From Desulfobacteraceae bacterium (GTDB taxonomy: Bacteria; Desulfobacterota; Desulfobacteria; Desulfobacterales; ETH-SRB1), in NCBI GenBank assembly GCA_013792055.1, contig VMSQ01000036.1, positions 1-37,502 on the forward strand: a DNA stretch of 37,502 nt, written 5' to 3'. Shown here piece after piece: positions 1-37,502 of the stretch. Under the pieces are notes generated by a model. It ran no database searches, had not been told where the DNA came from, and worked only from the letters and a program-made list of their open reading frames with translations. Position 1 is the first letter of the stretch, and each line of letters begins with the position of its first letter. The position numbers and the translations under genes were made by a program.

Positions 1-127
1 AAGGCAAAGATTTTAACCGCAGGAATACATTGAGTATTTTGAGGATAGCGCTAAAGCTTCACTGCGTGCCAAAATCTGAAGCCTGACGCTGCATCACGGA
101 AAAATGGCAGTTATGCAAAGGTCTCGA
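1..127 (-). repeat. Dispersed repeat, partial copy (GAGACCTTTGCA family)
   Basis: Read on the minus strand this stretch starts with GAGACCTTTGCA and then follows the same order of blocks as the two complete copies at 11677-11845 and 13400-13543, including ATACTCAATGTATTCCT. It is diverged and runs off the left window edge. A 26-bp module (45-70, ATAGCGCTAAAGCTTCACTG...) is embedded in it and recurs at 6950-6975 and about 11710-11738. No coding capacity is apparent. It lies directly upstream of the tRNA gene. Confidence 0.7.
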
Positions 128-138
128 GTATTAATTGT

Positions 139-215
139 GGCGATGTAGCTCAGTTGGTTAGAGCATACGGCTCATATCCGTAGTGTCCGGGGTTCAACTC
201 CCTGCATCGCCACCA
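139..215 (+). tRNA. tRNA-Met (anticodon CAT), CCA encoded
   Basis: A full cloverleaf can be drawn. The acceptor arms GGCGATG (139-145) and CATCGCC (205-211) pair perfectly and are followed by the discriminator A and an encoded CCA (213-215). The anticodon loop is CTCATAT (171-177) with anticodon CAT at 173-175. The T loop is TTCAACT (193-199) on a 5-bp stem. There is no C1:A72 mismatch and no run of three G:C pairs in the anticodon stem, so it is not an initiator. The elongator Met type fits best; a CAT-anticodon tRNA-Ile2 (lysidine-modified) cannot be fully excluded. Confidence 0.95.
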
Positions 216-232
216 CTTTGATTTTAAGTGAG

Positions 233-265
233 GCCTCTCTGGTACAATTCAGAGAGGCTTTTTGT
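233..265 (+). terminator. Intrinsic terminator after tRNA-Met
   Basis: The arms GCCTCTCTG (233-241) and CAGAGAGGC (250-258) form a perfect 9-bp stem with an 8-nt loop, followed by a T-rich tract. Position and orientation fit termination of the tRNA transcript. Confidence 0.85.
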
Positions 266-395
266 TTTATTGCTTGAAAATATATTATAAATTATATTAT
301 ACAGACCTTGTTAAAAATGATTTTTATATGGTATTTAAGTTTTTTATTCATAACAGATCTGATAAAAATTGGATATTGGGTCGGTCTGGGTTCAA

Positions 396-454
396 AGGTT
401 CACGGTTCAAGGTTAGAGAGCGATCAAGGCAACCAACCCCTGAACCGTGAACCT
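396..454. repeat. Inverted repeat (hairpin), intergenic
   Basis: AGGTTCACGGTTCAAGG at 396-412 is the reverse complement, with one mismatch, of the segment at 438-454. The arms are about 25 nt apart. There is no T-tract, so it is more like a dispersed REP-type palindrome than a terminator. The span 266-502 is otherwise AT-rich spacer before the DUF1992 gene. Confidence 0.7.
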
Positions 455-502
455 GACAACCTTAGTAGTTACGTATTATATTTATTTGAACTGCTATCTG
501 CC

Positions 503-880
503 ATGTTAACCGGTTTCGAAAAAATTATTGAAGAACGCATCCGGCAAGCTCAGAAAAAAGGCGAATTTGATAATCTGCCCGGCGCAGGCAAGCCTCTTAA
601 ATTTGAAGATAACAGTTATATTACGGAAGAGCTCCGTCTTGCCTATAAGATATTGAAAAATGCGGATTGTATACCACCGGAAATAGAATTAAAAAAAGAA
701 ATAAATAACATGGAAGATCTGTTATCAAAAATGGACGACACCGCAGAAAAATATCGCACAATAAAAAAACTAAACTTCCTGATAATGAAGTTGAATTCAA
801 TTCGAAAAACATCAATAACACATGAAATACCTCAGCGATATATGGCAGAAGTAATGGAACGTATTGGTTCAAAATGTTAA
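503..880 (+). CDS. DUF1992 family protein (DnaJC28-like conserved domain)
   Basis: This 125-residue protein starts at the ATG in MLTGFEKIIEERI. The family signature follows at once: an N-terminal FEKIIEERI helix, then GEFDNLPGAGKPL, then ELRLAYKILKNA and PPEIELKKEI. The open frame runs upstream to 308, but that part covers the inverted repeat at 396-454 and lacks family similarity, so I took the internal ATG although no clear ribosome site precedes it. The rest of the chain is charged helix. The family is widespread (YhdN in E. coli, J-domain-associated in eukaryotes) and its biochemical role is not established. It is the first gene of a plus-strand run extending to 5723. Confidence 0.85.
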   Translation: MLTGFEKIIEERIRQAQKKGEFDNLPGAGKPLKFEDNSYITEELRLAYKILKNADCIPPEIELKKEINNMEDLLSKMDDTAEKYRTIKKLNFLIMKLNSIRKTSITHEIPQRYMAEVMERIGSKC

Positions 881-913
881 ATAATTTTTTATATATTAGG
901 TCTGATTTTACTT

Positions 914-1441
914 ATGTTTTTTAAGAAGAAAGAAAAAAATGAGAACGGCCTCTTTAAAGGAGTTATGTTAGCCTACTTTATTGTAGTACTACATGTCCTT
1001 TTAATTGCAGGTGTAGGACTATTGGTAATTTTTTTCCGTGGCATTATCAATTACATGCTATGGATATTTCTTGGAGGCTCGGCCTTTATTATTGCTTCTG
1101 TCTATCTCTTTTACAGGCGCATTAAAAAAGAAGGAATGACTCTTCGCGAAACACTCAATTCTCCTCTGTTTCATGGAAGAACGATTGAAGTAAGCTTATT
1201 AGGAGGATTAGCATCTGTTAAGGTCGGCGGCGGATCCGGCGGAGTGCCGGTATTAGGAAATAATTCATCATCTCAATATCTGCAATTAGAAGACCCTACC
1301 TCCGTCCGGCTGAGAGAACTCACTGAACTTGCTAATTTGCTTGAAAAGAATCTTATTACACTTGATGAATATAATGAATTCAAACGACAAATGCTGAAAT
1401 CTTCAGACAACACCAATTTGAAACTCGTTAAATCTATTTGA
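914..1441 (+). CDS. Inner-membrane protein with C-terminal SHOCT domain
   Basis: The 175-residue protein starts with a basic stretch (FFKKKEKNENG), followed by two hydrophobic segments at about residues 17-42 and 47-68 that should span the membrane. A Gly-rich linker near residues 100-117 leads to a C-terminal amphipathic motif (LRELTELANLLEKNLITLDEYN) typical of SHOCT domains, small oligomerisation modules found at protein ends. It lies 33 bp after the DUF1992 gene and 6 bp before ddl, so it is probably cotranscribed with them. No enzymatic residues are visible. The function is unknown; the SHOCT call rests on motif recognition alone. Confidence 0.7.
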   Translation: MFFKKKEKNENGLFKGVMLAYFIVVLHVLLIAGVGLLVIFFRGIINYMLWIFLGGSAFIIASVYLFYRRIKKEGMTLRETLNSPLFHGRTIEVSLLGGLASVKVGGGSGGVPVLGNNSSSQYLQLEDPTSVRLRELTELANLLEKNLITLDEYNEFKRQMLKSSDNTNLKLVKSI

Positions 1442-1447
1442 TGTGCT

Positions 1448-2392
1448 ATGAAAAAGTTAACGATTGCTCTTCTGGCCGGTGGCAAATCTTCTGAACGAGA
1501 GGTCTCTCTGAAAAGCGGCGACCAGGTCTATGAAGCGCTTGACAAGAATAAATACAAAATAATTCGTTACGATCCAAAAACAGAAATAGAGCGTCTGGTT
1601 GCAGATGCACCCAAGATTGATGCCGGCCTTATAATACTTCATGGACCTTTTGGAGAAGATGGTACGGTACAGGGACTTCTTGACCTTCTTGGCATTCCAT
1701 ATCAGGGAACCGGGGTACTTGGCAGCGCTCTTGCAATGAATAAGATTGCCGCGAAAAAACTTTATGAAAAAGCCGGACTGTCTGTACCGCCTTATATTGC
1801 ACTTAATCGTGGTGAAGAAATTGATGCTGAAAAAATTGTTAATCAGCTTGGACTACCTCTTGTGGTAAAACCGGTTAAAGGTGGTTCAAGTATCGGCATG
1901 TCGATTGTAAAATCAACAGAGGCCCTTAAAAATGCCGCTGATATTGCTTTTGAACAGGATGATTCAATCCTTATTGAAACATATATTAAAGGCATTGAAA
2001 TTACAGGAAGCGTTATAGGTAACGAAAAACTGAAATCCCTTCCTGTTGTTGAAATTATTCCCGGTGAAGGGCACGAATTCTTTGACTACAAGGCAAAATA
2101 TACTGCTGGTTTAACTCAGGAAATCTGCCCCGCCCGTATTAATGATGATCTTACTGAAAAAGCCCAGGAATATGCGAAAACAGCCCATTCAGCTCTATTT
2201 TGTAGAGGCTACAGTAGAACTGATATGATTCTAAAAAATAACGACATATACGTACTGGAAACCAATACAATTCCCGGCATGACTCCAACAAGTCTTTTAC
2301 CTCTTGCTGCAGCAACCGCCGGCATTTCCTTTAGCGAACTTCTTGATACACTGATTGAACTTAGCCTTTCCGGACACAAAAACAGCAGGTAA
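1448..2392 (+). CDS. ddl: D-alanine--D-alanine ligase
   Basis: This 314-residue ATP-grasp enzyme joins two D-alanines for the peptidoglycan stem peptide in the cytoplasm. The N-terminal motif GGKSSEREVSL (residues 12-22), the substrate-site HGPFGEDGT near residue 65, the ATP-grasp loop KPVKGGSSIG and the C-terminal LETNTIPGMTPTS with its metal ligands are all present in the expected order. Length is normal for a Ddl of the short DdlB type. The ATG follows the upstream stop by 6 bp, and the stop is 3 bp before the next ATP-grasp gene, which suggests translational coupling. No truncation is evident. Confidence 0.96.
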   Translation: MKKLTIALLAGGKSSEREVSLKSGDQVYEALDKNKYKIIRYDPKTEIERLVADAPKIDAGLIILHGPFGEDGTVQGLLDLLGIPYQGTGVLGSALAMNKIAAKKLYEKAGLSVPPYIALNRGEEIDAEKIVNQLGLPLVVKPVKGGSSIGMSIVKSTEALKNAADIAFEQDDSILIETYIKGIEITGSVIGNEKLKSLPVVEIIPGEGHEFFDYKAKYTAGLTQEICPARINDDLTEKAQEYAKTAHSALFCRGYSRTDMILKNNDIYVLETNTIPGMTPTSLLPLAAATAGISFSELLDTLIELSLSGHKNSR

Positions 2393-2395
2393 TTC

Positions 2396-3151
2396 ATGAT
2401 CATAAAAGGCAACAAAGAATTAAAAGATCATTATCATAAACTCTGCTCAGGAGATATGTTCATAGGCACAATATCCTCAAACCATATGAAATCATTTATG
2501 CTTATTGATCTTCTTGAACGAAATGTAAACTGCCTGCCGTCTCCCCTCTCACAAATTCTAAATAGTTCCAAAGCTGCGCAGGCTTTAATTTTAAGAGACT
2601 GGATGCTTCCGCATACATGCGTTATTAGAAGGCGGACAGATCTTGTTGAAACCATAAATACATACAATAAAAACGGCATAGGCGCGGTAGTGAGCAAAGA
2701 AAACCATTTGCACTGCGGATATGGAGTAAGAAGATGGGACACCATTGAAACCCTCTATAGTTTCACAGCCATGTCGGAATCTTCTTATCCTTTTGTAGTT
2801 CAGCCTTTTATGGAAAATTTTACCGATATAAGGGTAATTATTGTGGAAGACTATATTGAGGCATATTCCAGATATAATCCGAACAACTTCAGGATGAATA
2901 TATCAGCAGGTGGAAGCAGTCATCCATACGAGCTGGAAAAAGAACAAAAGGAATTCTGTTATGCTATTATGAAACGCAGCAGATTTCCCTTCGCTCATAT
3001 CGATCTTATGATTACGGAAAACGGCAATAAATACCTATCGGAAATAGCTTTAAATGGCGGCATCAAAGGTGCAAGTATAAGTAGAGAAGAACTTGATAAG
3101 AAAAAACAAGATCTTCTTGAAAAACTGGCAAAAAAGCTCATAAAAGATTGA
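2396..3151 (+). CDS. RimK-like ATP-grasp protein, substrate unknown
   Basis: The 251-residue protein shows an ATP-grasp layout of the RimK type: VVQPFMENFTDIRVIIVEDYI (about residues 138-158) resembles the ATP-grasp strand with its acidic pair, and FAHIDLMI...YLSEIALNGGIKG near the C-terminus is the metal-binding strand, with E and N as ligands. The N-terminal pre-ATP-grasp part is short. It follows ddl by 3 bp. Pairing two ATP-grasp ligases in one transcript suggests a second carboxylate-amine or peptide-like ligation, possibly in wall or peptide modification, but the sequence does not name the substrate. Assignment to the superfamily is firm, anything finer is open. Confidence 0.75.
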   Translation: MIIKGNKELKDHYHKLCSGDMFIGTISSNHMKSFMLIDLLERNVNCLPSPLSQILNSSKAAQALILRDWMLPHTCVIRRRTDLVETINTYNKNGIGAVVSKENHLHCGYGVRRWDTIETLYSFTAMSESSYPFVVQPFMENFTDIRVIIVEDYIEAYSRYNPNNFRMNISAGGSSHPYELEKEQKEFCYAIMKRSRFPFAHIDLMITENGNKYLSEIALNGGIKGASISREELDKKKQDLLEKLAKKLIKD

Positions 3152-3159
3152 AAAAATTC

Positions 3160-3250
3160 TGACAGGATAACAGGATAAACAAGATTTTGATGACGAGTGA
3201 CAGGATGAGTTTTGATGTTTTAATCCGGAATATCCTGTTAATCCTGTCAA
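3160..3250. repeat. Intergenic inverted repeat (GACAGGATAACAGGATA type)
   Basis: CTGACAGGATAACAGGATAA near 3160 is answered by the near-complementary TATCCTGTTAATCCTGTCA near 3230-3249. Between them lie further partial units (GACAGGATGAG). Such palindromes built from GACAGGAT units occur widely between genes in environmental genomes. It sits between the ATP-grasp gene and purDE and has no T-tract in the reading direction. Confidence 0.7.
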
Positions 3251-3288
3251 AAAAGTCGCTTTGAAAGATTGAAAAAAGGGAGATTTTT

Positions 3289-5061
3289 ATGAAAGTCCTG
3301 GTAATCGGCAGTGGCGGCAGAGAACACGCCCTTGTCTGGAAAATTGCTCAAAGCCCTAAAGTAAAAAAGATATATTGCGCGCCGGGAAATACAGGAATCG
3401 CTGAACTGGCGACCTGCCTGCCGATCAATTCCGGAGATATCAACAAACTCGTTGAATTTGCCAAAAAAGAAAGAATAGATCTGACTGTAGTGGGACCTGA
3501 AGATCCTCTATGTAAAGGGATTGTTGATATTTTCGAAAAAGAGGGTTTAAAAGTATTCGGTGCGAATCAAAAGGCTGTGGAAATAGAATCCAGTAAATCC
3601 TTTGCAAAATATTTAATGAATAAATACGGAATTAATACTGCTGCCGGCGAGACATTTACCAGTTATAAAAAAGCAGAAAACTATATCCGCAAAATGGGCG
3701 CCCCAATTGTTGTAAAAGCAGATGGGCTTGCGGCCGGCAAAGGAGTAATTATATGCGATACTATTACTAAAGCAATTGATGCCCTTAAGCTTATAATGAA
3801 AACAAATGCTTTCGGTAACGCAGGAAATAAGGTAGTCGTTGAGGAATGCCTTGCTGGTGAAGAGGCTTCTTTCATTGCCTTCACAGACGGCAAAACCATA
3901 CTTCCCCTTCCCTCCTCACAGGACCACAAAGCAATATACGACAACGACCAGGGTCCAAATACAGGAGGAATGGGCGCATATTCTTCTGCTCCAATAGTAG
4001 ACCGGTATATGCATAAAAAAATTATGGAAGAAATTATGATGCCGACTATCCGGGCAATGGCAAGTGAAGGCCGGCCTTATAAGGGTGTATTGTATGCCGG
4101 ACTTATGATAGATAAAGACCAGATCAAGGTGCTTGAATTCAATGCGCGTTTTGGAGACCCTGAGGCTCAGCCTCTTTTAATGCGGATGAAAAACGATATT
4201 GTTCCGATAATGGAAGCAACGATTGAAGGAACGCTGGATAAATGCAAGCTTGAAATTGACGACAGGGCGGCGGTCTGTGTAGTTATGGCATCCAAAGGAT
4301 ATCCTGGTTCATACAAGAAAGGCATGCCTATTTCGGGGCTTAAAGACATAAAAAAAATGAAAGATGTTGTTGTTTTTCATGCAGGCACTGCTGAAAAAGA
4401 AAAAAATGTTGTTGCAAATGGAGGCCGTGTCCTGGGAGTTACCGCTTTAGGGAATTCCGTCAAAAAAGCCATATCAATGGCATATTCGGCTGTTTCCAGG
4501 ATAACATGGGACGGAGTATATTATCGCAGCGATATTGGACAGAAGGCATTAAAAAGGATAGAACAACCTCCGAAAGTAGGAATTGTGATGGGGAGCGACT
4601 CAGACTATAAAATCATGGAAGAAACCGTGGCTGCTCTGAAAAAATTCGGCATTCCATTTGAGATGACTGTCGCGTCTGCACACAGAAGCCCTGAAAAAGC
4701 ACATGAATTCGCATCTTCCGCGCAAAAACGAGGACTTAAAGTTATTATTGCAGGTGCAGGACACGCAGCGCATCTTGCAGGAGTTATTGCAGCTTATACC
4801 TCTCTCCCCGTTATTGGAGTCCCAATAGATTCTTCTGTTTTAAAAGGTTTGGATTCTCTTCTTTCCACCGTTCAAATGCCTCCTGGAATACCGGTAGCAA
4901 CTATGGCCATAGGAAAACCAGGAGCAAGAAATGCCGGGATACTTGCAGCACAGATTCTCGCTGTTGCGGATGCCGGTCTGGAGAAAATGCTTGATGAATA
5001 TAAAAAAGAAATATCAGCAGCAGTAGAAGAAAAAGCAAGCAAACTTCAAGGCCAAATATAG
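3289..5061 (+). CDS. purD-purE: PurD-PurE fusion: GAR synthetase plus N5-CAIR mutase
   Basis: One 590-residue frame carries two purine-pathway enzymes. Residues 1 to about 425 are PurD (phosphoribosylamine-glycine ligase): the N-terminus MKVLVIGSGGREHAL, the ATP-grasp loop KADGLAAGKGV, GPNTGGMGAYS and LEFNARFGDPEAQ are intact. From residue 427 the chain reads as PurE (5-carboxyaminoimidazole ribonucleotide mutase): VGIVMGSDSD, ASAHRSPE with the catalytic His, and AGAGHAAHLAG. A short linker of about five residues joins them, and about 25 charged residues trail after PurE. The start has GGGAG upstream. The stop overlaps the tsaC start by one base (TAGTG). Known members of both families are usually separate chains; here no stop or frameshift separates them. 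Confidence 0.95.
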   Translation: MKVLVIGSGGREHALVWKIAQSPKVKKIYCAPGNTGIAELATCLPINSGDINKLVEFAKKERIDLTVVGPEDPLCKGIVDIFEKEGLKVFGANQKAVEIESSKSFAKYLMNKYGINTAAGETFTSYKKAENYIRKMGAPIVVKADGLAAGKGVIICDTITKAIDALKLIMKTNAFGNAGNKVVVEECLAGEEASFIAFTDGKTILPLPSSQDHKAIYDNDQGPNTGGMGAYSSAPIVDRYMHKKIMEEIMMPTIRAMASEGRPYKGVLYAGLMIDKDQIKVLEFNARFGDPEAQPLLMRMKNDIVPIMEATIEGTLDKCKLEIDDRAAVCVVMASKGYPGSYKKGMPISGLKDIKKMKDVVVFHAGTAEKEKNVVANGGRVLGVTALGNSVKKAISMAYSAVSRITWDGVYYRSDIGQKALKRIEQPPKVGIVMGSDSDYKIMEETVAALKKFGIPFEMTVASAHRSPEKAHEFASSAQKRGLKVIIAGAGHAAHLAGVIAAYTSLPVIGVPIDSSVLKGLDSLLSTVQMPPGIPVATMAIGKPGARNAGILAAQILAVADAGLEKMLDEYKKEISAAVEEKASKLQGQI

Positions 5062-5723
5062 TGTCCAGCCGAAAATTTCTGATAAACCCTTTTAACCCCC
5101 AGCCGGAGTTAGTTCTTGAAGCAGCCCAGTCAATAAAAAAAGGCGGTATAGTTTTATTCCCGACGAAATGTCTTTACGGACTTGGAGCGGATGTATTTAA
5201 TCCTGATGCTGTTGACAGAGTTTTCAAGATAAAGCAAAGACCCTATAACAAACCGATCTCGGTTTTAGTAAAAGATATAAATGAACTGCGTATTCTTGTA
5301 AAACATGTTCCACCCACCGCAAAATGTATTATGGACAACTTCTGGCCGGGACAAATCACAATTGTATTTGAAGCTAAAAGTACCATCTCTGTCAAAATCA
5401 CCGCAGGTACAGGCAAAATCGGCATACGCATGCCCGAACATCCTGTAGCTCTTTCTCTTGTAAAAGAAGTGAATAGCCCGATAACAGGGACAAGCGCCAA
5501 TATTTCAGGAAAAGTCGGGTGTTCGGCGATTTCCGATCTCGATGTTCAAATTGCTGATAAAATAGATATGATACTTGATGCTGGGCCGCTAAAAGGTGGA
5601 GCAGGGTCAACTGTTATCGATGTTACAACTCCCTTCCCTACAATTTTAAGGGAAGGTTATGTTTCTGCAAAACATATTATTGCGGCACTTGAAAAAAGCA
5701 ATTTTATTGACAACGGCCGCTAA
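5061..5723 (+). CDS. tsaC: L-threonylcarbamoyladenylate synthase (TsaC/Sua5/YrdC)
   Basis: The enzyme makes threonylcarbamoyl-AMP from threonine, bicarbonate and ATP for the t6A37 modification of ANN-decoding tRNAs. The 220-residue chain has the YrdC core: GGIVLFPTKCLYGLGADVFN near residues 28-47, IKQRPYNKPISVLV, the strand IGIRMPEH, and the GTSANISG motif. It lacks the extra C-terminal Sua5 domain. The start is GTG overlapping the purDE stop by one base, a translational coupling signal; a later start would cut into conserved sequence. It closes the plus-strand run, 22 bp before the tRNA-Leu. Confidence 0.93.
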   Translation: MSSRKFLINPFNPQPELVLEAAQSIKKGGIVLFPTKCLYGLGADVFNPDAVDRVFKIKQRPYNKPISVLVKDINELRILVKHVPPTAKCIMDNFWPGQITIVFEAKSTISVKITAGTGKIGIRMPEHPVALSLVKEVNSPITGTSANISGKVGCSAISDLDVQIADKIDMILDAGPLKGGAGSTVIDVTTPFPTILREGYVSAKHIIAALEKSNFIDNGR

Positions 5724-5745
5724 TTCCCATATACAAAGAATCTAC

Positions 5746-5832
5746 GCCGGAGTGGTGAAACTGGTAGACGCAGAGGATTCAAAATCCTCCGGACGCAAGT
5801 CCATCTCGGTTCAATTCCGAGCTTCGGCACCA
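5746..5832 (+). tRNA. tRNA-Leu (anticodon CAA), CCA encoded
   Basis: The acceptor GCCGGAG (5746-5752) pairs with CTTCGGC (5822-5828) with one G:T wobble, followed by discriminator A and encoded CCA (5830-5832). The anticodon arm is GAGGA-TTCAAAA-TCCTC, giving anticodon CAA. The long variable arm (class II) and the T loop TTCAATT complete a leucine tRNA, 87 nt with CCA. Confidence 0.95.
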
Positions 5833-5840
5833 AAAAAGCA

Positions 5841-5880
5841 AAAAGGGTTAACAAATTAAATTCTGTTAACCCTTTTATTT
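5841..5880 (+). terminator. Strong intrinsic terminator, probably bidirectional
   Basis: The arms AAAAGGGTTAACA (5841-5853) and TGTTAACCCTTTT (5864-5876) form a perfect 13-bp stem with a 10-nt loop, ending in a T-rich run. It is placed between the plus-strand tRNA-Leu and the converging minus-strand gene ending at 5911, and the A-rich left side lets it serve both strands. Confidence 0.9.
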
Positions 5881-5910
5881 ATTATATAGTGACTAACCCT
5901 ATCAAAAGCA

Positions 5911-6834
5911 CTATTCGGAACACACTACGACTCCGGCTTTGCTCAGATAGTCATTGCCGTGACGTGTTGTCTCGTAAATTTTAGATGCATTCTCTTCGCT
6001 AATTATAATCATATTTTCCTCGTTAACCTTTTTCACAGGAACTATCATAATGTTATCACCAAGCTCAGCAACTTTCAGCGCCTGTCCCAAGGTATCAGAA
6101 TATCGTACGATTCCATATGTACGAATTATTCTTGGTTCAACCTGATTAACGGAATATATGGTTTGCAATTCTCCATCTTTATCTGCGGCAACAACAGGCA
6201 ACACAACTCTTTTATAATAATATCCCTGCAAACTGAGGACTATACCGCTAACGGGCTTTGAGGAATCGAAACTACATGCGAGTTCACCAGGCTCCTTTTT
6301 TGCCGGAGACTCAGATTTTGGTGGTTCAACAGGCCCGGCAAACGTCTGCTTTGGAATATCCTTTGAATCTTTATACTCAGCCAAATTAAGAGCGCTTACC
6401 AGTGATCTTCCCGGCAAGCATTCCGACCCATGGGCGCTAAAGCAAAGACGCATTTCAACTGTGGCAAGTGGCGAACCTTCTATCCATTCCACATGCTGGT
6501 TTACCATCCTGGCGCCCTTGATCACTCCATCAACCCTTGTAACTATAATATCTTTTTTTACCATAAAGTCACTTACAAGGGTGCGCGAATCTATGTTCAC
6601 GCCTTTGACTGTTTCCAAGATGTTTCTCAAAGCATCTATCCTTGCAGCTCTCATTGATAAAGCTTTTGCTTGTGCAATGTTATTGCTCGCTTCAGCCGTG
6701 CCGTAACCATAACCAATGACGACACCGTTTACCCAATCAACTTCACCTTTAACTCCCTCATCAGCGGCTAACACGGGAAGGACAAAACAGATAGTGAGAC
6801 AAAGTGCAATCAGACAGCATGTTGTTCGTTTCAT
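5911..6834 (-). CDS. Secreted LPP20-like protein
   Basis: The 307-residue protein has a Sec signal peptide (MKRTTCCLIALCLTICFVLPVLAA) with a plausible cleavage after residue 23-24 and no lipobox Cys at the site. Residues of about 50-130 follow the pattern of LPP20/FlgT N-terminal domains: an alanine-rich helix with AKALSMRAARIDALRNILETV, then VKGARMV on a strand. A Pro/Lys-rich linker (about 165-185) precedes a C-terminal domain I do not recognise. A GGAGG-type site lies upstream of the ATG. It is probably an envelope protein; the flagellar connection of FlgT-type domains is not supported by neighbours here. Confidence 0.65.
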   Translation of the reverse strand: MKRTTCCLIALCLTICFVLPVLAADEGVKGEVDWVNGVVIGYGYGTAEASNNIAQAKALSMRAARIDALRNILETVKGVNIDSRTLVSDFMVKKDIIVTRVDGVIKGARMVNQHVEWIEGSPLATVEMRLCFSAHGSECLPGRSLVSALNLAEYKDSKDIPKQTFAGPVEPPKSESPAKKEPGELACSFDSSKPVSGIVLSLQGYYYKRVVLPVVAADKDGELQTIYSVNQVEPRIIRTYGIVRYSDTLGQALKVAELGDNIMIVPVKKVNEENMIIISEENASKIYETTRHGNDYLSKAGVVVCSE

Positions 6835-6881
6835 CCCTAATTCCTCCTATTGAGTTTTTAATTTGTAATAAAACTGACGGC

Positions 6882-7024
6882 TTCGTAAAAAGTCGTCACT
6901 CCGGTGAAAACCGGAGTCCAGATGATCTGCAACTACTTGAAAAGACTGGATAGCGCTAAAGCTTCACTACGTGCCCGGCTTTCGCCGGAATGACGGTGAA
7001 GGTGGTTGTTGGACTTTTTACGAA
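6882..7024. repeat. Short repeat element with 13-bp terminal inverted repeats
   Basis: TTCGTAAAAAGTC (6882-6894) is exactly complementary to GACTTTTTACGAA (7012-7024). Inside are two further short palindromes (CCGGTGAAAACCGG and CCGGCTTTCGCCGG) and the 26-bp module ATAGCGCTAAAGCTTCACTA... (6950-6975) also seen at 45-70 and near 11710. No frame for a transposase is present. It behaves like a small non-autonomous or REP-type repeat between two minus-strand genes. Confidence 0.8.
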
Positions 7025-7035
7025 TCCATAAAAAG

Positions 7036-7389
7036 TCATTGTTTTTCATATACTCCTGTAACATATGCTCCAGGTTCACATATAGCACAAGGCTCAGTAT
7101 CTCTGATTATAAGCCTGTTATCTGAATAAGTTACATCCATCGGGCAATAATCAAGTAAAAACCTTCCATCTTCTATTTTGGCAGAACCCGTAAGCATGCA
7201 GGTTTTACCTTCTTTATTTTTCCCTTCACCCTGAACCATATACCTTTCATCCGGCATAAATTGTATATCAATTGTCATATACATATCCCCGTCATTTAAA
7301 ACATATGTGCCGTCAGGTATTCTTTCTTCTGCAAAACACAGCCCAGAGGTTGCAAGAAATATTAAGGATATTAAAGCTATCTTCTTCAT
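7036..7389 (-). CDS. Small secreted protein, function unknown
   Basis: The 117-residue protein opens with a clean signal peptide (MKKIALISLIFLATSGLCFAEE), predicted to be cut after FA. The mature part is about 96 residues of alternating beta pattern with four Cys (in KTCMLTG, LDYCPMD, PCAICEP), which could form disulfides in the periplasm. The ATG has AGGAG-type sequence upstream. No family was recognised. It lies between the LPP20-like gene and the propeller gene on the same strand. Confidence 0.65.
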   Translation of the reverse strand: MKKIALISLIFLATSGLCFAEERIPDGTYVLNDGDMYMTIDIQFMPDERYMVQGEGKNKEGKTCMLTGSAKIEDGRFLLDYCPMDVTYSDNRLIIRDTEPCAICEPGAYVTGVYEKQ

Positions 7390-7544
7390 AATATTTTTCT
7401 CCTTTTTCTTCTGTAAGTTCTTTTATGTAGCATTCAAAGTAACAGTTCAGCCACTAAGCCACGAAGACACAAAGCAAAGAGGGAATTTAAACCTTATCCA
7501 CGATACAGGACACATCCACTGACCACTAACCACTGACTACTTCA

Positions 7545-10274
7545 TTACTTAACCGAAACCGATATATCCTTTAGAATAGGCGAAGTTTCACCTGATAATA
7601 GCTGCATTGTTGTTTCGATTTGTAAATACCTTCCATCAGGAGTAGTCTTAATCTCAGATCCCTTTCCAAGATCTTCCCATGGTGACCATTTTTTCTGATC
7701 AGATGAACTGCGTGCTCTGACCTTTGCAACTGTTCCCTCTGGAGTTGAAGTGTTCAAAGTTATAGTTCCCCACTTTGTATCTCCAGCACCTGAATCAAAA
7801 ACAACCGTCCATGTGCCGATTCTGGTTGTCATTGAACGCGCCACAATACCGGTCATGTCGCTGTAACTGTAATGTTGTCCTTTAACCAGCTTTTCAAGCT
7901 CAACAGTGTTTGTGTCTGGATTTATTCGCTTTAGATATCCATCACCATAATTGACAGCCCATGGCTTGCCTTCTGCATCAATGGCAACACCGCTGGGCAT
8001 TGACCCAACACTGATGCTTGCCTTTTCATTACCGTCATTTGACCATCTGGTCACTTTATTATCATAGTAGTTTGCCACCCATACATCTCCGTTATTATCA
8101 ACTGCAAGGCCCTTGGGATATCTTGGAGCATTAACGCTCCACTCAACTTTATCTGTAAGAATATTAACTCTGCTGAGTTTATTGGAACTCCAGCCGGCAA
8201 CAAAGAGATGATTGTTTTTGTCCAACGCAATTCCATATGTTTGGTGGCCGATCTCAATTCTTTTAAATGAATTATTTTTGGTATCAAGTCTCAGTAAATG
8301 ATTACTCAAAGATGATGACCAGAGAATACCGTTTTTATCAATAACAGCACCATAGGCGCTGTGTCCTGATGATGAAAAATCTACTGTTTTGAGGATTTTT
8401 CCGCTCGAGCCGTCAATATGGTAGTAATTATTCCCACCAAAAAGACCGGCCCACAGGTTATTGTTTGCATCAATAGCAATTCCCCTCGGCCCAGGAGTGC
8501 CGCTGTATGATCCCTTATATTCGCCTGGCTTGTACGTGCCTTCTTTGCCAGGGATAACAACGGTCTCGCATAGTACGCACTCGTCTTTTCCCCATTCAAG
8601 GGTCTCATCGTCTGAAATAACTTTATCGCCATTTAAGTCTCTTGAGGTTTCAATCGTACCATTACCATCCATGTCAATGCACTGGCCGTTTTCTTCAAGT
8701 CCGACTTTTACAACTGTACCGATACCTCTGTTGCCGACCCAGCAATTGCCTTGCAAATCAACAGTTGTGCGGGACGGATTAGCATTAGAACTGGGTCCAG
8801 TTCGGTAACGCCCAAGTTCTTTGCCGTCCCTGGTATCAACTTTAGACATTGTTCCCATATCAGAATTTGGAACCCAGATAAAAGGCAGGGTGGTTGAAGT
8901 TTTGCTTAACTGCAACTGGTCTGCCACTGTTTTATGTTCCAGACCAACTAATGTGCCTTCGTCAAAATCTGTATTTGTTGTATAAACCCTAATATAATTA
9001 CCTTGAACTTCTGTTGTTTTTGCACTCTGGATATCCACGGATTGAGTTTTATCTGCAGACCAGCCTGTAATATCCTTAAATTCCACGGAATGCGCGCCCG
9101 AAGAAAGACCGGAAATCGTGACACCACCATTCTGCCACTCACCACCGTCAACTTTCCATTGAGCACCCGCAGTAATAGCTGCTCCCGGATCAATGGTTAC
9201 AATAAGAGCGCCAAAATCCTGTGTATATGTGCCGGTTGCCTCACTTGTCTGAGACTCCTTAATTTCAATTTCCTGGTTCCCCGGCTTTGCCCAGGCTGCA
9301 ATATCTTTAAATTCGATGGTGTGCTTTCCTGCTGTAAGGTTTGAAACTGTAATCCCGCTGTTCTTCCATTCACCACCGTCAACTTTCCACTGGGCTCCGG
9401 CAGAAAAAACCACTTCCGGAGCTATTGTAACGATAAGAGCGCCGAATTTCTGTTCACCTGTCTCTCCAACAGCTTCAATCACAAATTGTTCGCTGCGTTC
9501 CTGAGATGTATTGCCTCCTGTATCAACTGCCTGAGCAACTGCCTTGTATACGCCTGCCTTCAGAGCAAATGTCTTTGAAGTTCCTTTCCATATTTTACCT
9601 AAGTCAGCAAGAATCTCCTCTCCTGCAATATTCCCGCTCTGGTCAAGGATACGGATTGTAATGTTACGCAACCCTTTATCATCTATAGCTTCAGATGAAA
9701 TAGAAACCCCCTCCCTGCCGTATTTGTTAACCTTTAGATCCTTGAGGTTCGGCGGTGTATCATGGCGCGCCATAACATCTAAAACTTTATCAATTACCCC
9801 AACTGGTTTCTGGGAAGGTGATTTATCTACATACTCATCCATTATTTTATCATCTTCCCTGTCTCTGCGACCGCCGATTAGCGCCTTCGGCACCTTTACT
9901 TTTCCGGTAACACTTCGACTTCTGCGGCCCAAATCATCTTCAATCTGAATAACATATGTGACATATTCATCAAATATTCCAATTTCACCGATTTCAAAAA
10001 CTAAGGAAGTTTCACCATGGTATCCATACGAATCTCTAACATTATCATCATATTCATCGAGCTCGATTTTTTTGGTCTTATTTCCTGCAGCAATTCTTAC
10101 CAGCACAACAGGATACTCTGATTGCCATTCAACATTAAAACTGATAGCTTTCTGCAATAGTTCAGCGTCATGGCTGACGACATCGGGCTTGCGCGCCGCG
10201 TAAGATGAGTTCAAGTTAAAAAAGGTTAAAACAAAGGAAAGAAGAATAAGAATCGAAAGATATTTTTTATTCAT
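7545..10274 (-). CDS. Secreted PEGA-like repeat and NHL/Vgb-type beta-propeller protein
   Basis: This is a 909-residue exported protein. A signal peptide ends at about residue 26 (NLNSSYAA). Residues of about 30-270 are beta-rich, Ig-like material. Residues of about 277-428 hold two tandem copies of a PEGA-like unit, each with FGALIVTI, AGAQWKVDGGEW and IEFKDI or VEFKDI. From about 440 to 830 the chain has repeated propeller blades such as GIAIDANNNLWAGLFGG, GIALDKNNHLFVAGWSSN and GLAVDNNGDVWVANYYDN, as in NHL repeats and virginiamycin-lyase-like folds. A last beta domain ends at the stop. A dockerin-like segment with DMDGNGTIETSRDLNGDKV near residue 545-565 suggests calcium binding inside the propeller. 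No catalytic lyase residues can be assigned; adhesion or scaffold is an inference. Confidence 0.8.
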   Translation of the reverse strand: MNKKYLSILILLSFVLTFFNLNSSYAARKPDVVSHDAELLQKAISFNVEWQSEYPVVLVRIAAGNKTKKIELDEYDDNVRDSYGYHGETSLVFEIGEIGIFDEYVTYVIQIEDDLGRRSRSVTGKVKVPKALIGGRRDREDDKIMDEYVDKSPSQKPVGVIDKVLDVMARHDTPPNLKDLKVNKYGREGVSISSEAIDDKGLRNITIRILDQSGNIAGEEILADLGKIWKGTSKTFALKAGVYKAVAQAVDTGGNTSQERSEQFVIEAVGETGEQKFGALIVTIAPEVVFSAGAQWKVDGGEWKNSGITVSNLTAGKHTIEFKDIAAWAKPGNQEIEIKESQTSEATGTYTQDFGALIVTIDPGAAITAGAQWKVDGGEWQNGGVTISGLSSGAHSVEFKDITGWSADKTQSVDIQSAKTTEVQGNYIRVYTTNTDFDEGTLVGLEHKTVADQLQLSKTSTTLPFIWVPNSDMGTMSKVDTRDGKELGRYRTGPSSNANPSRTTVDLQGNCWVGNRGIGTVVKVGLEENGQCIDMDGNGTIETSRDLNGDKVISDDETLEWGKDECVLCETVVIPGKEGTYKPGEYKGSYSGTPGPRGIAIDANNNLWAGLFGGNNYYHIDGSSGKILKTVDFSSSGHSAYGAVIDKNGILWSSSLSNHLLRLDTKNNSFKRIEIGHQTYGIALDKNNHLFVAGWSSNKLSRVNILTDKVEWSVNAPRYPKGLAVDNNGDVWVANYYDNKVTRWSNDGNEKASISVGSMPSGVAIDAEGKPWAVNYGDGYLKRINPDTNTVELEKLVKGQHYSYSDMTGIVARSMTTRIGTWTVVFDSGAGDTKWGTITLNTSTPEGTVAKVRARSSSDQKKWSPWEDLGKGSEIKTTPDGRYLQIETTMQLLSGETSPILKDISVSVK

Positions 10275-10342
10275 TTCATATTTCTCCTTTATAAAAACGG
10301 TTGATGGGATAGTATGACTTAATTTTACAAACCACGCGGATA

Positions 10343-11440
10343 CTATGGAGATACTAATTCAATATTGAATGATTCATTAATCAGAGAAATTCTGCAATCC
10401 CATTCAACTGGTTTCAAAGTATCGGAGAGTTTTGCGTCTATTATGGCTATGTTAATTTTTTGTCGATGAATCTTGTCTGTTAAGGGATCAATTTTAGAAT
10501 AAATCACGCCGCTGTAATTCTGACAACCATCAAATTCCGGACACCCAGGAAAACCTATGGAAAGAGATCTTTTTCCTGGATCAAGTGATTTAATATCCAC
10601 AACCCATGCAGCAACAATGTCCCTGCTTTTCGCCTCAGCTTGCTCACATGCCCAAAGAATATTTCTGGGAAGTGACTTGCCGGATCCTGGTTCAATAACA
10701 TGGAGTTTAGCTTTTACAATAATATTTGCCTCTGGGAAATCCAGTGATCTATCCAAGGAAAGCGATTGAACACTAGGCTCATTTCTATCATAAGACTTCA
10801 GATCTATTGTATGAAGTTTGTACGCAACCACAAGCCCCTCTCCTTCTGTTCCTGTCTTGCTTTTGGTACCGATTTGAGCGGTAGCAGTACCAGTTCCGAA
10901 TTCAGCGCCGGCGGAAACATTTATTGCTGCTTTAGTGGCTTTGTCTTTTTTTAATATAAAATTCTTCAGACGCAACGCTTCTGTTATATAAGGAACTTTT
11001 GGCTCAAATGGTATGTCAGCCAAAGATACAGGAGAAATAATTTCAATGCCCTCAAGTTTTGCTCTATCCGCACTTCCGCCTTCTATACCGACTTCTCCCA
11101 TTGGACCGACAATACTCTGACCTCCAAGGCCTATTCCAGCATTAACCGCGAAATCTTCCTGTATGCTGTTTAAAGACCGTTCTTTTTTTATCCTGATCTC
11201 AGTAGAATATGGATCTTCAATCGGACCAAACTGCTTTGACCAGGCGCAACCTATATAATGACGGTCAACCGGCCTTTGGGGTATATGATATTCATCTTCC
11301 ATAACCGACCCCATTTTCTCCTGATGACGCTTCATGGCGGTGCCGGTCCCGGCGCAACCAGCCAGCAATAATGAAATTACGCAAGTCAAAACAACGAGCC
11401 GGCAGAGAATAAAAATCTTATTTTTCCTGCGAATGAGCAT
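10343..11440 (-). CDS. Predicted lipoprotein, function unknown
   Basis: The 365-residue protein has a basic N-terminus, a hydrophobic segment and a lipobox LLAGC at about residues 25-29, so it should be lipidated and held in the inner or outer membrane. The mature part contains an Ala/Gly/Thr-rich stretch near residues 170-205 (INVSAGAEFGTGTATAQIGTK) and a Cys-bearing C-terminal region. The family was not recognised. It reads in the same direction as, and 68 bp upstream of, the propeller protein gene, so the two may share a transcript and act together at the cell surface. Confidence 0.7.
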   Translation of the reverse strand: MLIRRKNKIFILCRLVVLTCVISLLLAGCAGTGTAMKRHQEKMGSVMEDEYHIPQRPVDRHYIGCAWSKQFGPIEDPYSTEIRIKKERSLNSIQEDFAVNAGIGLGGQSIVGPMGEVGIEGGSADRAKLEGIEIISPVSLADIPFEPKVPYITEALRLKNFILKKDKATKAAINVSAGAEFGTGTATAQIGTKSKTGTEGEGLVVAYKLHTIDLKSYDRNEPSVQSLSLDRSLDFPEANIIVKAKLHVIEPGSGKSLPRNILWACEQAEAKSRDIVAAWVVDIKSLDPGKRSLSIGFPGCPEFDGCQNYSGVIYSKIDPLTDKIHRQKINIAIIDAKLSDTLKPVEWDCRISLINESFNIELVSP

Positions 11441-11676
11441 AATGCCCTCCTTTATAAAATCTAAGATATTTTAAGATTAAATACCGCAATCTGAATTTAT
11501 AGACCATAACTCATTATAACGTATTGAATAAACGTAAAAATTATTTTGAATAAAAATAGAAAAACAATGCGGGATGACAGAATTATCCACGTCAATGGAT
11601 ATAGAAGATATTTCTCTCTGATGTTTTGTGTATATCACCATATCAAGGTCTATGCAAAACTTTGCCTTGGGCAAGA
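11441..11676. other. Intergenic stretch without supported gene
   Basis: AT-rich DNA between the lipoprotein gene and the repeat copy at 11677. A 65-codon minus-strand frame (11477-11674) exists but has no ribosome site, no recognised family and ends at the repeat border. I see nothing else here. Confidence 0.5.
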
Positions 11677-11845
11677 TGAGACCTTTGCAAAACGCCCCCT
11701 TTTGCCCAATTAGCGCTATAAAGCTTCACTAAAGTGCCGGCGTCAAGCTCAAATTTTAAGCCTCGAAATACTCAATGTATTCCTGTATTTAAAATTTTCG
11801 CCTTCCTTGAACTTGAACAAAATTGAACATTTTTCAAAGGTCTCA
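11677..11845. repeat. MITE-like repeat with 11-bp terminal inverted repeats, copy A
   Basis: TGAGACCTTTG (11677-11687) is perfectly complementary to CAAAGGTCTCA (11835-11845). The 169-bp body is nearly identical to the 144-bp copy at 13400-13543, the main difference being an insertion of the TAGCGCTATAAAGCTTCACT module at about 11710-11740. There is no transposase gene. The third, partial and inverted copy is at 1-127. Confidence 0.85.
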
Positions 11846-12045
11846 AGATCTAAAATATTTTTTCTAATCACCTTGAACCAACTGGATTGATAAGAATTTA
11901 ATCTAAATTTTACTACAATAAACCTGTCTATTATGTCAAACAAAAAAGGATTTGTTTCTTTTCAATAAGTTAATTTGGTCAGACAAGAGTTCATTCGGTG
12001 GGCGGCGCTGATGTGTTGATATTTTAAAAAAATAAATATTTGGCC

Positions 12046-12199
12046 TTGCTATTACGTATAAAGTTGCTTAGTATGGGCCATCAATTAAGTCCTGCCGTAA
12101 ATTGGCGGGAGAGTTTCTTTCTGTGGGAATTATTCGTTTGTTAAACGCTATCATCCTTCAGTTTGTAACGTTGAAATTTTTCGAAAGGAGGATGATATT
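12046..12199 (+). promoter_or_regulatory. Candidate promoter and long 5' leader of the cold-shock gene
   Basis: TTGCTA (12046-12051) and TAGTAT (12070-12075) are spaced 18 nt and could be -35 and -10 elements. They would give a leader of about 120 nt before the ATG at 12200, the kind of long 5' UTR that cold-shock genes use for thermosensing. A strong AAAGGAGG ribosome site lies at 12184-12191. The promoter is inferred by eye and is tentative. Confidence 0.35.
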
Positions 12200-12400
12200 A
12201 TGATAAATGGAACCGTTAAGTGGTTTAATGACAGCAAGGGTTTTGGATTCATCGAACAGGAAAACGGACCGGATGTATTTGTGCATCATAGCGCAATCAA
12301 TGCGACCGGTTTTAAATCTCTGAGTGAAGGTGCGCGCGTGACTTTTGACATCGAGCAAGGGCCAAAAGGTCCGGCTGCTGCCAATGTGACCATTGTCTAA
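12200..12400 (+). CDS. csp: Cold-shock protein (CspA family)
   Basis: The 66-residue protein is a complete single cold-shock domain. [20 protein letters not shown] contains the RNP1 motif KGFGFI, and DVFVHHSAI is RNP2; both bind single-stranded RNA or DNA. The chain has the normal length for CspA-type RNA chaperones, which melt mRNA structure in the cytoplasm. A near-perfect AAAGGAGG site 8 nt before the ATG fixes the start. It is followed by its own terminator at about 12421-12456. Confidence 0.96.
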
Positions 12401-12420
12401 CCTGCTTTTTAAGGCAATTA

Positions 12421-12456
12421 AAGGCATCTCCCATGAAATGGGGATGCCTTTTTTAA
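12421..12456 (+). terminator. Intrinsic terminator of the cold-shock gene
   Basis: AAGGCATCTCCC (12422-12433) pairs with GGGGATGCCTT with a single bulged T, and a run of six T follows. Placement about 20 bp after the cold-shock stop fits rho-independent termination. Confidence 0.85.
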
Positions 12457-12553
12457 TGATCGCTTGCATCAAGCCACAATTATGCCGGCTGAGATTCTTT
12501 TCCCTGTTATCAACGATCTTATCAATCCGGCAACCGACCAGAAAGGACGCGCC

Positions 12554-12706
12554 ATGGCAAAATCTCATTACCAGTTCAACAAACGTCAGAAAGAATTAGA
12601 CAAGAAAAAAAAGAAAGATGAAAAAAAGCAGCGCAAGCTGGAAGACAAGGCGGTTGAAACCGATGAAACTGAAAAAGAGCCGAGCCCTTCAACGGAGGAC
12701 ATGTAA
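12554..12706 (+). CDS. Small Lys-rich basic protein
   Basis: The frame extends upstream to 12464, but the start at 12554 has AAAGGA 7 nt before it and gives MAKSHYQFNKRQKELDKKKK..., a 50-residue chain. It is a highly charged helix: a Lys/Arg-rich N-terminal half and an acidic Glu/Asp/Thr tail. Short lysine-rich proteins of this kind are often seen beside cold-shock genes in deltaproteobacteria. The function is unknown; nucleic-acid binding is only a guess from the charge. The DNA between it and 12834 shows nothing recognisable. Confidence 0.65.
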   Translation: MAKSHYQFNKRQKELDKKKKKDEKKQRKLEDKAVETDETEKEPSPSTEDM

Positions 12707-12833
12707 GCGCAGGGACAGACCAGTACCAATTGCCGGAGCTATGCATATAGCCCCGCTTGAATCCTGACTAATTAGCAACAAGAATCAAACATAGACCCCT
12801 TTCCTCTTACTGTCTCAGCGCAAAAATGCCAGG

Positions 12834-13331
12834 TTATTTTTGACCGAGCCCTAACCCTGCTTTCAATTGAATGTTAGCGCGATATTTAAGCTGCACACCC
12901 TTTAGAAAATTACGCAAGATCTGATCTTTACAGTCACGGTAGTGTTGATGATCCGGCTTACGGAAAAACGCACTTAATTCGTGTTTACTAATGCGCAAAT
13001 TAGCCAGGTCCATAATCTCCAATATGTCTTCGGCTTTCAGGTTTAATGCGATTTTTAATTTTCTGAAAATGATATTGTTAGTTAAACGCTGCTCTGGCTC
13101 GGGTTGCGGCCCTTCTTTTTTGCCTCGTTTATCGTTAATCAAACCATTCAGGAAAATCGCCAGCTGAGTGTCGCTGCATTTCTGATACGCAGGATCATCA
13201 TCTTTTTTTAACCAATCGCTGATCTGCTCCCGCGTTACCTGATGATCAGCTAAGCCGAATACAGCAATCATTTTCGAATCGTTAAAGTCGAACGTATAGC
13301 GGATACTGCGCAATATGTCGTTATTGGTCAC
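12834..13331 (-). CDS. yehS: DUF1456 family protein (YehS-like)
   Basis: The 165-residue protein consists of two similar halves, each of the DUF1456 type. The first opens with NNDILRSIRYTFDFND and the second with NNIIFRKLKIALNLKAEDI, and each continues through a LSAFFRKPDH- or ISDWLKKDDD-type segment to a helix (LAIFLNGLI, LRNFLKGVQ). The start is GTG with a GGAG site about 10 nt upstream. E. coli YehS is the reference member and has no assigned activity. It is flanked on the 5' side by repeat copy B. Confidence 0.85.
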   Translation of the reverse strand: MTNNDILRSIRYTFDFNDSKMIAVFGLADHQVTREQISDWLKKDDDPAYQKCSDTQLAIFLNGLINDKRGKKEGPQPEPEQRLTNNIIFRKLKIALNLKAEDILEIMDLANLRISKHELSAFFRKPDHQHYRDCKDQILRNFLKGVQLKYRANIQLKAGLGLGQK

Positions 13332-13399
13332 AAGTATGCTCCGATCTAAACTGCAGTCGTGTCACAACGACCCACAGAGATAAGGGGGTCAAGAGATAC

Positions 13400-13543
13400 T
13401 GAGACCTTTGCAAAACACCCCCTTTTGCCCAATTTTTGCGTCAGGCTCAAATTTTAAGCCTCGAAATACTCAATGTATTCCTACGTTTAAAATTTTCGCC
13501 TTCCTTGAACTTGAACAAAATTGAACATTTTTCAAAGGTCTCA
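13400..13543. repeat. MITE-like repeat with 11-bp terminal inverted repeats, copy B
   Basis: It begins TGAGACCTTTG (13400-13410) and ends CAAAGGTCTCA (13533-13543), exactly the ends of copy A at 11677-11845. The bodies are almost identical outside the inserted module of copy A. At 144 bp this looks like the uninterrupted form of the element. It lies between the YehS-like gene and the end of the ABC-F gene. Confidence 0.88.
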
Positions 13544-13565
13544 TACGGTAAGGTCAGTAATAAAA

Positions 13566-15464
13566 TTATTTTTTGCCATTTGGATTGATAGCTTCCAGTT
13601 CCTCCCATCTCTCATATGCTATGGCAAGAGATTGTTTCAGCTCTTCAATTCTTGCCTTGGCTTGACCAATGAGCACGCTATCCTTCTTGTAGAATGAGGG
13701 ATCTGCCATGGAGTTATAAATTTCCTGCTGTTCAGTTTCCATAGCCTCAATCTTCTGTGGCAGACTCTCCAGTTCGCGTACTTCCTTGAAGGTGAGTTTT
13801 CTCGGCCCAGCCGGCTTTAGTTTCTTTTTTATTTTCTTTCCAGGCGCAGGTTTTGTCTCTGCTATCTCTGCTGGTCGTTGTATAAGCCAGTCATCATAGC
13901 CTCCGGCATATTCCTGTACCTTGCCTTCTTTCTCAAAAACAAAGGTGGAAGTGACTATATTATTCAGAAATGCACGGTCGTGACTGACTAGAAGAATCGT
14001 GCCTTTGTAATCAAAAAGCAGTTCCTCCAAGAGCTCCAAGGTCTCGGCGTCCAGGTCATTTGTCGGTTCGTCTATCACCAGGATATTAGCAGGCTTTGTA
14101 AAAAGTTTAGCCAAAAGCAACCGATTTCGCTCGCCGCCGGAAAGTATTCGGACCGGTGAACGTGCCCGATCCGGGGCGAAGAGAAAATCTTGCAAATAGC
14201 CGATGATATGCCTCTGTCTGCCATTAATAGTCAGCATGTCATTGCCTTCTCCGACATTGTTGATGACCGTATCATTTTCATCAAGCAGTGCCCGATGCTG
14301 GTCAAAATAGGCGGGTTCAAGGTTAGTGCCGAGCCTGACTGAGCCTTGTTGCGGGTTAAGATCGCCAAGCAACAGACGAAGCAGGGTGGTTTTGCCTGAA
14401 CCATTCGGCCCGATAATGCCTACTCTGTCGCCACGCAGAATTGTGGTGGAAAAGTTTTGGATAATTATTTTATCATCATAGCCGAATGTGACCCCTTTTA
14501 ACTCTGCAACAAGTTTTCCCGATGGCACTGTCTCCTGGATTTGCATGCGGACACGGCCGACAATTTCCTGCCGGGCCTTACACTCTTTACGCATTTCTAC
14601 AAGGTCTCGAACCCTTCCCTCATTTCTGGTACGCCTGGCTTTGACCCCTTGGCGTATCCATATTTCCTCCTGGGCAAGTTTTTTGTCGAAACGAGTCCGC
14701 TGGGATGCTTCGGCTGCGAGTGTTTCGGCTTTTCGTCTAAGATATGTATCATAATTGCCAGGCCAGCTTGTAAGACAACCCCTGTCGAGATCAATAATAC
14801 GGGTCGCGAGTTTTCTGAGAAGCATCCGGTCATGGGTGACAAATAAAAGGGAGATGTTCGTGTTTAACAAAAACTCTTCCAGCCAGGTTATGGCATTGAT
14901 ATCAAGATGGTTGGTAGGCTCATCAAGGAGTAAAAGGTCCGGATCGCTCACCAATGCCCGAGCCAGTACAACTCTTCTTTTCATACCTCCGGAAAGCTCT
15001 GAAAAATTTGAATCCACATTCAACTGAAGACGGGAGATAGCTGTTTCCACACGTTGTTGAGCCTGCCAGCCGCCTGCGGTTTCCAGTTGTTGTTGCACAG
15101 TTTCCATTTCTGTCAGCAGATTTTCGCCTCCGCCGGAACTTAAGCGCATTGAAATGTCATGGTATTGCATAAGAAGTTTCTGTAATTCACCAAGTCCGCC
15201 GGCAACAACCTCAAATACCGAGCCGTTAAGATCCAAGGGTACATCCTGACTGAGGCGAGCAACACGGAGTCCATGCTGTCGAATAATCTTGCCGCTGTCT
15301 GGTTTAAGGTCTCCGGCAATCAATTTCATCAAAGAAGATTTGCCTTCGCCATTGCGGCCAATCAGACAGACCCGTTCCCCTGGTTCAATCTGAAGATTGA
15401 TCTGTTGTAGTATGGGCGGGCCGCCAAAACTTAGTGTTATATTCTGTAAACTAATGAGAGACAT
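13566..15464 (-). CDS. uup: ABC-F family ATPase, Uup type
   Basis: The 632-residue protein has two ABC ATPase domains and no membrane segment. Domain 1 has Walker A GRNGEGKS (residues 36-43), signature LSGGMKRR and Walker B LLLLDEPTNHLD. Domain 2 has GPNGSGKT, LSGGERNR and ILVIDEPTNDLD. A charged linker lies between them. The C-terminus has a Lys/Pro-rich connector and a coiled coil (REL...LPQKIEAMETEQ) characteristic of Uup rather than EttA or YheS. ABC-F proteins act on the ribosome; Uup has also been linked to branched-DNA binding and transposon excision. All catalytic motifs are intact. Confidence 0.93.
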   Translation of the reverse strand: MSLISLQNITLSFGGPPILQQINLQIEPGERVCLIGRNGEGKSSLMKLIAGDLKPDSGKIIRQHGLRVARLSQDVPLDLNGSVFEVVAGGLGELQKLLMQYHDISMRLSSGGGENLLTEMETVQQQLETAGGWQAQQRVETAISRLQLNVDSNFSELSGGMKRRVVLARALVSDPDLLLLDEPTNHLDINAITWLEEFLLNTNISLLFVTHDRMLLRKLATRIIDLDRGCLTSWPGNYDTYLRRKAETLAAEASQRTRFDKKLAQEEIWIRQGVKARRTRNEGRVRDLVEMRKECKARQEIVGRVRMQIQETVPSGKLVAELKGVTFGYDDKIIIQNFSTTILRGDRVGIIGPNGSGKTTLLRLLLGDLNPQQGSVRLGTNLEPAYFDQHRALLDENDTVINNVGEGNDMLTINGRQRHIIGYLQDFLFAPDRARSPVRILSGGERNRLLLAKLFTKPANILVIDEPTNDLDAETLELLEELLFDYKGTILLVSHDRAFLNNIVTSTFVFEKEGKVQEYAGGYDDWLIQRPAEIAETKPAPGKKIKKKLKPAGPRKLTFKEVRELESLPQKIEAMETEQQEIYNSMADPSFYKKDSVLIGQAKARIEELKQSLAIAYERWEELEAINPNGKK

Positions 15465-15542
15465 AAAATGAATTTAAATATTGCAAGTCGCTTTATTTTT
15501 TTGACATAAAAAACAACGTGGCCAGGTCTTTCCCAAAACTGG

Positions 15543-15854
15543 TTAAACAAACCAGGCGCCATTAGTTAATTGACAATCCAATGAATCCAAAACCATATGA
15601 ATTACTAACCCAATACCGACATAACGTGACTTTGGGATAAAACAAAGTGACACATATAGCGCTATAGGCAAAAAACCATGTAAAGGATGGAAACCGATAC
15701 TGCAGCGCCCCGGATCATACACCGGATTTGCCATAAGATGGTCGATGTCTATGAGCATTGTGGATACCATGACCAAATAAACTAATTTCCAATCCCGCCG
15801 AAAGAACAAACCCACTACAATTGCTGGAATGAGAAAATGTAACGAAATATGTAT
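15543..15854 (-). CDS. DUF6122-like small membrane protein
   Basis: From the GTG at 15815 the frame gives 90 residues, but the reading frame continues 13 codons upstream (IHISLHFLIPAIV) into a hydrophobic N-terminus that the family normally has. An AAGGAG site at 15861-15866 is 6 nt before an ATA codon at 15854 and 3 nt before an ATT at 15857, so I place the start at 15854 although ATA is a very rare start. The chain has the family motifs VSTMLIDIDHL, IGFHPLHGF and GLVIHMVLDSLDCQ with conserved His/Asp, and three to four membrane segments. The function is unknown. Confidence 0.6.
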   Translation of the reverse strand: MHISLHFLIPAIVVGLFFRRDWKLVYLVMVSTMLIDIDHLMANPVYDPGRCSIGFHPLHGFLPIALYVSLCFIPKSRYVGIGLVIHMVLDSLDCQLTNGAWFV

Positions 15855-15951
15855 AATAAACTCCTTCTAATTATCTTACCGGGCTAATGCCTTTTTTCGT
15901 GGTGAAGATATCTGCGTGGTCTTTTACTTTATTGAGTGTTCAGGCGCCCTT

Positions 15952-17458
15952 TTATCTGACTTTCTGGAGATTATATTTTGAAATAAGTCGGGACAGATAT
16001 GTTCTTTGTATACTAATCGCTTTTGCAGCTTCGCTTCTGTTCCCTTTAGTATGTCTGAGGTTCAAAGCAATAAACTCTTTCTTAAAGTTGTTAACGGCAT
16101 CTTCCATCGTTAATCCCACCCGCATACCAGAGTCCATTGGCCTTGAGGAAAGAATTGGTAAATCTTCCGGCAAAATCTCCTTGCCGTTTCCCATAACCAC
16201 TGCCCGCTCTATGGCGTTTCTCAATTCTCTAATATTTCCCGGCCAGTCATATTCCATCATATTTGTCATTGATTTTTCCGAAATTGTTAAATACGGCAAC
16301 CCCCTTTCCTGTTTGAAGATATCGAGAAAATATTGGGCAAGCAGGGGAATATCTTCCTTTCTCGCTCTTAGGGAGGGCATATGAATCTGAACACCATTAA
16401 GGCGATAATATAGATCTTCTCGAAACAGGCCCGCAGAGACCGCCTCGGCAATGTTTCTGTTTGTGGCCGAGATGACCCTTACATCGACGAAGATTGATTT
16501 ATTGCCCCCAACTCGATAAAATAAGTCCTTCTTGCAATACATGAAGGAGTTTTGCCTGCATCGCAGGGCTCATCTCTCCTATCTCGTCCAGAAAGATGGT
16601 GCCGCTATCTGCAAGTTCAAATTTTCCGATCTTCTGGCGCATAGCCCCTGTATAAGCCCCTTTTTCATGACCGAACAGTTCATCTTCCAACAGGGTTTCC
16701 GGCAAGGCAGCACAATTCAGAAGAATCATGGGCTTATCCTTCCTGGGGCCGGCCCAATGGATTAACCTTGCCAGCAATTCTTTTCCGGTTCCGCTCTCTC
16801 CCAAAATAAGAGTGCTTATTGTTGAGTTTGCGATCTTATGAGCATCAGATATGACTTGCCTTAAGGCCCTGCTATCTCCAACCATCTGGTACTTGACAGC
16901 AAGTTGTTCTTTAAGATCGCTGACCTCTCTTGTAACAAGCTCAATTTTTCTGGCATTGCCAATAGCCAGCGCAGCCAGTTCGGCAAACACGGCCAATATT
17001 TTAACATCTCCTTCGCAAATCCGACTCCCGTCTATTTTATCAATAATTTCAACAACTCCTATTGTTTCACCCTTTACCTTCATCGGCACGCAAGCTATTG
17101 AACGAGTCTTAAAGCCTATGGACTCGCCAATTTCTTTGTACCAACGGGAATCCTTGTTGACATCAGGAACGAGAAGGGGTTCGCCTTTTTCTGCTACATA
17201 GCCGGCTATCCCCTGTCCCATCTCGATTTCAAAATTTTTGATATCATCCTTTTTCTTGCCTGTTGCCACCTTAAAATAAAGTTTTTTGGTTTTATGATCC
17301 ACCAGCAGAAGGGAACTGGCCCTAGCGTTCATCATCCTGGTAGCTGTTTCTACAATGAGCTCAAGAAGCTGGTCCAGGTTATTCACAGATGAGACCCATG
17401 TAGATATTTCTTTAAAACGATCTATTGAAATATCAGAATTTAAAAGTTCTTTATTCAT
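15952..17458 (-). pseudogene. Sigma-54-dependent activator (GAF-AAA+-Fis), split by a frameshift
   Basis: Two overlapping frames together encode one NtrC-class activator of about 500 residues. The first (17458 down to about 16526) has a GAF domain (about residues 15-180), Walker A GESGTGKE, the sigma-54 contact loop GAYTGA and Walker B FLDEIGEM, and stops eight residues after LLHVLQEG. The second resumes exactly where expected with [12 protein letters not shown], continues through ISATNRN and LYYRLNG, and ends in a Fis-type helix-turn-helix (NRSEAAKAISIQRTYLSRLI). Skipping one base at GGAC/TTA near 16524 restores a seamless family match, so it is a one-base insertion, a sequencing error, or less likely a programmed +1 shift. 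The target genes are not evident. Confidence 0.85.
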
Positions 17459-17627
17459 GCATTACCTAATTCGGACGAGCCGAAACGTTTTTTTCTTGTC
17501 AAGTCAATGGTGGATACAACAGTTGCCAGTTTTTCAGATAAATTTATTATGATTTACCCTATCCATTAAATCAAGAATAAATAGTAAAAATACTATACTG
17601 GCAACACCCGGCGAGATACCAATATTA

Positions 17628-17790
17628 AACCTAAATTGTGCGATTTTTTACTCGACCTGCACCAATCTCTTGCGCATCAAGGGCTTGCGAAAAGTCTCGA
17701 CATATCCATTGGTATGCCTACGCTTTTCGCAAACCTTGCTGCATCAAGATCTCGGCACATTTCTTCGCAAAAAATCGCTCAACTTAGGTT
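17628..17790. mobile_element. Palindromic MITE-like element (about 163 bp)
   Basis: The left end starts AACCTAAATTGTGCGATTTT (17628) and the right end, read on the other strand, starts AACCTAAGTTGAGCGATTTT (17790). The similarity continues inwards in blocks (CTTGCGAAAAG against TTTGCGAAAAG, CATATCC near the centre), so most of the element could fold into one long imperfect hairpin. It has no coding capacity. It occupies the region between the activator gene and the DUF3568 gene; the short plus-strand frame overlapping it (17636-17872) is not a gene. Confidence 0.75.
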
Positions 17791-18017
17791 ATACTTTTTC
17801 ATACATATTTGGGTGCACAAAAGGATACGCTTTGGTTCGGAAATAACCGCTATACCGGGTAAGCGAAATTGAAAAATGGAAGGTTCAAATTTGCTAACCC
17901 CCTTTTTTTAAAGGCTTTTGTCCTAATTAAATTAGCAGATGGTTTGTGCGGGCACAAAATTTGCTTCAATAGATTGTAGGGAAATGATTTTTCATGGAGC
18001 AATCGAGGAGGTAAACA

Positions 18018-18530
18018 ATGAAACGCTTTAAAGGTTACCTGGTCATTCCGCTTTTACTTCTCACAACTGGTTGCATTACAGTAGCCCTCCCAGCTCTTTC
18101 GGGTGTGGGTTTCGCTGTACATTATTCACAATCAAATGTGGCGTCCAAAAGTTTTACCTTTCCTGTGGATCAGACAGATGAGGCAACAATGTTTGCCTTA
18201 AAGGGGATGGGCATAAAGGTAGTTGATAACAGCACGACCGAAAAGGGGAAAAGAATAAAGGCTGCTACAGATGAACTCAATATAATAATCGACCTTGAAC
18301 AGGTCACAGCAAAGGTTACGAAGCTAAATGTGAAGGCCAGTAAATGGAGTATTATTAAGGATATGGCAACTGCCAGTGAAATCATCGCTCAAGTGACAAA
18401 AGCACTCGAGATTAAAGAAAAATCTGAAGATGTCCTTGCTATTTTGACTCGCTGGTCGAATGAGAGAATATACCCGCAAAACCAATATGTTCCTGTAGCC
18501 CGACTCCCATGGACGCCCCGGGGGATTTAA
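18018..18530 (+). CDS. DUF3568 family lipoprotein
   Basis: The 170-residue protein has a signal peptide with lipobox LTTGC at about residues 15-19 (MKRFKGYLVIPLLLLTTGC), so it should be a lipoprotein. The following ALSGVGFAVHYSQ and the alpha/beta domain with KSFTFPVDQTDEATMFALKGMGI and LNVKASKW match DUF3568, a small family of exported proteins of unknown role. AGGAGG 7 nt upstream confirms the ATG. The tail after SNERIYPQ is divergent. It stands alone on the plus strand. Confidence 0.75.
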   Translation: MKRFKGYLVIPLLLLTTGCITVALPALSGVGFAVHYSQSNVASKSFTFPVDQTDEATMFALKGMGIKVVDNSTTEKGKRIKAATDELNIIIDLEQVTAKVTKLNVKASKWSIIKDMATASEIIAQVTKALEIKEKSEDVLAILTRWSNERIYPQNQYVPVARLPWTPRGI

Positions 18531-18617
18531 CCCCATTTTTAGTCGTCAAATCAAAGTGTTAGCTTGGTCCGACCCGGCAAGGCTTGCTGATCAGTGTTTG
18601 GCCCCATTTTCTATTGA

Positions 18618-18740
18618 TTATGTCCTGGACAAGATTTCGCGATTTCTATCAATTCGCTTCTGATCCTCTTTACGATTAGCCTTGTGTGCGTGTTTTTTTT
18701 TCTTACGAATCATTTTTCTTTGGTACGTTTTTGATGACAT
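18618..18740 (-). CDS. Very small basic protein (40 residues)
   Basis: A 40-codon frame runs from ATG at 18740 to TAA at 18618: it starts MSSKTYQRKMIRKKKK and continues HAHKANRKEDQKRIDRNREI. An AAGGAGG ribosome site precedes it by about 9 nt, much better than chance for this AT-rich spacer. The product is a positively charged helix without other features; binding to RNA or DNA is plausible but unproven. Outside this frame and the direct repeat at 18911-18944, the spacer 18531-18970 holds nothing I recognise. Confidence 0.45.
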   Translation of the reverse strand: MSSKTYQRKMIRKKKKHAHKANRKEDQKRIDRNREILSRT

Positions 18741-18910
18741 TAAACATTGCCTCCTTCTCGATTCATGAAGACCCTGCTGTTGATTCCATTTTTAAGACTT
18801 CTAATTATTTAAAACATGCTGCAGTTAATTAGATACATATCATACAAAAAGAATAAACTAAATCTCTTTGCGCAGCCTTACGAATATTGGGGACGCATTC
18901 CCTCTAAATC

Positions 18911-18944
18911 ATGCTTAAAAGATAGTTATTTACTTATTTATGGA
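18911..18944. repeat. 34-bp direct repeat, left copy
   Basis: The 34-bp segment beginning ATGCTTAAAAGATAGTTATT matches 21534-21567 with a single mismatch, in the same orientation. The pair brackets the patchwork of fragmentary genes at 18971-21000. It could be the scar of an insertion or a recombination site. Confidence 0.75.
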
Positions 18945-18970
18945 CATCACCTTCTGCCCCCCGATGTTAT

Positions 18971-19417
18971 TTAGTCCAAAGGCTTGAGGTTGGCGTGGGC
19001 TATCCATTTCCAACCGCTGTCAGTCTCTAAAAAAACGCTGAGCCGGGGCGCCGGCTTCTTTGAAAGCCGCTTTTCTTTAATTGTTTCCTCTACGGAAACA
19101 AAGTAAGTGGCAACAATAACCGGCCCGTTCCGTGTTATCTGAATGTTGCTTAGGGTGTAGTTATCGATCTTTAGGCCTTCGATCAGTTTTATCTCTTGCT
19201 CCCGATTATTGGAGCCATACTGGTGCACAGCTTGAAAGCCTTTAGCAATTGTCTTTTCGATCGCCTCCATATCCGGTTTTTGCATATCTGCCCATAATTG
19301 GCGCAAAAGTTTTTCACCAAGACCCTTTTCAGTTGCAACTTCCTGATTAGCCAGGACAGTCGGGGTCGCGAACGCAAAAGTTAATATCATTATTAATGCC
19401 AATTTCAACAAATTCAT
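18971..19417 (-). CDS. Secreted NTF2-like (DUF4440-type) protein
   Basis: The 148-residue protein begins with a signal peptide (MNLLKLALIMILTFAFATPTVLA) and has AAAAGGAGG upstream of its ATG. The mature part follows an NTF2/SnoaL-like order: an N-terminal helix EKLLRQLWADMQKPDMEAIEK, a strand pattern around YTLSNIQITRNGPVIVATYFV, and a terminal LSVFLETDSGWKWIAHANL typical of DUF4440-type folds. Such proteins form cone-shaped pockets, and no catalytic residues can be named. The region just upstream holds the frameshifted THEP1 copy. Confidence 0.65.
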   Translation of the reverse strand: MNLLKLALIMILTFAFATPTVLANQEVATEKGLGEKLLRQLWADMQKPDMEAIEKTIAKGFQAVHQYGSNNREQEIKLIEGLKIDNYTLSNIQITRNGPVIVATYFVSVEETIKEKRLSKKPAPRLSVFLETDSGWKWIAHANLKPLD

Positions 19418-19535
19418 ATCTACCTCCTTTTAATGATTGCCCCTTCTGTGCAATGCGTTTCACCATGGGTGATGCCAATCACCGCTGCTAATAAATACCA
19501 AATCATCATTTTCCTCATATATGGGAACAGCAGAG

Positions 19536-19690
19536 GGGTCTTCATTAAGAAACCAAGCCTTTTCCCAGATACTCTCTCTTCTTCTGTATAAAATCCACTG
19601 GCAGGAAGACCCAGCTTTTTGATCACTTTCTTGATGATAGTAGTTTTTCCCGATGAAGGAGGCCCTGTTAAAAAAAATATTTTTCTTCAT
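19536..19690 (-). pseudogene. THEP1-like NTPase fragment, copy A (frameshifted)
   Basis: It starts MKKNIF like copy B at 20727-20948, but an eighth A in the poly-A run (seven in copy B) shifts the frame before the P-loop. The remaining codons, in another frame, still read KKLGLPASGFYTEEERVSGKRLGFLMKT. The gene is also cut off after about 50 codons, where full THEP1 NTPases have about 170-190 residues. It is inside a roughly 200-bp direct repeat shared with 20795-20995 and cannot make an active protein. Confidence 0.75.
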
Positions 19691-19737
19691 ATCATTCACA
19701 TGTGTGAATCAAATTGCAAGTTAAATAGGTAAGAGCG
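19536..19737. repeat. About 200-bp direct repeat, left copy
   Basis: This segment and 20795-20995 are nearly identical and in the same orientation. Both contain the 5' part of a THEP1-like gene and about 45 bp upstream of it. They flank the Gly-rich protein gene and the YhcG fragment, so those two genes lie inside a duplication-bounded unit of about 1.26 kb. Confidence 0.85.
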
Positions 19738-19772
19738 TTCCCTTCGGGCCGCAATGTTAGGCGTTACCCAGA

Positions 19773-20201
19773 TCAGCGACCGCGCCTCCCACCAGACCCC
19801 ATGCCGCCACCAGACCCCATGCCGCCACCAGACCCCATGCCGCCACCAGACCCCATGCCACCGCTGCCAGGTTCCATGCCGCCGCTGACAGGTCCCATGC
19901 CGCCACCTATAGCAGGTGGCTCGTCGGGCAGGGTCACACCACGTTCATTGGCCAGCTCTTTCATGCGCTCGTGATGTTCCTTGCGGACTTGCTCTCGCTC
20001 CTCGACAGTTTTCGCAGCGTGCATTTTGGCGCGATATTCGGTGCGCTCTTGTTGCGTCATCAGTTGGCTGCCATAGATTTGCTCTTGCTTTTGTGTTTGG
20101 GCCTTTTCTTGGGTTTGAGCTTGGTCAGCCGCCAACGCGAACCCTGTGGATAGAGACAGGGCAGTTGCCAAGGCGGCCACCATTAATGATCGTTTCATCA
20201 T
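19773..20201 (-). CDS. Secreted Gln/Gly/Met-rich protein
   Basis: The start chosen at 20201 (MMKRSLMVAALATALSLSTG) has AAGGAG 8 nt upstream and gives a 142-residue protein with a clear signal peptide ending in ALAAD; the longer frame to 20270 adds only untypical residues. The mature part has a Gln-rich stretch, a charged helix (MTQQERTEYRAKMHAAKTVEEREQVRKEHHERM split around residues 50-85), then a Gly/Met/Ser-rich tail of GSGGGM units ending in GRRGR. The DNA is richer in G+C than its surroundings and is bracketed by GTTAGGC (19756-19762) and GCCTAAC (20271-20277). Transfer from another proteobacterium is likely; function unknown. Confidence 0.7.
   Translation of the reverse strand: MMKRSLMVAALATALSLSTGFALAADQAQTQEKAQTQKQEQIYGSQLMTQQERTEYRAKMHAAKTVEEREQVRKEHHERMKELANERGVTLPDEPPAIGGGMGPVSGGMEPGSGGMGSGGGMGSGGGMGSGGGMGSGGRRGR
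19789..19860. repeat. 18-bp tandem repeat, four units, in frame
   Basis: CCACCAGACCCCATGCCG is repeated four times at 19789, 19807, 19825 and 19843, the last unit with one change, followed by degenerate units to about 19912. It codes on the minus strand for GSGGGM hexapeptides, so copy-number change would lengthen or shorten the tail in frame. Confidence 0.9.
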
Positions 20202-20350
20202 CGTAGACTCCTTATCAATGTGGGTTGTGTAATTTGCAACCGCAGCCACTGCAACCCGTTCAGTGACCACGCCTAACCAAAATCCTTACCTGCCTTACGT
20301 TTACATGAATATTTAAATTTAGATATTGTCAAGAGTGTGGACGCGACCCC

Positions 20351-20737
20351 CTATGCGACCAAAACTCCACAAGGCTTGTGGAGTTTTTCCATGGAAATCA
20401 ATTCGCCACAAGCATTGTGGCGAATCTTGGGTTCCCGATTTGAGTACACAACGTAGAACTGCCTGAAATACCAAAGATTTGTTGAAGAAAATCCTTTGCC
20501 GTATTTTTTATTCAACTTTGCAGAAAGCTCTTTAATAATTTGCTTGCCATACTCAGCCCGATTTTCACCCTTTTGAAGCTCCTGGACTATCTCCCGTCCG
20601 ATGTGCCAGTAGGCGAGCACCATTTCGCTATTAACGGTACGAACAACATTAGTTCGTGCTTGCTCCAGAATGATTACTACACGATCAAATAAACTATTGC
20701 CGTTTCGAGTTGTTAATTCGTGTCTATTAGTGTCCAT
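20351..20737 (-). pseudogene. Truncated YhcG-type (DUF1016) nuclease gene, N-terminal part
   Basis: The 128-codon frame matches the N-terminal DUF1016 domain: LFDRVVIILEQARTNVVRTVNSEMVLAYWHIGREIV, then EYGKQIIKELSAKLNKKYGKGFSSTNLWYFRQFY. Complete YhcG proteins have about 350 residues, with a C-terminal PD-(D/E)XK nuclease domain that is absent here. The frame ends in IRHNACGEL and KLHKPCGVL, each encoded by a near-perfect DNA palindrome (20401-20425 and 20361-20387). It begins inside the tail of THEP1 copy B. A functional nuclease is unlikely. Confidence 0.75.
20361..20425. repeat. Two adjacent in-frame palindromes
   Basis: AAAACTCCACAAG (20361-20373) and its exact complement (20375-20387) flank one base. 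ATTCGCCACAA (20401-20411) and its exact complement (20415-20425) flank three bases. Both share the core CCACAA...TTGTGG, so they are likely copies of one palindromic sequence. The first could also act as a terminator. Confidence 0.88.
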
Positions 20738-20948
20738 TTGTGGTTCCTATTCCAATACGATCCGTACTTTTGCTGTAAAATTCAAAGCCGTCAAGGGTCT
20801 TCATTAAGAAACCAAGCCTTTTCCCATCTGCTCTCTCTTCTTCTGTATAAAATCCACTGGCAGGAATGCCCAGTTTTTTGATCACTTTCTTGATGATAGT
20901 AGTTTTTCCCGATGAAGGAGGCCCTGTTAAAAAAATATTTTTCTTCAT
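20727..20948 (-). pseudogene. THEP1-like NTPase fragment, copy B
   Basis: The 73-codon frame opens with MKKNIFLTGPPSSGKTTIIK, an intact P-loop of the THEP1 (nucleoside-triphosphatase, NTPase_1) family, and goes on through PASGFYTEEER and LGFLMKTLDG. After about 52 codons similarity stops, and the tail is foreign sequence that overlaps the YhcG fragment start. Without Walker B and the rest of the fold it should be inactive. Copy A at 19536 shares about 200 bp with it. Confidence 0.75.
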
Positions 20949-20995
20949 ATCATTCAGATGTGTGAATCAAATTGAAAGTTAAACAGTTAAGAGCG
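20795..20995. repeat. About 200-bp direct repeat, right copy
   Basis: It is nearly identical to 19536-19737, the most visible difference being one A fewer in the poly-A run inside the THEP1-like frame. It ends at AAGAGCG, after which the two copies diverge. Confidence 0.85.
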
Positions 20996-21702
20996 CTCCC
21001 CTTCCGCCTCCCAGTTTTATTGTTATTCCACCGAAGCAGAAATCGACTTCTCAATGATCTCCGAAAATAACGATCCACCCTTTTTTAAACCATCACCTCT
21101 CGATTATTGAAGATTGTGTCGAGGGGCAAGCCCTTCTAATTGCCCAACGTCTCCAGGACATGCCGATAGTGGTCAAATAGCCTTGATAGGGTCTTTCTAT
21201 TTTTTCAACATATAATTGTGACGTTAAAATAGTCAAATTATATTGTTGGGAGAAGAAAGGTTTTGAATATACTTGGAATTACACTGCCTTATTACTATGA
21301 CGATCCAGCCAATTGAAAAAACGTGTCGATGAAATCGAAATTCATGGACACATTGTCGTGACATGTCCATGATGTAGACATGTTGAGACCTTTGAATGCC
21401 TAAAACGGAGTTTGAAGATTGAAGGTCGCAATTTGCGACCTCCAATTGGGGCAGGTATTTTTCTAAGAAAAAAATCGAAAGGGAATAAGGTGCGTTCTGC
21501 ACGAACGACCCGTAAGAATGTATAAGTCTTCCCATGCTTTAAAGATAGTTATTTACTTATTTATGGATGGCCCGCAAGTCCCCTGATTAAGATTTGCCCC
21601 CTCAACCTTGTGTAAGAAGATGTCAGCTAATGTGCTAATCAAGACGTGACCCCCCCTCAATTAAAAAAAAACGCCTAAATTCAACCCCATTCCCCTTTGT
21701 CT
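20996..21702. other. Gene-poor junction between the patchwork and the defence island
   Basis: I find no supported gene here. A 100-codon minus frame (21233-21535) has no ribosome site and no recognisable product. A short minus-strand remnant near 21130-21190 ends in DHYRHVLETLGN before a stop and looks like the tail of a lost gene. A small palindrome GGTCGCAATTTGCGACC lies at 21424-21440, and the right copy of the 34-bp direct repeat at 21534-21567. From about 21586 the sequence is C/A-rich spacer up to the sspC stop. Confidence 0.5.
21534..21567. repeat. 34-bp direct repeat, right copy
   Basis: It matches 18911-18944 at 33 of 34 positions in the same orientation, and lies about 135 bp from the end of sspC. 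Confidence 0.75.
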
Positions 21703-24700
21703 TTACTGGATGTCCCCTTTAGCCCCAAGTTCTTGGGCTCGCTGCAGAAAATCCTTCTTTGCCTTTGGCGGCAATTCCTTGAATTTTTCAAGCAACCACT
21801 CAACACTCAGGGCATCTAACCGCGCCCGCACTTTCCTAACTACAACTGCCGCGCGCGTAAGATGCGGATCTGTCACGAGGGGGGGAGGGGTGCGCACTCG
21901 ATTGTGGAAACGATTGGCTTCGTCTGCCAGCATGGCTGGAATACTTTCAACTTGGGCTTCTATCGACTCAATCCATGCTGTGCTAGTTCGCTTGCGACGT
22001 TTTGAAATAGCCTGGACGAAACCATCCATTGTGTCGTCAGGTAGCCATGGCGGCTCCTCTTCCCCAAGGGTGGCAACCCATTCCTTTCGAATCTCTTCAG
22101 CTAAGGTCTCGAACTCGTCCCAATTCAAGTTCTCGTCCGAGAGGCGTGTATAGTCCTTGTGGTATAGCCTGAGCGCTCGTCGCATGAGTTGCAGATCCTC
22201 AAGATCCCTAGACAGGTTTTCGAATGCACCAACCAACGACTCCACTTCTCCGAGGATAGAGTCTATGTCCTCCTCGGTTTGAATTTTGGTTTGCCAGAGT
22301 CGAGATGCACGCTTGACGGTCTCTGTTTCTGCATTCTTCAGTTTCGTTAAGAACCCTGAGAGTTGTGTGCGAATCTCGACAATCTCAGGCATTTGTATGC
22401 GGCCCGCAATGCCCTGCAGCTTTCTAGAATAGTTGTTGCCGACCTCAACAAGGCCTCGTATTTCCGCAATCCGCACAATGCGAATGGCATCGCCATGTGT
22501 GGTCAGCCATGAATTCACATCCCGCAGAAGCTGGTGGGCTTCTGCTATTGTTTCTGCTTTTCGGATCACCTGAAGCGTGTGCGTCTCCAACTCTTGAAAC
22601 TGCGGCTCCAGCCCCAGTTTTTTTAAGCTTCCTCCCACTATGCGGAGCATTTTGTGCTTGAAATCTCCTACAGATTCAGGAGCATCGTTCATAGGTGTCT
22701 GTTGGGATAGCCAGTCCGGGAAGAACACAATGATAGCTTGGCGAGCCCTCTCGTAGTGCGGTTGGACTTCAGCAATCTGGGAGTCAGCCCAAAGGGGTCC
22801 CTCGGCAGCCATTTTCTCACAGAGCTCTTTGAGGGCCACAGCTCCCCACGTCAACTTGCTGACATCACGATATCTTTCTCCTTTCTCCATCTTAGACATA
22901 GCCTCATCCTGCGCCTTCTCCATCTTTACCATCATTTCTGAGGACGTCAACGCCTGATCACGCAAATGCACCTCTTGGTACCCCAATAAAGGCGGAACTG
23001 GCACACGGTTCTTTAGCTCACAGGACCGTTCTAGACAGCTTTTGCGTGCAAGATGACTCTCGGCCTGCTCCCATTCATCTAAGAGCGTTTCCCATTCCGA
23101 GGACGTCTCGCCGAGAAGAATAAGGTCCACGCCATGAAGAGCCGATAAGTCAATGAATTTGCCTCGGAAAACTCCTTCCTGCACCCATTGGGAAATGGCT
23201 AATTGCTTCCCGTTCCGCACGGCAACGAGTTTGTCAACACGCGGTGCAACAAAAACACTCAAGAGAAGCCCCGCTGAAGCAATATTCCCGCCGTACGGAG
23301 GACGGCAAAGTTGACGGATAACATCCGCAACAGGCAATCGCCGTTCATCTGCTGCCAAAGCGTCATCCCATTTTTCCGTGATCGCACGTAAGGCTGGATA
23401 CGCAGGCCGCCTGGAAACATTACCGTTCTTTGTGAATATTCCCCACGTTTCCTTCAAAACCGTTACAGCCCTGTTCTTTGACTTAACCGGCTTTGCAATA
23501 GCCCCGTCGTAGTCAAGATTGCCAAGAAACAATTCGAGCGTGAGTTCCTGGCAAGTGTCAGCAGCATTCCCTCTTGCTGTACTGAAGCCGTCAAAGGGAA
23601 AAGGTATGGGAGTCTTGTATATCTTTGCGAACAACCCCGTTCCTGCTCGGCTGAGTCGTTGCATCTCCAACCCTTCTTTAAGTCCGGTAATATAGCGCCT
23701 TTGCTTCACCAAACTTTCGACTTGTTCACGGATCACCTTACGCAACTTTTCTTTGTGGGCGCCGATCAGATTACCAAACCTCACACGGTCCTCTTCGCTG
23801 AGTGATTCCTCAAGGACAGCAAACTCCGCCAAAGCCTGTCCCAATGTGCCGTTCTCGTCGCACAAGAGTACAATTAGAATTGGCAAGGCTGGCGCCCCAT
23901 ATTCTTGCGCTTTAGTCTTCAAGAGCCTCCGGGCGTCTGACACAATAGCAACCGGGTCTCGGCTTTGCTCAACATAGGTATATATAATCGTGCCCCGTGG
24001 ATCATCTACCGCCACGGCTCCAGCCCAACGATTGCTGGCAATCATGATCTGCTGAGGGAGATAGTCTAGATTGGATGTCACGGCTTGATAACGCCATTCT
24101 CGTGTCGTGATTCTGTTCTCTTCTGCGAAATCGCACTCTAGGTTACTGAGCAGATCACACCATTCGGCACTTTTGCTGGCGAACAGCTTTGCCTTTCCGG
24201 CTTCATCATAGGAACTCGCAACACGTTGGCGCACAAAAGACAGGAATTGAGTACGTGGGACCGCATCACCAAGAATGTCGAACGCTTTAAAGGCCTCGTC
24301 CCATTCCATGACGTTGTATTCTTCCTGAAGGAGTCTGACGCCGTCATACGCATCGCTGCGTTTCAGACCCGACAGTTCCCCCAACGCCTCGATTGCGTCG
24401 TCCTTGCCTGATGCTTGGAGGCCGAGTTTCGATGCCATGACAACAGCGCAGAGGAGATGCTGCAATTTCGGAGACAGACGTGATCCATGCTTTGCCATCA
24501 CCGAAGCGTAAGCGTGGGCAATGGCCCCTTGCTGGCCAGTCTCCTCAGAACTGATGAGCTCCTGTTGAAGAGCATCCGACCACAAGTCGGCTGGCGATAG
24601 CGACCAATTCCCAGCGTCAGGCACTTCCGCCTTTTCGTAACGTTGAAAAACATCGCCCAGCAAGGCAAGCGCAGATCGCTCCTGCAGGTGCTTTCCAGCG

Positions 24701-26001
24701 GAAGCAAGATAGAAGAGGAACCACGTAGAATAAGGTGACAGAGGCCAGCACCCCTTGCGAATAACACCATGAAACTGTTCGGAATCGCCCCAAAGGCTGT
24801 GGTTCTTCGACTGAGGAAACCATCGGGCAAGGTTCTCCATTATGACTGCCGAATCGCCTTTCGCCCTCTCGCCGTCAAACCACTTATCTAAAAGCTCATG
24901 TTGATACTTCTCGATAAGGCTCGCTATCAGTGTCTCCAGGTTGATGGACAGGTAGACCCGATTGGCTGACTGGTAACGAGTCACGTACCTCAGAATCTCA
25001 TTCTTGTGCTCAGGGGCTACGCGCTGTACGTATGCGTTCAGCTCAAACTGGATAAATCCCAAGAAGCATGCGCTATTTGCGTTCGCCTGTATTGCCTCAA
25101 ACAAGTCCTGCAGAACCCCACTGCCGGCGATCTGACTACGAACCGTTGCGAACTCGGTATATTTTCCAAACTCGTCAAACAGTACTATAAGGCATCGATA
25201 GGGCTTTCCTTTACCGCAAAACTCGCGAACCGTGACGTCAATGACATCCCGAACGGATTCTCCACTGAGCGCCCTAATAGGCATTCCTTGTGCTGCAAAG
25301 AAACCGTGTACCTTCGCGTAAGCTTGTTCATCATGTTGATCCAGGCCGGTGAGAATATCCTTGACACTCGTAGCTTCGCATGCCGCCAAAAGTTCCCTTA
25401 CGACTCCCTCATTCGACATTCGGATTAGGCTCGCGGCCTGACCAAATCTGGGCCGAAGATCATCCAAAGGCTTTGGGTCATGTCCGTCGGCTTTGAGGGT
25501 CCGCACAATCTGCTTCGTGATCTCGGCGGTAAGGTCAAAACTCTGCATTCCGTTTAGGGTAAGAGCCAGACACGGCTGTCGTGCCTCCTGCAGCAAGACC
25601 CGGATGTCGCATCCTATTCCGGCATCTGCGGTCTCTATGGCGGAAAGCACGTTCTGGGCGCTCTCTCCATCAGGCACACTGAGTAGACTCGCAAGCGTTA
25701 GCCCCAAGTGCGATTTGCCAGTGCCATATCCGGCTATAGCCAGCGTAAATGGCTGATCCTCCAACCCATAGCATCTTCGAACTACAGCGTAGGCGAGAGT
25801 TGCTGTATCCATGAGACGATGCCCATGTCCGCTGCCCACATCTTCCTGCTGGACCCCGTGGTACTTCGGACCATGGAAAACGAATGCTTGACTGGCCGCA
25901 TTGGATTTTGCCTCATCCGTGCCAAACCAACTTATACTGACCGCTCCATTGAATAAGCGATCGCCTCGGAAGCGAACGATGTCATTAAGCCGTTGAGGCA
26001 T
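21703..26001 (-). CDS. sspC: SspC-like ATPase of the single-strand phosphorothioation system
   Basis: The chain has 1432 residues from ATG 26001, which is preceded by AAGGAGG with a short 4-nt spacer; an ATG at 26016 overlapping the sspB stop would add five residues. The N-terminus (RLNDIVRFRGDRLFNGAV) is followed by Walker A GYGTGKSH at about residue 91-98 and a probable Walker B in LIVLFDEFGKYTEF near residue 275, so it is a P-loop ATPase. The last 350 residues are mainly charged helix, probably coiled coil. In characterised SspABCD systems SspC is the ATPase that cooperates with SspB and SspD to insert sulfur into one DNA strand. Its place right after the DUF4007 gene supports this; I assign by context, motif and size, not by alignment. 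Confidence 0.75.
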   Translation of the reverse strand: MPQRLNDIVRFRGDRLFNGAVSISWFGTDEAKSNAASQAFVFHGPKYHGVQQEDVGSGHGHRLMDTATLAYAVVRRCYGLEDQPFTLAIAGYGTGKSHLGLTLASLLSVPDGESAQNVLSAIETADAGIGCDIRVLLQEARQPCLALTLNGMQSFDLTAEITKQIVRTLKADGHDPKPLDDLRPRFGQAASLIRMSNEGVVRELLAACEATSVKDILTGLDQHDEQAYAKVHGFFAAQGMPIRALSGESVRDVIDVTVREFCGKGKPYRCLIVLFDEFGKYTEFATVRSQIAGSGVLQDLFEAIQANANSACFLGFIQFELNAYVQRVAPEHKNEILRYVTRYQSANRVYLSINLETLIASLIEKYQHELLDKWFDGERAKGDSAVIMENLARWFPQSKNHSLWGDSEQFHGVIRKGCWPLSPYSTWFLFYLASAGKHLQERSALALLGDVFQRYEKAEVPDAGNWSLSPADLWSDALQQELISSEETGQQGAIAHAYASVMAKHGSRLSPKLQHLLCAVVMASKLGLQASGKDDAIEALGELSGLKRSDAYDGVRLLQEEYNVMEWDEAFKAFDILGDAVPRTQFLSFVRQRVASSYDEAGKAKLFASKSAEWCDLLSNLECDFAEENRITTREWRYQAVTSNLDYLPQQIMIASNRWAGAVAVDDPRGTIIYTYVEQSRDPVAIVSDARRLLKTKAQEYGAPALPILIVLLCDENGTLGQALAEFAVLEESLSEEDRVRFGNLIGAHKEKLRKVIREQVESLVKQRRYITGLKEGLEMQRLSRAGTGLFAKIYKTPIPFPFDGFSTARGNAADTCQELTLELFLGNLDYDGAIAKPVKSKNRAVTVLKETWGIFTKNGNVSRRPAYPALRAITEKWDDALAADERRLPVADVIRQLCRPPYGGNIASAGLLLSVFVAPRVDKLVAVRNGKQLAISQWVQEGVFRGKFIDLSALHGVDLILLGETSSEWETLLDEWEQAESHLARKSCLERSCELKNRVPVPPLLGYQEVHLRDQALTSSEMMVKMEKAQDEAMSKMEKGERYRDVSKLTWGAVALKELCEKMAAEGPLWADSQIAEVQPHYERARQAIIVFFPDWLSQQTPMNDAPESVGDFKHKMLRIVGGSLKKLGLEPQFQELETHTLQVIRKAETIAEAHQLLRDVNSWLTTHGDAIRIVRIAEIRGLVEVGNNYSRKLQGIAGRIQMPEIVEIRTQLSGFLTKLKNAETETVKRASRLWQTKIQTEEDIDSILGEVESLVGAFENLSRDLEDLQLMRRALRLYHKDYTRLSDENLNWDEFETLAEEIRKEWVATLGEEEPPWLPDDTMDGFVQAISKRRKRTSTAWIESIEAQVESIPAMLADEANRFHNRVRTPPPLVTDPHLTRAAVVVRKVRARLDALSVEWLLEKFKELPPKAKKDFLQRAQELGAKGDIQ

Positions 26002-26012
26002 ATGGCCTCCTT

Positions 26013-26861
26013 TCATAGCATATCGTCATAGATGCGCCCCCAAGTCTCATCAGGCCCAGATTTCGGGATCAGAAGCCAAGGCTCCATATGTCGGTCAACC
26101 TCAATCATTCCCTTGCGCTCAACGAGTTCCAGCGCCCTCTGCAGGCTGGAGACATCCCACCCCGGAATTGTGCGCCACCCGGCTGTGGCATCGAGATCCG
26201 TAATCGGCACCTGTCGCCGTTTCGGAAAATGGTCGCTCATCAACTGAAGTATCCAAGCGCCATAAGCAAGCCCATGCTCCACTCCGATAGGTGCTGGCCG
26301 TCGCACAATCATGCCCTCTATCACGGACAGCACGCCACACATCTTAAAAGCGGCATCTTCCTCGTATGTCCCGACCAGAGGCCCTATGAGACCGCTTTTC
26401 TCGACCCCATAAATGACACTTAAATGGGTCTCAAGCTTTGTCCTGGTAAAATTCATCCCGAGAGCCTGTGTCCCGGCAAAGAAGGTGTGGTACCACACGT
26501 CTGCTCCGGCGAGGGGACCGCATAGGTTTAAGTGTGCTATCCACTGGCTGACACTGACCTTCAGGTAGGGATCTTCCAGCAGCACGATCCGGCCAAAAGG
26601 TGTCAAATCCGGCTTCTTGATTGAAGACCGGTCCTGTCCCGCCAATCGTATCAGCCCCATCCCTCTGCAATAATCCAAGATGGCTGGAACCTTACCGCTT
26701 GACGTGCCCGTCGGAATACCCGTAGCAGCGGCAATGGCCTGATAGTCTCCCTCCTTGCCGGAAGCCGCATATCGCAACATGGCGTTGATGTACTGGCGCT
26801 CAGGCTTAAACGTCTTGTGGAAGTTCCGCGGCAGGCGACTATGTTCTGCTGCCTCAGGCAT
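26013..26861 (-). CDS. sspB: SspB-like DUF4007 protein (DNA phosphorothioation)
   Basis: The 282-residue protein matches DUF4007. Its N-terminus has RNFHKTFKPERQYINAMLRY, followed by a helix-turn-helix-like segment (YQAIAAATGIPTGTSSGKVPAILDYCRGMGLI) and later YHTFFAGTQALGMNFTRTKLE. In the Ssp system SspB is described as a DNA nickase that opens the strand to be sulfur-modified. The start ATG overlaps the sspH stop by 8 bp and the stop almost touches sspC, so translation is coupled. The length fits the family. I see no catalytic residues that I could name with confidence. Confidence 0.82.
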   Translation of the reverse strand: MPEAAEHSRLPRNFHKTFKPERQYINAMLRYAASGKEGDYQAIAAATGIPTGTSSGKVPAILDYCRGMGLIRLAGQDRSSIKKPDLTPFGRIVLLEDPYLKVSVSQWIAHLNLCGPLAGADVWYHTFFAGTQALGMNFTRTKLETHLSVIYGVEKSGLIGPLVGTYEEDAAFKMCGVLSVIEGMIVRRPAPIGVEHGLAYGAWILQLMSDHFPKRRQVPITDLDATAGWRTIPGWDVSSLQRALELVERKGMIEVDRHMEPWLLIPKSGPDETWGRIYDDML

Positions 26862-29800
26862 TGAACCCTCGCTCCTCCAGCGAGGTTATCCTGATGCGCT
26901 GTGCTTGAAAGACCAATCTCCCTGTCGCTTCGTTCAAGCTCCGGCCCAAGGACCAGCACTCACCCTTTTGGAGGGAAGCTAGTCGAGTTGCCCAATCCTG
27001 TATGCTGACGTTGCTGATGGCGTTGTGTAGAAGTTGAGCGTGTTCGCGCATTTCATTCTCGGTCGGTTTGAAAAACAACTTATGTTCGGCCTGAAAAAAA
27101 CGACTAACCCGGGCATCATTGACTCCACCAACTCCCTTCACTGTTTGTGTCGCTGTGATCATGGCAAGCCCGTGTTTTCGACCTTCCGTAAGGTATTTAG
27201 CGACAGGAGCATCGGGACCGAGATCGAGGTTCTGTACTTCATCAAGCACGACTACCCGAGGTGTGTCCTCGTTCCCATGGCTGCTGACAAAGGCATACAG
27301 ATCCCACAAGACGAACTCAATCAATGCGCGTGCCGAATGTTTGTCGACCTTAAAGAACTGAAACACGTGACAGCGGCAACCCGCATCGCTGAAAAGCTCT
27401 TGCCAGCCAATTCCATTCACGTCGTCCGAGAAGGGATTGCTCTGGATGAACGGTTTCAACTTGCTAACTGTCGTCCGCACTGTGCCGGTCCCATGAATTT
27501 CATCCTCGATGTAGGTCTGAAGGATCTCAAGGAGTCTATCTAAGCTGAAGTTGTCGCCAAACCGCTCGACACCCTCGCTGATAGCATCAATCAAAATGGG
27601 GAATTGTTGATTGCCAAGCTCATAAACGCTCTTGAATATTGAGGCTACCCGCTTGCCGATTGTTATGGGGCTATCCCGAAATTCCATTCCGGCTTCATGG
27701 CTGATCTGTGCTTTGAATGGCCGAATCGGCAATGGCGCTCGCTGGATGAAGTGTTGCGTCGGCTTTAAACATGTCGCGGTCGCTTTTTCCAGCTTACTTG
27801 GAATAAAACCATCTGTATAGTCGATGATCAGGGAGTTTTGTCCAACACGCCCAAGCTCGCTCAACAGGCATTGAATAGCATAAGTCTTTCCCATGCCGGA
27901 GGTTCCAAAAACCAGCATATGGCGGTTTGCAAGCTCTGGGTGCCCAAACTCCCAGTAGACCGGTTTGCCCCCGCTGAGCGTCCTCCCCAACAGGATGCGA
28001 TTGGGAAACGGCTGGGGCTCTACTACGAGGCCTTTTTTAGCCTCCGTGATGATAGGAGGCAAAGCGCTTGGTTCATTACCTGGCGTCTCCTCAGGAATCA
28101 GACCCGTAGCAGCAGTCTGGGATTCAGAATATAGTTTTACATGTGAGGCCTCGGTTCGTTGCCTTTGAATTTGCGGTTCCTCTTGGTCTAGACTTGCCTC
28201 AGTAGGTTCCACATCTTCGCTTTCCTCGCCGTCATCTTGATCGGCCCACAACGGTGAGTCTTCATCGTCATCATCTCCGGGAGGCAATTCAATATCTTCG
28301 AGGCCATCACAGACATTACCAGGCCCTGCGGAAGCGAGGTTTTCCCACTCTGGCCAGGTCACTGGGAACCCCGTACCGTCCAATGCCAGCCTGCGCACGA
28401 ATTCGTTACCCATGACGTAGATGTCAGTTTTCAACTCGTCCGCTTCGCCTACCGTCCAACTCCCGATGCGCGTGGGGAGCGCTGCGTTACTGTCGCTCCA
28501 AAATGCGAATACTGCAGCGCCCCATTCGATCTCATAATTGCCATCGGCCAGTTGCTCCAGAGCCGAAAGAACCTCAGATTGTTCGATATTTTCAATTTCG
28601 GCTTTACTGGCGATTAACCTATGGAGCTGTAGCCACCAGTAGCGTTGATCAGGTCGGCTGTCTTCCCCTAATGCCCCATCACTCTTGTTGCGCGGGACAA
28701 AGGCCGGGACTAGCACGCGCAGACCGTTGTTGATTTGGGCTCGGGCTTTGATCAAGTGTTCTTCCGACTGCTGAGCCAGTTTGCATTCAATTAATCGGAT
28801 ACTTATACAAACGCGCTTGTTTTCATCTAACCATGCTGTCAGCCACATCAGATCAGGGCGGCTCTCGTTGTCCGCCAAGTCGAACCAGTGCCGATATGCG
28901 TCCAGCGAAACCAAATTGTCGCACAGCACCTTGCGTTTTTCGCGCAATATCTTGCGGGTCAACGAGTAGGCCATGAAATCACGAATGTAGTGGCCGACTC
29001 CGGTTGCACGCACAAGGGACAGCCCCGAAAGCTCACGAGCTTCGTGCAGCACGCTCTTGGCCACCGCCTGGCAGTCATCGCCGCTCCAGTTACATGCTGC
29101 ATACACCTCTTGAATGGATGCGGCCAGGCGCACGTGAATGTCGGCAAGCGAGAACTGCTCGGTTGAAATCGTATAATTGGCCTCGCCATGGGAACCTACC
29201 CCGGATCCGAATCCGATGATTTCGCGTTCGCGCCTATTTCCCCCGGCCGGAATCTTAATCAAGCGATCGTCCATATTTGGATCAATGCAAATCACCCATT
29301 CGGCCTTGGCATGCATGGCATCGATGACCCCCCGCCAAGGCGCGAAATCTCCTATGCCAAGAACAACGAATTCCCTGCCTGGCTGTACTCCTTGATTCTT
29401 GAGTCTATGCATGATTTGGGTGAGCAGCATGCCTATGTTGAACTGTAGATTGCTCATCACCCGTGAGCGCTTGTAACTGTCTGTAGGATGGCGCACCGCA
29501 CAACAGGACTTTTCCAAAATCGGGAATTTTAACGTCCTTGTGGTAATATCGAAAGGGGTGACCTCCGCAAACCTGTTGCCACCTTGGCCTGCACCGATGA
29601 AATCGTATAGCACCACGATGTCAGCCTCTAGACTGTCGTTGATAAGCCTTTGAAAGGACGAAAGTTGCACGGTCTGAACAATCCGATGAGCTACCGAAAA
29701 ACGGCAGCGACGGTAAGCCTGAAACTTGCTCTCTGTTTCCGCAGCCTCCCATCTTTCGCGCCATTGCTCGATCCAACGTGCTACATCCACGTCGTCGCCC

Positions 29801-32334
29801 GATTCGGTAAAGATAGTCACACCGATGGCGTAGGGCTTTCGACGCTCCGGCGATAGGACGTAATAGCGCCGGTCCTTCTCATCAGCGAGTTTGTTCAGAT
29901 ACTGGTGAACAGCGGCAATGACCGTTTGTATATCCTGGTTGCGGTAAACCGCCAGCGTCAAACCGTCTCGGGCGTGCGGATGCAGCCGGAAATAATCCGT
30001 CATCAGGCGAAAGAGCAGCTTTGACTCCCGACTCTCGCGGAACATTTCGGTGTCCGTTACCTCTTCTTCCTCGTTGACGCTGTCGTAACGTAAAAGGAGG
30101 CGGGTAGAAAGCGTTGCTTCGCTTTGCTCAGGAGAACCAATTCGATGAATCAATTCCTGACCCCGAATGTTGGTATCCAAGTTCAGGTCTTCGTTGTAAA
30201 GCAAACCGGCGATCGGTGATTGAATAGATGCGAGGTCGATGTAGCCATTCCAGATCTTCTCGGCGAACGCCTTGCGCCGGTCATCTCGTTGCTGTTCCGA
30301 AGCAACGGCAGCATTAAAGCAAGAGAACAGAAAAATAATCTTAGCCTCTAGCATTTCCAAGACGGCTGGGTGCAATACCGTCGCTACCCCGGAACGTTCA
30401 AAAGGTTCCGTTCCCCAAGCCACACCGAATTCCGCGCTGCGTCGTTGTACCACTAAAAAGGTACGCATCAACATCGCCAACATCTGTGATTCCGCCGTAG
30501 CACCGTCCTGGACCACTGATTCACATGCAGCAGTATAGGCCTGCCGCAACTGTGTCCATTCCTCACCGAAAAGCGCAGCATGCAGACCACTTATGTAGGC
30601 TGCAAAAACGAAACGAGCGTACCTGTCCGCCAATCGTTTCAGGTGGGGGAGCAAAACATCACCACTTGCCAACCATTCCCGCCCCAACAGGTTGGTCCAC
30701 TTGGCATCGTCCGGATGCGCGTCGCGAATGCAATGCAGCATGACGCGGCGAGTCTCTTCATCGTCAGTAGCGCGCAGAAGCTCTTCATAGTATGGAAGGT
30801 GGAATACAGGTAATTTCCACACTCCTTGATCTTCCTCCAGTGCATCCTTGGCCCAGTGGAGCAAGGCTTCCGCTATGCGATATGTCTGGATTTCCGGCAA
30901 TCGCCACGCGAATTTGCGGCGGTACGGTTTACCACCAGCCTCGTGCAAGAAGTAAACGGAGAACTCCAGTCGTGGTTCCGCAGTCTTGCTATAGCGGCAT
31001 GCAACTTCTTCGTCAGCGAGTCTGCAAGCAACGGGCACGATTTGCCCGTCAGCGCCTGACACCTCCACACGCGCTGCGACTAATTCATCCACGCCTCCCA
31101 GCAGGCGCATCAAGTACTGCCGCGCCAGATCGGTGCGATCAATTGCTGCGTCGGTTCTGTCCGCAGTATTTTCGTAATCGTGTTTAAATTGGTCACACGC
31201 GATCTCAACGCGTTGCAGCTCTGCATTGTTAAATCGTTTGTCGCGCTTGAAATCCCGGAACGTCTGCCAAAAAGCGTGCAATACCATCTCCACCGGGCTT
31301 CCCGAGAGCTTACGCAAACTCTCTCGTTCCGGTTTTTCCACCTTTCTTCGAAACTTCAATATCTTATCTATTATCGTTACAAAGTCGCACTGCCGCAATC
31401 TTTCTCGGTCGTCATGGTCTTCTGTCTGTATGTAGTTGTTCAACCCTTCCAGGAAAGCTTCCCCCGTCTCATACGGGCCGCGCACATCATCATCGTCTAT
31501 TGGCAGTCCTGTATCTTCCCCCAGGTCAATGCTCTGCCTTATCTGCCTGATTGCTTTCGCCGCTTTATCCCGTTCCTTCTTGTCGAGGAACAAGGTATAT
31601 GTAAAGAAAGCATGGGCTTTTTCGATGTATGGGCCCAACGTGACCCGTTTCCGTCCCAGTGGGAACCTGGTGAACTTTGGAAGTTGAAAAGACTCATATT
31701 GGCCAAGCATGATATGCTGCGCTTTACGGACCGTGCCCGCTGCGTTTAAATCCAGGGCATCCAACCATGCGCTGATCTGCAAGAGATCCGCACGGCCCTG
31801 CTCCAACAGCGGCTTCATCAAACGATCGAATTCTCTCAATTCGGAGGGTTGGTCATAAGCAATGCCAATGCTTTGCAATTTGGCCCATGTCCAGGATTGG
31901 AAACTACTCCTCATTTCAACCTGCCAGACCGTTTCCAGGTCACACCGGTAGAAATCCTCCAGGCTGCCGGCATCTGTCACGCGGTCAGCGCCACAAAGCA
32001 CAAGCAAGCTGACTTTCCCTGGAACTGCGGGTAGATTGCTGCGGTAGTAGGTCAGGTTGCCTCGGTCGTCCAGCCAGTCCTGGGCTCTTGCCTTGGCCAA
32101 ACCTGATGAAGACCAGTCATTCGTCACTACTTGAGCGATTTTCAAAGTCAGATCTACCGTCTTATCGGCAGTACATCTGCTGGCTACCGTTTCCGCCAAG
32201 TCCAGCGTAGCGCTTTCCGACAACGCAGGTACCATTACCAACAATCTCCTGCCAGCTACACCGTCCCATTGCAGCTTGATCTTTCTTACCTTCTTGTCGA
32301 GCGACTTCCACGCGGAGTCCGTAAAATAGCTCAT
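26854..32334 (-). CDS. sspH: SspH/DptH-like restriction ATPase with PD-(D/E)XK motif
   Basis: At 1826 residues this is the largest gene. The C-terminal 400 residues form a HerA/FtsK-like ATPase: Walker A GTSGMGKT at 1477-1484 and Walker B VVVLDEVQNL with D1698-E1699. Further upstream, RPDLMWL (D1161) and IECKLA (E1183-C-K1185) give the spacing of a PD-(D/E)XK nuclease core. An acidic Pro/Glu-rich linker (about 1370-1440) separates them. The N-terminal 1100 residues are not recognised. In the SspABCD-SspFGH defence system SspH belongs to the complex that damages DNA lacking the PT mark. It follows sspG by 16 bp and overlaps sspB. DptH of the Dnd/Dpt system is the closest known counterpart by architecture. 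Confidence 0.78.
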   Translation of the reverse strand: MSYFTDSAWKSLDKKVRKIKLQWDGVAGRRLLVMVPALSESATLDLAETVASRCTADKTVDLTLKIAQVVTNDWSSSGLAKARAQDWLDDRGNLTYYRSNLPAVPGKVSLLVLCGADRVTDAGSLEDFYRCDLETVWQVEMRSSFQSWTWAKLQSIGIAYDQPSELREFDRLMKPLLEQGRADLLQISAWLDALDLNAAGTVRKAQHIMLGQYESFQLPKFTRFPLGRKRVTLGPYIEKAHAFFTYTLFLDKKERDKAAKAIRQIRQSIDLGEDTGLPIDDDDVRGPYETGEAFLEGLNNYIQTEDHDDRERLRQCDFVTIIDKILKFRRKVEKPERESLRKLSGSPVEMVLHAFWQTFRDFKRDKRFNNAELQRVEIACDQFKHDYENTADRTDAAIDRTDLARQYLMRLLGGVDELVAARVEVSGADGQIVPVACRLADEEVACRYSKTAEPRLEFSVYFLHEAGGKPYRRKFAWRLPEIQTYRIAEALLHWAKDALEEDQGVWKLPVFHLPYYEELLRATDDEETRRVMLHCIRDAHPDDAKWTNLLGREWLASGDVLLPHLKRLADRYARFVFAAYISGLHAALFGEEWTQLRQAYTAACESVVQDGATAESQMLAMLMRTFLVVQRRSAEFGVAWGTEPFERSGVATVLHPAVLEMLEAKIIFLFSCFNAAVASEQQRDDRRKAFAEKIWNGYIDLASIQSPIAGLLYNEDLNLDTNIRGQELIHRIGSPEQSEATLSTRLLLRYDSVNEEEEVTDTEMFRESRESKLLFRLMTDYFRLHPHARDGLTLAVYRNQDIQTVIAAVHQYLNKLADEKDRRYYVLSPERRKPYAIGVTIFTESGDDVDVARWIEQWRERWEAAETESKFQAYRRCRFSVAHRIVQTVQLSSFQRLINDSLEADIVVLYDFIGAGQGGNRFAEVTPFDITTRTLKFPILEKSCCAVRHPTDSYKRSRVMSNLQFNIGMLLTQIMHRLKNQGVQPGREFVVLGIGDFAPWRGVIDAMHAKAEWVICIDPNMDDRLIKIPAGGNRREREIIGFGSGVGSHGEANYTISTEQFSLADIHVRLAASIQEVYAACNWSGDDCQAVAKSVLHEARELSGLSLVRATGVGHYIRDFMAYSLTRKILREKRKVLCDNLVSLDAYRHWFDLADNESRPDLMWLTAWLDENKRVCISIRLIECKLAQQSEEHLIKARAQINNGLRVLVPAFVPRNKSDGALGEDSRPDQRYWWLQLHRLIASKAEIENIEQSEVLSALEQLADGNYEIEWGAAVFAFWSDSNAALPTRIGSWTVGEADELKTDIYVMGNEFVRRLALDGTGFPVTWPEWENLASAGPGNVCDGLEDIELPPGDDDDEDSPLWADQDDGEESEDVEPTEASLDQEEPQIQRQRTEASHVKLYSESQTAATGLIPEETPGNEPSALPPIITEAKKGLVVEPQPFPNRILLGRTLSGGKPVYWEFGHPELANRHMLVFGTSGMGKTYAIQCLLSELGRVGQNSLIIDYTDGFIPSKLEKATATCLKPTQHFIQRAPLPIRPFKAQISHEAGMEFRDSPITIGKRVASIFKSVYELGNQQFPILIDAISEGVERFGDNFSLDRLLEILQTYIEDEIHGTGTVRTTVSKLKPFIQSNPFSDDVNGIGWQELFSDAGCRCHVFQFFKVDKHSARALIEFVLWDLYAFVSSHGNEDTPRVVVLDEVQNLDLGPDAPVAKYLTEGRKHGLAMITATQTVKGVGGVNDARVSRFFQAEHKLFFKPTENEMREHAQLLHNAISNVSIQDWATRLASLQKGECWSLGRSLNEATGRLVFQAQRIRITSLEERGFNA

Positions 32335-32350
32335 GATTTAGCGCTCCTAG

Positions 32351-33976
32351 TCATTCTGAATTCCCATTCGTTGCCGGATTTTCGACCAAAGCACACGAAT
32401 CTGAGAGTTCTATCAGCAGGCCCGCGGCCTTCAGCATCTCTTGAAACCACGCATCACAGTGGCTTCCAAGATGGACATCACCCACACCGTCCGCCCAAGT
32501 GCTGGCACGGGCAAAACCATCAGCGTCAAACACCAGCCCGTGTCTCGCCTCCACAAGTTCCTTGAAGCTGTCATAGGTAAGCCGGCCGCCGACCGGAACG
32601 GTAGTCACTACCAGTAAGCGCAGCAATTGTTCGTTCAGGGTGAACCGCGCTCCGGGCCCGCGTCGCGGCACCAACAAGCCAATACGTTTTGCCGTGCTAA
32701 CGAACAGCTTACCGCCATAACTCGTATCGGCATTCTTCAGTATCTTATTTCTATCATCTACATTGGAAGGCAGTTCTACCTTATCGCAACGGATGGCGCG
32801 GTAGACCAACTTCTCTGTAGCCTTGGCCGTGTGCTGGGAGATACGTTTGACCGGCAACCGCTTTTCATCCGGAGCAGATACTGCCAGGCGGTAGCCGGGC
32901 CATGAGACTGTGCGTTCAGGCGGGCAATGACGGACGCTTTGCACCGATAGACTGCGCAACACCTGCATGGCACAGGCAATTTCGAGCAATTCCAGCCGTT
33001 CGATGACATCCAAATTAGCCATGCACAGGCGCAGCAGGTCAACAGCAAATAGATAGCCTTCCTGCCAACTGTCCGCTGGACACCAACCGGCATCAACAAA
33101 ACGCGGTGTGTGATCTCGCATGTCTGTTGCTTTCGGTGTATCACGCTCAACGCCTGAGTCAATGAACTCGGCGATGTCAGTCACCGTCTGCGGACAATGG
33201 GTCAGCAATCGCCCCAGTTCGCGCTGCAATGCCGCATGCAGCCACGCTGGGTCTTGTTCCCGCGGTTCGATCTCAACCCCGCTTTCTCTTACCCACTCCA
33301 CCACCGATTCCGGCTTCTGACGCAGGGCATTGCATAATTGCAGGTACCACACCTCGCCCCCGCGTCCGAGAAAACGATGCTTGTTCATCGTGAAATAGAC
33401 TTGGAGGTTCCCAATCGCATCATCCCAATCTGCAGGAGGATTCCGTCGAGCGGCTGTCTCATTCCAAATGGTTTCTCCGGCTATGATACCAGGACAAACG
33501 GGCAGGAAGCTTTGAGCACACCACGTGCGGCCGGATCCTGCCCCTTGGAAACCAAGGAATAGATTTTCCAGTGTCCGCAGTACATCGTTCTCAGCGCCGC
33601 CTTCCATCACCCTAATGTTGGTCTGCAGCCGCTCCAACAATTCCTTGTAATGTTGCCGGTGCGTTTCGTGACGCGAATCCAGCCGTGATGCCCCCATGAA
33701 AGCGAAGAGTTTCAGGTTGAGCCGCGCCTTCGGGGCATATTGAAGTGTCCCCATGTCCGGCCATCCTGTAAGGGTCTCTACGTCTGGCAGTGGAGTGGAA
33801 AACGGCACGCCTCCGTTAGTAATCCGTTTGGAGGAGGCCATCAACAATAGGAATTCGACCAGCAGTTCCGTCGGGGACTGATCCTTGAACAGTCGATTTC
33901 CAAACATTTGGATGGCCGGATTGTCGGGATTTTCATCATAGGCTATGCCGATTGGAAATGATTCACAAGACATCAT
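32351..33976 (-). CDS. sspG: SspG/DptG-like restriction protein
   Basis: The 541-residue protein begins MMSCESFPIGIAYDENPDNP and overlaps the sspF stop by 14 bp, so translation is coupled. It has no signal peptide or membrane segment, and no P-loop that I can see. Near residues 440-500 a segment with KRIGLLVPRRGPGARFTLNEQLLRLLVV could be a winged-helix unit. In the characterised cassette SspG is required together with SspF and SspH for protection against phage, but its own activity is not known to me. The assignment rests on position and size between recognisable SspF and SspH genes. Confidence 0.68.
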   Translation of the reverse strand: MMSCESFPIGIAYDENPDNPAIQMFGNRLFKDQSPTELLVEFLLLMASSKRITNGGVPFSTPLPDVETLTGWPDMGTLQYAPKARLNLKLFAFMGASRLDSRHETHRQHYKELLERLQTNIRVMEGGAENDVLRTLENLFLGFQGAGSGRTWCAQSFLPVCPGIIAGETIWNETAARRNPPADWDDAIGNLQVYFTMNKHRFLGRGGEVWYLQLCNALRQKPESVVEWVRESGVEIEPREQDPAWLHAALQRELGRLLTHCPQTVTDIAEFIDSGVERDTPKATDMRDHTPRFVDAGWCPADSWQEGYLFAVDLLRLCMANLDVIERLELLEIACAMQVLRSLSVQSVRHCPPERTVSWPGYRLAVSAPDEKRLPVKRISQHTAKATEKLVYRAIRCDKVELPSNVDDRNKILKNADTSYGGKLFVSTAKRIGLLVPRRGPGARFTLNEQLLRLLVVTTVPVGGRLTYDSFKELVEARHGLVFDADGFARASTWADGVGDVHLGSHCDAWFQEMLKAAGLLIELSDSCALVENPATNGNSE

Positions 33977-36281
33977 TTACCTCCAGTATCCCGTCAAGGA
34001 TCGTGTATTGTTGCCGTCTGAACGTATGGTCGGTTTTCAGGCGAACCAGCATGACGTCGGAGCGGGTCTCCTTGGCGCGTTGTAGCACTTGCGTTTTGAA
34101 GCGTTCCAGCCTTTCCACATAAGCGGGCTGTAGAATTTCACCTACTTCGCCATAATGCCGCATGACCACATAGTCCAGAAATGGCAGCGTCAATAAAAGG
34201 TTTGCACCATTAATGCGGCCGCGCCCTTTAAGTTCCAAATCGGTACGGCCTCCCCCGGCAGCGTTCTGACTCCGTGTTAATTCAAGTGCTGTTTCATTGC
34301 TCCAATCGATCTGCGCCAGTACTACCTGTGCGCTTTGCCGAATTTTAGTCTTGCCGCGGCTCAGGGTAATGTAGAGCCGGCGGTCATGCTCAGTCACGCC
34401 CTCAGGCAGACGGACACCGGTAAAGTGCTCCTGTAAGACATGAAATATGCGACGCTCAAGCACGTTCCTTTCCGTCATTTCCAGGCGTGCACCCGGGCTC
34501 TGCCATTCCTGCCAGCACAGGATGGTTGAAGAGTTGAGGAACTGAATCAAGTACGATACCTCCCCCTTCGGGAAATCGTAGAGGAAGTAAAGCATACGGC
34601 GGACCTGTTCTCGCGCTTGGTCGGGACTTAAACCGGGTTTGTTGTCATTGCCCGGTCCTGACCCGTGTTCCCGAAGCAGATCGAACTCCGCGTCGCAATC
34701 ATCTACACCCAAGCGGAAATACCGGTCCCTCAACTTGAGCCAAAGCTTCCGTTCCCATCTTGGGCATGGCCTTTCTCCAAAACCTTGCTTGCTGATTTCC
34801 GAGACCGCCCGCATCTGCAGTGCTCCCGGATGCCCCTCCTTGCCATTGTCCCCGAAGAAGCGGTTGAAGAACATGAATTCCGCTTTAAGTGGAGATTGGT
34901 GCTTCTCCCGCATCTCAGCAATGTCACTCTCCTCAAGCCCGGAGGTCACCAGATACGCGAGATGCTCGGTAATCTGGCGTAATGTCAACCGGGTGCCGTA
35001 TTCGTACATGCGCCGGTACGCGAGAAAAATCCGATTGAAGACGATGCTCTGTCTGTGATTGATTAAATCGACATTCAAACAGATGGGGCAGTTGACGCGG
35101 CAGGGAAGTTCTTTGCAAAACGCCCAGTGCTCCGGTGCGACCATTCGCGCGAAAATTTGCCGCGCGAACTCCAGGTTGTCCATTCTCGCCAAGTTGACAA
35201 CCCAAAACCGAGTTCCGCCCAGCGCCAGTTCAGCCTCGCCGCGCTCGGTGCCTATGGAGTTCAGCAGTTCACTCTCGATTTTCACTCTGGACATACCGAA
35301 GGTTGCCGCCTGACCGCGCAGCATGTCGAGCAGCGTGCCGGTGTTTGATACAAGCAGAAACCGGCGCTCGTCTCCCAGCAGCTCCTGAACCAAGGCCGGG
35401 TCTTCTTCTCGGCGGCGCTCGCTTAAGTCCTTCATTATGGTGATCCCGGTTCCGGGCAAATCCTCCCTTGGACGCAACGGTTGTGGCAGGGACTGCTCAT
35501 TTGAAATGCCCGATAGCTGCTTGTATATCTCCAAGGCAATCGTAGATTTACCGTCCCCTGCGTGGCCAGTGAGGATAACATGTCGCCCTTCCAGCTTCCG
35601 CAGCTCGGCAAGAATGGCTTGTGCCAAAGGATGCGGAACATGAAGGTAGGCAAAGAATGGGTTACAGGCTTGGGACTCGGCAAAGGCGTTATCATTGCTG
35701 GCGTTTAGCCGCTGCAGGGAATTTAGGTAGCCCACGAACTGATTGCTCGTTTCAATGGGTTTGTCTGAAAAAGACAGGCGCTGGAGGACTTGGGTGCCTT
35801 GTTTCTGACTCTCCTGTAAATGCGCATCCCTGCGAGATTCACGGCCGGCAAGAATGCACTTTAAGATTCTTGATTCAATGACCGGGCAAGAAGTCTCGTC
35901 TTTTAGCGCATTTAAAAATGGCTCACTTAGCTCTGCATACTGTACCAACTCGGCGAGTTCGCTAGCGCCACCTACAGTACTTGCCTTGTCCAAGTCAGCC
36001 TCACGGCCAGGAAAAGGAATGAGATTCCAAAATGAGCTGCTGGCAAGGTGGAAGAATGGGTTGTGGGGGCGGTCCCGGTCATCTTCCTCGCCGAATTTCC
36101 TTAGAAAGGTGCTGAATTCTGCTCTTAGCATGGCATTGAAGTAGATTCGCTTGTCCGAGACTTTCCCACTTCGTAGTAGATTCAAGACTGAAAGCAGAAG
36201 TAAATACTTATGTGGCTTAAAGCCTTTACCAGGCCTACTGAGCGAGTAAAGTTCTTCTAGAATATCAGAAAGGCTACTCAT
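33963..36281 (-). CDS. sspF: SspF/DptF-like P-loop protein with N-terminal sulfur-binding-like domain
   Basis: The 772-residue protein has three parts. Residues of about 15-95 (KPHKYLLLLSVLNLL, then IYFNAMLRAEF, then PFFHLASSSFWNLIP) resemble the DNA sulfur-binding domain of ScoMcrA-type PT-dependent endonucleases. A Walker A, GHAGDGKS, lies at 239-246. Further on is a Cys cluster (CKELPCRVNCPICLN), as expected for a zinc site in DptF relatives. AAGGAG about 8 nt upstream fixes the start, 35 bp after the desulfurase remnant. Within the SspFGH effector, SspF would supply ATPase activity and, I infer, reading of the PT state of DNA. The sulfur-binding call is by eye and needs a profile search. 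Confidence 0.72.
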   Translation of the reverse strand: MSSLSDILEELYSLSRPGKGFKPHKYLLLLSVLNLLRSGKVSDKRIYFNAMLRAEFSTFLRKFGEEDDRDRPHNPFFHLASSSFWNLIPFPGREADLDKASTVGGASELAELVQYAELSEPFLNALKDETSCPVIESRILKCILAGRESRRDAHLQESQKQGTQVLQRLSFSDKPIETSNQFVGYLNSLQRLNASNDNAFAESQACNPFFAYLHVPHPLAQAILAELRKLEGRHVILTGHAGDGKSTIALEIYKQLSGISNEQSLPQPLRPREDLPGTGITIMKDLSERRREEDPALVQELLGDERRFLLVSNTGTLLDMLRGQAATFGMSRVKIESELLNSIGTERGEAELALGGTRFWVVNLARMDNLEFARQIFARMVAPEHWAFCKELPCRVNCPICLNVDLINHRQSIVFNRIFLAYRRMYEYGTRLTLRQITEHLAYLVTSGLEESDIAEMREKHQSPLKAEFMFFNRFFGDNGKEGHPGALQMRAVSEISKQGFGERPCPRWERKLWLKLRDRYFRLGVDDCDAEFDLLREHGSGPGNDNKPGLSPDQAREQVRRMLYFLYDFPKGEVSYLIQFLNSSTILCWQEWQSPGARLEMTERNVLERRIFHVLQEHFTGVRLPEGVTEHDRRLYITLSRGKTKIRQSAQVVLAQIDWSNETALELTRSQNAAGGGRTDLELKGRGRINGANLLLTLPFLDYVVMRHYGEVGEILQPAYVERLERFKTQVLQRAKETRSDVMLVRLKTDHTFRRQQYTILDGILEVNDVL

Positions 36282-36316
36282 AACCTCTTCTCCTTCAACG
36301 CCTATAAGTTGTCATC

Positions 36317-36610
36317 CTAATCTTCACTGACACTTATAACATCTCGAACAGTCTCCGAAATTGCTTGCGCGCCCATGCAAACCTCATCTGCAGTATTATA
36401 GCGACCAAGAGAAAGCCGGACTGTCGAGTATGCCTCGTCCCGCAATACCCCAAAGATATGTGATGGCGCAACCGCGCCTGAGGTGCATACAGACCTAACA
36501 CTCATGCACACAGTCGATGTTCTGCTAATTAGAACATCAGTAGGCACACCGGGAAAAACAACGCTTGCAGTACCTGGTAATTGAGATAGAAATGTGTGTC
36601 TTCTTTGGTC
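36317..36610 (-). pseudogene. sspA: 3' remnant of SspA/DndA cysteine desulfurase
   Basis: About 97 codons after an in-frame TAA encode the C-terminal end of a class V aminotransferase-fold cysteine desulfurase. RRHTFLSQLPGTASVVFPGV matches the region before the active site, SVRSVCTSGAVAPSH carries the catalytic Cys in its loop, and STVRLSLGRYNTADEV is the conserved tail. The pyridoxal-phosphate lysine and the whole N-terminal three quarters are missing, and there is no ribosome site near any start. The fragment begins 30 bp after the sspD stop and ends 35 bp before sspF. It seems to be what is left of an intact sspA between sspD and sspF. It cannot desulfurate cysteine by itself. Confidence 0.88.
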
Positions 36611-36639
36611 TTACTCAATTCAAATCTCCATTAAATATT

Positions 36640-37502
36640 TTACAGGTTACAGACAAAACAGAAATCTTCATGTTTATCATCAAGGACAGAATCGAGGACC
36701 TCTATAAGAGGCCTGTTTGGGAGACACCTCTTTTTCTGGTGCATCATCTTTTTATGGTCTGCAATGATCTGCTCTTTTCGAGCTACTAACTCCAGCAAGG
36801 ATTCCCGCTGATTCCAGAAATATTTCCGCCCATCATCGTGTTCTTCTTCGTATCTGACTGATTTTTCAAAAAGATCAGGGTGAATTTCAGACAGTCTCAC
36901 CCATTCAATCTTTCGCTGAAAAAAACAGAAGTAGCAACCCGATCTTGAACGCCAGTTGTAATATTCAGGCATCCCAATTCCGCTCTCTTCGATGATCCTG
37001 AATATGTCTCTTTTTACAAGACCTTCTTTTATGAAAGGAAATACAGGTTTGATATTTGGTTTTGTGGAAATATAGCCAGCGCGATCCTCATCCGCTCTCA
37101 ATGCAATGAAACTAATGGCCTCGTCATTGCCAACGAATCTTTCGATAGGGATTAGTTTCAACTGCTCTGTGCACCATCTTATTTGAGGAGAAGGCAGAAA
37201 CCCCCTTTTTACTGCTAGCCAATGATCGAAACCTCTCTTGGCTTCAAGTATTTTTATTTTCTTGCCGAGCAATATTTCAAGTTTTTTTAGGTAAGCATAT
37301 GTTTCAGGCAATTCCATATGTGTGTCACAAAAGAAATATTCGATATCAGGCACTCTGTCTTTTAGATACAGAGCCAATGCAGTGCTGTCTTTGCCTCCTG
37401 AGAGACCCATTATGTGGCGTAATTTCTTATTCCCCAACCTTATGCTCCTTTGTAGGTTCCTTTGCACTTGATTTAGAGATTTCGCTTCGCTTATGAAATA
37501 TT
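36640..37502 (-). CDS. sspD: SspD-like PAPS-reductase-family protein, 5' end outside window
   Basis: A GTG at 37467 gives 275 residues, but the frame stays open to the window edge (ISEAKSLNQ precedes it), so the true start may lie outside. Counted from the GTG, the PP-loop SGGKDS is at 23-28, WCTEQLK carries C99, GCYFCFF has C178 and C181, and the extreme C-terminus has CFVC (C270, C273). These are the marks of the PAPS-reductase/ATP-pyrophosphatase fold shared with DndC, plus cysteine pairs that could hold an iron-sulfur cluster. SspD activates DNA phosphate with ATP for sulfur insertion. Its stop is 30 bp before the sspA remnant. The codons are more AT-rich than in sspF-sspC. Confidence 0.82.
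   Translation of the reverse strand, partial: YFISEAKSLNQVQRNLQRSIRLGNKKLRHIMGLSGGKDSTALALYLKDRVPDIEYFFCDTHMELPETYAYLKKLEILLGKKIKILEAKRGFDHWLAVKRGFLPSPQIRWCTEQLKLIPIERFVGNDEAISFIALRADEDRAGYISTKPNIKPVFPFIKEGLVKRDIFRIIEESGIGMPEYYNWRSRSGCYFCFFQRKIEWVRLSEIHPDLFEKSVRYEEEHDDGRKYFWNQRESLLELVARKEQIIADHKKMMHQKKRCLPNRPLIEVLDSVLDDKHEDFCFVCNL

What the first reader, a model, noticed from the sequence alone, without database searches (positions are those of the whole stretch)
36317..36640. Cysteine desulfurase reduced to its last ~97 codons inside the modification operon
The remnant keeps the catalytic-Cys loop and tail but has lost the PLP-binding part. It sits with normal operon spacing between sspD and sspF, which implies a recent internal deletion of sspA. 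If the system is active, sulfur must come from a chromosomal IscS/NifS-type enzyme, as reported for some dnd systems lacking dndA. If not, the island may be modification-dead while the DNA-damaging FGH genes remain intact, a potentially self-harmful state worth testing.
Basis: partly seen in the sequence, partly recalled or inferred. Interest (0 to 1): 0.65.

Follow-up and report, generated by a model that had tools for sequence, protein, structure and literature searches.

The report
Desulfurase gene tail, a recombination scar
A bacterial DNA-sulfur defence operon carries the dead tail end of a sulfur-donor gene, stuck by recombination to the first few codons of a different gene; it is most likely a harmless scar from swapping defence parts, because most related loci examined also lack this donor gene and the cell has a housekeeping one.

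Summary
The remnant is real: minus strand 36580-36317 encodes the last 87 residues of an SspA-type cysteine desulfurase without the PLP-binding part. It is not an sspA shortened in place. The 63 bases after the sspD stop match (54/63) the start of an unrelated gene, X, that follows sspD in the nearest relative found, G232; the match falls to chance at about 36577, where sspA homology begins, out of frame with X. The scar is thus X-5' joined to sspA-3', followed by sspF. One relative, G168, has an intact sspA between sspD and sspF, so the tail probably came in as the upstream flank of an sspFGH effector block. SspF is 22% identical to G232 over residues 1-180 (a sulfur-binding reader domain) and 89% after, so writer-effector joins fall in this zone. 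The tail keeps 8 of 15 conserved positions and is almost certainly non-functional. A missing local sspA is ordinary (1 of 9 related loci holds one) and the genome has its own NifS-type enzyme. Purifying selection on sspD and sspFGH argues against a dead, self-harming island, but sspB and sspC were not found in this fragmented genome.

The parts
36640..37500 (-). sspD (PP-loop PT-modification enzyme), 5' end at or beyond the contig end
   Evidence: PADLOC SspD E 2.9e-108; 78% identical to G037; contig ends at 37502
36578..36639 (-). 5' scar of gene X: spacer plus about 14 codons if the TTG at 36618 is its start, cut off at the junction
   Evidence: 54 of 63 bases identical to G232 after its sspD, Smith-Waterman 81 against shuffle mean 16.7, maximum 33 of 2000; KEDTHFY shared with X of G037, EDTHFY with X of L115; TTG position
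36577..36585 (.). recombination junction X::sspA (zone of uncertainty)
   Evidence: fitted end of X homology at 36577; sspA homology starts at the Leu codon 36580-36578
36317..36580 (-). sspA 3' remnant, 87 codons plus stop; pseudogene
   Evidence: keeps 8 of 15 conserved positions after the junction
35742..36281 (-). sspF, N-terminal sulfur-binding (PT-reader) domain, residues 1-180
   Evidence: PDB 8h0l SBDHga1 E 3.2e-19; NF045808 E 5.5e-9; 38 of 169 aligned residues identical to G232
33963..35741 (-). sspF core, residues 181-772
   Evidence: PADLOC SspF E 3.6e-28 starting at residue 180; 527 of 592 aligned residues identical to G232
32351..33976 (-). sspG
   Evidence: PADLOC SspG E 9.7e-21
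26854..32334 (-). sspH (translocase-like C-terminus)
   Evidence: PADLOC DndH E 5e-45, SspH E 2.4e-19; DUF87/TrwB-type matches
26013..26861 (-). SspB-like protein (called B2 here), part of the effector block
   Evidence: weak SspB matches (2.5e-4); DUF4007 just under its cut-off; 90% identical in G232
21703..26016 (-). weakly SspC-like large protein (called C2 here), part of the effector block
   Evidence: weak SspC matches, best 3.1e-9; 88% identical in G232

Best explanation
The feature is a recombination scar, not a working gene and not an sspA deleted in place. A writer head (sspD and, presumably, sspB and sspC beyond the contig end) that was natively followed by gene X was joined within X, near codon 14, to the 3' end of an sspA that stood just upstream of an sspF-G-H(-B2-C2) effector block. 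The leftover is X-5' :: sspA-3', out of frame, and it has decayed since. The PT system, if active, takes sulfur from the housekeeping NifS-type enzyme. Shown: the two-gene make-up of the scar, the junction, the loss of the PLP part, the conservation of the neighbours, the presence of a NifS-type gene. Inferred: that the sspA tail travelled with sspF, the order of events, activity of the system, and the role of NifS.
For: Left side: 54 of 63 bases after the sspD stop match G232's X, then identity falls to chance (the end point was fitted, the first 60 bases give 52). In the codon-aligned stretch 36612-36583 four of ten codons differ, three of them silently. X is complete in G037 (284 aa) and in L115 (71% identical), each directly after sspD. 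Right side: SspA homology starts at the junction. The best match to the tail among 379 genomes of the order, the own one apart (G168, E 2.5e-17, 41%), is an intact sspA between sspD and an SBD-kinase-SspF gene, ending 10 bases before it. The tail fits the SspA profile better than a NifS profile, 67.8 against 54.3 bits. Module joins: SspF of window and G232 agree at 38 of 169 residues up to 180 and 527 of 592 after; G232's GC rises from 0.33 to 0.53 at that boundary; four-fold sites agree at 35 of 67 in sspD but 855 of 1149 in SspF core, G and H, Fisher p 1.7e-4. Local sspA is usually absent: found in 1 of 9 related loci. Print: sspBCD with iscS and sspFGH of Vibrio anguillarum FF-93 works as a defence (PMC8092258, passages).
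Against: No donor locus with a close sspA-SBD-sspF pair was found: G168's SspA is about 40% identical to the tail and its SspF carries a kinase. The tail and reader domain have GC 0.49 and 0.48 against 0.545 for the SspF core, so they need not share one origin. No locus seen here shows X and sspA together, so direction and number of events are not fixed. In V. cyclitrophicus FF75 chromosomal iscS could not replace sspA (PMC7188994, passages), so NifS rescue is not certain. sspB and sspC were not found in the genome. The four-fold contrast rests on 67 sites in sspD. Against L115 the DNA match of the X scar is not significant (score 27, shuffle maximum 37).
Confidence: 0.75

Rival explanations
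1. Deletion inside an ancestral operon sspD-X-...-sspA-sspF: one event removed most of X and the front of sspA, with no exchange between loci.
For: Needs only one deletion; both genes point the same way; sspA between sspD and sspF exists in G168, and an SspA-like gene lies within 1 kb downstream of sspD in 3 of 80 loci of named genomes.
Against: 0 of the 3 X-bearing loci (G037, G232, L115) show sspA in the DNA held; L115 starts inside sspD, so its upstream side is unseen. Head and effector genes differ in divergence from G232.
Confidence: 0.18
2. One reading: recent internal deletion of a local sspA that stood right after sspD.
For: A desulfurase tail lies between sspD and sspF; in G168, L100 and L108 an intact SspA-like gene follows sspD directly.
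Against: No sspA N-terminal codons follow sspD in any of the three frames; the DNA there is X.
Confidence: 0.03
3. Assembly chimera between two different PT loci in the metagenome.
For: The genome is in 340 contigs at 3.3% estimated contamination; GC changes near the junction.
Against: No N in the window; one pair of contigs of this genome shares an exact 141-base end, which suggests that joins need long exact overlaps, while the junction offers a few bases at most; G232 independently has the same sspD-X start next to the same sspFGH block.
Confidence: 0.04

Closest known systems
SspABCD-SspFGH phosphorothioate defence (Vibrio anguillarum FF-93 genes used with iscS; PMC8092258)
   Same: sspD with sspF, sspG, sspH; no functional sspA seen in the locus; a NifS-type desulfurase elsewhere in the genome
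   Different: SspF carries an N-terminal sulfur-binding domain (PADLOC SspF starts at residue 180); an SspB-like and a weakly SspC-like gene follow sspH; sspB and sspC proper are not in the assembled genome; a dead sspA tail is present
   Same: sspA between sspD and sspF, pointing the same way; B2 and C2 genes after sspH
   Different: sspA intact (395-residue frame); SspF fused to a kinase; no match to X
Dnd/Ssp loci without dndA/sspA, thought to be served by housekeeping desulfurases (PMC10853773: DndA in 1384 taxa, 32% of those counted there)
   Same: Desulfurase gene missing from the locus
   Different: Here a piece of it remains, joined to another gene

Membership tests
SspA/DndA cysteine desulfurase | PLP-binding N-terminal domain with the Schiff-base lysine | tested here: not met
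   Only profile positions 305-372 of 374 are present; no N-terminal codons in any frame
SspA/DndA cysteine desulfurase | Catalytic cysteine in its loop | tested here: met
   Cys aligned with the loop Cys of G168 SspA and of the genome's NifS, but the loop reads SVRSVC and 7 of 15 conserved positions are lost
SspBCD-SspFGH system | sspD | tested here: met
   PADLOC SspD E 2.9e-108; 5' end cut by the contig end
SspBCD-SspFGH system | sspB and sspC | tested here: inconclusive
   Contig ends inside sspD. SspC: none in the genome; the profile rings in 5 of the 6 other genomes searched, 2 of these 5 (G232, G168) having rows in the profile. SspB: none in the genome; rings in 6 of the 6 others, G232 having a row in the profile and G272 only weakly, at its B2 gene
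SspBCD-SspFGH system | sspF, sspG, sspH as open frames | tested here: met
SspBCD-SspFGH system | A cysteine desulfurase serving SspD | tested here: inconclusive
   NifS-type gene present; whether it serves SspD is untested
SspBCD-SspFGH system | PT in DNA and PT-dependent self-protection | not testable with these tools
   Needs chemistry and genetics
Sulfur-binding domain (PT reader) | Sequence homology to a solved SBD | tested here: met
   8h0l SBDHga1, E 3.2e-19 over residues 18-140; binding itself not testable

The most novel reading that the evidence does not exclude
Probability: 0.35. Interest if true: 0.5.

Novelty: new member of a known kind. Interest (0 to 1): 0.3.

Why it matters
The remnant itself matters little: it explains away an apparent recent loss of function. 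What may matter is the junction. It shows where a PT writer and a PT-sensing effector were spliced, and the contrast with G232 (reader domain 22% identical, the rest of SspF 89%) suggests that the sulfur-reading domain of SspF is an exchangeable part. That could be tested by asking whether each reader domain prefers the PT motif of its own writer.

Tried and rejected
An sspA elsewhere in the genome: PF00266 gave 8 places. Two are the halves of the NifS-type gene; one (C211) I take to be SerC from its sequence (recalled, no call names it); five weak partial matches (68-137 family positions in frames of 384-564 aa) I did not identify. No second copy of the tail DNA and no other contig sharing the window's last 201 bases.

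A still-coding tail: rejected because of the lost conserved positions, a three-residue gap and no start at the sspD end. In that count two SspA sequences cut by the end of their loci (L087, L147) score lower than the tail; the lowest uncut ones keep 11 of 15, G168's SspA 12, the median 15.

What X is: Pfam, NCBIfam and PADLOC name no family for it; 2 of 379 genomes of the order hold it, plus L115 among named genomes.

A nearer SspF: 22 of 389 genomes of the order and 12 of 385 of the phylum match at E 0.001 or better, the own genome counted in both; none is closer than G232 (75%).

Rows left out: L055 (G303) was fetched but holds no sspD and is not among the 9 related loci. Of these, L025 is cut soon after sspD and L054 starts just before it.

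Papers: PMC8092258, PMC7188994 and PMC10853773 were seen as found passages only. Six searches (one search found nothing) showed, in titles and starts of abstracts, nothing about an sspA remnant or a scar of this kind; the other papers were not opened, so this is no proof that it is unreported.

After the filing check: the SspF identity was recounted at residue 180 (22%, before given as 26% for a split at 189), the X scar was recounted as about 14 codons (before 20), the sspA-sspF gap of G168 as 10 bases, its sspA overlap with sspD dropped (the likely ATG is 8 bases after the sspD stop), and SspB was searched.

Full report
What was checked. The minus-strand frame 36610-36317 is open for 97 codons. 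Its C-terminal part matches the end of cysteine desulfurases: PADLOC SspA 305-372/374, DndA 306-372/372, NifS 310-376/379. A profile from 50 SspA/NifS-like proteins of sspD loci scores it 67.8 bits, one from 19 NifS/IscS-like proteins found elsewhere in genomes of the order 54.3 bits (the two sets were sorted by where they came from, not by tested function), while the best of 3000 shuffled frames scores 3.8. Pfam gave no match to the 95-residue stretch, and PF00266 did not list it in the genome, as expected of so short a tail. The remnant is real and nearer to SspA than to NifS. It keeps the loop Cys, but 8 of 15 conserved positions after the junction, where the median of the compared proteins is 15 and G168's SspA keeps 12.

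The window is the whole contig: G000:C115, 37,502 bases, in a 340-contig genome, 95.78% complete, 3.3% contamination. The contig ends in the 5' end of sspD, so sspB and sspC, which precede sspD in relatives, would lie beyond it. SspC was not found in the genome; the profile rang in 5 of the 6 other genomes, two of which (G232, G168) had given it rows; the sixth, G272, has a contig that starts at sspD (L054). SspB was not found either; its profile rang in all 6 others, in G272 only weakly and at the B2 gene. This is absence from a fragmented assembly, not proof of loss.

What the scar is made of. After the sspD stop, the window and G232 (the closest relative found by SspF, 75%) agree at 54 of 63 bases (the end point was fitted) and then at the level of chance, 20 of 70 bases counted from offset 60 on. 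The Smith-Waterman score of the first 80 bases is 81, against a mean of 16.7 and a maximum of 33 in 2000 dinucleotide shuffles. In the same test G037 scores 35 (shuffle maximum 29), and L115 scores 27, which at least one shuffle exceeds (maximum 37); for L115 the link is at protein level (EDTHFYLDN). In G037 and L115 this is the start of a complete gene X (284 aa in G037; 71% identical in L115) directly after sspD. In G037 it is followed by a small P-loop-like protein, a large protein with weak BrxC/D and SspC matches, a PglZ-like protein (E 1.1e-5) and a HerA-type helicase; the frames in L115 look alike by eye. In G232 X is recognisable to about residue 134, with two TGA codons near its end, and meets sspF. 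In the window X is cut about 14 codons after a TTG at 36618 and continues as sspA from the Leu codon at 36580-36578. The X and sspA frames differ, so no fusion protein results.

Where the sspA part may come from. Among 379 genomes of the order the best match to the tail outside the own genome is G168 (E 2.5e-17, 41%), an intact sspA between sspD and an SBD-kinase-SspF gene. Its first ATG lies 8 bases after the sspD stop and its end 10 bases before sspF. Of nine related loci with sspD besides the window (L024-L027, L050-L054), one, G168, shows sspA in the fetched DNA; L025 is cut soon after sspD and L054 starts just before it, so these two say less. Of 80 sspD loci from named genomes (the best 80 of 550), 49 hold an SspA/NifS-like gene of at least 250 aligned residues and 3 have it within 1 kb downstream of sspD. 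The named record that matches G037's contig in length and gene content is a Desulfobacteraceae MAG (L078), so the order is taken to be Desulfobacterales (inference).

SspF's reader domain. Residues 18-140 of SspF match the solved sulfur-binding domain SBDHga1 (8h0l, E 3.2e-19) and NF045808. The best PADLOC SspF model begins at residue 180. Against G232, residues 1-180 agree at 38 of 169 aligned positions and residues 181-772 at 527 of 592; in bins of ten the change falls between 180 and 181. SspG, SspH, B2 and C2 are 83, 89, 90 and 88% identical to G232, SspD 78%. Four-fold sites agree at 35 of 67 in sspD and at 855 of 1149 in SspF core, SspG and SspH (Fisher p 1.7e-4). G232's GC is 0.37, 0.35 and 0.33 in sspD, X and the reader domain, and 0.53 in the SspF core; the window's is 0.41 in sspD, 0.49 in the tail, 0.48 in the reader domain and 0.545 in the core. 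Both loci thus look like joins between a lower-GC writer head and a higher-GC effector block, at different points. That the two joins are independent is an inference; a later exchange of the reader domain in either lineage would also fit.

Is the system dead? sspD, F, G and H are open and have dN/dS of 0.12, 0.28, 0.20 and 0.16 against G232 (the sspF value includes the unlike reader domain, and sspD dS is 1.09, near saturation). This averages over the whole time since the split and cannot date the scar. The genome has a NifS-type desulfurase in two contigs that overlap by exactly 141 bases, with Lys and Cys motifs; the gene before it looks like NifU (recalled). In print, FF-93 sspBCD with iscS plus sspFGH protects E. 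coli JM109 from phages, and sspFGH without PT harms the cell (PMC8092258, passages). In V. cyclitrophicus FF75 iscS does not replace sspA (PMC7188994, passages). DndA occurs in 32% of taxa in one survey of Dnd systems (PMC10853773, passages), which also describes variable N-terminal domains on DndF, kinases and wHTH among them, and equates the SBD with a wHTH domain. Against this background a missing sspA is ordinary and a self-harming island the less likely reading.

Verdict. A decayed recombination scar joining the start of gene X to the end of sspA, within an SspBCD-SspFGH-type locus that probably uses NifS.

Noticed in passing
window 21703-26861: An SspB-like gene and a large, weakly SspC-like gene follow sspH and are conserved in G232 (90 and 88%), G076, G168, G302 and G272: possible further parts of the effector block.
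   Followed up: partly
L026, L027, L052 (SspF genes): In these relatives SspF is a protein of about 1500 residues with a sulfur-binding domain, a MAD6/PglW-like kinase region and the SspF core; window, G232 and G076 SspF show no kinase match.
   Followed up: partly
L024:8991-16693 and L115:583-8281: Gene X opens a different sspD-linked set (small P-loop-like protein, large weakly BrxC/D-like protein, PglZ-like protein, HerA-type helicase) that looks shared by G037 and the SURF_34 MAG; in G037 a GIY-YIG-like and a DndB-like gene follow.
   Followed up: partly
L125:6417-6605: A 63-residue piece of an SspA N-terminus lies at the start of sspC in a Gemmatimonadetes MAG, with no sspB match in the locus: perhaps another desulfurase remnant.
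   Followed up: no
L051 (G076), 1172-5863: sspC is interrupted: two halves flank a gap of about 1.2 kb with a 270-aa frame on the other strand.
   Followed up: no
window 15952-17458: A sigma-54 activator (GAF, AAA) is split over two overlapping frames, as if frameshifted.
   Followed up: no
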